From Bryoerythrophyllum caledonicum (taxonomy: Eukaryota > Streptophyta > Bryopsida > Pottiales > Pottiaceae): a stretch of DNA of 64,000 bases. Under the pieces are notes generated by a model. That model was not told the origin of the DNA and searched no databases. It was given only the letters and a program-made list of their open reading frames with translations. Below, one piece after another: positions 1 to 64,000 of this stretch (position 1 is the first letter of the stretch; every line of letters begins with the position of its first letter). The stretch covers positions 18,728,990-18,792,989 of the forward strand of contig OZ020518.1 of NCBI GenBank assembly GCA_963971425.1, read 5' to 3'. A program made the translations under genes and the position numbers.

Positions 1-539
1 GGTCAGCCGGGGCTGTAACTTCCGTCTCTACTAGTGGTGAGAAGGCGTCCGAAGCCTCTCCAGGAAGTAGCTCACTGTTGGCTGTGGCATTGCTAGCCAG
101 CCGTCCATCCCTAGTAGCTTCAGCCAACTGGTGAATCTCTGGCCTGGAGTCTAAGGAAAGAAGAATCCGCTGCAGGGTTTCCTCACTGAGGACCGGGTGA
201 TATATATGTTGCCTCTTCGATGCTGGGCGTTGGTCGAATGGTGACCCCTAGAGTGGCTTTGAGCCGGAGTCAACTACTCCCTGCTCCAGGGCACCTCTCT
301 CATGAGATCCATCCCATCGGTGGAGTCCGGGCCTGGTGACTGATCGGTGTCCAAAGATGATCCAGCCCAGGCTTGGCCAACGATGTGGGGCTCTTGAATG
401 ACCTCCAAGTCCTAGTCAGGTCTAGGGCGCTCCCGGGTGACTGAAGGAATCGGTGTAGAGATTGATGTCCCTGGTCTTGTCTCCACCTTGGTTACTCTTC
501 GATCTTTGGAGTCACCGTAACTCTGGGAGGTGCCCGTGA
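1..539 (-). pseudogene. Retroelement gag-like continuation, frame broken
   Basis: On the minus strand the sequence after the stop at 540 still reads like protein, but in shifted frames. One stretch is rich in Pro, Ser and Asp, and the outermost 150 bp reads as an acidic segment containing LDSRPEIHQLAEATRDGRL. I take this as the downstream part of the gag-like polypeptide encoded at 540-1835, interrupted by indels and running off the window edge. No domain is recognisable. The alternative is unrelated low-constraint sequence with chance open frames. Confidence 0.4.
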
Positions 540-1835
540 TCATCCCTCTGTGGGGGCAGGAATCTCCACGTGAGTCTCTCGACTCCCATCCTCCACCTCC
601 TGGTCGTCGCTTGATTCCAAGGCTTCCCGGGAAGGGCCGGCTCTAGTAGAAGAAGGCTCTCCAACAGCTAGGAACCACCGCCGGAGAATAGCCTCAATCA
701 GGTGCGCACCTGGAATCTCCTTCATGCTCTTGCGTGCGTGAGCCAGAACCCGACGGAGGTTAGTGAGTACCAGCGGTGCCCAGAGTAATATCTCCTGCTT
801 GGCTCGGACTGCTTCATACAAGTATTGAAGCAGGTTCAGGCCGGCGTGTGTGGTAGTATTCTTCAGGCACAAAACCTCCAGGAGTGCCTTGACCCGGGGC
901 TGGTAGTGTTCCCGTAACCCGGACACCCGGAACCCATCCATTTCAAAATCCTCTTCAACCAAAGAAAACCTCCGTGCAATGTTGGACCTCTGCTCCTCAT
1001 CCTCCTTGTATGCCTTGAGCCGTCGGGTTCCGGTCAACCCAAACTCCTCCATGATCACTTCCGCCGACAATGCCACTTCCAGGCCTCTGATCCTCACCCG
1101 AATAGGAGCTAAAGCACCGTTGGCCTTGGTCTCCGGTGGGAGTATCCGTGCAATAAATTCCTGCACCAAATCCAGGCGGGGTACTGGCCAAGCATACTCA
1201 TACAAAACCCCCAACCCAACCTCACCGGCCCACTTGTCATCTCCGGCTTGCCTCCAGGGCACCCACTGAACCCAGGGTGTGAAGGTCCAGTCATAAGCCG
1301 GCTCCTCTGCAGCCAGTCTCCGTGCTCCCCGGGTATACTTCTTGGCGAACCGGAGCCGGGTTGGAGTAGAGTCTTCAGCTGTGCCTGGGGTTGTCGCACT
1401 GGACTGACGCCCGGGTGCTGTAGGTGTGGCAATCTTTGGTGAAAATAGCTGCATGGACCGGACTAGAGTGTGTCTTGTCACCCGCTAGTGGCAAATAACC
1501 TGGAATCCTCGGGCCTCGCTATCTGGTGTGTTGCCATCAGTGGTAGAAAGTAGAATAATACCTCCGGGCTGAGAAGCCGACGGTCCACTAGGTGGTGTGA
1601 CTAGCTCCGGTGGTGCGCCACGCCCAGGTTCAACGATGGCCAGGGGCTCCGGCCGGGGTGTAACTGGGCTCCCTTGAAGTGACTGAATCACTAGATCCCG
1701 GAGACAATTGTCCGGTAGCAGAGGTGTCTCCCCCGTAGCTTCAGCTGTCGCCATCAGCCCAAACTCGAGCCTAGTTCCGTGCTTCCTGGACCTGGGCCTA
1801 TCAAATTCTACAAGATTAGAGTTAGAATCCCCCAT
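540..1835 (-). pseudogene. Gag-like protein of an LTR retroelement (plant-transposon-protein type), one in-frame stop
   Basis: A single frame runs from ATG at 1835 (MGDSNSNLVEF) to the stop at 540, broken only by TAG at 1485-1487. The N-terminal 115 residues are Pro/Gly-rich and disordered. The second part (about 310 residues) is folded-looking, with a segment IRVRIRGLEVALSAEVI followed by helical stretches (LLQYLYEAVRAKQEILLWAP, IEAILRRWF). This pattern resembles the putative plant transposon protein domain found in Tat/Athila-type Ty3/gypsy elements; that is recognition by eye, not a search result. The C-terminus is acidic. The start lies 36 bp inside the candidate LTR/primer-site junction at 1871, as expected for the first frame of an element. 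TAG for CAG is one C-to-T change. Confidence 0.55.
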
Positions 1836-1870
1836 CCAAGCTTGGAAAGTTAGTGCCGGCTCACCTGGCC

Positions 1871-4181
1871 AATGTTCCCCCGGGTCCAGCCCAGCCTAGT
1901 AATCAGATTGATCCTCGTCCCCAAGGCAAATGACTGGTTCTCCCTCTACTCGGTCCCGAGCCTCTTGATGGAAAAAATTGGTTTCCCGCAACTCAAATAG
2001 TCCCTGATCCTGGGGTTCCCTAATCGATTGTTCATCCCGACTACCACAAACCCTAATTGGATTTGGAATTAAAAATTTCGTCCCTTCGTTGGCTAGGCCC
2101 GTGTCTCCACTATAACCTCCCTAAAGGCTCAATAGAATCGCAAGGAAATTAAAGATCTGACCTGAAGTGTTATGGCTGAGCTCGTGGGCTGTCGGGCTGT
2201 TATTCGGGGATCCACTTGTTGTTTGCTGCACGCCATGCTTCTCTTCCCCCCGCTGATAACTCCTGCTCATCCTACCGGTTGGCAGCTGTTGATGTGCGGC
2301 CATGTTCTCGCCCGCCTGCGCATGTTTGGCTGCCTATGCCCGCTCCGCGGCAACGGTCATTATCCCCACCGGGAAGTTACTGCCAGGATTCCACTGGCTC
2401 TATCTGTCGTTCGTCGCTTCCGATCGGGTCACCGCCACCACTTCTTCGGTGTCTCCACGGCACTCCCTTGTCTCGGCCTCCGAAATCCTCCGGTCTTCCT
2501 TCCGCTTGTGCTCCGTCGACGCGCACCCTTCAGCGGTCCCTGCCGCAGTTCTCCCAGCAACGCCGGCTCCCTCCTACTGCGGCTCGATCCGCGCCTCCCC
2601 GCCGCTAGCAACAGCCGCCTTCTGCGCGAACTCCTCCTTCGGCGCAGCGCCTCCGTGATCCCCCGTCGAGACCCCAGCTGCAACCTGCCGCCACCGTGTC
2701 ACCGGCGTCGCCTCCGACCCTCCCGCGAGTTCGTCCCCTGCCTCGCTCTCCGCTGCAGGTTTCCCAACTCCGGCCCGTGTCTTTGGTGTGATGGTCGCGC
2801 TCCTCTCCATTGCTTGCTCTCCCGCCATCACCTACGATGTGAGCGTCTCCGCGGCTGTCTCCGACGGCAATCGCAGCGGCATTGTCAGTTCCTCCCCCAC
2901 AACCTCCATGTTTGCTTCGATTCTCAACTCGCTGCAACAACTTCGCGCCGGCGCCTCCGTCGTTGCGGATTCCTTTCGCACCTTGGCTGGCACTTGTTGG
3001 TGCGCCTCTGCACCCTTCGTCGCCTGCCGCAGCACCTTCTCCGACAGCGTCTGCTGCCTGTTGGACGCACCTCCAAGCTCGTCATTGTCCCCGTCCTCCC
3101 GCTGCGATTCAGTCTGCGCCTCCCATCCTCTAACAACGACCACTTTCCGCGCGCCCTCCGAGCTACTGCAGACTGCGGGCGCCAACTCTCCCGTGTGAGC
3201 AGCGTTTCCGGGGTCTCCCGCCGGGATTGCGACTGTCGCCTGCCGCAACTATGCTTTCGTCGTCGCCTCCGCTGCTTCCGCTTCCAGCGCTCCTAGCTCC
3301 AGGGTCAAACTTCCACCTGCTAAATTTAGGTAACCCTCGCGATAGCCGCAGTTCTCTCTGCAACTCTCCTCCTCTCCCAACACTCCAGGCAAAGAGGGTG
3401 GACACACCCTGTGCACGTGGTGTTGGGGTTTCATCCTAGTGGGATGAACTTCATCCGGGCAGGATGAAAACACTGTAAGTTCATCCTTTGCCTTTCCTTC
3501 CTTTATATTCTGCAGCTTTTCTTTTTCTGCTACTTTTCCTTTTGTGCTGCTTTTTCTGCAGCTTTTTCCTTCTTCTCTTCCAATACTTTTCCCTCTATTT
3601 TTTTCTTTAGCTGGCTACCCTACTGTTCATTTCCAGCCATTCTGCATTCCACTATATTTTTAATTTTTTCACTAACTTGTTTGTCTCTTTTTCTTTAAGT
3701 TCCCGGCCCTCAAAGATTTCCGGAGTGTGTCATGGCTCTCCAAGATCAGCCCGGGTTTTACCCCGGATACTTTGGGGGTCCTTTTCGGGTTCAGGGGTGA
3801 AACTTGCCTGCCGCGTCCTTTGACAATCTTGGTCCGGCTCCCGGTTTTGGCCCGTTCCCAGACTAGACCCTGGTTTGGATTCTACTCCCTGATCCTGCTC
3901 CTCTCTAAGGTCCGCGTCTGGGCTAAGTTCCTTCCCAGGGTCTATTGCCTGCGCCTCCAGCCAACTCTGGTTGGTCTCTGGCTCCGGCATCCAAACCACT
4001 TCCACAACGCTACAAACCAAGGAAAATCCCAATTTGATTCCTCAATCTCTCGTTCCTCTCCCAGGTTGTTACTTACTTCACCGGTGGCCGTGCGGTGTTC
4101 GGATTCCAAATTCCGGCCATCTTGGAGATCGTGCTCCCTGGCCAAGGTTACCACTCCGACATCCTTGGGGGTTTGAGAGCA
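1871..4181 (-). repeat. Candidate 5' LTR of the minus-strand retroelement
   Basis: In plus orientation the segment starts TGTTCCCCCGGG and ends GGGGGTTTGAGAGCA, so it has TG...CA borders with partly inverted ends. Just inside it (minus strand) sits TTGGCCAGGTGAGC, a possible primer-binding site, then the start codon at 1835. The same junction GCCAATGTT occurs at about 55585 beside the second gypsy element, which supports the border. The interior holds a CpG-rich block (about 2200-3350) and a TTCATCC/GGATGAA pair at about 3430-3490. The other LTR and the target duplication would lie outside the window, so the border is unproven. Confidence 0.45.
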
Positions 4182-4189
4182 TCCTAGGA

Positions 4190-4625
4190 CGTCTTAGGAC
4201 GAGGACGTCCTGACGTCACGTCGGACGTAGCGTCCGGAGGGGGTAAAATGCATTTATGGGAGGCCCTCGTAAGTTTCTCGACCGTCAGATTTGACGAAGT
4301 GTCACGCGGCGAGATCGCAGCCGTAAAAATGTGATAGGTCGTCCGATCGGTCCCTGCTATCGGACAAGATCTCGCCTGATCGGACGGCCGGTGGACCGAT
4401 CGTACGGCCGCGATTTGATCGCGCGGGCGCACGACGGCCATCCGATCAGGCCTACGGCTGTAGGGCCGTCCGATCGGGTGGTAGTCCGATCCGCGGACGG
4501 CCGCCCGATCGAACGGCCGATTGGAGGTTGGCCGGTCAACCGTCCGATCGGACGGCCGTGGTGGTGGTAGGCCTCATGGCCGTTCGCCACCCTATAAAAG
4601 GCCGTCCGCCGCCCTCTTCTCTCAC
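4190..4625 (+). promoter_or_regulatory. GC-rich promoter-like module A with TATA box, upstream of the kinase-like gene
   Basis: The block is packed with GGCCGTCCGATCGG-like palindromic words (CGATCGG, CGGACGG, GGCCGTCC) and ends in TATAAAA at 4593-4599, followed by GGCCGTCCGCC and a CTCTTCTCTCAC pyrimidine stretch. The start codon of the downstream gene is 310 bp further on. The same layout recurs at 12775-13000, 16425-16625 and 46496-46625. A function as core promoter plus upstream elements is inferred from position and the TATA box. Confidence 0.6.
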
Positions 4626-4739
4626 TTTTTCTTTCCCCTCTCGAAATATATTTTTGAGTGGATGCGGAGTGGCTTTGGCTGGCATTTTTCCATCCGTTGG
4701 CTCCTCATCTTTGGGAGGGAAAAAGTGATTCACATTAGG

Positions 4740-4890
4740 GGTGAGGTTTTGCGGTTTTTTAAAAGTTTTTTCAAAAAAATGTTTGAAACACTTTTTCCTA
4801 AAAGTTTTTTTAAGAACTTGTTCCAAACTAGTTTTTTTCTTAAAGTTTTTTTTAAAACTTGTTCTAAAAGTTTTTTTTTAAACTTCGAAC
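4740..4890 (+). repeat. A/T-tract tandem repeat in the presumed 5' leader
   Basis: Repeated AAAAGTTTTTTT blocks separated by AAACTTGTTC-type words, period about 20-30 bp, lie between the TATA box at 4593 and the start codon at 4909. They could fold into short hairpins in the leader RNA or be simple replication slippage. Confidence 0.7.
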
Positions 4891-4908
4891 GGCGGCGGGT
4901 TTAAGAAG

Positions 4909-6395
4909 ATGCCGAAGGACAAGAAGAAGCAGAAGGTTGCGGACTTCGGAGTAAAGCTTCATCCAATCCACGACGTTCCATCTGAGGCTTGCAAGAATTT
5001 CCTCATAGAACTGACCGTCAGATTCTGTGAGGAAATTCTATTCGATCATTGGAGAGTAAGTACGTTAGATATAGAGATGAAGGCCCCGAGAAGTTCCGGA
5101 CGGACATGCAAGAGTACATGATGGACGCGCTTCAAGCCTCGATGTGGAATACGGAGACCCAGAAGCGCGGGTTTTTGAAGTTCTTGGATGCTAGAGTGCA
5201 CGATTCACTCTGGAATGCCAAGAACTTGTTGACCAAGTCTGGGAGGTTTAATCGCGCGGCGGATGAAGTTTTCAACGACGTGTTGTTGAAGGCAGATTTG
5301 TTCGTGGCCCAAATGAAGCCATTCGCCAAGAATCGAAATCGGCGTGGCTCCGTGGGATGGTGGAACTTGATAGAGGGGCACCAAGAAGTCCTGCTGCGTA
5401 AAGCCCATTTCATTGCCATTCCGCCAACAGCCGCGGTTATACGAATGGACAATGCGAACAGGAGAGGTGGATACGCCACCATTCGCAAAGTCCGCATTGA
5501 GGGCGCTCCGGGTATTGAACCATTCTGGGAATTTGTTGCCAAATTGTCCAACCAATCGGAGACACGGCCGGATTTGGCAAAAGAGGAGCATCAGAACGAG
5601 TCGATGGCGGTGAGGATTCCACATCCGGGTGTCATCCGTTTCGTGGCCATTCATCCGGACAAGTACCAAGGCTATGCGTATTGGTGGAATGGCGGGACAA
5701 TTCCAGAGATGTTGAACCGAGATATCAAGTTTGGTGACGATGTCACCACACATTTGAACTATGGGAGATTCCCCGATGATGAGATTATTTGAGTTCAACA
5801 GTTGGTTCGTTTTCGCAAAAAACGGACCGAGCTTGCGCGGGCGTTGTTGTGCATCATGAACGAGGTCCACAAGAGCAACAATCTCCTCAATGACTTGTCT
5901 CCGGACAATATCCTCCTCCACGTCCCTCCAGATGAATCGCGAGTGTATATTGGAATATGCGATTGGGGCATGACCACGAAGGTTAACGAACCAATGCAGT
6001 TTCTTCACACGTTCACGAAGCGTGAAGACATGGCCGAGACTCTGCGAAAGCGATGGTGGGTGGATCTGCGGATTGTGTACTTGCACAAACTAGATGCGGA
6101 TGTGCAAATGATTCTGATGTTATCGATGGCTTCGTAGGAGTTCGCTACGGCCCAAATAGCGCAACGAATCAACGGGCGGACAATGTCCATTGACTACGAG
6201 AATCTGCAACGGGAATCTCGGAGTTCCGTAGTATTCTCAAATCAAGAATTTGCGGATACATTTCATATGTACATGGAGAGAGTCTGCAATGAAAACCGAG
6301 AAAGCGCTGGAGGATTGTTTCATATCATTACATGCTTCAGCGACACATACAACTGGCCCACGCCTCATGAGCATTATCGGTCAACGTATTGGTAA
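4909..6395 (+). pseudogene. Decayed protein-kinase-like gene
   Basis: The start MPKDKKKQKV follows promoter module A. The frame shifts once near 5046-5050 and then runs in one frame to 6395, broken by TGA at 5790 and TAG at 6135. The middle reads like a kinase fold: a glycine-rich stretch (RRGGYATIRKVRIEG), a candidate beta-3 lysine in FVAKL, HPGVIRFVAIHP and YWWNGG in the N-lobe, then a catalytic loop NDLSPDNILLH and CDWG in place of DFG. The catalytic Lys, Asp, Asn and Mg-binding Asp positions are therefore present, although HRD is replaced by LND. About 210 residues precede the kinase part and match nothing I know. With one frameshift and two stops the copy is probably dead, unless unrecognised introns remove them. 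Confidence 0.6.
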
Positions 6396-6689
6396 TACAT
6401 AGGTTTTACTTTATTCCTTTCCGCATTATTAGACTATGCTAGATAGCATGCACATTTTAAAGTGACTATAGCAATAGTCTTAGATTAATATGTATTGCAT
6501 GCCTTTAAAATTTGGGCACAAGAATTAAAAAAACCTTATTTCATATAGCCGTGCAAAGACCGACATTTTTTGAATTTTATATGGTTTAGATTGTGGCATA
6601 GTTCCGATTTTTTAACTTATCAATGTGTTATATTTCAAATTTCTTGTGTTTCAGAATTTTTTTTAAAAGTACCTTAAAATATCTAAATC

Positions 6690-6810
6690 CAACCTTATGA
6701 TGATATTTCCCTACACACCAATTTTTAGAGGTAGAAAAGAACTGTAGCATATACAAATCAAGTGCGCAATTATTGGAGTTTAAAAATTGCCATTCTACAT
6801 TTTATTTTTT
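6690..6810 (+). repeat. Dispersed repeat family, copy 1
   Basis: Shares with the copies at 7430-7550 and 13915-14045 an ordered set of words: CACCAATTTTTAGAGGTAG, then TGTAGCATAT-TCAA, then TGGAGTT-CAAA and TGCCAATTC-type sequence. It is a diverged repeat of unknown class. Confidence 0.6.
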
Positions 6811-7429
6811 TGTAAACTAAATTAGATTTCAAATGATTATCCACACCTAGGTTTAGGAAGGTTTTCAGTGTTCACTACATGTTGTTGAAAAAGCAAAATG
6901 TGTATAATATGATGATCTCTAGGTTTTATGTAGAGAAGACGTATATCAAAGTTTACGAGTTTGGGTTCGAATTTTTAGGATAGATCATAGTGCCCATGGC
7001 ACTAAATCATACATAACCTCAACCATTTTATGTTTCTTGAATATAATTTAGCATTTATAGAAATTACCCCCATTTGAAACGCCTCTTCAGGCCCGACTCC
7101 CTACTCATACAACATGTCTCCTATATCCCCAAAAATATCGTGACAGTTTTGCACCGAAAACACTTCAAAGTTATTGGATTCTAGTGCAATGACCATAGAA
7201 GGAAACCAAAAGTTTGATTTCTAGTTCTGACCGTCGGATCTCAATTAAGACTTATTAAAAAATATGTTTACAAAATTTCAAAAACTTTGACCGCACAGGT
7301 TGAAAGATTATAGTGTGTGAAGTGAAGCAAATGGTTTAGGGTCTTCACTGCGTTTAGTGGATCCGCAGACTTTGACTTACCTGGTGTCAAAATTTTGAAC
7401 TACACAAGGTCTAAATCCACTACCTTAAG

Positions 7430-7550
7430 CATGATGTTAGTTCCTTAGACAACAATTTTTTGAGGTAGAGGACAGGTGTAGCGTATTCAAAACAACTATG
7501 GAAGTAGTGGAGGTTCAAACTTTGCCAATTCAAACTTTTTTTTCTTGTGA
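7430..7550 (+). repeat. Dispersed repeat family, copy 2
   Basis: Contains CAATTTTTTGAGGTAGAGG, AGGTGTAGCGTATTC and GTGGAGGTTCAAACTTTGCC in the same order as copy 1. It is preceded by a CTAAATCCA segment also seen before copy 1. Confidence 0.6.
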
Positions 7551-8318
7551 ACTTAATGTGTTTAAGATTACTAATCCGAATGGTCAATAAGAAGGTTTAC
7601 ACCACATATTAATGTAGAGAAAATAAAATGTAACAAATACAAAGATATGTAGGTTTTATGTGAAAATTAATAAGATCTTTTGGTACCTCGCCCGACAATC
7701 AGTGACAATGTGTGAAAATGTTTGACTTGGGTTGGTATGCTATTTTTAAAAATTTCAATAAAGAGAAGACTTGTTTTTTCAAGGGAACGGTGAAAAACAT
7801 CGTTTCTCATGAGGTTTTCCATGACATTGTCATGTACATTCTTCTAAATATTTACACCTGAATCAAGTGCATAGAAAAGTTAAAATTTTGATTCAAACTT
7901 TGCATGTTTAGGGTTCATGCACGCTTTGGCGACGTCCCCTTCCATCCAATTGTATTCTTTCCGTGTCCATCATCATATTATTGTTTCAAATGAGATTTCA
8001 AATGAGACACCTTACATATCTTGTAAATGAATATCGCCATATATAACAAATTTGAAAACACAACCAACACTAACACACAAAAAACATGCATGAGATCGAA
8101 TGTGATGAACATATTCTCTAGCCATAATCTACATCCAAAGTTTAGTCCCTAAAATGTTATTTTTAAATACACTCCAAAATGTCAAATTTTCAAAACTTTT
8201 GTACTAATTTTTTTGCTTAACTTCTAGATGAAAATGCACCTGAAAAGACCAAATCCGAAGTCGGAATTCCAAAAAAATGAATATTTTGGAAGTTATTAAC
8301 TCGTTGTTAAGTTAATTC

Positions 8319-8922
8319 TGCCAAAAAAACAATTTCATCCACTGTGGATGAAATTCTATGCGGCGGAAGAAAAATCTCGCAGCGGATGAAAAACAGCGCA
8401 ACGAATTAAAAACAGGCTACGGATGAAAAAAAAACTACGGATGATAAATTAAAATGCGGATGAAAACATTTGCAGCGGATGAAAATTAGACTGTGGATGA
8501 AATTTTGAAAAACTAATTATAATATTAAACTACATTACAATGGTTGGACTAATGCGTTGCAAAGCAAGCGCCAACCGCTAGTTTGCATCTATAGAAGTTT
8601 AGTAGTGGTTTGCGCTTGTTTTGCAACGCATTATAACAACCACTTTAATGAATTTTCTATATTATTTAATATTAGGAAAAAGACTCATTTCAAAATTACT
8701 TTAAAAAAATTGGAAGACTAGAGAAGGAGCGGGTTACAAACATTAAGTGTTTCTTAATAGTGTTCGTGATGATTCTTAACACTTAGCAATAGTCATTCGT
8801 AGACGATTTTTCTTCTGGAGATTGTTTTTCGTCCAGAGACTGTTTTTTCAACCACGGACTGCTTTTCCATCCTCTGACTATTTTCATCCGCAGTGGATGA
8901 AATTGTAATTTGGCTAGATTAT
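8319..8922. repeat. Foldback (MITE-like) element with repeated GGATGAAA words
   Basis: The left end GCCAAA...CAATTTCATCCACTGTGG is inverted at the right end as ...CCGCAGTGGATGAAATTG-AATTTGGC. Internally, at least six GGATGAAA words follow one another at about 8385-8510, with CATCC words in the opposite arm. About 600 bp, no coding capacity. I could not assign a target-site duplication. Confidence 0.6.
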
Positions 8923-9294
8923 ATTAATAGTGGATATCGGCTCTCTAAGTAGGATTTTGATTTTGTAGAAAAAATAAATTGTGTAGAAGGTTTTCCAAAA
9001 ACCACATTCTTGTGAGTGTTTATAAAGCATTTTAAGGAAATCCAATGCCTAACTCCGTAGGTAGATTGCTACGACATATTTACTTGGACATCTAGAACCA
9101 TAACAATTTTAAGCAATGAAGTATATGCAATCATTAATACAAACATGCATACATTAAAATGTATTGGCATTCAAATATGAATAGCAAAAATGCTTGTAGG
9201 AAGATTTTGTTTTATTCATTGATATTGTATAATGTATTTGGTATACTATTTCGTGTACTCTATAGAGTAATTTCCACACACTAAAATATCCTTA

Positions 9295-10637
9295 GAGCAG
9301 AACTTATGGCCATACACAAAACATGACAAATCATCACAACACAATACAACAACAAACCCGCACACATATTCATTGACTGTATCAATGCACTTTATCTACT
9401 AAACATCCAAATAACAAACCCTATCCTCTACAATAGCCATCTCGATCAAACTATTTTAATGTCATTGGTCCACATGTTAGAAAACTGAACACATATAACA
9501 ACCCTTCACAAAGTTCTGCTCAAGCAAATATCGATGGAAACGAACAAGCAAATAAACTTGGAAAAGAGGTCCGCAAAAAAAGGCATGAAAATGCCAAAGA
9601 CTTGTACGAACATCCATATGCTACCCCATACTACTTCCAAAAAGAAGATTGGCCTCCTAAAGAGGATACCCCCGTTAAGGTTTCGGTTTTATTCTTGAAC
9701 AAATATCTCAAGAAACAAGACCTCTATAACAACCTTGACACAATCAAAGAAAACTTTCCTAATATAGAATAATGGGTTGGCAACAACAAAATAGACAATG
9801 AACTCTCTACGAATTCTTGGAAAAATCCCATCATCCCGAACTCACAAATAACGGGCGTCACCAAATTCCGTAATAGTCGATATGTGGGAAACGCCCGAAA
9901 ACAACTCTTATTTGGAATAGAAAAATTCCCATATGTAATATGCCCCATATGCACTTTCTTAGACCCCGACAAATCACTCCATGTCCTACTCAAAATGCCA
10001 AAACCATCACATACACTCCTTAATTGTCACAAGACATAACAAAGCAGTATGGGAAATTCGAAAACTATTTACTCCCATAACAAATCACGATGATTTATCC
10101 TCATGAATGCCGACACCTTTAATAACAAGTTACAACCCACAAGGAAATATGGTCCCCCATTGGCTACTCCTGAGTCCCATGTACATGCGCAACTTAGCGC
10201 TGTCTTTATAACGCTAGACTCAAAGCCGACATACTTTGCATTCGGGGCCTACCATACAATGACCCTGCACCCGACCACATTAACCAAGAGTATACCATTC
10301 AATTCATCGAATTCACATATTGTAATGATAGATTCTCCCCAGAAACAATTGAAAACAAAATAAATGAATACCAACCCAGCAACCCCATATAATGACATCA
10401 TTGCCCTCGGATGGAAAATGGACCCGCTTATTATAATCACTGTCGACGCTCGTGCCACCACCTTTATCCCATCTATACATATCCTATTCGGATACCTTTA
10501 AAATCTCCATCGAAACAATTTCACACACTTTCAATATTATTAACACCGTTGCCATTCAACAGGCCATGTCCATTCTACTACACCAACGCAAAATTGAAAA
10601 GAAACCAAGCCCTCCCCGACACAGTGTCTGGTGAGCA
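9295..10637 (+). pseudogene. 3' part of a LINE: RNase H, zinc knuckle, C-terminal domain (decayed)
   Basis: Read across several frameshifts and stops, the plus strand encodes an RNase H domain (RAELMAIHK, then HIFIDCINALYLLN, then NIDGNEQANKLGKE). After it comes a region with QITGVTKFRNSRYVGNARKQ, and then a zinc motif CPICTFLDPDKSLHVLLKC (C-x2-C-x9-H-x4-C) leading into RHNKAVWEIRKL. This is the usual arrangement at the C-terminus of non-LTR reverse transcriptase proteins. A further domain reads LCIRGLPYNDPAPD, FIEFTYCNDRFSPETIE and ALGWKMDPLIIIT. The reverse transcriptase itself is absent, so this is a 5'-truncated insertion, and its breaks show it is old. Confidence 0.75.
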
Positions 10638-11079
10638 TGGTCTTAGTGATGGAACGAACAGATTCTTTATTCACGCCGGCCCCTTTGCGGACCGGCGTTT
10701 CTCTTCTTGCTTTAACTTCTGGGTGAGAAATACTCAAGGAACTTTAGAGGTACAGGTTGTAAAAAAAAATTGTTTAACATGTAATGAAATGAAATACTCT
10801 TTAACTTTTATGAGGTGAATGAAAAGTTGGAATGTATAAAAATTTCTCATTCCACACATCCACTTATACTAAAAAATTATCAATAAAATTCATTTGGAAA
10901 CACGTAGCATGCATTGTACATTCATCATCCACATTGACATGGCCGCAGCGTAGAAATATTTAATAAACATCAATTTGAAGATCTTAAAGAATGACCTTCT
11001 AAATTTACAAAATAGTCAACATTGTTCTCGCATGAAGACATTATCCACATGGATTACATTACACAAAGACCATGTATGA
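10638..11079 (+). other. Probable LINE 3' UTR with GC hairpin, then AT-rich spacer
   Basis: Just after the last LINE codon there is a stem ACGCCGG (10673-10679) pairing with CCGGCGT (10692-10698) around a 12-nt loop, in an otherwise AT-rich tail. Some LINEs use a 3' hairpin for template recognition; that role is inference here. Nothing else is seen up to the stop of the next gene. Confidence 0.4.
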
Positions 11080-12441
11080 TTAATCGGAATCTGAGTCAGT
11101 ATCACGTCTTTGACTTGGTCTAGCGCCACTTGAGTACGGCCCGCTTGAATAAACATCATAGAAGTTATTGTATTGCCTGTTCATGTAGCGAGATTCATCT
11201 TCGAGCCTGCGGATGTACTTGTTCTCGCTTTGTATTGTGGCTTCATGCATTTGTCTTTCAAACTCGGCATCTTCGTTCCGACGAGGTGGAAACGTTGATG
11301 GAGGTGTGTTGTCTCTCCCATCTAATCTCCGGCTATATCCATCGTAAGGATGGCCATATACGTCGTAATAGACGTGTCTAGGGTTTGGAGTGTCGTGTTC
11401 TTCCTCTTTTCCAGGGGAATTACAACCAGACTCCTACGTATCCTTTGGATGCGTTCGATAGCTCTGAGGGGTGTTGGTCCCTGTACCACATTGGCCGCCA
11501 TCCAAAGAACGGCCATATCCATGGTAAGAACCGTCATATCCATCGTAATAGACAGGTGCACAGTTTGGGGTGTAGTGTTCTTCCTCTTTTCCAGGGGAAT
11601 TACGACCAGACTCGTACGTACCCCTTGGATGCGTTAGCGTATAGCTCTGAGGGGTGTTGGTCCCTGTACCACATTGGCCGCCTTCATAATAATGGCTGCC
11701 ACTCCCCCCACCAAATGATACAGCGCGGGGAATTACGACCAGACTCATACGTACCCCTTAGATGCGTTGGAATCTCGCTTTGAGGGGTGTTGGTCCTTGT
11801 ACCACATTGGCCGCCTTCGTAGTAATGGCTGCCACTCCCCCCACCAAATGTTACAGGCGCGGAACCCATATCATTGCCACGGTTGTAGTCGTTGTAGTTA
11901 TGTCCCCCGTACTCTTCTGGAGGTGTCCGCCGTTGTTGGTGGGCATCAGAATCGTCCCGGATCTTCGGTTTGACCAACGTGGCCAACAATCACTCGGTTG
12001 ATTCCAGGTGGTTGATATAAAATGGGCAGTTTGATCCATCAGGCTCACATTGCGGCCCGCCACGGTGCGCCAGTCCACATCCTTGTGTCGCATAATTTCC
12101 GCCCAAACCATTGCAATGTTCGAATACAACATGATCTCCGGCCTCGAGTTGCGCGCACCCACAGCAGCAGTGACCTCATGATATCGATGGCGGAAATGGT
12201 CGCTCAGACAATTGCTCGCTAGACCTTTGCGCCGCGGCTCCGATATCCTCGCTTGTGCCATGGGCCACAACTTCATGAGGTGCTTCATCTTCACGTACCT
12301 CTTGCACAAGGTGCAAGTCCACAACCTCTCTTCCTCATCCTGCCATCCGTACTCCGCAACAACATCTGGATCGTCCGTTGCGTCCCAATCCATCTCGGGG
12401 GCTTTCTCCTTTGGAGCAACGGGCCGGTTGGACCTTGGCAT
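11080..12441 (-). pseudogene. Unrecognised family gene B: Cys-rich N-terminus, repeated Gly/Ser/Tyr-rich C-terminus
   Basis: ATG at 12441 (MPRSNRPVAPK) opens a frame with TCTLCKRYVKMKHLMKLWP, a CxxC plus later Cys/His (ASNCLSDHFRHRYHEV) and VDWRTV. The gene at 16840 has the same order (CKKYVKMYNIDKLWP, DDHF, KVDWSTF), so the two are paralogues. Downstream come three repeats of a Gly/Ser/Tyr-rich unit (SGSHYYEGGQCGT, NTPQS, TYESGRNSP) and a C-terminus with ARPSQRRDTDSDSD. The frame shifts near 12000 and back near 11745, and TAG at 11434 replaces a repeat Tyr, so this copy is probably inactive. The Cys/His spacing hints at a zinc-binding, perhaps BED-like, domain; function unknown. Confidence 0.55.
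11400..11870 (-). repeat. Coding tandem repeats, three units of about 145-180 bp
   Basis: The plus-strand text GGGAATTAC-ACCAGACTC, then GAGGGGTGTTGGTCC-TGTACCACATTGGCCGCC, recurs at about 11412, 11592 and 11734. It encodes the repeated Gly/Ser/Tyr segment of gene B. Confidence 0.85.
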
Positions 12442-12774
12442 CTTCCCTAACTAGAACAAACAATTAAATGAATGAATGGGAATTAACCCCTAAAGTTCCT
12501 TGACAATTTCCCTCAAAAACTATAAGTGATACTAACTTTCAAACCACAAATCCAAAAAATAAAATAAAAATATGTCCACAAAGCTCTTATCAAAGGCAAT
12601 CTAGAATAAACATTTAAGAAAAAATTGATTTGTTTTCGAATATTAGGAACCTGCCCAAAAATCAAGGAATCCCCCCAAAGGAGACTCTGGTTGTTTACGG
12701 GTTAAATGAATTATGAAATAATGAGCCACTCGAGGGGGCGCAAGCCATTCGGCAGAATATGCCAAAGCGTCCAG

Positions 12775-13000
12775 CTCGCCCACTAGAGTGTGGGAGAAAG
12801 GTCGGCCGTCCGCCTTTTATGTTGACCGCAAGTGGCGGACGGCCTCGGCGGACGGTCGGCGAAACGTCCGAGCCGTCCGATGGTGGACGGCCTCGGGCGT
12901 ATCGCCCGATCGGACGGCCACGATGCCGCCACGGACGGTCGCGGCCGACCGATCGGACAGCCGTGGCCGTCCGCGGCCGACCCCGATCGGTCGGCCTCCC
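12775..13000 (-). promoter_or_regulatory. GC-rich promoter-like module B, upstream of gene B
   Basis: Dense CGGACGGCC, CCGATCGG and CGGCCG words. On the minus strand a TATA-like CATAAAAGG (12813-12821) is followed by CGGACGGCCGACC and CTTTCTCCCAC, nearly the same core layout as module A (TATAAAAGG, then GGCCGTCCGCC, then a pyrimidine stretch). The gene B start codon is 372 bp downstream on the minus strand. Confidence 0.6.
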
Positions 13001-13914
13001 CTCTTCGGTCCTCCACTTCCTTATGCTCCCTCCCCTCTCAACTCCCTTCCCTGGTCCTCCACTTCCTTTTCTGGGACGATTGACTTTGCACGTGCAATCC
13101 AGATCTGGAGATCCAGTTACGTGGATTTATGGTCGGAAGAATGTCAGGAAGATTTTGTGCGCATTCATGAGGATATTCCATTGTGCGCGTTTAAGCACAG
13201 ATTTATATAGTTTCTTCATAATGGTTCCACTTAAAATATCTTACATAACATGTAACAGATGCTCGTTTCCTTTTTTTATGTTTGACTCACCAGGAGGAAA
13301 TTGGAATGGCCCACGGGCACAATGTTCCAAGGGCCAAGGGTACATTGCCCACGACATAGGCATAACTTTGTATGGGAGGATTTTTGGCTTCTACATGAGT
13401 AAATTTCCTTTGCGTCGAGTTTTTAATTTTGGGCAGGTTTCTAGATTGCGAATATGAAGAAACAACTTTCGAATTTTTTATGTTACTTTGTCGTTGGGAA
13501 GAGCTATTTGAATGTATTAATTAATTTTTTTTGTAGATTTGTGGTTTCAAATTTAGTACCACCCATAGTCAAAAAAGGGGAGCACGGGCATCTAAAATCC
13601 TTTTATAGAATTGTCCATTCACATTCACTCATTGAGGTTTTTCATACTCATCCAAAATATTTTTTTCTTTAAATGTTTCCCAAAAAAATGATGGTCTTCA
13701 TTGTAAATTCGCATTTTATTTGAAGTAAAATAATTTCACCATTTTTTGTGCAATGTGCAACAAAACTTCTTCTTTTCCTCAATAAAACTTACAATTTTGT
13801 TTTTTTTTTTCACTTCTTCTTTTGTTCTCCTGAAAGATGTGATGTACACCCTTTAATTGACCAATTGGAATATGGATAAGCATTCTAAAAGATATTTAGT
13901 TCACAAGTGATTGT

Positions 13915-14045
13915 AACGTGAATTGGCCATTCTTGAACCTCCACTTGTTGTTGAATTTTCTTGAAGATGCTACACCCCTCTTTTACCTCTAGAAATTGGT
14001 GTATTGGATATGAACATGATGCCTAACTTTTAAGACAATGGTAAA
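13915..14045 (-). repeat. Dispersed repeat family, copy 3 (inverted)
   Basis: Its reverse complement carries ACACCAATTTCTAGAGGTAA, GGGGTGTAGCATCTTCAA and GTGGAGGTTCAAGAATGGCC in the same order as the copies at 6690 and 7430. Confidence 0.6.
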
Positions 14046-15720
14046 AGATTTGGAACTTCTGTACTTCAAACATTACACAGACACTATAATCTATCGATTC
14101 TTGCGATAGTTTGCAACTAATACAATATGGCGTGTTCATATATTTGGTTCCTATCAATCGCATGGATAGTTAAATCATGGGGTTTACAATCCAAACAACA
14201 ACTTATTCTCTTCCCTACGTTGATCCATATTCATGAGACACTAAGACTTTGACAACACTTCGTATCATATTTAAGTAATATGCAAGGTCTTAATATTTTA
14301 CCCTTGTTTGAAACTCTAAAGGAACATGGCCAATTTAGCTAAAAAATTAGTCCAAAACCCTCACATCGAAAAAGAGGCATAGCAATCACATTTTTCAAGT
14401 GATCTTTAGAATTTAGATCGTAAGATCCTAAAGTAGACTTCTATATGAACACACCATGCTCTTATGGTTGCAATCCATTGCATGGATTGATAGATTATAG
14501 TGTGTAAAGTAAAAAAAAAATGTTCATTATCTTCCATCGTTGACTGGTATTCTAGACTTTGACTTTTCTTTCACTAAACCCTGATCCAATCCAAAAGTTC
14601 ATAATTTTATATTGTTCTGTGAAGCTTGATGTTAATTCCATATACACCAAATTCCAGAAATGTATTACTTAAACAATTTATTAAATGCCATGAATTTATA
14701 CAAAAACCTATAGGATGCAAATTGTGCACTGCCGGAATTGGCATGACAAATCATTTGTTGGATCCTACAACCCAAATCAACTAAATATTCAAGGGTGCCC
14801 ACACTGTCCTACGACATTTTAATCGTCTTCACTGAACCACCATGGTTGGCACTATTTGTATGTATTTATGTATCATGAGTAAAAAATGTTGATCAAAATC
14901 TATAGTTCAAACCCCGCCATGGTTGAGAGATTCTTTGGTTGATATACATAAAAATTGCTACAACCCGAAAATCTTCCATCCAAAGCACGGTACGAATTAT
15001 AGTTTTAGGGTTGGAAATTTAATTTTTTTGTTGGAGAAATAGTCAAGGTAATATAGCATCATGTATTCATAAAAACTGAACGATCCTAAACGCCTTCACA
15101 AAAACTACAAATTCAATTGGTCCACTATTGAAATTCTTTGCAGTCTTCGGTTCGAATCCTAGAACGATAAAGGTCCGCAATGGCAAGATAAGTTTGAATT
15201 GTAGTTTTGTAGATTTTCATAGTCACCCATGTTTGAAATGGACCCATTTTTAAAGCAAGTTTATTACAAACTTATCAAAGTTTCAATCCAAAAATTTCAA
15301 CAATTTCCACGTGGCATTCACATGGCAAATAATTGGTGTAATGTAGCATATTTCTTACATATAACTTAAAAACTAGCCCCTTCATATATACTAAATCCTT
15401 AACCCTAAACCTAAGGGTGCTCTTTTCCATCTCCGATTTTGAATCTAGTTTTATTTTTTCAAACATATTTTCAATCTAAATACAATTTAACATTAATCCC
15501 TAAATGTACTTGGGGGGTCGAAACACTGAAATACAGTAAAAAAGCCCTCAAAATTAAATTCCATGTAGAGCTCAATGGGAGAAAAATATTCAAAAAGTAA
15601 CCGGAAGATCCTCTTCAAACATAGCCAAATAATAAGTGAGCCAATTCTTATGTACTTTGGACATGATTTGGGCCTCCATCCACTCCAAAAAGTGCTACAT
15701 TTGGGGGCTGAAATTAGTCG

Positions 15721-15905
15721 GGCAAACCCTAGCAGCTGTTGTTGAGACCCCATCAGCTATTGTTGGGGGCCCCAACGACTGTTGCTGGGGGCCCCAACGA
15801 CTATTGCTGGGGGCCCCAGCCACTGTTGCCAGAGGCCCCAACCACTGTTGTTGGGGCCCCTTTAATTGTTGTTCAGAACCCTATTTATTGTTGTTGGGGT
15901 CCCAA
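15721..15905 (+). repeat. GC-rich minisatellite, about 27-bp unit
   Basis: About seven degenerate copies of a unit like CCCCAACGACTGTTGCTGGG, each containing the self-complementary GGGGCCCC. Confidence 0.85.
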
Positions 15906-16424
15906 TTAGTGCGGATGGGGCATAGTATGGAATTCAATATGCAACCCGGTTTAAAAGAACTGATTCAAATTTCAATTGGTGGATGTTTTTCATTTGTAAA
16001 ATCATAACGTTCAAAGTTGAATCAAAACTTCTTTTTCCCTTTGCCCAAGAGGCAATGTCTAGATGGTGCGTAGGAGGACTTCATCATTGTTGCCCCTAAA
16101 TTTTTTCTCATAGTTTTTTCTATGTAGGAGACTAAGTTAATTATGAAATTCTGTGAGTACATTACTTACTACGTCTTAATTGAAATCCCATGGTCAGAAC
16201 TAAAAATTGAAGTTTTTTTTTCCTTCTTTGTTCATTTCACTATAATCCAATACTTTTGAAGTGTTTTTGGTGGAAAACTGTCATGGTACTTCGACATTAA
16301 CACCTTCCATTACTTTTAACGAAGGAAAAAATAAAGGAGAAAAAATGGTAATAAAAAGGAAAAAAAAAAAAAAAAAGATCTCAAAAAAAAATAGGCTCAA
16401 GAGACTGGTGGACGCGAGCCCGGA

Positions 16425-16625
16425 GGTCGGCCGTATGGCGGACGACCGTGTGGCGGATGGCCGGCGGGCGGATGGCCTACTGGAGCGGTCGGCGAGGCTC
16501 GGCCGACGGCCAGTTCGGACAGCCGGCCCATTGATCGACCGCCGGCCCGGTGGGCCCAATCGATTGGCCGTCCGCTGGTTCGGACGGCCGCCCGGTTAGG
16601 TTAGGCGGCCGTCCGCATATACATG
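16425..16625 (+). promoter_or_regulatory. GC-rich promoter-like module C, upstream of gene C
   Basis: CGGACGGCCG, GGCCGTCCG and CGGACG words end in a TATA-like CATATACAT (16615-16623) flanked by inverted GTCCGCAT and ATGCGGAC, then a CTTCTTTTTTCCTCAC pyrimidine stretch. Gene C starts 217 bp further on. Same layout as modules A and B. Confidence 0.6.
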
Positions 16626-16839
16626 CGGACGACCACTTCTTTTTTCCTCACTTCCTCTCCTCTCATGCCGAGTCGGATGTGCTGCAGTTACAATTTTCTG
16701 TACTTGTTGCTCTTACTAGGTGAGGAGACGGGGGTCCTTTTATTGTGACCGGATAAACCGTTTCTTAATTTTCCAAATCATTCATTCACGAATTAATACC
16801 GAAGTGTCCGCGTTTGTTTTTTTAAAAGCAAGCGTTATC

Positions 16840-19800
16840 ATGGCGACGGAGAAGCGGATCGTGGTGGAAGATGTGAGTGAAATTGGAACGAGAGAGTCGA
16901 AGAAACGGTTCAAACAGAAAGGTGCTACTCATTATCTACGGTGGAAGATTTTGGACAATGAAGACATTCAGGCGGAGGAAGGTTGCGAAGCTGAAATGGA
17001 GGATTACTAGATATCCAAGACATGCAAGAAATACGTGAAGATGTACAACATCGATAAACTTTGGCCAAGAGATTGCCGCATAAGTCATACGACTTACTTT
17101 GCTTGCAAGCCCTGGATGTGCAAAGATGATCACTTCATTGATCGTGCAGAGGAGGTTTGGCGGGCTTTGTTTAGAAATCGCCAAAAAAGCAAAGGGTTTT
17201 TCAATTACAGCCTACTATCAATGGTATACACTGAGGTTGTGTTGAAACGAAAGGTGGATTGGAGTACGTTTTCAACTACAAAACAATATCCGCTTAGGAT
17301 TGGGCAAAATCAGAAGCATATTCCTGATTTATTCAATCCTGAATCGACCTTGACCAAGGCTATTTCGGAGGAGTTGAAGAAAAAGCCTCGTCAGATGACC
17401 GTGGTGGATACCATGCCGAATATACAACCATCGGTGGAGGAGGTTGCCGTTGCGATGGAATCTGACAAACATTTGGATATTGTGGTTGACAATATATTGT
17501 CAACCACAACTTCCAAAGAGACTTTGGAGACGACGATGGTAGAAGACCCCGTACAATCAAATATTCTGCATATTGTGATTGTAGGAGGTGAAGACAATGG
17601 TAATGCGGAACAAGGGGGAGGAGAATATGGATGGAGAAGAAATCGTTGTTCCAAACGTTCAAACTTTAGAAGGCATGGCACCAAAGACAATGGATGCCGG
17701 GCCAAGCACTTCAAGGCGGGAAACATTAGAACCAAATTCCATGGACCCGATCATTGACAAGGGTACTTTGATTTCCAATATTGAAGAAATGCTTCGAACA
17801 ATGCCAAACAAGGATAAGTTGAAATGCTTGCTCAACTTGAGTGTTAAGTGGACTGAAGCGTGCGCTCAAGTAACAGAATTTGGTCATCCAGTCGATCTGC
17901 AAAGTGATTCGAACGAATGGGACCAAATACATGAAATAGTGAGAGTGGCACGTAATTTGGTGGACGGGGCCAAAATTCTTGCAGCAATGGCTCCTCATCT
18001 TCTAGATATGGCTCATATGTTTTCAACTATCACTCCGAGTGTGCTACGAGCCGCTGATGGCTTCGACACGTTGGCTTCCTCTATAACGCCAATGTTAAAA
18101 GACAGGATCGCGCTAACTCAAAAAGTGATGGATATGGAGGAGGAGGCCTATAAAAATGAAACCCTCACTAGACACCTTAACTGGGAATTGGAAGATAACA
18201 AGCGGCAGTTGGAGGCCAGTAGGAGACTTGTTACAAGGATGTTGGAGAAGATGAATGCGCGGGTTCGTGAGGTGGATGTGGTAGTCATCGACGACAGCAC
18301 CGGAACTTCTGACGACCTTTCTCTTTCCAAGTTTGGAGGGAACGATGCAGAGGATGCTACACTAGTCAAATCTAATAGACCGGCTGAGCCATCTTCTGTT
18401 CAATTGGCAGTACCAGCTGGAAGTAGCAAAATACGGCCAGCAGCACCTGAAAAAGGGAAGGCGATAGTGGAAGGTGAAGGCGAGATGGAATCGATGTCAC
18501 AGAAGTTGGAAATGGCAAATAAGGAGAGGGACGAGGCACGAGCGGAACTAGAGACATTGCGGAGGACATTGAGATCGGTGGACGACACACCATGGAATGA
18601 GAACACAATGCCTTGGTTGGGTTGGGTTCATCGCCTTCAGGATAGGGAGACCATGGTCTCGAAAGCACAATATGATCTCAAGAAATTTGCCGCCGAATCA
18701 TAAGAATCATGTGAACTCGTGGATACCTCATTGGAGAGATTGAAAAAATTTGTTGGACAACGCGGACATGAGTCCACGAAGGTTACTATTTGGGATAATA
18801 TACCGGAGATGATGGATCGCACAAACTATCATCGGAATAAAAAGAGCCATGGTATTGACTGGGCTTTAGAAGTGGAGGAAAGATGGGTGCCCTACAATAT
18901 CTTCTCATCACATTTTGTAGAATCAGACTGAAGAGTAATCCATACTTGCGACCATGTCCCGGCATTCCTCAATGACAAATGCAGCTTGTGCCAAGATCAT
19001 TTCGGTCCGGAGGGAGCATATTCGTTGGGCCAATGTGGCCATAACTTTCATATTACTAGCATTTCTGTAGGTTCTATGATAGAATTGGCGTGTCCTATGA
19101 GTCGCTCTCCAATTAATACAAGATTCTACGAAGTGATGGGGATAAGAGATGTTATGCCACCGGGGCACGAGTTCAACCGATGGAATCTCTCTTTGGATCA
19201 ACTTCCGAAGAAATCCTTGAACTATCGTGAGTGGGGAAAACCACTTATGTGAAAAAGTGAGTTTTCTTCTCACTAACTATACGAGGAGTATGGGATGGAA
19301 ATTGATCAATTATTTTGGATGACACAAGACTATGAGGTGGAGATACGGACGCGAGAGATTGTAGATGGCGAGCAACAAGAGTTGTTTTGCCGCAACTTTG
19401 GGGGGCATTGGAGCACTGAGCACAAGCGTTTCTTCCGATTTCCTCCAAGGAGAGCTGAGAAGGAAGAAGATGGTGTATGGCATGAGGTAAACGATGGCAT
19501 TGAGTTGAGAGATGAGTACAAGAAGTACAATCGTACTTTGGTGAGAAGAGCCCTGGTCCTTGCAAAGTTGGAAGAGGCCACAACGTTACGGAGTTCAACA
19601 GGAGAGGATTCTTTTAAAGATGTAGACTGTTCTTATTGGGATGCGGTGCAAGCATTTGATCGGAGGATTGGGGACATCATTGGCTATTGGCGGAACGTGC
19701 TACAGAAATCCGAACGGGAATTATTGGTGTCATTCCCACATAATGACGCTTTTGTGAACAATGTGGTGGAACGAATAAAGAAAGCCATGGAAATCTTTGC

Positions 19801-20011
19801 GGCGAAGAAGGTGGGTCCTGGTGGGAAGCGGAAGAGGGATGATGGCAATGACATCGACGATAGTTGGTGGTCGGAGATGCATAGGGAAATTGCAGCCGTG
19901 GATCGAGAGTATGAAGAAGGGGGGAGGATTGCTAGGCCAAGCCAGAGACCGCAGACTCGTAGTAGCACTCGAACGGATCATATCGACGAGCCTTCTTCTT
20001 TATGGCAATAG
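16840..20011 (+). pseudogene. Unrecognised family gene C: paralogue of gene B, with coiled coil and RING-like region, decayed
   Basis: ATG at 16840 (MATEKRIVVEDV) follows module C. CKKYVKMYNIDKLWP and KVDWSTF match gene B. TAG at 17008 sits where gene B has Trp in LWTCTLC, and the first Cys of that CxxC is Ser here. After a shift near 17580 a single frame runs to 20011, broken by stops at 18701, 18929, 19250 and 19274. The middle is charged and helical (ELEDNKRQLEASRRLVTRML; KLEMANKERDEARAELETL), probably a coiled coil. A RING-like stretch follows: CSLCQDHFGPEGAYSLGQC, GHNFH, CPMSRSPI, with Ser for the last expected Cys. The end has ARPSQRPQTRSSTR, like the gene B terminus. About 1,050 codons in all. 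Possible ligase or TE-derived origin; function unknown. Confidence 0.55.
17480..17509. repeat. Perfect 30-bp palindrome inside gene C
   Basis: TTGTGGTTGACAATA is followed directly by its exact reverse complement. It lies in the coding part, where it encodes IVVDNILSTTT. Confidence 0.95.
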
Positions 20012-20654
20012 AATGTGGTAGATGAATGTAAAACTTAGCGTAGTTGTTGTTTAAGGAATGGTGTGGCAAGAAGTTGGAAGCAAGCCGTGGTGGGGCATAC
20101 TTTTTGAAATAAAGGTCTACAATTTGTAATATATTTTGTCAACTTGTTAATTCTTTAATTGTACGTGGGTATTAGAAATATTGTGGTGCATCAAGTGGAT
20201 GCGAAGCAGTGAAATGAATAGAAGTTTGCAAATTCGAATTACATTCTGCATACAACAAGAATGTCATATTTAAGTCATTTCGTATGGGATGACTAAATCC
20301 ATACACAAAACACAAGACAATAGAATAGCAAAAGAGATGGATGTAAAACTTGTGCATGTATGAAAAAACTTTATTGATATTCGGAATAAATCCAAGAATC
20401 AATTGAGACAATAGAAGCTTTTAATGCTTACGCGAAACGACTATAAAGTACCCTAAACTCGAACTACACTATTTACAAACAAAATAAGTGCGGTGAACGC
20501 ATACTACGTAAATGGGCCAATTTTCCTACTGATTCACGTCGGTAGGAAGTTCGTAATCGCTGTCATCTTTGATTTCAGCTCCACTAGATCCCGAAGGATC
20601 GTCTTCATTATCCGTGGCGGGTTCTTGTTTGATTCTCCGTTTAATCAACAATGT
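20012..20654. other. Spacer between convergent gene C and hAT gene
   Basis: AT-rich; presumably holds both 3' UTRs. An AATAAA-like signal is not clearly placed. No other feature seen. Confidence 0.6.
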
Positions 20655-23489
20655 TTAAATGGTTTTGAATCTCTTACAAGTTCCAATGACATCAATGGGA
20701 TTATTAGGTCGCGTGCGAAGAAATGGATGCATGGGAGCTTTTTGTTTCTTCGTGCCATTTGTAGGCCGCCTAGGTTGTAACCCTAAACCTCCATGAACCT
20801 CGGGGTGATGTATGAAGAGCTTAGACAGAGGTACATTGCCATCACGAGGTAGGCCATTGGATTGGCGTTGCGGCGTTCGGGGTCGCACATGTTTTAAAAG
20901 GGACACCATACCGTGGAAGGATTTCAAATTGGTTGTAGTGACCGTTGCAAGAGGGGTTGCAAATAGAGACCGCCACGCGCGACCTTGCAAGGATGGTTGA
21001 TCCTTAGAGGAGGATGCCTTCTTCTCCGTAACGTGAATGAGACTCCGTGTACCGCCGTAAGTACCGCCCTCCATAGTTTTCTCCCCGAGAACAACCGTGT
21101 CGTCTAGGAATGGCTCTTTTGTTGTTTGCTCGGGGTTCTCTGCAAGTGCGAGATCGTGGACGCCTTCTTCAACACTCTTCAGTGAGGGCCCTTGCATTTT
21201 TTGCCCGTGTAGTGTCGTTGCACGTGAGGATGATAAATCTTTTCCTCCCTTGTCCTTCGTGTCTTCCAGAAGCGGAGTCGGTCCACGACGAAGGATATTA
21301 TTGCTATTGACCATACCGTCTCCATTCAAGTACCGCGCTATGGGCAACAAGTCATCTTCTTTCTCTGCAAGAACGTCGTCATCGACAAAATCATACTCGG
21401 TGATTGGGGCGTCGTGAATATGATCCATACGTTGAGAAGGGTTGCTGTCGATGTCATCGTCTAGATGCTCTGCATTGTAATTGGCAAGGGCACTGGTGCT
21501 TGAATCGTCAGAGTAGTCCGGGTCATCCGACTCACGTGGTTGTGGATCCTCTAAATCCAAGTTCTCCGCGTACCACCTCTTCTCATCCATCAACTTTGCA
21601 TTCGCAAGCAACTTCGAGTTCGTATACACAAAGACCAAGTCATCAGCCCTTCCCGGTAATAACCGATTCCGTTTCTTGTCATGGACGAAAGAGTAGCTAC
21701 TCCAATTGCGTTCGCAAGAAGAAGATGACACTGTATGCGCTAGTATTCTCTTTGCAATTGGTCCAAGGAGCTTTCCACAAGCACCTTCAAAATCCCACCA
21801 AGCATATGGAGAACATTTTTGGTCTTTAGGATCCAACATGTCATGGAATGGTACATCCTTGTTTCGAAATGCGAGGAACTCGTTCACCACGTCCGGGTAA
21901 ATCTTACGATCACATAGCTTTTGTAGTACTCGTTTGCATGCCGTGATGACATCCGGATCATCGGCCAACTCTTTGTTATGGAGTAAATAAGGATTGAGAA
22001 GTGCATCGGTGGAATGTAAATCCGTGGTGATCATCCGTTTCCGTGCGTAGAACTTGTCCTCAGCAATGAACGCTAAATCACTATCGAGACAGAATGGTTC
22101 ATTACGCAATGCTAGGACATGCTTCTGGAGGTCGGGAAGGATGTGCAAAACCTTGGGCATGCAAGGTTCCTTGGCATTGAATTCCCGAAGCGCATACACT
22201 ATAGGGGCTACCATCTCCTGGAAGTTCGTGCACCGCCTCCAGAAACGCTCATTTAGAACCACTCTTTTGATGGCTCGAGAGATTACTACTTTATCTCTAG
22301 CCGAGAGTGACTTCTTGGAGGCGTATGCCCGCCATTCAGGATCAACGATGGTTTGCTCCAATGATTCCTTGATCTTCAGCAGGCGATCTATCATTATGAA
22401 ATTATATGCAAATCTTGTTTGCCCGGGGAGCAATAGATTGAACTTCGCCTCGTGTTTACGAAACACGGCAAGGGGCATTTGCTGATTCTTGACAAACTTA
22501 ACCAAGAACTTGGCCTTCTCGAGAGTTTCTTTTATCCATGTAGCCTTCTCCCAGTCCTCCAACAATAAGTCCATGGCATGCGCGGCACATCCTTGAATGT
22601 ATATGTGTGGATATTTCTTGACGACCAATGCTGAGGCATTGAGCATGACTGGAGCATTGTCAGTACACACCTGAACAATGTTGTGGGGGCCAACTTGTTC
22701 AATGAACTTGAACATGATGGATGCCAGGTACGTAGTGTTCTTTTCTTTGCCCGTAGTATCTACAGCTCCCAAGAAGAGCTCTTTAGCGGGAGACACGAGC
22801 ATTGCATTGCACAAAGGGCGACTAGTCACAGATGTCCACCCATCTATCGCTAGAGTTCCTCCAAACTTCCGAACACTCTCGAACAATCTTTTATTGAGTT
22901 GTGCTTCCAAATCAGCCTTCGCTTGTCCCAACAACCTTGTTCAAATGTCATGGTAAGAGGGTGGGACATATGGTTTTTTTGAAAGAGGCAGTCTTCATCA
23001 CGGCTTCCTTGAATGCAGCATTCCGTGCTATAGCAAACGGCACGTTTGCTTCGTAGAAAAACTTCACCCACACTTTGTCTAGCTCCGGCCGCTCCACTTC
23101 ATGAAAGCCCTCTTTAAGCACGGATTGCCTCACCAATCTGGGGAACGTGGCACCTAGACTCCCTTGTTCGGTGAAGTCGTCAAAGGTGGGGGTCGGTTCA
23201 ACCATGGTTGATGGTAAAATCACCGGGGGGGGGAGCTTGAGTGGACCCTACACAAGAATCTTCGCCGATGGACTTGGGCATGCTATATCCTGAGGCAGGC
23301 GCAGATTTCAATGGTGGGGTGGGGCAATGTTCAGAGAAAAGTTCTCTATTGTGTTTTGGGTAGTGGCCACGACAATTTTTAAACAAAGTCTGTACGCGGG
23401 ATGTCAATTTGGTGCAGAGGCCAACACCGCTATTGCGCTTGCTAGGGAGTACTTCGTACCCGAGATCACTTAGCTGTTGTTCTAGCCTT
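20655..23489 (-). pseudogene. hAT-family transposase gene, main part (DUF659-like and hAT C-terminal regions)
   Basis: The long open part (22934-20655, 759 codons) has the hAT order: AIDGWTS (first Asp, residue 31), VCTDNAPVM (second Asp, 92), GCAAHAMDLLLED (C-x2-H), and SSSCERNWSSYSFVHDKKRN (catalytic Glu 409 and dimerisation region). Upstream, VKFFYEANVPFAIARNAAF matches the start of DUF659-type domains but lies in another frame. Two homopolymer indels (nine G at 23225-23233, seven T at 22974-22980) and a TGA at about 22943-22945, where CGA would restore Arg, break the frame. The 5' end of the gene is at 46139-46245, separated by the CACTA insertion. About 270 residues follow the hAT C-terminal region, acidic then basic, which is unusually long. 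Catalytic residues survive, but the gene cannot be expressed whole here. Confidence 0.8.
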
Positions 23490-23518
23490 CACTACAAGAA
23501 ACTCGTGTTTTTTGTGAC
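23490..23518 (+). repeat. CACTA left terminal inverted repeat
   Basis: Twenty-nine bases matching the inverted right end with three mismatches; preceded by CTT. Confidence 0.9.
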
Positions 23519-24064
23519 AGGGCAACTAACGTGCAATTACGTTTTGTGCAGCATCCGACACGTCAACGTTGATGTCCAAAAAAATCCGTTATAATTGACA
23601 TGTGTCGTGCACAACCACATCGTGCCAAGATAACATCGTGCCAATCAAGTGAGAACGCACAGTCAGAGACAACTCGAGAGTAACGGTGACATAACCACCA
23701 CCGTTACCTCTATAAAACAATAATACAATGCACACTTACACACTTTCAGCAATCCAGACTTGGGGAAAAGAAATAAATGATCCATGACCTCGTACACCAA
23801 GAAGTAGTAAGCGGTCTCCAAGTACCCCTTTACTCGCCCCCTTCGCCCGTGCTGAAGCCCCTTTCACACCGGCGAACCACACAGTTTACATGTAAACTGA
23901 ATGATAACCGCGAATGAAAACCTCTCAAAACCATAGAATCACTGTAATCCACATGAAAAGGCGCTAAAAGACTTAACAACACAGGGTAGGCCGGGTGCAA
24001 ATAGAGCCCTATCGTTAATCGCCTCTAACATATTTTTAATGCTAGACTTTGTCCACTCAGACCC
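23519..24064. other. CACTA left subterminal region, possible promoter
   Basis: Contains ACGTGC, ATTACGT and CACGTCAACGTTG words, and a TATAAAA at 23711-23717 preceded by CCACCACCGTTACC. The 3' end of the methyltransferase retroelement must fall somewhere here, but I could not find an LTR. Confidence 0.45.
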
Positions 24065-25465
24065 TCAACGTGCTAAACACTCAGGACAAGACCATTGATC
24101 CACTGGTACTTCCAACAGAGGTGGAGTTAAGCATTCTAAATGCCACCCCGTAGAACATAAGTCACAAATAACCATAGTGGCTGCCCTTTTGGCACTACCA
24201 CACAACCGACAACGTAATCCAGCAGAGATGTGAGAGAGACCAGGGTGTATTGTCCCATCAATGTGTGGCAAGTGACAAGGTGCATAATTACGTGTGTGAT
24301 CCTTCCACTTCTTGCCATCACGACCCTCCAACACTAACACTCCTGAGTCCTTCACCTCACGAACTCTCAAGATTACCCTTCCTGCTGTCACATCCAAGGT
24401 GGTGGGCGCTGCTTGCTGCAAATACACATAGTCTCCAGGTATGAAACGCCGCACCTGCGGTCGATAATCACCTCCCCGTATTGTAGCATAGCGCAACGTA
24501 TCCCGATGTTGAGCAATGGAGAGGTTCTCCAATGCCATGGGCATCACCCTTTTGAACAACTCTGCACGTTGCTCACACACTTGAGCCCACGTGTCTGGAT
24601 TGTCCATGTTAGCCAACACGGTGTCAGCATCTGCTTGAATGGCCTTCGGTAAAACCGGGTGCCTTCCAAACATTAGATAGTAAGGTGAAAAAGACTCCAA
24701 GGATGCCTGTTTGCTGAACCGATAGCCCATTGCTATCCATGGTAGCTGTAAATCCCAATCCTGGTGATGTCCTTTCTTCAAGCTGTACTTCCGGAGCCCC
24801 CTCTTGACGGTTTGCACCATGCGCTCCGCCAATCCATCTGCTTCGGGGTGATCCCTCGAAGTAGTGCGATGATCAATTATCGCTTGCTCACACAAAGTCT
24901 GAAACTCACCCAAGAACTCTCTACCTTGGTCTGTGAGTACCTCTGTTGGAGCTCCAAAGCAACTCAGAACACGGTCAAGAAATGAATATGCAGCTCCCTC
25001 ACTAAACTTATCAGGTAATGCCACTAACTCTATCCATTTCGAGAAATGCTCGATGATTACCAACACATACTTGTTGTGTCGAGGTGTCACTGGCAATGGA
25101 CCTGCAAAATCCAAGCTCCATCTATATCCTAAGCCCGTAATTGGCAAAGGTTGTAACTGAGGCATTGGAGCGTTAAAAGACGCTCGTACCCGGTCACACA
25201 CCATACACCGAGCTACTAGAGCTTGCACTTGGGATTGCATTCCACGCCACCAGTAGTGAATCTGAAGTAGACTATAAGTCCTTCGCACTCCAAAGTGTCC
25301 AAGGTCCTCATGTGTGTCTTCAATCAGTTTCACTCTTTCTATTGGAGTTGGTACTACTTTCTTAGTATCATCTGGCCACACTCTCACAAGGTGAGTCCTC
25401 TCCCACACAAATCTTTTAGCTCGTTGGAGAACCCTATCTCTCTCCTTATGAGACCATGAAGCCAC
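24065..25465 (-). CDS. Integrase with C-terminal PHD finger (Ty3/gypsy polyprotein, 3' part)
   Basis: The integrase is complete: HHCC zinc site (H52, H57, C87, C90 in THEDLGHFG and CMVC), catalytic D119 (SLDFAGPL), D179 (VLTDQGREF) and E214 (DGLAERMV), a D,D-35-E triad. A C-terminal DNA-binding-like domain follows (PGDYVYLQQ, GRVILRVREV). The last 50 residues form a PHD finger: CRLC, CDLCSTGWHLEC, WSCPEC, giving the full C4-H-C3 ligand set. PHD fingers often read histone H3 tails, so targeting of integration to marked chromatin is a reasonable inference. The frame is the same as the RT part upstream and is separated from it only by TAA at 25478-25480. Confidence 0.9.
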   Translation of the reverse strand: MASWSHKERDRVLQRAKRFVWERTHLVRVWPDDTKKVVPTPIERVKLIEDTHEDLGHFGVRRTYSLLQIHYWWRGMQSQVQALVARCMVCDRVRASFNAPMPQLQPLPITGLGYRWSLDFAGPLPVTPRHNKYVLVIIEHFSKWIELVALPDKFSEGAAYSFLDRVLSCFGAPTEVLTDQGREFLGEFQTLCEQAIIDHRTTSRDHPEADGLAERMVQTVKRGLRKYSLKKGHHQDWDLQLPWIAMGYRFSKQASLESFSPYYLMFGRHPVLPKAIQADADTVLANMDNPDTWAQVCEQRAELFKRVMPMALENLSIAQHRDTLRYATIRGGDYRPQVRRFIPGDYVYLQQAAPTTLDVTAGRVILRVREVKDSGVLVLEGRDGKKWKDHTRNYAPCHLPHIDGTIHPGLSHISAGLRCRLCGSAKRAATMVICDLCSTGWHLECLTPPLLEVPVDQWSCPECLAR

Positions 25466-25477
25466 CGTTTCTCTATC

Positions 25478-27181
25478 TTACAAAAACTGCATCACATTCG
25501 TGTCCTCGTGAATATCTCTGGCGCCCCCAGACTCCTCACCTCCATCCTCATCTTCTGTGGCCACAGTAGCTTCCCCGGTGGTGTCTCCATTCAATGCCAA
25601 TATGCCCAGAAAACCCGAACAATGCCAACCTGGCAACGGGTCGGTTTCACCCTCAGTATGCCACCTAGCACGTGTATCATCCGCTTGGTTTGGAATTGGA
25701 TTGCGGCTAAGGCCATCAACATCCATATTAACCAAACCTGCCCTATGAACCACCTTGAAGTCATACTCCATCAACATCAAGGCCCACCGTGCCAATTTTC
25801 CTGTCAATTTATCAGACTCCATCAACCATTTCAACGGCTGATGATCTATAACTAACAAAAATTCGTTACCGTAAAGATAACACCGAAAATGAGCAATTGC
25901 CCATATTGCAGCCAAGCATTCTCCCTCATACGAGCTATATTGAGCCTCAGCATTGTTGTTGGACCGGCTGGCATACGCAATCACAAATTCCTTGCCATCA
26001 TCATCCACTTGCGTCAATACTGCATCAATCCCCAACGAGCTCCAATCTGTGTGTAGCTGGTATGTCCTTCCTGCTATAGGCCTCCGAAGTATTGGTGCTG
26101 ATGCCAAACGATCTTTCAATTGTTGAAAGGCCGCCTCTTGCTCATCTCCCCAGATCCAAGGTTGATCATTCCTTGTCAACATGGTTAATGGCTTGGCAAT
26201 AGCACTACAAGTTTTGACAAACTTTCTATAATAGTTACACAACCCCAGAAATGCTCTCAACCTACTAACATCTCGTGGTCTAGGAATAGACATCACTACT
26301 TCCACTTTGCTAGCTACCACACCTAATCCACTTGGATATATCATGTGGCCTAAATACTCAATGCGATCAAAGTAGAATTTGCACTTACCAGGGTGCAACT
26401 TTAATCCATGAAGCCTCAATCTAGCAAAAACCTCCATCAAGTGTAGTCTATGTTGTTTTCGATTCCTGCTAAAGACAATGATGTCATCAATATAGCATCT
26501 CACGAAATCCAACCCCGAGAATACTCTGTCCATGACTCTTTGAAATTCAGCTGGAGCATTCTTCAATCCAAACGGTAGAAACTTCCATTGAAACAACCGG
26601 TCCTTCCCATCCCTGTCAATGCCCCAGAACGTGGTTTTCTCCTTGTCTTCCTCTCTCAATCCAATCTGGTGGTATCCAGAGCGTAAATCCAACGTACTAA
26701 ACACCTTGGCATGGCCAATGGCCTCAAAATTCTCCTCAGGAGTTGGCATTGCATAACGGTCTGACTTAGTGAATTTATTAATTCTCCTATAGTCACCACA
26801 CATCCTTTTCTCAGTCCAATTACCATAAATGTCCTTCTTGGATGGCATAACCGTTGCTGATGCATACTCACAATCTAGAGGAGCCAACTCCACCAACCCT
26901 GCAGCCATTAATTCTTCAGTGCGAGCACGAATCATCTTCCGCTCCATGTCGCTGTACTTGTATGGCTTTCGATAAATTGGTGCTTCGTCGGTTAAGTCAA
27001 TACGCACTTCTTGCCCCTTCAACACTCCCAAATCATGTAAACTGAAAGCAAAACAATCTAAATACTCCTTCAGGAACTCATGTTCCTCCACCTCCACTGC
27101 TCCATCCGCCAGGCCTACTCTTGGTTTCCAAGTGTCCTTAGTCACCACCTCCTTCGGTTCCTTTAGAGCAGGGTTTTCCAC
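25478..27181 (-). CDS. Reverse transcriptase and RNase H (Ty3/gypsy polyprotein, middle part)
   Basis: RT has STLDLRSGYHQIGL, FLPFGLKNAPAEFQRVM and the catalytic CYIDDIIVFS (YIDD at residues 230-233). RNase H follows with LHTDWSSLGIDAVL, SYEGECLAAIWAI, LLVIDHQPLKWLM and GLVNMDVDGLSR, which supply Asp/Glu active-site residues. No frameshift is visible across 567 codons. It continues in the same frame upstream into the methyltransferase, interrupted only by TAG at 27191-27193 and 27368-27370, and downstream into integrase. This is reverse transcription machinery of a Ty3/gypsy element; the stops make this copy non-functional without readthrough. Confidence 0.92.
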   Translation of the reverse strand: MENPALKEPKEVVTKDTWKPRVGLADGAVEVEEHEFLKEYLDCFAFSLHDLGVLKGQEVRIDLTDEAPIYRKPYKYSDMERKMIRARTEELMAAGLVELAPLDCEYASATVMPSKKDIYGNWTEKRMCGDYRRINKFTKSDRYAMPTPEENFEAIGHAKVFSTLDLRSGYHQIGLREEDKEKTTFWGIDRDGKDRLFQWKFLPFGLKNAPAEFQRVMDRVFSGLDFVRCYIDDIIVFSRNRKQHRLHLMEVFARLRLHGLKLHPGKCKFYFDRIEYLGHMIYPSGLGVVASKVEVVMSIPRPRDVSRLRAFLGLCNYYRKFVKTCSAIAKPLTMLTRNDQPWIWGDEQEAAFQQLKDRLASAPILRRPIAGRTYQLHTDWSSLGIDAVLTQVDDDGKEFVIAYASRSNNNAEAQYSSYEGECLAAIWAIAHFRCYLYGNEFLLVIDHQPLKWLMESDKLTGKLARWALMLMEYDFKVVHRAGLVNMDVDGLSRNPIPNQADDTRARWHTEGETDPLPGWHCSGFLGILALNGDTTGEATVATEDEDGGEESGGARDIHEDTNVMQFL

Positions 27182-27367
27182 CCTTGGTTGCTATTGAATC
27201 CCCTGTGAAGGAGACTCCCCTCCTTCCTCCTCAATAACACTCCCAAGTCCTTCCAATTGACCCAATTTGTCAATTTCTTCCATGTGAAGAGCTGTGTGTT
27301 CTTCCATGTGAAGAGCTGTTTGTTCTTCCAAGAAGATCTTCTCCACAATATCCTCCAAATCCATCCT
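27182..27367 (-). pseudogene. Linker between methyltransferase and RT, with a tandem octapeptide
   Basis: In the polyprotein frame this encodes an acidic Glu-rich segment including two copies of TALHMEE (24-bp repeat), then EEEGGESPSQG, and ends with TAG at 27191. It probably is a flexible or protease-cleaved spacer. Confidence 0.6.
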
Positions 27368-28567
27368 CTAGTGAGCCAATCTGTTCCCTTCACTCCAGTT
27401 CTCCCCTCCATAGTGAAGATCTGTTGCTGTGGTAGTCTCAAAATTATTTGCGGTATCCCACATGTTCCATGGATGAGGTGCAAAGGTCCTCTCGCCCCCA
27501 ACCACCTTGCTTGTCACCCTGACAGAGGCAAGTGGTTCTCCTGCCGCCCGCAACTCATAATATCCCATGTAACTAGTTAAACTAGAAGCTAACCGCTTCT
27601 GTTCTGCAACCACTAATGAAACAATCCAAGTCAAGCAATTCAAATCCATGGCCTGACCAAGTAAAAATCGTCTCTGTGGTTCTGAAATCCCAGGCACATC
27701 GGTGGTGCCATTGGGAAACCCCATGGCTCTCTCTCTCTCATCTGCATTGGGCTCTACCATCTCCTGAGACACTGAATCCCAAACAAGTCCTGGTCCATTA
27801 TCCTTGAAAGCATAAGACCTTGCAAAACTAACCAACGTGGGCAAGGCCCTACGTGGTTCCCCCTTGCGGTTAACCACCGCTAATGGGGCCTGGTCATCGT
27901 GATACACGCGCCGTGGTGTCCTGTGAGGATCCAAAATGTCACTCACATACACATCTGGGCGTTTAATACGACCCACCGCGGACTGTAGCAACTCTGCTGG
28001 TGCTAGGTTTGTCCACCACAAGCGTGGTCTATGTGCCCTGGACCCTACTGCAGCCGCATCAATTAACACTGGCAGTCCTAGCGTCTGATGGATCCTATGC
28101 ATACTCTCGAGTGTCCTGGATCTCGAACTGCTCACCATGGGCACATTCTCCACAATATAACCAGGCGGTTGCCTCTGAGAAGTCTGAAGCAATCGAAGCA
28201 CTCGAATCATGTCAAAGAACCTGGAAGAATGGGAATCCTTTAACCCATTCTGATTGCCTGCCATAGACATGCCTTGGCAAGGCCATCCTGCAATGACAAG
28301 GTCCACATGACCCACTCGGTGAATGTCATCGTCTGACAACAAGGAAATATCACCCACAAGTGTAGAGAAGGAGGTTTTGATGGCACTAGTGGCCAACAAT
28401 TCTGGGAATTGAGTCCTCAGCCTCCGTGTGTGACGTTTGGCCACATACCTTGATGTTTCATCCACATCCACGTAAATGTAGCGCTGAACCTTGATCCCAG
28501 CTTGTAAAACAGCTGCCAAGCCTGTGCCAATTCCTCCGAAGAGCTCCAATAATACGATACCATCCAT
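27368..28567 (-). CDS. C5 DNA methyltransferase, DNMT3-like, encoded in a retrotransposon
   Basis: The 399-residue frame has the C5-methyltransferase motifs in standard order: I LLELFGGIGTG (residues 6-16, SAM binding), II YIYVDVDE, IV GWPCQGMS with the catalytic Cys97, VI VENVPM (139-144), VIII AHRPRLWWTNL (178-188), IX region with AMGFPNGTTD (281-290), and X LLGQAMDLN (302-310). GIKVQRYI, AHR-R and MGFP are closer to DNMT3 than to DNMT1/CMT, and there is no motif permutation as in DRM. In the element's original form it was fused in frame between protease and RT. After the upstream insertion it starts at its own ATG (28567). It would transfer methyl groups from SAM to cytosine. The frame is uninterrupted to TAG at 27368. 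Confidence 0.92.
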   Translation of the reverse strand: MDGIVLLELFGGIGTGLAAVLQAGIKVQRYIYVDVDETSRYVAKRHTRRLRTQFPELLATSAIKTSFSTLVGDISLLSDDDIHRVGHVDLVIAGWPCQGMSMAGNQNGLKDSHSSRFFDMIRVLRLLQTSQRQPPGYIVENVPMVSSSRSRTLESMHRIHQTLGLPVLIDAAAVGSRAHRPRLWWTNLAPAELLQSAVGRIKRPDVYVSDILDPHRTPRRVYHDDQAPLAVVNRKGEPRRALPTLVSFARSYAFKDNGPGLVWDSVSQEMVEPNADERERAMGFPNGTTDVPGISEPQRRFLLGQAMDLNCLTWIVSLVVAEQKRLASSLTSYMGYYELRAAGEPLASVRVTSKVVGGERTFAPHPWNMWDTANNFETTTATDLHYGGENWSEGNRLAH

Positions 28568-28605
28568 TGGTGCCTTCCAATGGATAGTAGCAGTGTCTAA
28601 CGGAG
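28306..28605 (-). repeat. 300-bp direct duplication, proximal copy (start of the methyltransferase)
   Basis: Nearly identical to 30351-30650; one difference I see changes Ser39 to Ala. It covers methyltransferase residues 1-87 and 38 bp upstream. Confidence 0.93.
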
Positions 28606-30350
28606 TGTCCTGATGGAAATTCTTCCATCATGTACATACAAGTATTAGTCTTTATATGTGTGGATTTTAATAAGTAAGGAGTTGGGATAAAAAGGTTTGG
28701 TCGTGGTGAGAACCACGGTTCGAGGATTTGGGCAAGTGTTAGCATGTAGGTGCTGCACCGCTTTTGTCACTGCTCAGGGGGGTAGGTAGCGAGTTGACTG
28801 GTATTTTTCCTGCCTCACTAGCGAGCCAAGCCGTGGGCCGCTCAACCACTCGACGGGCTCGATCGGGTTCGAACCCGGACTGGCGGCGGCCACTGACCAC
28901 GACATTTCCAGCCAACCAAGTCCACGACTTGGCGATCAGGTTGTGCGAATCAACACCTTTATACGTCCGTTCCATCAGCTATCTTACGATAAGTTTTTAT
29001 TTATTTATTTTTTTAGTTATTTTTTTTATTTTACTTATCTTGTTGGTTGGAAGGTCTAAATTTTTAGTCTTCCAATAAATAAAAGACTAGGGGATTTATG
29101 TGGTTGAAAGTGGAAAGGATAAGAAAGTAGCAAAGTACCTTGTGGGGTACTTTGGATAGGGTGACATGGGCTGGAGTGCCCACGTCCACTTGAGGTGGAA
29201 AAGTTGGGAAAGATATTCCTTAGTGTGTGTGTGTGTGTGCGGGTGAGAGAGGAAGGGTTTGGAGCAGAACTTGGACTGTGTGTAACTCGTTGAGCTTGAA
29301 CGATATGGAATTGAAAATTTGTTATCTTGTTTCTTGTTTCGAGAGCTTTCTATGCTCGTTTTAAATTTTGAATTCAGAATTGTAGAGAAAAAGTTATTGA
29401 GGTTTTAATTCTGTGAAAACCCGAGGCCATCCATTGAGAGGCAGAGGTTTCGAGGAGCCACAACTTTTTCTGTAGTTCTCAATTTGATTTGAGATTTGGA
29501 GGGTGTATGCGTCTCTATCTTAGCTTTCTAGAAAGATATCACAATTGAAATTTGGGGCTGTGAGCAAGAAGTTATAGAGATCTGAATGAATAGGGGTAGG
29601 CAGAACTTTGATTGTCCATAACTTTCGGACAGTAGTTTAGATTGACTTGAAATTTGGAGGAGTGTTAGTTGTCTAAATTTGCTTTCCAGAGAGCTACTAT
29701 ACTTAGTATTTGAAGTTTTGAGTCATCTGTGTCACTTGTTTGAAGGTTACAGCCTTGGTGAAACTTTTCCATTGTGTTTTTGAACACTTCTTTTGAGTTT
29801 CTTAACACTTCTTTTGAGTTTCTTAGTGTTTTTGAACACTTGAAGACTTTGGAGTTGAAGGATGGAGGAATTGAAGACTTGAGGCTTGAAGAGAAGAGAA
29901 GATAGAGACAAGTGTGTTGTGGCTTGTGGTCCGATTTCTTTTTTTGTGATTCCAAGCCAGCTTTGGAGGCTAGTTGTATTTCAATTCTGTTCTTGTAAAC
30001 TCTGTTGCGGCGAAGTGGGGTTAATTGCCCACACGGTCGTGTTTATGTCGTTCCCACCGGTGAGGCACGTTTGCTGGTCACCGTGGGTTTGAATTTTAGG
30101 AGCCAATCTTTCGGACGGTTTCAGCTTGTGGTCTGGCCGTCCCGTTTTACCCGTCCGAGGCCGTGGTTTCTTATCACCCACCTTCACCCTTAACCCTTTA
30201 GAGCCACCACAAGATAGGCCTACGGGGAGGAGTTTGAAGACTGAAGACCTGAAGATTTGAAGATACGATTGGATTCCCGAGCAAACAATCTCCAGTCGCA
30301 GCCAGATTCCCGGCGAATTCTCAAGGCGCTCCCCTCTCTACACGACATCA
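28606..30350. mobile_element. 1,745-bp LTR-like insertion (TG...CA) in the methyltransferase
   Basis: Starts TGTCCTGATGG and ends CACGACATCA, so it has LTR-type borders, and it has no coding capacity. It includes a (GT)n run at about 29224, tandem CTTTTGAGTTTCTTA words at about 29790, and a 14-bp palindrome CGGGTTCGAACCCG (28864-28877) that resembles a tRNA B box. It is flanked not by a short target duplication but by 300-bp direct copies of the methyltransferase start. A solo LTR is the simplest reading; its element is not otherwise present in the window. Confidence 0.6.
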
Positions 30351-30650
30351 CATGACCCACTCGGTGAATGTCATCGTCTGACAACAAGGAAATATCACCC
30401 ACAAGTGTAGAGAAGGAGGTTTTGATGGCACTAGTGGCCAACAATTCTGGGAATTGAGTCCTCAGCCTCCGTGTGTGACGTTTGGCCACATACCTTGCTG
30501 TTTCATCCACATCCACGTAAATGTAGCGCTGAACCTTGATCCCAGCTTGTAAAACAGCTGCCAAGCCTGTGCCAATTCCTCCGAAGAGCTCCAATAATAC
30601 GATACCATCCATTGGTGCCTTCCAATGGATAGTAGCAGTGTCTAACGGAG
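30351..30650 (-). repeat. 300-bp direct duplication, distal copy (truncated methyltransferase)
   Basis: In frame with the protease upstream. The methyltransferase breaks off after HRVGHV, before the catalytic PCQ motif, and runs into the 28606-30350 insertion. Confidence 0.93.
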
Positions 30651-31617
30651 GCCCCATGTCTTGGTCAACTCCAGTCTCTTGTTGCATCTGTGGTAGCATA
30701 GATTGTTGCCATGCCTCTTCCACTGCTAACTCCGCGGCCTCCCTCAACTGGGTGGTGTTACTCCACGCCGCCTCAATCCCAGGTTTGTATCCTTCTTCCT
30801 CTCCACCACTCGTGTTGCCCATATAGACATCCACCTTCGCTGAAATGTGGTCAACCATAGACGGATCCTCAAAACCTGTCTGAAACCATGAAGGTTTCAT
30901 GTTCATACATCCAGAGAAGGCAAACAGATCAGCTAAGTTACCAGTAAGAACTCGAACAAATCGAGCTGGCAGCTGAGCCTTCCGCCCATCTCTTGCTTGC
31001 CATTCTGGTCTATAGCTTGTTGACTCCTCCCAGAAATCCAAGGTGAATCCCATAGGATATAGCACCGCCGAGCCCACCAAGACATCATACGACTTGGCCT
31101 CCGTAACGATTGCCTTCACCTTCATAGAACTGGCATCTGCCACATCACTTTGGTTGAGTTGTAACACCAACTCAGCCCTTGTGATCCCTGTGGCTTGCTC
31201 TGTACCCCCCGTGGATGTGCTAATGGTCCAGGAACACTTCTTCAAAGTATCCCCAGTTAATCCCAACCCTTCCATAGCTGACGCTCCCAGCATCAAAGGT
31301 TGAGCTCCCGAATCCAGAAGCACAGGTCGAGGTACAAATATCTTCCCCTTAGGCCCAACGAGTTGGAAAATACCTTGGGAATTATCAACCACTATCACAC
31401 CAGGGGTAATGGATGATCTCTCAATCGCAGGTCTAGCGGCCATTGTCTTCACACGCATGGCTGCTGAAAGCAGCCCCTTTACGTTGTCACTCTGGCTCTC
31501 CTCTGCCTGGATTATCTCTGTCTTCAACACATTAACGCCCGTGGAGTTGTCCAACTCACACATTGAGGCTATATTCTTGAAAACTTCTACCACACTGAAG
31601 CCATCCTGTGACAACAT
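30651..31617 (-). CDS. Retropepsin-type protease of the methyltransferase retroelement
   Basis: VPRPVLLDSGAQPLMLG carries the DSG aspartyl-protease signature, with a later ILV-type segment (SYDVLVGSAVLYPMGF) matching the second conserved region of retroviral-type proteases. The frame continues without a stop into the truncated methyltransferase copy (to 30351) and then a 43-residue tail encoded by the insertion, ending at 30220. Upstream it joins the gag C-terminus in the same frame, with TAG at 31618-31620 between them. The protease would process the polyprotein. Confidence 0.8.
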
Positions 31618-31620
31618 CTA

Positions 31621-32277
31621 AGCAGAAAATAACGAGGCTTTCCACACGGAAGTAGTTGCCTCCATAACTGCTCTAGAACCTCCTGTGAGTCCTCCAGCTC
31701 GTGGTAAGGCTTGAATGGGAGATGCCACTAGTCGTGGTGGAGGTACCATGGATGACGTCGGTACCATCTCTTCTAACGTAAAGGATTGAGGCAACCTGGC
31801 TTATCGATTATCCTTTCCATGGTGGGGATCCAGAGTTGGACTAGCTCCACGTCGAACAATCTTAGAACTTGGAGTATGACTCCGTGTGAAGGCATAGGCC
31901 TCCTGTGTGCCATCTCTGATGGCAAGTGCTATACCACTCAACATAAAGTCTCCAAATTCATTATCTACGGAGCTAAACCCGCCCCCAGCATGAAAACTGG
32001 GAGTAACCTGAGGCTTGCTACCTACCACATTGGTATTGGCACTCATAGCTTCCATCTTGGCCTCCAACTCGGCAAATTTAGCCTTCCAACTCTTCTTCTC
32101 CCCTCCAGTGGTCTTGGACTCCTTGTCCTTGCCTCCTTTAGCTCCCTTGCTCCCCGTTGGCTTCAACTCTGGATGAAGCTTCCAGCAGCTGGCCTCTGCA
32201 TGCCCCTTGGCACCACAACCCGAGCAAAAACCTCCAGTGTGAGGTGTGGAAGTCTTACCTTCCTTGCAATCCTTCCT
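31621..32277 (-). pseudogene. Gag C-terminal region with second zinc knuckle
   Basis: Same frame as gag and protease. It begins with CSGCGAKGHAEASC, an intact C-x2-C-x4-H-x4-C knuckle, then a Lys-rich segment and KFAELEAKMEAM. TAA at 31801-31803 and TAG at 31618-31620 interrupt it. Confidence 0.7.
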
Positions 32278-33050
32278 CTAGTGTCCTGGCTTCCCATATT
32301 TGAAGCACAAGGCACCAGACTCTGCAATATACGAAGGAATGGCCACCTTGGCCACCTTAACCTTCTCTGGGACCTTCTCTTCACGTTTGAAAAAGCCCAT
32401 GGCTGCCTTCTCTTCCAGAAAGTTTATCTCAATTCGCTCTGAAGTCTCAAAAACAAACCGTAGTGTAGTGGGTACTCCCAATCGCAACGCCTCATTGCGA
32501 ACCAAGGTCATCAACTCCTTATCCAGGATACTGTACCAATGTTGCACTGCCTGTTGTTCTGTAACTCCGTAAGTAGCTGAGATTAGTCTCCTTAATCTCG
32601 CATGAGCCTCTCTCAGAGACTCGTCACCTCCACGTGTGAAGGAACGTAGGGCCTTCATCTTATCCGCCCTCTGTCCTTGGTAGTCTCTATGGAGTTGCAC
32701 GAAAAATCCCACGGTGGGATTGAATGGAGGTGGATGATTTACCAGTGCCTCTGGGTGCTCCACATCCTCCGTTGAGCTCGTGCCTTCCTCCATCTTCCCC
32801 TTGGACAAGAGTGGGGGTGTCATCCTCGGTGCTCCACCGAACACGTCCACGTAGTTCGGTGCATAGAAGTCCCTCCAGGCCATGATTTCGGTGAAATGAG
32901 CTGCCTCGAACTCTCCGTAGTCCGCCAGCGGCGCTCTCCCAGACACCCAAACAAGGCTCTCCACACCATATACGGATTGAAGTTGGAGTTACGCGACTTC
33001 TAGAGTTCACACCACATGGTGAACTCCCTTTTGAAGTCATCGACTTCGAT
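32278..33050 (-). pseudogene. Gag (capsid/nucleocapsid) of the methyltransferase retroelement
   Basis: The frame holds a retrotransposon-gag-like helical region (FVQLHRDYQGQRADKMKAL, RRLISATYGVTEQQAVQHWY) and ends in a first zinc knuckle, CFKYGKPGH, in which the second Cys is Tyr (TGT to TAT), followed by TAG at 32278. Upstream of 32964 the frame shifts, apparently by a GT repeat in ATGGTGTGGAG, into EVDDFKREFTMWCEL, stop, KSRNSNFNPYMV. The Mutator-like element begins at 33062. Confidence 0.7.
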
Positions 33051-33061
33051 GGTGCCCGTGG

Positions 33062-33125
33062 GACCAAGCTATTTTGCGTGCCTAATTTTGCGAGCCGCGA
33101 GCTGCGAGCCTAGGGTCGCGAGCCT
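33062..33125 (+). repeat. Mutator-like element left inverted end
   Basis: GACCAAGCTATTTTGCGTGCC followed by GCGAGCCGCGAGC and GCCTAGG, inverted at 40998-41063. Confidence 0.8.
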
Positions 33126-34849
33126 CGTTGGCAAAAATTGAGTTCTTAATTTGGAAAAGGCATTAAAAAGTAAAAGTTTTAAGGTTTTTTTAGAATGACA
33201 TTGGTTAAATGCATTAAATTAATGGACCTATTACCGTGGAGGAAGGTGGAAAAATTGTATGCAGGAAGGATCTAAAAAATGACAATATTGTTGATTTTTT
33301 TTTTAAAAAAGGGACTTATGACCGTGGAGTCTAGGGTTCTATAATGAAAGGAAGATAGGATTTCTAAGGTTATAAAGCTTTGGAGCATGATTTAGGATAT
33401 AAAAAGGGAGAGTGAGAGGGAAAGAGAGGAGTCAGAGAGGAAGGAGTGGTGGAGAGGAAGGTTTCAGAATTTGGAGTGGTAGTGGTTCTAGGAATCCTGA
33501 GATCGAAGGAAGTGGGATTAGTGTAATTTAAGGAGATGTCAAGTAGAGTACATAAGGTTTTAGAGAGGGAGCGTTGGGGACAATGAGAGTGACACACCCA
33601 AAAATATTGATTGAATTTTGGGTACTGTAGAACAAAAGATTTAGAATTAGAATTAGCGGCCTAGAAGGCTTGGAAGAGTCTGATAGCAAGAGGCAAGATC
33701 TAGAGATAGACGACTAAATTTGGTGGATGAAGACCCAAGACATGGTAAATTTGGGAGATTCAAAATGTGTATAGGCGATAAAGCTAGTGGGACAAAGAGC
33801 AAATGATTTAGAGTATGGAACTATTGGTAAAGGACAAATAGTAAGTGTTTAGAACTAAAGATAAGGGAGAAAAGTGGAGAGATATGAAGGATAGTTTGTG
33901 GACAATTGACGACCCGACAATGTAGTTTTTGGAACCAGAAAAATTAAAAAGAATCTTGGAGGGGGACATTGGAAGAGTGAGATATTAAACTCGACTTCTA
34001 TATATTTGCAAGGGAAGTGTGAATCTCCAATCTCAGTCTCCCTCTGTCCCGTTATAGTCACTAAGTATAGACTCGCGAGTGATGGACAAGAACTAGTACA
34101 AATGACAGAAGTGGCCCTTTTAGTCTCACCGCCTTCTATATAGAATTTGGAGTGACACTATACAAGGTCAAAATATTATAAATGACAGCTATGCACTATA
34201 GTGTTTAAACAGAAAAATCTATAAATTTTGCTTAATATTTCCAACAGAAACTAGATGTGTGAATGAACACAGATACCTCGAGATCTAAACCACAGACAAT
34301 TTTGAAGATGTAATAGAGGTGGTAATAATAAGCCTATGCACTCATTTTACCAAGTGACTTCTTAGACATCTTTGTAAACATTGGGCAACTGCTGCTTAAA
34401 AACTTGTTGATCGTCATCAAACACCTAGAAACCTTGCATATGTTTCAAGACTCGAAACTCACAATACAACCTAGGCTTGGAGGCGGTATAATTAGAATCA
34501 TGCGGATTTTTTCAATCACGGAAAGAACAGATGCGCAACTGTTATAGTATATAGTAAATGAAGCGGACGAAATTCTTTCCAAATCTCTTTAATGGATGCT
34601 CTACAGGATTGGAAAGGGCAAGATAATCATTGATATTCACGGGTATGCCTTCTCCAAAAAAACCTTTAAGGGGACAATGCCTCACACTCACTCTGACGGA
34701 ACTTGACGTTTTTTAGGGCGAATGTCTCCATCCTGCTCTACTTTGATTTCATTTCAATTGGTCAGAAGTCTGGGATATGTAGCTTAGATTGAAATTACCG
34801 TTGCGGTGTACCTATAATACAACTATGAGTGTTGTTGTTGCAAAAGAAG

Positions 34850-36110
34850 AATTTCATTATTTTCATTCTCAATTTCTTGAGATTGTCCATTAGTCCCGTG
34901 TATGTTGAGGCAGATGTACTTCTTCCATGCTGCAGAATCCTGCCCACATACTACTTCCTTGTATCGACCTATAGAGCAAAGCTTGCTTTATTGGATGTCT
35001 TTGGAAGCCTTCCAGTGTGCTATAGCTTTTCATCACAGATAGTCTCATGCACAGCTTTGAGGTGCTCATTCCGGAAATAAGTCGCAATTGAAACCGATGG
35101 AAGTACTTCAGTTGCTTCAAGAGAGCAAGTGCAGTGCGGTGGCCTCTCTACAATTGTAAGGTTAGCAATCATTGGATCAATACAAAAAGCCTTTATCTTT
35201 AAGCGTGACGCCCTTATTTTGTTGAGGTGATGCTAGTCTAATTCTAATCTTGGAGAAGAAACCATTTTTTTTCCAGAGATACAAAAACTTCCTTACCTTA
35301 CAGGTTAAGATTGCGAGTACAAACTTATCTGCACCGAGCATATTGGCGAGTGCGGCATGTTTTCCAAAGCCTTGAATGATACAATAGGCAATACAAAGAG
35401 TGAGTTAATCCTTCCCATGATCGTTGCCTAGTTTTTTCGCCTTTCAAATATTAGTACTAGACAACAATCCGGATGCATATCTAGACCATATCATCCACAG
35501 CCGCAACATGCATATCATAATTTTTGTTTGAATATAGTAACCACTTGTTGTCCACCAATTCCGTCAAATATATGATGACATCTAAACATGTTTGAACAAC
35601 TTCTGATAGATTATTGATGACTAATTATAGTTAGTACAACGTTTGGCATGGCAAAGTGATAAAAGAACTTAGGATACAAAATGTCACTAGTAGCAGCATA
35701 AGATAGTATATTAGATAAGTATGACAACCGCCAAAAGAAAGTACCGATGTTGGCAGTCCTTCGATAGTGACCTCTAGCAATGAATAATATAGTACTCACA
35801 GTTGGATGCCCAAACCCGCTCTACTCTAAAGTAATATTGATTTTTGCATCTTGCTGCTAAATCATAATGTTGAGCATTAATTCTTTGAGATTTGGATTTG
35901 AATTGGCATGCCTAGTTGAAAGCTCATTGCATCATCTCCAGAACACTTGCTAAAATACCACATTTTAGAGTACATATCAAAAGTCACAATTGTCATCACG
36001 GGACGGTAAATAGAGTTGTAGACATTGGCAACTATAGTGGTCTAAGACTAAACACTTTTGTCAAGGTTAAACATCATCCGTGCATCCTCTAAGTCATCTC
36101 TAAGTTGCAT
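34850..36110 (-). pseudogene. Decayed coding-like fragments inside the Mutator-like element
   Basis: Minus-strand segments read as protein across several frames: SIATYFRNEHLKAVHETICD (about 35.0 kb), HPTVSTILFIARGHYRRTAN with FFWRLSYLSNILSYAATSD (about 35.7 kb), and ANVYNSIYRPVMTIVTFDMY (about 36.0 kb). I do not recognise the protein; the pattern could be a transposase or a captured host gene. Confidence 0.35.
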
Positions 36111-37293
36111 AATCTTAATTAAATCAACCCTGATCTTAAGTTCTATCTCCGCCATCTTGAAGATCAAAAAATTATCGACTACTATCGCTTGTCCTGGGAA
36201 ACGCTTCTTCTAAAAAAATGCCCAATTATTAAAGCTTGTTAGTTTAGTAATGCCACCCATTACTCCAAAACAACGCATATATCTAAAAGCGGTTATCTCA
36301 TTTTAAATACTAGGATAAGACATTTGCTTGAACTTGACCAAGACAAAGACAAGATTCTCATATGCAAGGATCTTGTGAAGAATATTTTTTGGTCATAAAA
36401 ATAATGTCTGAGGTAATCTTTGCATGCTCCAACCACTAAAGAGGTGCCGACATCGGCACCCTTTTATAGAACCTCTCCTATATTTTGAAAGAAACCTCCC
36501 AAGGGGTTGCCGACATCGGCTCTCTACAAGAGAATCCATTCTATTTGTGAAAAAAAAATCTTCTAAAGAGGATGCCGACATCGGCGTCAAACTAGAAGGT
36601 CATTTGTATCTCTAGAAAAAAACACCTTGATATGGAATGCTGCCATCAGCACCCTCTAAAACACCTTTCCTATGTTTTGAAAAAGAACCTTTAGGGAAGG
36701 TACAAACATTGGCACTCCATTAGAAGGCCCTTCATATTTTTAAAAAGACAGCCTCCAATGGGGTTGCCGACATCGGCACTCTTTTGAAGGATCTTTCTTA
36801 TGTTTAAAAACGGAACCTCCAAAGTTGACCCCAATATCGACATTCCTCTAAATAGCCCCTCTTAGATTTAGAAAAGAGACCCCCGAAGGTAATGCCGACA
36901 TCGGCACTTGTTTAAAGGAGCCTTCTCATTTAAAAAAATCAATCTGTAGAGGAATGTCGACAACGACGTTCCTCTAGAGGGTCCTTTATATCTTTGAAAA
37001 GGAAATGTGAGACGTCTAAGGGAGGTGCCGACATCGGCACCCCTACGACGCCCTTACATTTTTATTAAAAGAACCTCCAAAAAGAATTTTAGACATTATC
37101 ATCCCTCAAAAAGACCTTTCCAATTGTTAAAAAGAGAACCTCTAAAGGTGGTGCCGACATCGGCACTCCACTAGGCACTCTTCCTTTGTTTACAATGAGA
37201 ACCTCTAAAGGGAGTGCCGACATCGGTACTCTACAACAAGGCCTTTCCAATCTTTGAAAATGGAACTTCCAAAAAGAAGTGCCGACATCGGCA

Positions 37294-37519
37294 CCCTCTG
37301 AAATTTACATTCAAATTTTAGAATTTTTTGAGGGGATTCTAGAATGGTATTACACTTTATCATCCAACACTCTAACAGTAAGTTATCAACGGATGAAGTC
37401 TTGGAATTTACTACTTCATCCATTGATAACTTATTCTTAGATTGTTGAATAATAAAGTGTGATACCATTTTGGAATTCTCTCAAACAATCTTAGAGCGTG
37501 AATGTAAATTTTAGAGGGT
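37294..37519. repeat. Foldback unit 1 within the palindrome array
   Basis: ACCCTCTGAAATTTACATTC at the left is inverted as GAATGTAAATTTTAGAGGGT at the right. The whole unit is self-complementary around the centre (GGATGAAGTC and ACTTCATCC). Confidence 0.85.
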
Positions 37520-37597
37520 GCCGATATCGGCACTCCTTTTTAGTAGTTCCATTGTAAAAGATTGGATAGGCTTTCTTGTAAAGTGCCGATGTTAGTG

Positions 37598-37821
37598 CCC
37601 CCTAGAATTTACATTCACGCTCTAGAAAATTTTAAGAGAATTCCAAAATGGTATCACACTTTGTCATCTAATGCTTTAAGAATAAGTTATCTTTGGATGA
37701 AGTCTTGGAATTTATAACTTCATCCGTAGATAACTTATTCTTAGAGTGTTGGATGATAAAATATGATACCATTTTGGAATTCCTTGAAAAATTTCTAAAG
37801 CGTGAATATGAATTCTAGGGG
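37598..37821. repeat. Foldback unit 2 within the palindrome array
   Basis: Diverged copy of unit 1 with ends CCCCCTAGAATTTACATTCA and its inverse, and the same GGATGAAGTC/ACTTCATCC centre. Confidence 0.85.
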
Positions 37822-38339
37822 GTTGCCGATGTCGGCATCTCCTTTAGCGGATCTCTTTTTAAACATAGAACGGGCCCTCTTGTGGATTGTCGATATCGGC
37901 ACTCCCTCTGGAGATTTTTTTAACATATAGGAAGGACCATTTAGATGAGTGTCAATGTGTCCCTCCCTTAAAGATTCTCTCAAAAAATAAGGGAAGAGCG
38001 TCCTTAGGAGTGCCGATATCGGCACCATTTTTACAAGTATGATGATGATGGAGAATATTGCATGATATTATATTGAATCTTATGAAATCTAATCAATCAA
38101 TTACGCGATTTATTTAAATTCAAATCCTTATCAACTCAAATTTGATTCAAATATGCGCTCGCAAATGCCTTGCTTGTCTCTATTTCCTTTGTCCAAAATC
38201 AAAGGTGCAAGTGCTTGTGATTGACAAAGTATTGCTTGTAGTCATCTTTTCCACTAATATTGTAGGTCATGGTCATTGATCAATGGCAATTCACATGGCA
38301 ATTCTCTAATTTCGAATGATCGTTAATGACAGAGATTAT

Positions 38340-38650
38340 CGTAGTCTTCAGCGACCTCACTCCATACTTAATGCATGCATTAAAGAGTTCATCAAAATAG
38401 TCATTAATATCTTCCTGAAAACTCTATTGGTGTTTTTTGCAACTCGCCTAGTCCAATCACAGTATATTCCATCAAGAACATACAACAACACATTGAACAG
38501 TTTTAGACCGTCCATGGAAGCAATTCTTTCCCCCATCTTATGCTTCACCATTGCTCTATATACCGCCAAATACATTGAGAGAACTTACTTTTGTGCCTTC
38601 ACTGATTCTACAATTGTATGAAATGATACACTTATAGTATCTCCAACCAC
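38340..38650 (-). pseudogene. Coding fragment, related to the one at 39.9-40.1 kb
   Basis: An open stretch encodes AVYRAMVKHKMGERIASMD and FNVLLYVLDGIYCDWTRR. The fragment at about 39.9-40.1 kb shares the pattern A-K-V-x2-M, K-x2-M-x-E-x-I-x-S, V-L-x-YIL-x2-IY-x-D, so the two are diverged duplicates of an unrecognised protein. Confidence 0.4.
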
Positions 38651-39088
38651 CAATTACACGAGGACCTTGTAATTTCATTAAAATGGAAGCAATTGTAATT
38701 TCAAATATTTTCCCTCCCCATGCTAATTTGCTCTAAGATGTCCAAATTTAGCGCGGAGTTTTATATCATGTCTCCTTCATCTTTAATTCTATCGTATGAC
38801 TATATTCAAATCTCAAGTGCCAATAATTACAGTAGCAATTAGATATTGAAACCACAACTCTCACAGCCTCCTGAATACTCTCATCTCTGGCATTGATCCA
38901 TAGCCAATCTTAAGACTCTAAAATTCAAAAAGACAAAGATCTATTGAAAGAGACTTAGAAACCCAGACTAACCGTATGATCTAGTCTCTCTCAACTCTCA
39001 TTTTTTTATTAAAGCCGTCCAACTCTATAAGAATAGGACAATTGCGTTTGCAATTAATTTTAGTGTTTATTTCTCAATATTGAGTAGA

Positions 39089-40150
39089 TCAACCTAACAT
39101 TTGCAATTCACAAAGCTCATCAATTGTAATGCCCCTATCACCGGCTCTATTGAGGTGCTTTTTGAATTGATCATTAATAATTATTGATTTTCTGAATTTA
39201 TTTTGTTTGATGGACGCCGTTGAGAGGCTTCGTTTCATAGATTTGACGTCTTCTTTGACGTCTTCTTTAAGATTGAACAATCGCTCCACTTGTTGATTCT
39301 TTTATGTTTATGTATTTTGTCATGTTTATGTATTTTGTTGATTCTTTTATATTTATGGTCTACCTGGCATCTTCTTCATGATCGAACAATCCGCAAAGTT
39401 TCAAAGAAAACTGGATTTATTAAGTTAGTTGGAGTTCTTATTACTTCCTCAAACATTATTCTTTGTTTCTTTATTTGACAAAAATTTGTATGACTTCATT
39501 GGGCTAATGATGGAGCATATCTCTCCCGATTGAGACTTTGCTATGGCACTGTGGAATGTTGCAATTGCATATGATATCAATTGCCCGTGTTTTGAAAGAA
39601 AACCCATATCCTCACGGACTTTGTTTAAAAACGTGGGTGTAAAACGACTACCAGTATCCATTTCCTTTGTCGACCTTGACAAGTGGTGCTGAACTTAATG
39701 CTTCATGTAGCTCTTGGAAATCTGCATTCTATTCGAGTTCATGGTCATCATCGTACTTTGGCACCAATACACATTGCAATTGCACGCGTCAAATGATTCT
39801 GGCAAATGATTGTGGCCTCCAGTGCCCGTGCTTCATACTTTACACATGCAACAAATAGCTCATCAAATAGCATATCAACCGCTTTCCAAAAATCTGGTGG
39901 CGTAATCAACAACTCAACGGGTCCATCAAAGTAAATCCGTCAAAGAATATACAAGATCACATCAACCTCCGAAGAGATTGCTTCCCTCATATTATTCTTG
40001 AATATTATTTCAAGTACTTGAGAGTTCATCAAAATGACACACTTATATGCCTTCACCAAATTATCAACCGCATTGAAGGTGATGTCAATGTTATCACCCA
40101 CTTCCAGTTGCATTCAAAGTCATAGTGTAGTAAAAAATGTAGCTTTGAGT
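39089..40150 (-). pseudogene. Longer decayed copy of the same unrecognised gene
   Basis: The minus strand reads VGDNIDITFNAVDNLVKAYK, MREAISSEVDVILYIL, stop, then DFWKAVDMLFDELFVACVK. Further on, in shifted frames, FTPTFLNKVREDMGFLSKHG and SIIINDQFKKHLNRAGDRGI follow, ending at a stop at 39089. Composition is like a helical cytoplasmic protein; no motif known to me. Probably captured by the Mutator-like element. Confidence 0.45.
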
Positions 40151-40997
40151 TTTCACCATTTCTCAAACAAATGAGCTTTGTGATGTCTACATTCAGACTT
40201 TTTTGCTCTATCTTCGTCACCTCTACTTGATTTCTAGCAAATCAAAATGATTCTATCACTCAAGCACATCCATATCAATTAAACAAAATTTCTAAGACTC
40301 TGTGAACTACTTGCCTAACTCTAAGAACTTCCAAAATAAATGTCATGAATACCTACTGCCCTCTCCACCCTTATAAACTCATTACTTCTAATTGCATCAA
40401 TTTGAAGGCTACAATTTATAAGTCCAACAATATGACCCTAAACCAGAACATAACTTGAACTGTCAAGCCTCTCAAGAATTGCTCTACAGAGTTCAATATA
40501 AGGTAGCTTTGAATAATGATGCCCACCAATCTACTTAAGAGTCCATCCTATTGCCCAAGTCTATCTATGACAAACATGTGGGGAAAAATCTACCGAAGGC
40601 TATCTATAGTATGTGTGTGAGGAAATTTTTATATTAAATTACTCTTATAATAGTTTATGTGGAGTTTGATATAATGATTATAAACCTATGGTATATCCAT
40701 AAATTTACCAATTTATTTTGAATCAAGGTTCAGACACCTACGGTTATAGGATGCCTAAACCATTTTAGCAGTCAAGATCACCGCCAGAGCCCGAAGCCCG
40801 AAGCCCTAATACAAAATGACTACATTAATATAAACGCCAACGGTTCATCAATTTCCACGGCTATAGGGCCCCTTCTCTTGAACTTTTACTTTTAACTTCA
40901 TTTTTTTCCTAACTTTTTTTTTAAAATTATATTTTTCCTTACTTTATACTTCATTTTCACTTTCACTTTTCTCAATAATACAAATTTTTTCTATTTC

Positions 40998-41063
40998 TAG
41001 GCTCGCAATCCTAGGCTCGCGGCTCGCGGCTCGCGAAGTTGGGCACGCAAAATAGCAATCCCC
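40998..41063 (-). repeat. Mutator-like element right inverted end
   Basis: Reverse complement begins GGGGATTGCTATTTTGCGTG, then GCGAGCCGCGAGCCGCGAGC. Confidence 0.8.
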
Positions 41064-41074
41064 GGTGCCCGTGG

Positions 41075-42007
41075 CACTTGAAAATCTTCGTACCCCTCTT
41101 TCTCCACCTCCATATGGTGAAGCCATTTCCTCCCAATCAAAATATGATTGGTAAGGCTTTGTGGGTAATACTGGGACCTGAACACCCGCCTGTGGGCCTT
41201 CTAGAAATTATTCCTCTTCTACCACAGGCAAAACGCAGTCCTCAGACTCTTTTGATTGACCACGAATTTCAGACAACACTCTCTCACTAGCATCTACTGA
41301 GAAGGGGGTGTTTCTACGCGTAAACCCGAGACCCTTCCAGTTCTCCAGATTGCTAGTTTCGTGATCTACTCGAACAACTGCCAGGCTTCATGGGTCCCTC
41401 TCATCTGTGGAGCATAGATCGTAGGTGTGACTTCCCAGTCCAATAACTCTAACGTAAGAGTATCCCACACACTCGAGGCACGCTCTTGCCACGTATTAAT
41501 CTCCCACTGTCAGGTAGTGTGGAATAAAAATCCTTCGCTCTTGAACTCGGTGAAAATGAGGGAGAAGGTGGGTAACTGGATTCCTGAAGAGAAGTCCTCG
41601 ACCTCTACACTATATCTGGATCCAGAATTCCGTAGAACCACGGCCTTACCTCCTATCACTAAGTCTTCGACCCCCACTTGCCCACGAGCGCGGCACAGCG
41701 GTGTTGGAATTCCCTCCTTTGTCCGAAGTGAACGAATCGTCTGGACCCCACCTAGTGAAGTCCAATACTTCACTGATTCTGCACTCAACACCTTCGTGCC
41801 TGGTTTGTGCAAACTCTGAGGCCCCGAGCGAGATTTTGCTATGGGAGTAAGTTCAAAGTCCCCGTGGCTACCACTTGCTGTGGCTGGAGAACCTTTCACT
41901 CGTAAGCTCTGCAAACAATCGATCAAGGTGTCCAACACCTCGCCATCAATTTCCACCTTCGGCCCACTAGTCCTCTCGGGTTTCTTGGACTTACCTCTTC
42001 CCTCCAT
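41075..42007 (-). pseudogene. Gag N-terminal part, separated from the rest by the Mutator-like element
   Basis: ATG at 42007 (MEGRGKSKKPERTSG) opens 165 codons to TGA at 41510. After one frame change, coding resumes (NTPFSVDASERVLSEIRGQ, YFDWEEMASPYGGGERGVRRFSSATGT). Its last codons run straight into the gag frame at 33050 once the 8.0 kb insertion and one 11-bp duplicate are removed. The N-terminal 165 residues are Lys/Arg-rich then mixed; no known domain. Confidence 0.6.
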
Positions 42008-42229
42008 GGTCCATAATTAGAGTGTCAAATATCCTTGAAATTCTTACACCATATTAATAGAGTCCCTGCGAGCTTCCAAACGTCCACTTTGCACCTACCA
42101 AGCGCTGTGTATGCAATCACCCCTCATAATAAACCTTGATCTTCACATGCAAGCCTTTCCTGACCTCATACGAGTATGGCAACCACACATGCGGTCCCAG
42201 TGCGGGTATCGTGCTCAAATCTGAGCATA

Positions 42230-43190
42230 TACCATGAACCCGTGTGTCTACAACCAGGCGGGTGATTCTTACAACCAATTATCAGTCCCAAGCTCGCTTA
42301 CCAACCCCCACAGCCGCTCATCAACCCGACTGCCGGTTATTAAAGCAACTGCAGGTCATCAACCCCACAGCCGGTCAACAACCAAGGGGGTCGGGTTTCA
42401 ACCAAGCGACTCGGGCACCAATCATGTCCAGGGTATCAATCCCTGGACCGGTTATCAACACTGACCAGGTTATCAACCCTGGTTAGGTTATCAACCTCTG
42501 CCCTGGCTATCAATCTTGCAGGGTACCGGCTCACACAAGGTATAATTAATCTCAATCCGGATACCAGCACAAGTACAAGGTATCAATACTAGTGGAGGAT
42601 ATCCATCGAAGAAACAGGTATCAGCCGATGTAAGGGTATCATCCGCGGAAACGGGTATCAGTACAGAACCAGGGTATCAACTCACAGGTGTTGATATGCT
42701 CTCAAAACCGGGTGTAAACATCGAAATCCACGTAAAATGTGCAATCCGGGTATCGAGGAGCCAGCTGGATATCATACCTAGGCGGGTATCCGACCCATGC
42801 GGGTATCCATAATCCTACCAGGCGGGTATCGGATCTCAAACAGGGTATCACTCCAACCAGGGTATCACTCCTAAACCGGGTAGCAATAGTACAAGAGGGT
42901 ATAATTCGCAAACCCGGGTATCAGTACCACCACGGATATCAGCCCAACCGGGTATTATCCTCACCAGGTACCCACTCACCGGGTACCACCTCACGGCCGG
43001 GTATCATACGTATGCGGGTATCATCTCTCAAACCCAGGTATCTAACCTGCTGCCGGGTATCAACTACTGCTAACTACGTTCCAGGGTATCAAATGAACCA
43101 ACGGATATCAAAGACCAGGCGAATATCAACTACTCTGCGGGTATCATTTCAACCGGGTATACTGAAGCAGCCGGGTGTATTGTAGGAGTC
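42230..43190 (-). repeat. GGGTATCA minisatellite in the leader of the methyltransferase retroelement
   Basis: Degenerate units of about 18-25 bp built on CCGGGTATCA-N fill nearly 1 kb upstream (minus strand) of the gag start. The short frames across it are by-products. Confidence 0.85.
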
Positions 43191-44350
43191 CGGATCCGGA
43201 TACTACGCAGACTGTGTCTGCGAACCTGTCTGTCTGTCTACGCCGAAGTCGGAGTGACCCCCGTCTGTGTGCACAATGCCGCTCAGCGCCGCACCATCTC
43301 CCAGCAAGGTAAACCTCCACCAACCGACAAAAAAAACCTACACTAGCAACGAGACCTTGTGGAGAGTGCGCGGTGCTGAAAGTCGCGGTGCCTGGCTGTT
43401 GTGAGAAGGCACACTCTCGGAATCTTCACGACTCACCTGCACACGCTCACGAACAGACACAAACCAACGTCACCACCACACTCGAGCGCCCCGCGATCCC
43501 CAATCCAGCGATACCGAGCGAGCAGCGCTCAACGCCCCAGCCAATGCCGCGCCGCAGCTGCACTCCAGCGACCCTACACTGCTTCCGAGGTTAGCTCGGC
43601 TCGTTGATGCGCTCCCTCCAGAGACAAGGCTTCCCTCTCCCCATGCTCGTGCAGCATCTGCTCTTCTGTGGACGGGCCGCGGAAGTGCGCCCTCTCCCCT
43701 GCGTCACGCGCTCTGTGTCTCGGGTGGCCTCCCTGGCTCTCGCCCAGCTCGTCCTCCTTCTGCTCGGCCTTGGTCGCCGCACATCATAGTAGCGATTCGA
43801 ACCCGTCCTTCCCGACTCGACGCTGCAGCTCACGGCACCTTCCACCGAGAACCCACTGCCCAAGCTGACCACAGCCGACACTCACGTCGCAGCCACAACC
43901 CCAGAGTGACCGCACTCTCGCGTCAACCCAACGCCCACACGACGCCCCAGTTCCAAACTACCGGCACTACGCAACGATCCTCTCGACGACCGCCTCTCAC
44001 ACTGCCACAGCGACGTTGATCAAACCCGCACGCCCACGTCCGGCGCGCTATCGATGCCAACTCCAGCACCCTTGTCGAAGTGTACCCATGTGCGTCGCTT
44101 CCGTGCTCACAAACGCCGCGGCTCCCAAAACTTGCTCCCAGCGTCGCACCACACCTCCTGCAACCACCGACCACCACCAGTGCGTAGACTCGCGTCGTCT
44201 CTCTCCTGTGAAAGCGGATCTGAGATCCTCACAGAAAGTGTGGATGAAGACTAAGGTCAACGGACTATCATCCACTTGGATTGGCTTAGCGTTGACATCC
44301 GCCACTCATTCTCACCCTTATCCAACGGATTTCATCCGCTTAGCTAAGCA
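43191..44350. other. CpG-rich segment, possibly LTR or leader of the retroelement
   Basis: GC-rich, CpG-rich and without a convincing frame on either strand. It resembles in composition the CpG-rich block within the candidate LTR at 1871-4181, and likewise borders a TTCATCC/GGATTTCATCCG segment (about 44260-44340). No LTR border could be fixed. Confidence 0.4.
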
Positions 44351-44939
44351 CACTTGAGGTTTTGCAACAAAATTTCAGCACTAAAACATTGCTCAAAAAC
44401 ACCCTATACACAACATTTTGAGGGTTTTAAGTGTCACTAAATCACTAGGAATACACTCATATCTTAGTGATGATCTTTCTCAAGTAATAAATAAGTAGAA
44501 AATACTCATAAACTACACATAGTCAAGCCAATGCCATTCTTAAAGAATGGTCGCATAATAACAATGAAGTTCAAGAAGTGCACGCACGCACGCACTCTCT
44601 CACTCCATCACGTGGGAGACTCAACTTGAGAAAGATGAGTCTCCCCACACTACACGTGGAGGTCATTTGGACTCCACGTCCCAAATGAGGTGTCAAAAGA
44701 CACCACCAAGGCCCTAAAAGTCAAAGAACACTAATAATAACTCTAATTAACAATTAAAGCTAGCATCTAGGGTTTCCTTGGGCCATTTAACCTCCTAGTT
44801 GATTTACAACGCGTAAATCAACCTCTACAAACCCTCCAACGTGTCGAACCTGACACATCCGAAAAACATGCCAAAATCTTTAAAAACAGGCCCACGTTTT
44901 TTAAAACGTCACAAAAACTTGGGGGTTGAAGGTGTTAAA
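44351..44939. other. Spacer without visible gene
   Basis: AT-rich sequence with a CACGCACGCACGCA run near 44580. Nothing else is supported. Confidence 0.6.
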
Positions 44940-45915
44940 AATCTGCCATGTGGCTGCCACGTCGCGTCCACATCATCGCCACATGGACGGGCAGTGCCAC
45001 ATCCCCAACTTTTTCATCCGGGCCCTTGGTAATGTGGCCCATGATGTGGCGCATGACGTGGCATACGATTGTGACTAGGCTTGCATACGTGGACACGCCA
45101 TTTTATGACGTGGCACCTTTAAAATATGACGTGTCACTTTTTAAAATATGACGTGGCATGTCCAATCAGCATAGTTTAATGCAATAATTAATTGTGGACA
45201 GTGTAAATTGGGACGTCATTTCTAACACGGTATGTTTTCTGTGACGTTCGTTATGACGTTTTCTGTGACGTTCGTTGAGATGGAGGTCACCAAAAGCAAG
45301 CACCAAGTCAGCAAAAGCAAGTGCCATGCCACCAAAAAGAAGCGCCACGTCACCAAAAAGAAGCGCCATGTCATCAAAAAGTACCGTATCACTTTAAGTT
45401 TCAAGGGTAATTCAAATTCATCCAAATAGATGGATGAAAGTGAATCACTCTTGATTCAAGTGTGATGAGATAGGAGAGAAGGCCATACATATATATACGA
45501 TGGGATGCACAAGTGGTGACAATCCATATGGGATTATTGGATTTGTCATGGTGTTAGCCTCGTGTTAGCATAAACATTAAAATGTCACAGTAGACGTCCA
45601 TCCAGACGTCTATTCCAACATCCTCTTTGCCTACGTGGCAGCTGATTTCAACCTTGCCTACGTGGCACAAACATTTTAAAAAGAATCCAATTTCTACCTT
45701 GCCTACGTGGCTCAAACACGTTTTTTGAGACGTTAGCAACGACATCCACGTTTTTTGTGACGTCAGTAACGACATCCACATTTTTATTTTTGTAAGGGTC
45801 AGCCCATCTCCATTGTGTTTTAACCGTTGGGCAGTGTTTTACGGGAGGTTGCAGTAACAATCTCGAAGTTACTCACAGTGAATCTGAAACCCCCCTGCCG
45901 ACGTGGCATTGTCAC
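44940..45915. promoter_or_regulatory. Cluster of TGACGTGGCA / CTACGTGGCA motifs (CACTA right subterminal region)
   Basis: TGACGTGGCA occurs at 45054, 45106 and 45149, TGACGTGTCA at 45127, inverted GCCACGTCA-type words at about 45340-45370, and TACGTGGC or GACGTGGC at about 45637, 45659, 45701 and 45899. CACTA elements typically carry short repeated subterminal motifs bound by their own protein. ACGT-core words also match plant bZIP sites. Either reading is inference. Confidence 0.6.
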
Positions 45916-46109
45916 CTTTCTGAGGACGTTGTCTAAAACATGACTATGTTCACTAGGACGTCCCGCAAAACAAATACATTTATGCTAACATCTCTGCGTT
46001 TTTCCGCCAATTTTTCATGTTTGGTGCAACATCCACCAGAATCCGAAAGCCCAAGGCACGGCCCGTTCGCAAAAACATGTTTTGAAAAACACACTAGATC
46101 ACAGCTAAC

Positions 46110-46138
46110 GTCACAAAAATCACGGGTTTCTTATAGTG
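46110..46138 (-). repeat. CACTA right terminal inverted repeat
   Basis: Reverse complement begins CACTATAAGAAACCCGTG; followed by CTT at 46139-46141. Confidence 0.9.
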
Positions 46139-46245
46139 CTTCTTGCAAAAATGCGGTGACAAAGATTGCATCGGACGGAGTCGGTTTTCCTGCCTTGTAC
46201 TTCAGTGATTTCAATACACCATGGAGACCAAGGTTTGGTGGCCAT
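46139..46245 (-). pseudogene. hAT transposase gene, 5' segment with first half of BED zinc finger
   Basis: ATG at 46245 opens MATKPWSPWCIEITEV, followed by VRCNLCHRIFA, the Trp/aromatic and C-x2-C half of a BED finger. The reading frame stops making sense at the CACTA border. The segment beginning at 23489 supplies the missing half in the same phase (HYPKH as the His pair) once the CTT duplication is counted once. The promoter-like module D lies about 250 bp upstream. Confidence 0.75.
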
Positions 46246-46495
46246 TCTGATAGGTGTAGTATCGAGAAATGAACAAACGTGATAAGTAGTATGTGGAAGA
46301 AATATCATGAGTTCCGAAAGAAACTCTGATATTGAAGACTTCCGAACTCGATGATTACCAAGCAATAGATACATAATGCAGCTGAAAGCTCTTGGGAAAT
46401 AAAAGTTCAGAAGTGAAGTGAGGGTCCATGTGCTGTTTTCTTTATACTCACGATGATTCTGACCGTTGGAAGACGATTCATTGTCAATCTAATAA

Positions 46496-46625
46496 GGGAC
46501 AGGGGAGCTGTCGTGAGAAGGCCGTCCGCTGCGGCGATCAGCCCAACGGACGGCCATGGCGGACGGCCGTGCAGACGGAATAGGCGGTCGGCCGGGGCTG
46601 CGGACAGCTATTTACCCCCGGGTAA
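46496..46625 (-). promoter_or_regulatory. GC-rich promoter-like module D, upstream of the split hAT gene
   Basis: CGGACGGCC, GGCCGTCCG and GCGGTCGGCCGGGG words lie on both strands. On the minus strand GCGGACGGCC is followed by TTCTCAC, as in modules A-C, but I see no TATA box. It abuts the 3' end of the second gypsy element, which may have inserted into it. Confidence 0.5.
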
Positions 46626-47132
46626 ACTGACAAAACTCGTTATGTCACCGGACGTCCTGATAGGCCCGAGGACGTCCTTCGTCCGCACGTCAGGGACGTC
46701 GAGCGTCTTGACAACCCTGTCCCTGGCGCTCCCGGTCTCTTCCGTGCAGTCCGGACTTGTCGCTCCACCATTCGCCTTCTGCTGGTCAACCCGACCCCGG
46801 GTTGACTCATCTGGGCTGATGGTGACCGGCTGGTCCTTTTCGTAGAACCGGTAGGGCTTCAACTTGTTGATGTTGACAAGGATTGGATTTGGCTCAAAGT
46901 GATCCACCATGACCAGGAGGGCCGTGTTGTTAGGTAACCGGTATTGGATCTGGTAAGGCCCGAACCACCGGCTTTTAAATTTTCCGGCGTGATCCTTGTG
47001 GCCCTTAGGATACTAAAGCACGTGGTCTCCTAGCTGAAAATCCTTCTGCTTACAGTGTTGCTGACTCCATAACGCTCGGTCCCATTGCTTTAGGCCAACC
47101 CAGTCCTGGGCTAACGACCGGTAACTGTCTAT
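46608..47132 (-). pseudogene. Integrase C-terminus of the second gypsy element
   Basis: In the pol frame: AQDWVGLKQWDRALWSQQH, GPYQIQYRLPNNTALLV and VNINKLKPYRF, typical of the gypsy integrase C-terminal domain. TAG at 47013 replaces Trp in VLWYPKGHK and TAG at 47133 precedes it. The frame ends at TAA 46608. No 3' LTR is seen between here and the hAT gene. Confidence 0.7.
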
Positions 47133-49601
47133 CTACTCTAAGTCAACTACCCGGGCTGTCAAGACCCTGGTTGAGTGGTAGTCCCGCTCGCCCGTCACCG
47201 TTTTTGTTGGCACGATGTACTCCGTTGGCATGAGTGGGTGCAACCTGTACACGAGTTGGAATGAAGTGTGCCCGATGGAGACTTTGTACGCCGTCCGGTA
47301 GGAAAACAACACCCTCGAGAGGTGCTCATCCCAGTCCGTCCGTTGATCATTTACAAGTTTGATCAAAAGCCGGCCAATCACCTTGTTAGTGCTCTCTGCC
47401 TGGCCATTACCTTGGGGATAATAAGTGGTGGACGTCCGGTGTTGGAGCAAAAAATGATCCACGACGTATTCAATTGCCTCATTGATAAAATGAGTACCCT
47501 GATCACTGACTAGGGTCAACGGGCACCCGTACCAAGTCAGGATCTGCTCATAGATGAAGCGAGCACTAACCGCTGTAGAGTTAGTCTTCAGTGCCCGGGC
47601 TTCCACCCACTTGGTGGCATAGTCGGTGGCGACCAGGATATACCGGCAGCCTGACCGGGCTGCCATGGGCTTGATGGGGCCAATGAAATCCAGCCCCCAC
47701 TTCATGAACGGCTGCGCGGACATACTGGTCACCAATTGGGCATGTCCGGTGTTCGCCATCCCGCCGACCCCCTGGCACTTGTCACATGCCCGGCAATAGT
47801 CAAAAACATTCCAGTGGATGGTCGGCCACCAATACCCGGCGTCAAGAATCTTCCGAGCAGTGATTTCTTGGAAAAAATGTCCACCGCTGACGCCGTTGTA
47901 CAGCTCCTTCATGATCAGGTCAGATTGCTCCGGGTCCAAAACCCGCCGGAGGATGAGGTCTTGGCCACGTTTGTAAAGGATCCCTTCAATGAGGGTGAAT
48001 GACAGCGACTTCAAGATCAGCTTCTGTTGCTCTTCCTTGGTCAACTCCGAGCGTAGGATGCCAGTCCGGAGATATGACACCACATCCGCCATCCACTCCG
48101 ACTGGACATAAAACAGCCCGGCGTCACCGGTCTGGTCTTCAATGCCAGTGGTCGGCTCTCCATTGAGTAGTCTGGATAGTACATCAACGACTCTATGTGA
48201 CTTCCCCGGCTTATAGACCACTGTGAAGTCATATTCCTGGAACAAAAGTAACCACCGGGCAATCCTCCCGGACACCTGGAGCTTGTTAACCAAATAAATC
48301 AAAGCCATGTGATCAACATAAAATACCACTTTATTAGCCAATAAATAATGCCGATACCTGTTTAAGGCATACACCATTGCCACGGCTTCACGCTCCATGG
48401 TTGTATAATTTTTCTTGGCTGAATTCAGCAGCCTAGATGCATAGGAGATGGGCTGGTCGCCTTTGCCGGTCGGGTTCTCGGCTAGCATTGCCCCTACGGC
48501 AAGGTTGGAGGCATCCGTGTGGATGTGGAACTCCAAGTCCCACTGTGGGACAATCAAGATTGAGGCGTCCTGGTAACGTCGTTTGATGTCCAGCCATGCT
48601 GCCTCAGATTGGTGGGTCCAAACAAACTCTTGAGTCTTACGCATGAGTCTGGTGATTGGCTCCATGATGTGGGCGTAGGATTTAATGTGAATCCTATTGA
48701 ATTGGGCAAACCTGTTGAACACTTGAATGTCCACCGGCTTGGTGGGCCTGGGCATTTGCTTGACTGCCTCTAACTTCTTCGGGTCCGGAAACATCCCGGC
48801 TTTAGACACAATGTGTCTGAGGATGATTCCAAAGAAGACCAGGAAGACACACTTCTCCGGGTTTAGGCTGATGCCGTACTCTCAGCACTTCTCAATACAC
48901 TTCTGAAGCTTCTCAAGAAGAGTGACCATGTCACTGTAGACAGTAAAGTCATCCAAGAACAACTTCATAAATATGTCGATGTAGTCCCGGAAGGCCTTGT
49001 TCAACGCTCGCTGGTAGGTAGGGGGTGCATTCCTCAACCCGAATGGCATAACAATCCACACAAAAGCACCCTAGTCCGTCACGAAGGCAGTCTTATACCG
49101 GTCTTCCGGTGCTATCTTGATCTGGTGGTACCCGAAATACCCATCCAGGAATGAATACATGTCATGGCCAGCCACAGTGTCCAGGACTTCCTCAATGAAC
49201 GGCAGCGGATACAGGTCTTTCTTTGTGGCAACATTTAACTTCCGGAAGTCAATGCAAATCCGAAGTTTTCCGTTCTTCTTCGGGACTATGACTATGGGGG
49301 ACAGCCAGATTGCATCCTCCACCGGGCTGATAAACCCGGCTTGTAAAAGTTTGTCAAGGTCATTCTTGACAATACTTGCGTAATTCGGGTTCATCCGGTA
49401 CCGGGCCTGATGAGCCGGCGGGATGTCTTTCTCCAACTCAATCCGGTGTTCAGCCAAAGAGGGTGGAATACCTTTGAGATCCTTATATGTCCATGCAAAC
49501 ACGTCCTTATATGCATGGAATAGAGCTTCCGCCCAGGCCATGAGTTCCGGGGTCAAGTCGGCATTGACTTGGAGATACTTGGGCTCTTCCGGTGTCCCCA
49601 C
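47133..49601 (-). pseudogene. Reverse transcriptase, RNase H and integrase of the second gypsy element
   Basis: RT has RICIDFRKLNVATKKDLYP, SFLDGYFGYHQI and FLDDFTVYSD. RNase H has [26 protein letters not shown] and [12 protein letters not shown]. Integrase has [25 protein letters not shown] and [12 protein letters not shown], with Asp, Asp and Glu in place. The first His of its zinc site appears to be Tyr ([10 protein letters not shown]). TAG at 49071 replaces Trp (TDWGAF) and TGA at 48882 replaces a likely Arg codon (KCREYG). This is a plant Tat/Athila-like lineage by eye. All breaks are single substitutions consistent with C-to-T or G-to-A. Confidence 0.88.
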
Positions 49602-49616
49602 ATTGATCTTTTGGAG

Positions 49617-51230
49617 CTACTCAGCCTCGGGTAGACTCCAGCCGGCAACCTTCATGGACTGCGCCTTAACTTGGGCAGATGTCTCATCGACCCGGATGTC
49701 GCCCTCAGTGTAAGTATAAAAGTGGGCCGGGTACTCTCCCGGCTGGGCTGCTGCTGGAGTGTCCTGGTGGTCCTCGGAGTCATACCGGCCTTGCAAAAAT
49801 GGGCCCGTCACTACCGAGCTTCCTTGCTGTTCCGGAGCTGGGTCATGTTCCAGTGCGGGGCTGAAGTGCGGAAAAGTTATCGTGCCGACTGCCAAAACCT
49901 TGGGTTCAGTCGCCAGCCACCAGGCTTCTTCTTCCTCCGTTAGTCCTTGTGCAAAGTTGTAACACACCAATACCGTTGGAAGCTTCGGCCAAGGACCGGT
50001 CTTTGGATTCACCCGGACGGTCTTGACTGTTTCAGCACCCCGAATGGTCACCAGGTTGTTACCCCAATCATGGGTAGCCTTTGCATCAATCAACCAAGGT
50101 CGCCCAAGAAGCATGCTATATGCTTCGTTCACTTCCTTGTTGTAAATGACCGCCAGAGTGATCAAGTAAGGAATGTCATGAATGTAAATTTTTACATTCT
50201 TGATCAGTCCAATCAGTTCCACCGTGGTTTGATGAGCCATCTTCAGCCGATATGGTGTCGGCTGAGTTGCTCCGAGACCCAGCCTCTTCCGTTCCTCCTC
50301 AGTGATCAGGTTGACTACAGACCCGCCGTCGATGAGAACACTAGCTAGTGTGCCATTGCCCACCCTAACTGTCATCACCGGTAAGTTCCGGTCAACATCC
50401 ATTGAAGATGTCAACATCGGGTTGATCTCCGGGATTGGATTTGATAGGTCCGGGGTCGGGCCAGTTGTGCCTGCTGTTGTAGCCGCCGGAGGGTTCGTGA
50501 CTGGGAAAAGATGGGCCCTCATGTAATCACTGAGGTTGGGTGCCATGTGCACGAGCTGCCTAACCGTCACTATGACCGGACTCTCCAGTATTTTCCGGTT
50601 CACATTTTGAAAAACTTCATCCGGGCTGGTGTTCGGGACTGGCTGTAATGCCGGTCGAGGAGACTGGAGTATATCTGCGTCTGGAAATTCTGCCCAGTCT
50701 GTTGTTAGTGGTGCTTCACCTTCTTCTTCTGGGATCGCCGGAAGGCCTGCCGATGACCCAGCCCGGTCTTCAGCCTCCTCTCGCTGGATATCTTGGATTG
50801 TCTTGATCATGTCATCCCGGAGACGCTCTTCGGCCGCCCACTGGTCTGGTGTCCAGTTGGTTCGAGCTTCAGGTACCTTGTCTTCCTGATCAGGTGGGGA
50901 CAAGCTAGCCTTCAACCGCTGTGCTCTAGTGAGACTAGCTACCTCAACCTCCGCTTCTTCTTCGAGCAGCCGAATGGTGACGCTACTCACCTGGTGTTCG
51001 GGTTTTCCTTGTGCTTTGGCGGAAGAGGCTTGAAACGCCTCCCATTCATGCCTATGCGGGCAATTGTAGTGCCGATGACCGGGTTGCTTGCATAAAACAC
51101 ATATCTCCGGCTCGTTACTTCTCATGTTGAAGTTTCCTCTGGGTCGTACATATTGAGGCGTGGAGTAACTTCCCTGACTTGATTGAGGTTGGGAGTTCCC
51201 AGTGGCCGGCTTGATGATGACTTCATTCAC
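49617..51230 (-). CDS. Nucleocapsid knuckle and protease of the second gypsy element
   Basis: The 537-codon frame begins near the zinc knuckle CVLCKQPGHRHYNC (intact C-x2-C-x4-H-x4-C). It continues through a long acidic, Pro-rich linker to a retropepsin-like domain with VLIDGGSVVNLI; DGGS is the usual form in plant Tat-type proteases. MLLGRPWLIDAKATHDWG follows. TAG at 49617 separates it from the RT frame, with which it is in phase. The true start lies further upstream in a different frame; the frames meet near 51230. Confidence 0.8.
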   Translation of the reverse strand: MNEVIIKPATGNSQPQSSQGSYSTPQYVRPRGNFNMRSNEPEICVLCKQPGHRHYNCPHRHEWEAFQASSAKAQGKPEHQVSSVTIRLLEEEAEVEVASLTRAQRLKASLSPPDQEDKVPEARTNWTPDQWAAEERLRDDMIKTIQDIQREEAEDRAGSSAGLPAIPEEEGEAPLTTDWAEFPDADILQSPRPALQPVPNTSPDEVFQNVNRKILESPVIVTVRQLVHMAPNLSDYMRAHLFPVTNPPAATTAGTTGPTPDLSNPIPEINPMLTSSMDVDRNLPVMTVRVGNGTLASVLIDGGSVVNLITEEERKRLGLGATQPTPYRLKMAHQTTVELIGLIKNVKIYIHDIPYLITLAVIYNKEVNEAYSMLLGRPWLIDAKATHDWGNNLVTIRGAETVKTVRVNPKTGPWPKLPTVLVCYNFAQGLTEEEEAWWLATEPKVLAVGTITFPHFSPALEHDPAPEQQGSSVVTGPFLQGRYDSEDHQDTPAAAQPGEYPAHFYTYTEGDIRVDETSAQVKAQSMKVAGWSLPEAE

Positions 51231-53596
51231 CCTGATTGTGTTACTATCATTGGTCCTTTCCGCTCTACCTTGGGAGTTTTCCGGGTTGAACCAGCATTGA
51301 GCGTCCGTGTGGCTCGATCGCTTGCAGCCATTGCAATACTTCCAGAATGCCTCCTAGGCTGGTGCATTGCTGGCCAGGCGAGACCCCTTGCTACCTCCAT
51401 CACTTCTCCGGACTTCAACCTAGGTTGGCTTCCCGGTGGAGTCGGTAGAGTTTTCTTTACATCTTAGAGCTGCATCAACCAGCTCCGTTAAATTCCTGAC
51501 CGCTACAACATTGGTAGGCACCTTGATGTAGTGCAGTAGTCCAGCCCGGAAATTAATAAGCCGGAAACCCTTGCCGGGTCTGACTGTAAACACTTAATTA
51601 GAGTTATAAACCGGTCATAGTAGTCTTGGATCTTCTCCCGGTCCTCCTGCTTGAATGATTTCAGCTTCCGGTAGACCGCCTCATCTGTGGTCTGCTCCCG
51701 ATATCGGCGCCGAAATGCCGCTCTGGCCTCCTCCCAAGTACAATCCAGGTGGTTCTCCTGAAATGTTTCATACCAGGCTCCCACCTTATTGATCAAGGTA
51801 GCGCGAAACAAATTAATAATTATTTGATCCTCGCGCTCGTCATTATACCACAATGTGCGCTCAAATTGCCGGATATGCGCATTCGGGTTACCTCCTTCCT
51901 TGTACTAGACATAAGGTAAAGGTTTTCGATGATCCAATGCCCTTGTGGTTGGGAAACTCCGAGCTGCTGGTTCCGGTGGCCTCCCCGGGTCTGCTGCCAA
52001 GGCTAGCGGTCCTGGAGGGTCACCGGGCGGCCAATAACTCCGAACACCTCGACCGTCGTCCTAGGTAACTGGGTGCCCGGCTTCCGGCGGAGCAGCTCTC
52101 CGGATATCCACCGGTGAATAAATCCCACCCGTGAGATGATCCATATAGTCCACCGGCATTGCCGGTCTTTGGCTTGGTCCATATGGTGTGATAGTACTCC
52201 CCAGGTTGATAGTCGGACCTGGGTATGTACCTAGGTCCGTTGCCCCATGTATTAGGGCTGGAGTTAGAGCCGGTCGTCCACCTGGGCATGTGGTTTGCCA
52301 CTCACTAGGGCCGGGTATCCTTGGTGGAAGTCCGCGTGCTCCGTAAAACTCCTCTTGGGAGACATTCCGCCACCTGGCCAACGGGTCTCGTGGTGGTAGT
52401 TCGGTGTGAACGGGCTGCTTGGGTGGTTCCATAATCGTCTTGGATTCTTGCCAAAGACGGTAAGATTCTTGCTACATAGCCCGGGCTTGCTCCTTCTTCC
52501 TTTCTAGCTCCTGGTATTGGGCATATAGACGCTGGTCCTCCAACCGTTGTCTCACCGCTTCCTGCCGGCGAATCGCTTGCTCCTGATCCTTTAAGGAGCC
52601 CATAACATCGGCTAGGTTAGGCACTGGCCTGAACGCCAGCGGCTCGCCCCCGCCACGTCCGACTAGCTCTTGAAGCTCTCTCATCTGAGTACGGTATAGG
52701 TCCTCTCTGGCCTTCCGGTGTTGTGCCTTCTATTCGGCTTGTGACTGGGCTCTCCAAGCCTCATATCGCCGGTAGTCCTCCGGGGTGTCTTCGGCCGGTT
52801 CCGGAAAAAATTCTTTTGGAAATGGGGGTGCTATCGGTGATAAGTGAATTGGGTCAGTAGCCCGGTGTCCAGGGGCTGGGAGCCCCATGTGTGGTCCATA
52901 CCTCCTTGGCTAGTCTAATTCCAGCCGCCTTCTCATCCGCTCCAGGCTATCCGGCAAGTTGGCTGGTGTGCAGTTCTCCTTCGATGTTTGGGGTAGATTG
53001 AGCGCTTCATCAAAATGTACCCTTATGCTGACCGCATTGGGGTCCTCGTGCCAATGATATACGGTTGGGGTTTTCTCCATGTGGAAGTCCCTTCATTGTA
53101 TCTCCAGTTGTCTTCCATCTTTGCCAATTGGCTGCCATTTCCCCCCTCCTGGAGGATGTTGACCGTCGGATTGAGCTCCGGATTGTCCGCCGGGTTTGCT
53201 TCCTGGATAGTCCGGTCTCTCCAATTCCATGTCTCTCTCGTGTGGTGAATGTGAGGCTTGTTGTACGCTGGTCTTCGAGCTCATATGTGGTCCGCCCATG
53301 ACCGTGTTAACTTCCAATTTGTCCGGCCGCAATACTAGCCGGGTTGTACGCGGTTGCTGGAATTGACTCCCTACATCTCCTAGACCTCCTCCTCCCTGGT
53401 CACCATCCATGCTGAGTGAATTGTCCTCCGCTTCCGTGACTGACTTCACGTGTTGGTCTGGTCGACTTGTCTTGCCAGCTACTTCAGTATCCGGTCTTTC
53501 TTGGGTGCCCGAGTAGTTATCAGGGATCTCCTTTGTCCTTCGTCCCTCCTGTGGTCCTCCCTTTCCGGGTGCCGATATACTGCCCTGGTCATGCAA
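51231..53596 (-). pseudogene. Gag of the second gypsy element, broken
   Basis: One frame holds several open blocks: 53596-53093 (Gly/Gln-rich), 52684-52472 (coiled, RRQEAVRQRLEDQRLYAQYQ), 52432-52061 (Pro-rich), and 51853-51503. The last is a clear retrotransposon-gag region with INLFRATLINKVGAWYETF, WEEARAAFRRRYREQ and LKSFKQEDREKIQDYYDRF. Stops separate the blocks. This frame ends at TGA 51227, overlapping the pol frame, so a programmed frameshift or a mutation joins gag to pol. Confidence 0.7.
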
Positions 53597-53904
53597 TCCC
53601 GCCAGCCATCCACTGTCTTTTCTCGTATCCGGTTAGCAGTGCATTTCTCTAGTCTAGGTGTTGCCTAGTGAGTAGTGTCCGCATACTGTAGCTGGAATTT
53701 TCCTTTGCAACTTTTTACCTACTAAACATAACATCAAAATTTCCCATTTTCTTTTTCTTTTTAATTTTTAATTTGAAGGATGTGTTTCCGGAAACTTACC
53801 TGGTTCGGGTGCACCATCCCCCTTCTAGAGTAGAACAGTCCCCTTGTCCAGGTGATACGTCGGTGTTGATTTCAACTGGAAGCCTTCTAGTCTGCAGGTG
53901 TCGC

Positions 53905-54930
53905 CAGAAATGATTGGTTGGCAGGTTTGGGACTCCGGGCTAGCTGCAGCTGGAAATCTCGGGTCTCCGGCTGTCACTGGAAGTGATTAGAACGTCGGGT
54001 TGGAACTCCGCGCTGGCTGCAGTTGGAAGCCTCCGGGTCTTCGGGTGTCGTTGGAAGTGATCAGATGGCCGTGTTGGAACTTCGGGTTGATTTCAGCTTG
54101 AAGGCCTCCGGGTCTCCGGGTGTCACAGAAGTGATGAGATGGCCGGGTTGGGACTCCGGGCTCGCTGCAGTTGGAAGCCTCTGGGTCTTCGGGTCTCCAG
54201 GTATGGCTGGAAGTGATCAGATGGCCGGGTTGGGACTCCGGGTTGTTTTCAGCTTGAAGGCCTCCGGGTCTCCGGGTGTCACTGGAAATGATCAGATGGC
54301 CGGGTTGGAACTCTGGGCTGGCTGCAGCTAGAAACCTTCGGGTCTCCGGCTGTCAATGGAAGTGATCAGATGGCCGGGTTGGGACTCCGGGCTGGCTGCA
54401 GCTGGAAGCCTCCGGGTCTCCGGGTGCCGCTGGAAGTGATCAGATGGCCGGGGTCGGACTCCGGGCTGGCTGCCGCAGGAAGCCTCCGGGTTTCGGGTGT
54501 TACTGGAAGTCGCCCGATGTCCGGGTTGAGACTCCAGGTTGGCTTCAGCTGGAAGGCCTCTCGATCTCCGGGTATCACCGAAAGTGAGCTGACGGCCGAG
54601 TTGGGACTCCCAGTTGACGTTAGCTGGAAGGTTTCATGGTCTCCGGGTGTCCCCGGAAGTGCTCGGATGTCCAGGTTGGGAGTCCGGGTTGATTTCAGCT
54701 GGGAGGCCTCTGGGTCTCCGGGTGTCACTAGAAATAATCGGATGGCTGGGTTGGGACTCCGGGCTGGCTGCAGCTGAAAGCCTCCAGGTCTCCGGGTATC
54801 ACCGGAAGTGAGTTGATAGCCGGGTTGGAACTCCGGGTTGACGTCAGCTGGAAGGTCTCCTAGTCTCTAGGTGTCACCGGAAGTGCTCGGATGACCGGGT
54901 TGGGAGTCCGGATTGATTTCAGCCAAAACT
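53905..54930 (-). repeat. Minisatellite of about 74-bp units, some 13 copies, in the gypsy-2 leader
   Basis: GGAAGTGATCAGATGGCCGG, then TTGGGACTCCGGGCTGGCTG, then CAGCTGGAAGCCTCCGGGTC recur about every 74-75 bp, first near 53970 and last near 54877. Confidence 0.92.
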
Positions 54931-54954
54931 ACATGGAAAGCTACTTCTAAAACT

Positions 54955-55105
54955 GCCCTAAAACTGCCTCTATAACGTCCTCTTAAAACTGCCTCTAAAA
55001 CCGCCTCTGAAATTGCCTCTAGAACTGCCGCTAAACGTCTAGAAAAGTTTGCTAAACGTCAAGAAAGCTCTGCTAAACGTCAAGAAAGCTCTGCTAAACG
55101 TCTTC
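54955..55105. repeat. Short tandem repeats AACTGCCTCTAA and GCTAAACGTC-AAGAAA
   Basis: Two adjacent short-period repeats follow the minisatellite: about six AACTGCC-type units and four GCTAAACGTC units. Confidence 0.85.
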
Positions 55106-55588
55106 ATCAATTACGAAGGTGTGACTGGGAGCAAAAAAATTAAAAATCAAAAATTTGAAATGGGAAGGGGGAAAACTTTCCTGGGGATTTATTGTTGGTT
55201 GCCGCCGACCCAGGCCGGCTCCTGATGAGCTGCTGCTTGGCTTGCTCCAACTCCTGGTGACCGCCGCCTCCTGCTCCTGGGCATTGTGGGCGGGCTGGAC
55301 TGCTGCCGGGACTGGTCTGGGACTGCTGGCTGCCACCTCCAAGACGTCCAGAAACCCTAATTTTGCATTTGCTTAAAAATTACAAATATTGGGGTTTTTA
55401 CAAAAACTCACTAAAACCTAGTAGTGCATTCTATAGAGAAGCACTCTAAACCTACGATGCAACTCAAAAACCTTCAAAAATTTCAAAAAACAAGCCTCAA
55501 AATCTTAGATCTAGATCTCAAAGTTTCAAACCCTAGTTGCCTCCTTGTAGCAAGAGCCACATGATACGGACTTGTGCATGGTCGCCAA
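55106..55588 (-). other. Gypsy-2 leader with candidate primer-binding site
   Basis: On the minus strand, TTGGCGACCATGCAC follows directly after a CA-type LTR end at 55588/55589, as a primer-binding site would. Otherwise AT-rich, no gene. Confidence 0.35.
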
Positions 55589-56040
55589 TGTTAAAGGGAG
55601 GTTGATCTACAAACTCACTTTCACATAAACCCTAGAAACCCTAGAAATCCTAAGAAACCTTGATTTGCTCAAAAACACCTTATAAAACCTCAAATCACGT
55701 CGGATTTTGTTGGCTAGTTTATATTTTGTACATGGCAAAGTCTCTCCAACTCAATGTGACCTCAAAACACCTCCTAAAACTCCTCAAACCCTAACGTGTC
55801 TAAGCTCTAACTCCATGTGCACCAAACCTTAATGAAAGTCATCCGGCGGATGAACATTGGGTTGGATGGAAGTCATCCAGTTGCCTAGGTTCATCCGACT
55901 GACGGATGAAACGGGTCATGACAGAAATCATCCGCATGGCCTAGTTTCATTCGGCCAACCCAGTGGATGAAAAGCTGTCCAGGAAGGAAATCATCCGCCT
56001 GGTCAGGTTCATCCACTGGAGAGCTAAAAACTCAACCGGA
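55589..56040 (-). repeat. Candidate start of the gypsy-2 5' LTR, with GGATGAA/TTCATCC words
   Basis: Plus-strand text begins TGTTAAAGGG after GCCAA, the same junction as at 1871. The outer end is not defined. At 55850-56035, CATCCG and GGATGAA words alternate at least six times. No matching 3' LTR was found near 46.6 kb. Confidence 0.35.
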
Positions 56041-56227
56041 GTCCAAAAATGAAAATTACTATCCGGGTCCGTTAATCCTGGTTCTCCGCTTAACACAGAT
56101 CCTATGGTTTAAACTAAAAATACAATTTTTCCCTTCCTTACAATGCAAGTTCCGACCCTAAAATGCTCAATCGACTCTTGAAGCTTTTTAATTCACAACA
56201 TAAATTGAGTTCTTTAAAATGTGGGAA

Positions 56228-56601
56228 AGATCCCATTTGTTTTTGCGCGGGGCCTGCTTCTCCCTCGCAGCTCTCGTTGCCCCCTCCGTCCTACCCAAAG
56301 CCCCCTTACATTGTTCCCTTGCTCCCTCATTCATCTAGTAATTTGAATTGAAAATTCATAAGGACCACTACTAGGTTACTAGAACTAATAGAGAAAATGT
56401 GACACTAATTACAAAAACAAGAACAAGGAGTGCAGGGAAGGAAGAGAAGAGAAGGGAGAATGGGAAGGATGAGAATTGGTCACGAGGGGTCCTTCCCAAC
56501 AAGGTGCGCGGGGAACAATGCGAGGGGGCTTTGGGCAAGGCGGAGCGGACAGGGAGAGCTTTGAAGGAGAGGGAGGGCCTGCGCAAAAACAAATGTGATC
56601 T
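56228..56601. repeat. Foldback (MITE-like) element of 374 bp
   Basis: About 100 bp at the left (AGATCCCATTTGTTTTTGCG, then CCCAAAGCCCCCT-CATTGTTCCC) is inverted at the right (AACAATGCGAGGGGGCTTTG ... CGCAAAAACAAATGTGATCT). No coding capacity. Target duplication not determined. Confidence 0.85.
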
Positions 56602-56690
56602 AGCCCGTGCCCTTCCTTACACATTGCACTAGAATCAAGAGTTTTGAAGTGTTTTTGATGTGAAATTGTCGAGAAAATTAAGGAGTTAAT

Positions 56691-56728
56691 CAATGGAGTA
56701 GAGATTCCTCTAAAATGCCTTGGTCCGT
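56691..56728 (+). repeat. Dispersed repeat GATTCCTCTAAAATGCCTTGG, copy 1
   Basis: GAGTAGAGATTCCTCTAAAATGCCTTGGTCC-type text recurs at 58634-58664 and inverted at 58969-58998. Confidence 0.8.
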
Positions 56729-57904
56729 TAGAGGTTAATCCCTTCCATCCCCTCGGAGGCTTACAAGGGGTTCTGTCCACCATGGCCTTTAAGGCTGAGG
56801 CTGCTCATTATCATACACTGATACCAAATATCTAGTTTTTGACACAAATGAAGGAGACATAATAATATCATTTATTATTTGTTTGACATAAATGAAGGTG
56901 ACATAATAACATCACTTCATCATTTCAGAATCCAGGGATGCCCCAGAATTGCAAAGTGGTGAACAGTGGAAATGCTGAAATCATACTGCATGTTTTGCGT
57001 ACAAGAGCTAAATCTTCAAAAGTATGCCTGTATCTTCTACACTAAATTCTAAAAATAAAATTTAAGTGTCCGCATTCCCAAGAAAGTTCAACTTGAACGA
57101 GTTGTCATCATTAGCAATCTATTACAGTGTTAGTGATTTTATATTTGCTGAAAGGGAATTACTTAATTCGATCACATAGAATATTGATTTAGGGAAGGAA
57201 GAATTGAACACAGAAGTTACAGTATGTTGAATTGGAAAAGGAATGGAACCGACAAGAGATGTCGACAGGGATAGGAACCAAATGAATGGAATTCGATAAC
57301 CAGCTTATTATACACTTTCATGAATGTAACAGATTTTTCTTCTCCAAAATGGCAATTCGGTTACGTCTTTTGGAAATAATCTGCCGTAACTCATACTGCA
57401 TTTTTAGCCCTTATGGCATTAACGCAGCATAATTGCTTTTTTTGGACCCCTGATTCATGTCCAAAAAAGCCTGAATCATATGTCAGACAATAATACAGTG
57501 GCAGATTCTGCGAATTCTACCCGGGTTTGCTGGAGTGATAAAGGAGTCAATAAGATTGCCAAGTTAATGGGAGTGCTGCCATTCAGGTGTAATTTTAGGT
57601 GCTACAGATATGCCTTCATCAAGGAAGTTTGCATCTAAATAACTAAGTGTAGAAATGGTGCAATAATCCCTGATGTCATGAGCCTGATTGGGATTGCTTT
57701 TAGCGGGAGACAGAACCCGACAAATATTCACCTGTTACTCGAGAGAACAATCTGTTGTCTTCTTCACCAAAAGCCTGTACAGAAGAAACAAATCTCTCTC
57801 CTACTCCCATTTCATTCACTCCATTATGGCCTCTTCTTGGTTTCTTTGTGTACTTTGTGTAACAAGAGCTGTACCCAAGTAAAATTTAAAAACACCTTCG
57901 AGTC

Positions 57905-58050
57905 TTTTTTTTTTGTTTTCTTGTTTTTTTTTGTTTTTGATTTTTTGTTTTTTTTTTGTTTTTTGTTTTTTGTTTTTTGTTTTGTTTTTTGTTTTTCTTG
58001 TTTTCTGTTTTTTGTTTTTTGTTTTTATTTATTTTTGTTGTTTTCGACAC
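57905..58050 (+). repeat. T-rich (TTTTTTG)n low-complexity tract
   Basis: Irregular runs of T with single G or C for about 145 bp. Confidence 0.95.
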
Positions 58051-58633
58051 AAGCAAAGGGAACCTTAAGTGCAGAGAAAAACCTTCGAGTCTTTCCTATA
58101 AGGGAAGGAGATGAGAAATGGAGGGGTGAGATTCAAGTATGGAAACAAATAAAGCATGAGAGCATTTCATGTTTTATTTTTCTGCACCAATGAAATGATG
58201 AGTGGTAATGGCAATTAATCCCTAAAGACTAAGTGTCTACATGGGGGACAAATAATTTCACTTTGGTTGCGATTATCTTTAAATTTACCGCATTATCTCA
58301 TATAAGTTTTGAAGAAGATCCTACAATTACATCAATCAAAGTTTTCATCTTAAACACTGCAAAATATTCGTGAAAGCATCACATTTGCATGTGACATTTT
58401 AAAAATATGTTGATACTATATTGGCCCTCTTGACGTCTTGAATCCAAGTTGGTGATGTGAATAGTTACCTTGCAAATAGTACTAGGAACTCCCTCTTTAG
58501 CCACCATTATGTACAATGATCACGTTTTCTAGTTGGTATTTTGATTTTTTGTAAAACCCTCATTTAGAACATTTTCATATACCATGTGCCATTTCACAAA
58601 TATTGTCTTCAAAGTTTGCACTTTTAATTAACA

Positions 58634-58998
58634 GAGTAGAGATTCCTTTAAAATGCCTTGGTCCTTTAGGGATTAATGTTCTTGGACCCTATCCATTGCA
58701 AGCTAAAGCTCTTTCATAGTACCCCAAGTTCCTAGATAATTGACTGCTACACGGTTCACTTTATTGATAGTGTGGACTAGAGCAGTTTGAGTCTTTCCAC
58801 TAATTAGAAATTTAAATGCAATCTTTGACTCACATGCACAAAAATAAATACTTAAGCCAAACCTGACATGCATGTGTTTCATATTCATCAATGTAGACGA
58901 GCCACATCAAGAATACATCCACACTATATAAGGTGAACAATGTGTTTCCAAAATGTTGATTATTGTTCACCAAGGCATTTTAGAGGAATCCCTACTTC
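58634..58998. repeat. Inverted pair of the same repeat, possible 365-bp foldback
   Basis: Copy 2 (58634-58664) and the inverted copy 3 (58969-58998) face each other and may be the ends of one element. Confidence 0.55.
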
Positions 58999-59003
58999 AT
59001 TGA

Positions 59004-62000
59004 TTAGAAACTCTTGAGATGAACTTATTTAGAATGTAACCATAGGATCTTCTTTAACTTATGAGATGATGTGGTATTAATTTTGTGAATTCTGACTGTC
59101 TGGCTTGAAACATAGATGTAGTCAAAGTGAACAAATTTGCCCCCCAAGGGTACACTTGATCCTTTAGGGGTTAAAAAAGATTTATGGGAATTAGGAATCA
59201 ATAAGGTTTTAAATATGGGGTACTATAGGTTGCATTGGGTAGAGCCTAAGAAGAAGAAGAACTCTAGTCTCCAAAGGGTGAATAAAGTATTTGTTTGTTC
59301 CACCACTAAGTCCATATCCACCGGACATGGGTTAGTAGTATGGAACTACTTCCCCCTTTTGAGGCCGGACATGATAGAGCCTAATAGTAAAGTTTGCCAC
59401 TATTATTGTTAAATTCCATTGATGAAAGAATAGATCATGAAAACTTTTTCCTTTGTTCCAAAAACACATTTGTGTTTTATGCCAAGTTTGGCGTATCTTT
59501 CTACTCATGGTGTAACTTTACAAATGGATTTACTGTATGTACTTAATGATTGTTCAACAATCCAAAGTATTAGAATCATAATTATATGAGAGGAAATTTG
59601 CAATAAGAGTTGTGAATCTCAATGTATGTATGCATGTAGAGAATTTATCTTCTATAAGACAATTGACTTATTGTGTAGCAATCCACACTATAACAATAAG
59701 CAAAAAAATAAAAATAGGCCATTTTGTACTAAAATCCAAATACATTACAACTACTCACATGTAAATCGTTAAATGCCAAGCTCAAAACCTAAGCCTTATG
59801 AATTGATTCATTGAAAATACATAGAAATATGAATATAAAATTCAAACAAAATATTTTCATAAATCAATAAATAAGATGTGGAAATACTTTAGTAGATACT
59901 CATCATCATAGAATTTACAACCAGTTGAAATTAGTATTTTTTTTTTACTAACTTAGCCTCAACTATTATGATAATCAAAGAGTCCATAAACAAAACGTGA
60001 CAATGCTTTTAGAGCATAACCAACCTTTTACAACCAAAGAACATTGTGTTTTAATACGTGGTTTGAGAAAATATGCTATTGGCTTTCGACGAGGCAATTG
60101 AAAAGTTTGAATGTGCATTACAGATTAGAGTTATATGAAAAGCGAACCGGTCTTTTGTCTTCCTTTTTTCATGGAAATGAGACTCTAACATGTATTTGAC
60201 TGTAGCCGCAAAGTAATACTGTGAAATAAATTTCAGGATTTGAGGGTTTTATGGAGGTGTCAGTTACCACAAATGGCACAAATCTCCCAAAAACAAACAA
60301 GAATAGTGTTGGCTGATTTGACCAGTGTAGTATGTATATTCAACAAAGTCGATGACATGGTTGATTGAACAAGTCTGGCGCATACAAATGCAGAATGTTG
60401 CTGACATGGCTGATTTGAATAGTATGTACCATGTGACAACACTCGGCGCTCAATAAAAGTCAGGCTCATACTGGAGTTTGGAAATTCTCAGGCTCAAAAA
60501 CTAATCTATCCAGTGTTCTACTCAAGGTCTACAGTAAAACCCTGCAAGTGGTCTCGGCGACCCTGGCTTTTCCATTTTACAGGTCAAAAATGAGGATTTG
60601 GGATACTTTGCGGATAACTCAATTGATCCAAAATTTTATCAAAATTTTACCAAACTTTGTGGGCCATAATTCTCGTAAAGTGATGCCTGGTAGACTTTTT
60701 GGATGGCAACCTCCTCCAAACTTTGGCATCTAGTATGCTTATTATAGGTCAATTTCTAACATTCTTGCAATATTATTGGTGTTATTGAACAACATATTGG
60801 CCTTCATATAGAGTGTAAATTACCTTTTACACCATTTCCTTTGTAATAAACTTTGTAATAAGCGCTACATGGCACCTCCGAGGAAAATTTGAGGAAAATT
60901 TAGAGGCAAAGCACAATGAACATCTATTGGAACCAGCGCCACAAAAATTGATGCATGCATTGGCAAATTATAGTGATCTTTGTGAAGTGGGATTGTGATA
61001 AAATGTATCCGTTTAGTAAATGATGTTATGCATAATCCATTATGCTCGTAGATTTTCCCATGCCTTGTGAGCTTGTAGGCCTTACAGGATTAAATATGTG
61101 AAAATTAAGGATTGAAAAGTGCAACCATAGATGCACATATTGGTCATCCACAATGCACATTACCATCACATTGAGACATTGAATTTACACTAATCTCTAG
61201 GCTTAGCACCTGAGGTGGACAAACGTGGAGTGTCAACCATTTGATTCTATGGTATTCATCAATAAAAACAAGTAGTTAATTATCAAATTTGTAGGTAAGC
61301 CAATGGGACATAGATAAATATTGGTAGTTACGATGTAAGATTAGTTTTCTATGAACTAAAAGGGGTTTCACACTAGAACCAAGGACTCAACAACGTTATT
61401 GAAGATCTTACTAGCAGAGAGGCTGGTTCTGAAGTTGGGAAAAAACATTGAAATATGCGGTTTGTATAATTTGGGTCCTTGTAGTGTAGAAGTCCTTGGA
61501 TTGAGTTGAGAGGTCATGATCCAAACTATTTGGCAAATCTCAAGTCATTCTTTACTTCTTAAAGATCTTTGTTTGTTGAATATTTTCTCTCTCTCACTTT
61601 TAATTGTCATGGAGCCTTGAAGTGAACATATTTTGGGTATAAAAACATCAAAGAAAATAATCAAAATGCTCATTATGCACAAAAAATATAGCACAAGCAC
61701 TGGCACAAAATAAAATTTAGGATAAATTTACCTGAAAATTTAGATTAAAGAATTAAAGTAAAACTTTTAATTAAATTTTTTGGATACAAATATGTTTAAA
61801 TCATGTCAATAAATTTGTAATAATAATTCAAAAGTAAAATTTTGGGTTGAAGATATTGGAATGTAAAGTACAACATCTAAAGCAAAAGAAGTGATTGTCT
61901 CAATCTAACGGTTGTAATCTTGTCAGATTTTGAATAATTTAATGAAAATAAAATGTTTGGCACCTAGGCAAAACTTTGGATTTCTATTCCCGTTTGACCT

Positions 62001-63083
62001 AAATTTTCCTTGACAACAAAACTCTTGTTGCCAAAACTCTTTTAAAAACTTGCCATGCAGGCATATTGGACGTTGTTGGTATCTTGACCCTGGTTCGTGA
62101 TGCAAAAGCCCAAAGGCCAAAATTGCGGCTTCAGACCAATCAAATTGCTTGACCTATGGACCTTGCCCTATGATGTGAAACACCCCTAAGCCTTGAAGTT
62201 CCTCTCCTACATAAAATATTTAAACCATGGAGTTCTACAATAGTTGTTGCGCATGGTTTTCCAAAATAAGTTCCAAAAAACTACCATTCTCTAGCCGAAC
62301 TTTTAGCCAAAGAGCAAATATCACTAAAAGCAAAATTAGAAGCACAAAAACTGTACATCCAAAATTGGAACCATTTTGCTAGTACATAACTACCTATGTT
62401 CCTAGCATATTGCATGAGATGTTTGTCTATATCACTGGATGTGAATGACACACCATAATTTCAATTCAAAGCTTGTATACATTCAAGTACACTACGTGTT
62501 TCATTGAGTCATATTCCGACCTTGATTTTTGAAATGAAAACATTTTCATTTGTTTGAGGAAACACAACGTTGAAAGTCTTGGGATAGTCTGACATAGATT
62601 TTGGTGTGACGAGGAATTTGAAGTGGCATCTGACATACATAATAAGCACCTCTAGAATTCCTATTGTTTGATACATGTTCTACTCAATATGGTGAACCTA
62701 GGTCAAAACCCTCTTCCAAGCACCAGTATAATCAAGATTGATACCAAAATGCAGTGATGGACGAGAAGCCAATAGATCATCACCAAGATGCACATCCGAG
62801 ATTCCTTTTTCTAGATGCACACTTTGGAGATTGATCATATTAGAATGTGGTGATGAAGGCAAAGCCGCCAAGTTGTTCTGCAAACCATACAATATTAAAA
62901 ATACCAAGAGACTTTATTGAAACATAGCAAGATGCATCAGATTGAGGAGAAGGAAATGTTACAAGTGGAACAACATCCAAGTCCTGCATTGCATCCTACA
63001 ACTCAAGGTATTTTGCAAACCCCATGCCATCAGAGAAATCAACTTGAAGATAGCAAGATGCATAAAAACAGACTCTGAAAGCG
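59004..63083. other. AT-rich region without supported gene
   Basis: A 92-codon plus-strand frame at 59137-59412 is the only modest open stretch and shows no known motif. The rest, including 59.5-63.0 kb, shows no coding, RNA or element signal that I can support. Confidence 0.6.
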
Positions 63084-63365
63084 TCACCCGCTACATCTGA
63101 TTGTCGCCTTTTCAATTACCGCCGAGGGAAACTGGAACTCCTTCGTGAGCTTGTGCAAGGTGTTGATGATGATCTCGCCATGATTCCAAGACGACAGGTT
63201 AGGCTTCTCCTCCTCGCCCACGATCAACATGTATTCCATGAGCATCCTTCGGTCCACTCCTTCCCCAAGCTCCTAGTAGTCTCCTTCCACAATGCCAAGC
63301 AAGGAGCCCAACTTGTACAATACATGGAAGTTAGGTGGCCTCCGTTTTCCGCCTCTTCATGATCA
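63084..63365 (-). pseudogene. Coding-like fragment, unrecognised
   Basis: A minus-strand frame reads PPNFHVLYKLGSLLGIVEGD, a TAG, then VDRRMLMEYMLIVGEEEKPN and IIINTLHKLTKEFQFPSAVI, ending at TGA 63084. Amino-acid composition and lack of low complexity suggest a former gene. The opposite-strand frame here looks less natural. Function unknown. Confidence 0.4.
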
Positions 63366-64000
63366 AACAAAACTAGAAGTTTGAGGTAGCTCCACGTGAA
63401 GACGCACATGTGTAACCCCTTGAACACAAAGCCGGTACACCACACTAGTGATTGTGTCTCGGATGTCAAAGGGACCATCTTGCTGCAAGAGCATCTCACG
63501 CCTCTTGATTACTCTAGTATACAAGGCCTTACAGATCAAGTGATAGTAGGAGAGCTTCATGTTGTTGGAGCAACGAGATAGTGGTATGATTGCGCAATGA
63601 CTCGAAGGAATGGCACGTGACACGGTAAATCCTAGCAATATTTTTTAAATCCACAAATTATTCTTCTTTCATAAATTATATTAGGGCAAAAAAAAAATTC
63701 AGTGACATAGTACTTATTTTAGAATGTACCACTAATGAATCACTAGCACACAATCCAAGTCACCAACCTACTTGCTACGTCAATACTATCGGATTGAAAT
63801 TGACATCCATCTACGTTTGTAGGTTTCTAAAAGTATCCACAAGTTTTTTTTTAGTTATAAAATATATTACTGTGGCTAGTTATTTTTTGGTGACACAATC
63901 ATTTTTTATATATATATCACTAATGAATTACTAAATCACAATCCCAGTCAACCACCTTTTTCCACCTCGCCACTATCAGTCAAAACATAGATGGAAACAT

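Follow-up and report, generated by a model that had tools for sequence, protein, structure and literature searches.

A DNMT3-type methyltransferase and a PHD finger in one Ty3/gypsy-type retrotransposon of Bryoerythrophyllum caledonicum

A Ty3/gypsy pol carrying a Dnmt3-type methyltransferase (MTase) has been described in Klebsormidium nitens as KnitGypsy-Dnmt3 (de Mendoza et al. 2018, PMC5890265). An earlier note on the DNA analysed here had rightly named methyltransferases in retrotransposons as a precedent, and an MTase-bearing Gypsy element with DIRS-like repeats is already known. KnitGypsy-Dnmt3 and the present element share these repeats (for the former according to a legend) and purifying selection on the MTase. 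They differ in that the main text of that paper nowhere mentions PHD, and in its accessible text neither a readthrough stop nor a palindromic junction nor target duplications are described, whereas a PHD finger, a putative readthrough stop and both other features are present here. SymbioDIRS-Dnmt3 likewise has a Dnmt3 MTase in a retroelement pol and shows two domain orders; these are tyrosine-recombinase, DIRS-type elements of dinoflagellates with no PHD in the accessible text (PMC5890265), in contrast to the DDE integrase and PHD finger found here. Split repeats arranged A1...B1-A2-B2, as in the present element, are known from the PAT-like, Ngaro and VIPER tyrosine-recombinase elements (PMC4157794, PMC6681497, as far as these describe them), but the present element has a DDE (rve) integrase and 4-bp target duplications, and none of its scanned frames matched a tyrosine recombinase.

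Chromodomains are thought to steer chromovirus insertion into chromatin. Like chromoviruses, the present element ends its integrase with a histone-reader module, but it has a PHD finger in place of the chromodomain, an MTase, split repeats and a stop between MTase and reverse transcriptase (RT). That stop and the six bases after it follow the tobamovirus-type (type I) readthrough consensus UAG-CAR-YYA, as defined in the text of PMC3542737; unlike the tobamovirus-type setting, it lies between the MTase and RT of a retrotransposon, and readthrough is putative. New here are the UAG-CAR-YYA between MTase and RT, DIRS-like repeats combined with 4-bp target duplications, and, elsewhere, an MTase placed between RNase H and integrase. 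Neither the PHD pairing nor readthrough was found in print for an MTase-bearing Gypsy element, and no named K. nitens MTase was among the matches listed (120 of 172 in one listing).

The window, a stretch of 64,000 nucleotides from Bryoerythrophyllum caledonicum, contains a decayed copy of a Ty3/gypsy-type retrotransposon that is abundant and was active recently, with a DNMT3-type MTase on the Gag side and a PHD finger on the integrase. Its features, in the order of the element, are as follows; E values are from Pfam unless stated, and L001 is an intact relative.

44485..44855, minus strand: A1, left terminal repeat of about 371 nt (blastn with the A repeat of copy L066, 95%; boundary read directly)
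41064..44484, minus strand: 5' untranslated region and gag start, matched piecewise to copy L081
33060..41063, strand not assigned: 8.0-kb nested insertion in gag, with 9-bp target duplications ACGGGCACC and terminal inverted repeats at 33068-33125 and 40999-41056
32278..33059, minus strand: gag (Retrotrans_gag 5e-3, below the curated cut-off; 36% identity to L001 over 84 residues); start interrupted by the nested insertion, broken upstream of 32988
31801..32277, minus strand: nucleocapsid region, zinc-knuckle-like by eye; 31% to L001 over 74 residues, no Pfam match
30649..31617, minus strand: aspartic protease (DSG) and linker (Asp_protease_2 1e-3, below the curated cut-off; 35% to L001)
30349..30648, minus strand: MTase start (motif I), first copy, 300 nt, by self-comparison
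28604..30348, minus strand: inserted repeat of 1745 nt in which a tRNA-like B box can be made out by eye; copy L063 has a part of the repeat at a different site
27368..28627, minus strand: frame of the DNMT3-type C5 cytosine methyltransferase (DNA_methylase, PF00145, 5e-14; PCQ and ENV motifs; best profile match DNMT3A, 1e-22); the element's own part runs from about 28603, the first codons belonging to the insert
27191..27193, minus strand: UAG, conserved and in frame, with CAA-CCA after it; presumably a leaky stop that separates Gag-protease-MTase from RT, from alignment with copies and L001
25478..27190, minus strand: reverse transcriptase (YIDD; RVT_1 2e-32) and RNase H (6e-33)
24212..25477, minus strand: integrase, with H2C2 (Integrase_H2C2 3e-16), DDE core (rve 5e-13) and C-terminal region
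24077..24211, minus strand: PHD finger (PF00628 2e-9), residues 423-467 of the 24065-25477 frame
23835..23846, minus strand: polypurine-tract-like GCGAAGGGGGCG just before B, read in the window
23603..23834, minus strand: B repeat, right end ...GACA; a single B without A2 in this copy

The Ty3/gypsy order of protease, RT, RNase H and H2C2/rve integrase is present, with the MTase inserted between protease and RT. That a DNMT3-like MTase and a PHD finger occur in one element was confirmed by the Pfam matches; stops, insertions and extent differ in part from the earlier description. No chromodomain was found by Pfam after the integrase of the window copy, where the PHD finger takes its place, and neither the frames of the window copy that were scanned nor four 5' frames of L081 matched Phage_integrase. 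An Rfam scan of the window at gathering thresholds gave no match.

The window copy is nested and broken. It extends from TGTC at 44855, where its A repeat starts, to the end of the B repeat at 23603, so the earlier extent of 24065 to 33050 was too short. A single reading frame was confirmed over the stretches checked, but the gag frame is additionally broken between 32988 and 33059. Six in-frame stops were counted across 32988-30349 and 28627-24068 (32280 TAG, 31803 TAA, 31620 TAG, 27370 TAG, 27193 TAG and 25480 TAA); the stops in the frame had been taken for substitutions, but the one at 27193-27191 is no lesion. The one insertion that had been noticed is the 1745-nt repeat. On its two sides lie copies of the same 300 nt of the MTase start (28304-28603 and 30349-30648, 99.7% identical), and the 8.0-kb insertion comes in addition. 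A transposon target duplication was rejected as the origin of the 300 nt, which exceed by far the length of such a duplication, and L063 carries the inserted repeat at a different site; recombination between two copies carrying the repeat is our guess. At 41510-42016 lies a 168-aa frame similar to one of 216 aa in L081, and Pfam matched neither. CpG values were 0.47-0.55 in the window copy against 0.73-0.84 in L001, but 56001-64000, outside the element, was equally low (0.44), so CpG in this copy is uninformative on self-methylation.

Sister copies were sought in the same genome (437 Mb, 894 contigs). MTase, RT, RNase H, integrase and PHD finger were kept together in 18 of 20 sampled copies, and the best 90 scored of 5683 candidate integrase matches all run through the PHD finger; genomic copies had been proposed as the means of refuting the pairing, and these do not refute it. 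MTase and integrase-PHD lie in one frame in nine of 275 retrieved proteins, and L001, from a metagenome, carries both domains on one 9.3-kb contig. The window copy is itself broken and bears a 300-nt duplication around an insertion, as a chance fusion or an assembly artefact confined to it might. Because the pairing is common to sister copies, an independent contig and other relatives, that explanation is refuted, and we give it practically no credence. Relatives were found in liverworts, with annotated examples in Marchantia, and in Sphagnum, and integrase-PHD proteins were retrieved from Klebsormidium (P0134, P0158). A second bacterial-genome locus, L002, matched at 33%. Two direct scans of a viral contig collection gave no match, and a profile scan of it gave 28 loci at 22-39% identity. 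Both trees were built without an outgroup, the intended integrase outgroup falling below the score threshold.

By profile, the MTase is nearest to DNMT3A (1e-22) and DNMT3B (3e-20) and far from DNMT2, with weaker matches to DRM-type (3e-11), HaeIII (2e-7), HhaI (3e-7) and tRNA/DNMT2-type enzymes (5e-6). Motif IV reads PCQ, whereas DNMT3A has PCN. The catalytic cysteine and the Glu-Asn of ENV were kept in all 24 sequences of one alignment, which included both architectures; P0002, in another alignment, has lost the cysteine, and the relative P0268 is altered around it. In the second architecture the MTase lies between RNase H and integrase. When its representative P0272 alone was compared with the PDB, only weak DRM matches were obtained (E 1e-3), so the DNMT3 kinship of that group rests on likeness to other MTases. 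Between two subfamilies (MTase dS 1.65), MTase and PHD finger are both under purifying selection (dN/dS 0.04 and 0.07), and values for integrase, RT and RNase H were 0.03, 0.03 and 0.02. According to the accessible text of PMC5890265, a Klebsormidium relative gave no methylation in a yeast assay that its authors call inconclusive.

The eight C4HC3 zinc-ligand columns were 95-100% conserved in 94 PHD matches from the 275 retrieved proteins, many of which had been fetched by an integrase-PHD query, so that the number of matches gives no unbiased rate. Judged from these sequences, PHD fingers occur commonly on the integrases of this wider group, and the finger may therefore be an independent targeting module. 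Its cage position is a methionine, and its nearest solved relatives include what we take to be binders of the H3 tail with unmodified K4; on this analogy its ligand is most likely such a tail (H3K4me0).

Two classical LTRs flanking an internal region are absent, and self-comparison of the window revealed none, as follows from the split layout, in which A1 stands at the left and B1-A2-B2 at the right. Of 20 sampled copies, 10 had the complete right end and 13 the junction palindrome; the polypurine-tract-like sequence before B1 was identical to that of the window in 11 of the 13 sister copies listed. Target duplications of 4 bp were seen in all ten copies with both ends visible, and that of the window copy matches in three of four letters. 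Single A...B insertions comprised five of the 20 sampled copies, three of them with perfect 4-bp duplications, and the window copy. Identity between A1 and A2 was 97.8-100% in the seven copies that could be dated in this way, one over 200 nt only, which indicates recent activity. We suggest tentatively, as an unlikely model, that the DDE integrase acts on circular DNA, cutting the palindromic joined-ends site GACA-GC-TGTC to give recessed CA ends and inserting with a 4-bp stagger, in conjunction with a particle-packed DNMT3 that marks the DNA and an aiming PHD finger; circles with two copies of the end region would then yield A1...B1-A2-B2 and those with one copy A...B. Single-B copies would also be accounted for by a post-insertion deletion between B1 and B2.

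The stop between MTase and RT reads TAG-CAA-CCA in the window (27193-27191) and TAG-CAA-TCA at the same place in L001, a relative of 54% identity in which the bases around the stop are only 24-37% identical. TAG was found at this site in 37 of 37 aligned copies of the same genome, and 35 fit UAG-CAR-YYA; as background, CARYYA follows six of 1631 TAG triplets in the window. By sequence, the site fits type I readthrough. Metagenome ORFs P0092, P0262 and P0267 have the MTase fused to RT without a stop, so readthrough is not universal.

Our main reading, to which we assign a probability of about 60%, is that ribosomes mostly halt at the UAG to give Gag-protease-MTase, while a small share would read through to give the product extended by RT, RNase H, integrase and PHD finger. 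Output of the MTase would thereby be on the scale of Gag, and the enzyme would be packaged into the particle, where it would methylate the new cDNA, and the copy would enter the nucleus resembling the methylated repeats of the host. The PHD finger would stay on the integrase after protease cleavage, bind histone H3 tails and direct insertion to chromatin poor in H3K4 methylation, with the integrase inserting the TGTC/GACA ends at target sites cut with a 4-bp stagger. The anatomy argues against MTase and PHD finger acting as one bifunctional protein, since the former ends the short product and the latter ends the extended product on the integrase, with the conserved stop between them and a protease in the polyprotein.

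The UAG could instead be a plain terminator, with RT to PHD finger expressed by internal initiation, re-initiation or splicing. A Marchantia gene model (P0261) bridges the stop region, and elements with gag-pol stops lacking CARYYA are reported in the text of PMC3441728. After the stop, the first in-frame methionine is residue 117 in L001 and residue 82 in the window copy, where it precedes the Pfam RT core (residue 126); by position, internal initiation would therefore be compatible. However, the frame does not change across the UAG, the type I motif is retained exactly, and the first methionine comes only after a conserved CFAFSLHDL block that follows the stop. We therefore consider a plain terminator rather unlikely. 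Slightly less doubtful is a nuclear role, in which the MTase acts on genomic copies or host chromatin, with self-silencing and less damage to the host, instead of on cDNA in particles. A host benefit was raised by de Mendoza and colleagues (in the accessible text of PMC5890265), but the Gag-side position relative to the conserved stop favours packaging, and a selfish gain from self-silencing would be hard to select. That the MTase methylates RNA or merely binds nucleic acid seems improbable: RNA methylation is raised for LINE-borne DNMTs in the same text, but the conserved catalytic residues, apart from the cysteine of P0002 in another alignment, and the profile distance from DNMT2 speak against it.

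Under the main reading, the element may methylate copies of itself and select where it inserts, and the conserved stop may keep the writer at the level of Gag and the reader at that of the integrase. Split repeats together with a DDE integrase reopen the question whether a circle junction is used by any integrase. Selection maintains a DNA-methylation writer alongside a histone-reader module in a single mobile element, which has relatives in several green lineages. Since several of its copies are young and nearly identical, it becomes possible to test in living hosts why DNMTs are carried by retroelements, for example in Marchantia with its annotated relatives.

Pfam searches of the frames on the minus strand of the window, which is the strand of the element, returned DNA_methylase, RVT_1, RNase H, the H2C2 and rve integrase domains and PHD above their cut-offs. 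Of the domain set proposed in an earlier note on this DNA, the methyltransferase (MTase), reverse transcriptase (RT), RNase H (RNH), integrase (IN) and PHD finger were therefore recovered, DNA_methylase and PHD among them, whereas its protease (PR) and gag scored below their cut-offs. The MTase of the window copy carries PCQ and ENV motifs and a C-terminal ERERAMGF...LLGQ block. A profile built from the window and 23 relatives (24 rows) matched DNMT3A best (1e-22), followed by DNMT3B, DRM-type, bacterial and DNMT2-type enzymes, and the label DNMT3-like is right for this reason, with PCQ in motif IV where PCN is expected. The eight zinc ligands of the PHD finger are 95-100% conserved among 94 matches, 85% of which have Met in front of the third ligand region, at the residue taken as the first cage position. 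Its best PDB matches include PHF12, KMT2C/D, KDM5B, KDM5A, CHD4, PHF21A and UHRF1, several of which recognise H3 that lacks modification at K4 or R2.

Comparison with sister copies placed the start of the element at 44855 and its end at 23603, minus strand. Six in-frame stops were seen in the stretches checked, and the gag frame has an additional break upstream of 32988. The stops had been read as substitutions, which does not hold for a TAG between MTase and RT that is conserved across copies. One insertion had been claimed; a second, of 8.0 kb (33060-41063), splits gag and has 9-bp duplications and inverted ends, resembling in this a Mutator-type element. The other inserted repeat, 28604-30348, has a copy of the initial 300 nt of the MTase on either side. 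With these two insertions, the window copy is therefore dead and nested. Part of the 28604-30348 repeat also lies within copy L063; it is a mobile repeat, carried near the MTase start by two element copies, each at a site of its own. A small frame directly before gag (L081, 3708-4358, plus strand, 216 aa; window 41510-42016, minus strand, 168 aa) gave no Pfam match in either copy and is possibly an extra small protein. Other features of the window were as follows.

Window 20655-22940, minus strand: hAT transposase-like frame of 761 aa with DUF659 and Dimer_Tnp_hAT (Pfam), outside the element
Window 37200-37916: imperfect inverted repeat that recurs many times nearby, at about 36430-38026
Window 47133-51353, minus strand: a further element of Ty3/gypsy type, which has RT, RNase H and integrase and in which no PHD match was found
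Window 53876-54911: about 14 tandem copies of a 74-nt unit

A PF00145 search of the same genome gave 123 scored matches from 1055 first-look candidates, counted as sequence matches, which may include loci other than element copies. The first, L031 (1501-2460, minus strand), is a different, full-length C5 methyltransferase (E 2e-62), unlike that of the element; it may be a host gene or a contaminant. From the other 122, every third of the first 60 was fetched (n = 20). The earlier note had named copies lacking either domain as the sign of a chance fusion; MTase, RT, RNH, IN and PHD were present in order in 18 of the 20, not always in one frame, the incomplete ones being L061 (MTase only) and L073 (ends in RNase H). 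When the genome was searched with the IN-PHD frame, all 90 scored matches, the best of 5683 candidates, reached residue 467 or further and therefore run through the PHD; 23 of them have an open 1041-aa frame with no internal stop. Because these 90 are only the best-scoring, PHD-less copies may exist among the lower-scoring candidates. Codons were compared by the Nei-Gojobori method (own script, stop-bearing codons skipped) in 9 of 10 copies picked for domains in one frame, a sample that favours intact copies. Between subfamilies (5 versus 4 copies; 20 pairs, not independent), the MTase had a dS of 1.65 and a dN of 0.074 (ratio 0.04), and dN/dS was 0.03 for RT, 0.02 for RNH, 0.03 for IN and 0.07 for PHD; inside subfamilies it was 0.16-0.34 (16 pairs). 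The fusion of MTase and PHD is real, old and selected.

Two loci came from a profile scan across bacterial and archaeal genome contigs. The close one, L001, is a contig of 9285 nt that was binned in a cyanobacterial MAG, of which it is evidently a eukaryotic contaminant. Retrotransposon parts also stand under bacterial MAG names in proteins P0051 and P0222, which, like L001, are eukaryotic contamination. The ends of L001 share a 127-nt repeat, as expected of an assembly in which the repeats have collapsed to form a circle. After an open Gag-PR-MTase frame across the contig ends come TAG and, still in phase, an open frame of 1047 aa for RT-RNH-IN-PHD. L001 and the window are 54% identical in MTase, 61% in RT-RNH and 66% in IN-PHD, and synonymous change is saturated in these three and in PR. 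Writer (MTase) and reader (PHD) lie in different parts of the polyprotein of one element, flanking the conserved stop.

The stop reads TAG-CAA-TCA in L001 and TAG-CAA-CCA in the window (8 of 9 letters identical), with ungapped flanks 37% identical in the 60 nt before and 24% in the 54 nt after. Among 39 distinct copies from the same genome (the 29 loci L032-L060, plus 10 others taken from the every-third sample), TAG was present in all 37 alignable at the site, which leave out L060 and L061, where it is uncovered. TAG-CAR-YYA fitted 35 of these (33 CAACCA, 1 CAATCA, 1 CAACTA), the others having CAAGCA and CAACCT; as a control, CARYYA follows 6 of the 1631 TAG triplets of the window. Read by eye, 14 of the 16 metagenome Gag-PR-MTase proteins P0241-P0256 end alike (exceptions P0247 and P0250). 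By sequence, the motif is UAG-CAR-YYA, which in tobamoviruses acts as the type I readthrough signal (PMC3542737). Against a readthrough motif count P0092, P0262 and P0267, in which MTase is fused to RT with no stop; in the MTase tree (43 of 64 eligible rows, no outgroup) they fall outside the 96/94 group (33 rows) to which the window and L001 belong. In L060 (C1:42765149), likewise, no stop separates MTase from RT, which leaves a long open frame (1517 aa in the MTase search, 1550 aa in the IN-PHD search). Internal initiation downstream of the UAG may operate, since the first in-frame Met behind the stop in the window (residue 82; 117 in L001) precedes the Pfam RT core, which begins at residue 126. 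In both sequences, however, this Met comes behind a conserved CFAFSLHDL block (residue 46 in the window, 50 in L001).

The ends form split direct repeats. In three long-flank copies, the left end is A1 (367-371 nt) and the right end is B1 (231-233 nt), A2 and B2; the termini are TGTC and GACA, and the B1/A2 junction is GACA-GC-TGTC. This palindrome was found in 13 of 20 copies (10 with a complete right end, 3 with a cut or partial one); 5 have a single B without A2 and 2 have neither. The A2/B2 join has an identical position in the 11 copies examined for it, in two subfamily spellings, with one further substitution in L063. The sequence GCGAAGGGGGCG stands before B1 in 11 of 13 copies and before B in the window; the same CACGACAGCTGTCA is present in L001. 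Left ends were located in 10 of 15 copies (in 12, the search took in only 1.5 kb at a fixed distance); no B lay next to A1 at these 10, and all had 4-bp direct duplications.

Four-bp direct duplications at element copies
L064: GGTT
L065: AGGG (single-B)
L066: CCTC
L068: AAAT
L069: AACT (single-B)
L072: CATG
L074: AGTG
L075: AGTG
L079: ACTA
L080: AGAA (single-B)

The layout is like that of PAT, Ngaro and VIPER, whose split direct repeats accompany a tyrosine recombinase (PMC4157794 and PMC6681497). For the KnitGypsy-Dnmt3 repeats of de Mendoza and colleagues, a legend in PMC5890265 gives a DIRS layout.

Named MTase matches among those listed came from Calypogeia fissa, Riccia sorocarpa, Sphagnum troendelagicum, Marchantia polymorpha and, weakly, Closterium, and integrase matches from Klebsormidium nitens, Calypogeia, Riccia, Marchantia and Haematococcus lacustris. 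Consecutively numbered Riccia proteins hold MTase-RT (P0112) and RT-RNH-IN (P0176), and MTase, integrase and PHD parts lie within a single Marchantia gene model (P0184). MTase and IN-PHD occurred together in 9 of 275 retrieved proteins: three RT-RNH-MTase-IN-PHD, five with MTase directly before IN, and P0184. Rows of this second order, in which the MTase lies after RNase H and before the integrase, make up one side of a 100/99 branch of the MTase tree (6 of 8 were long enough). In the integrase tree (55 of 93 rows, no outgroup), such rows fall weakly (82/40) in the half with Haematococcus; the window groups with L001 and Calypogeia among 10 rows at 100/99.

No PHD-bearing MTase Gypsy element was found among the open-access literature matches listed, and earlier reports may exist; PHD does not occur in the main text of PMC5890265. 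A PHD is present in Ginger1, a DNA transposon with a Gypsy-like integrase (PMC2836005). Our best guess is that the MTase would methylate the element's own cDNA and that the PHD would guide its insertion.
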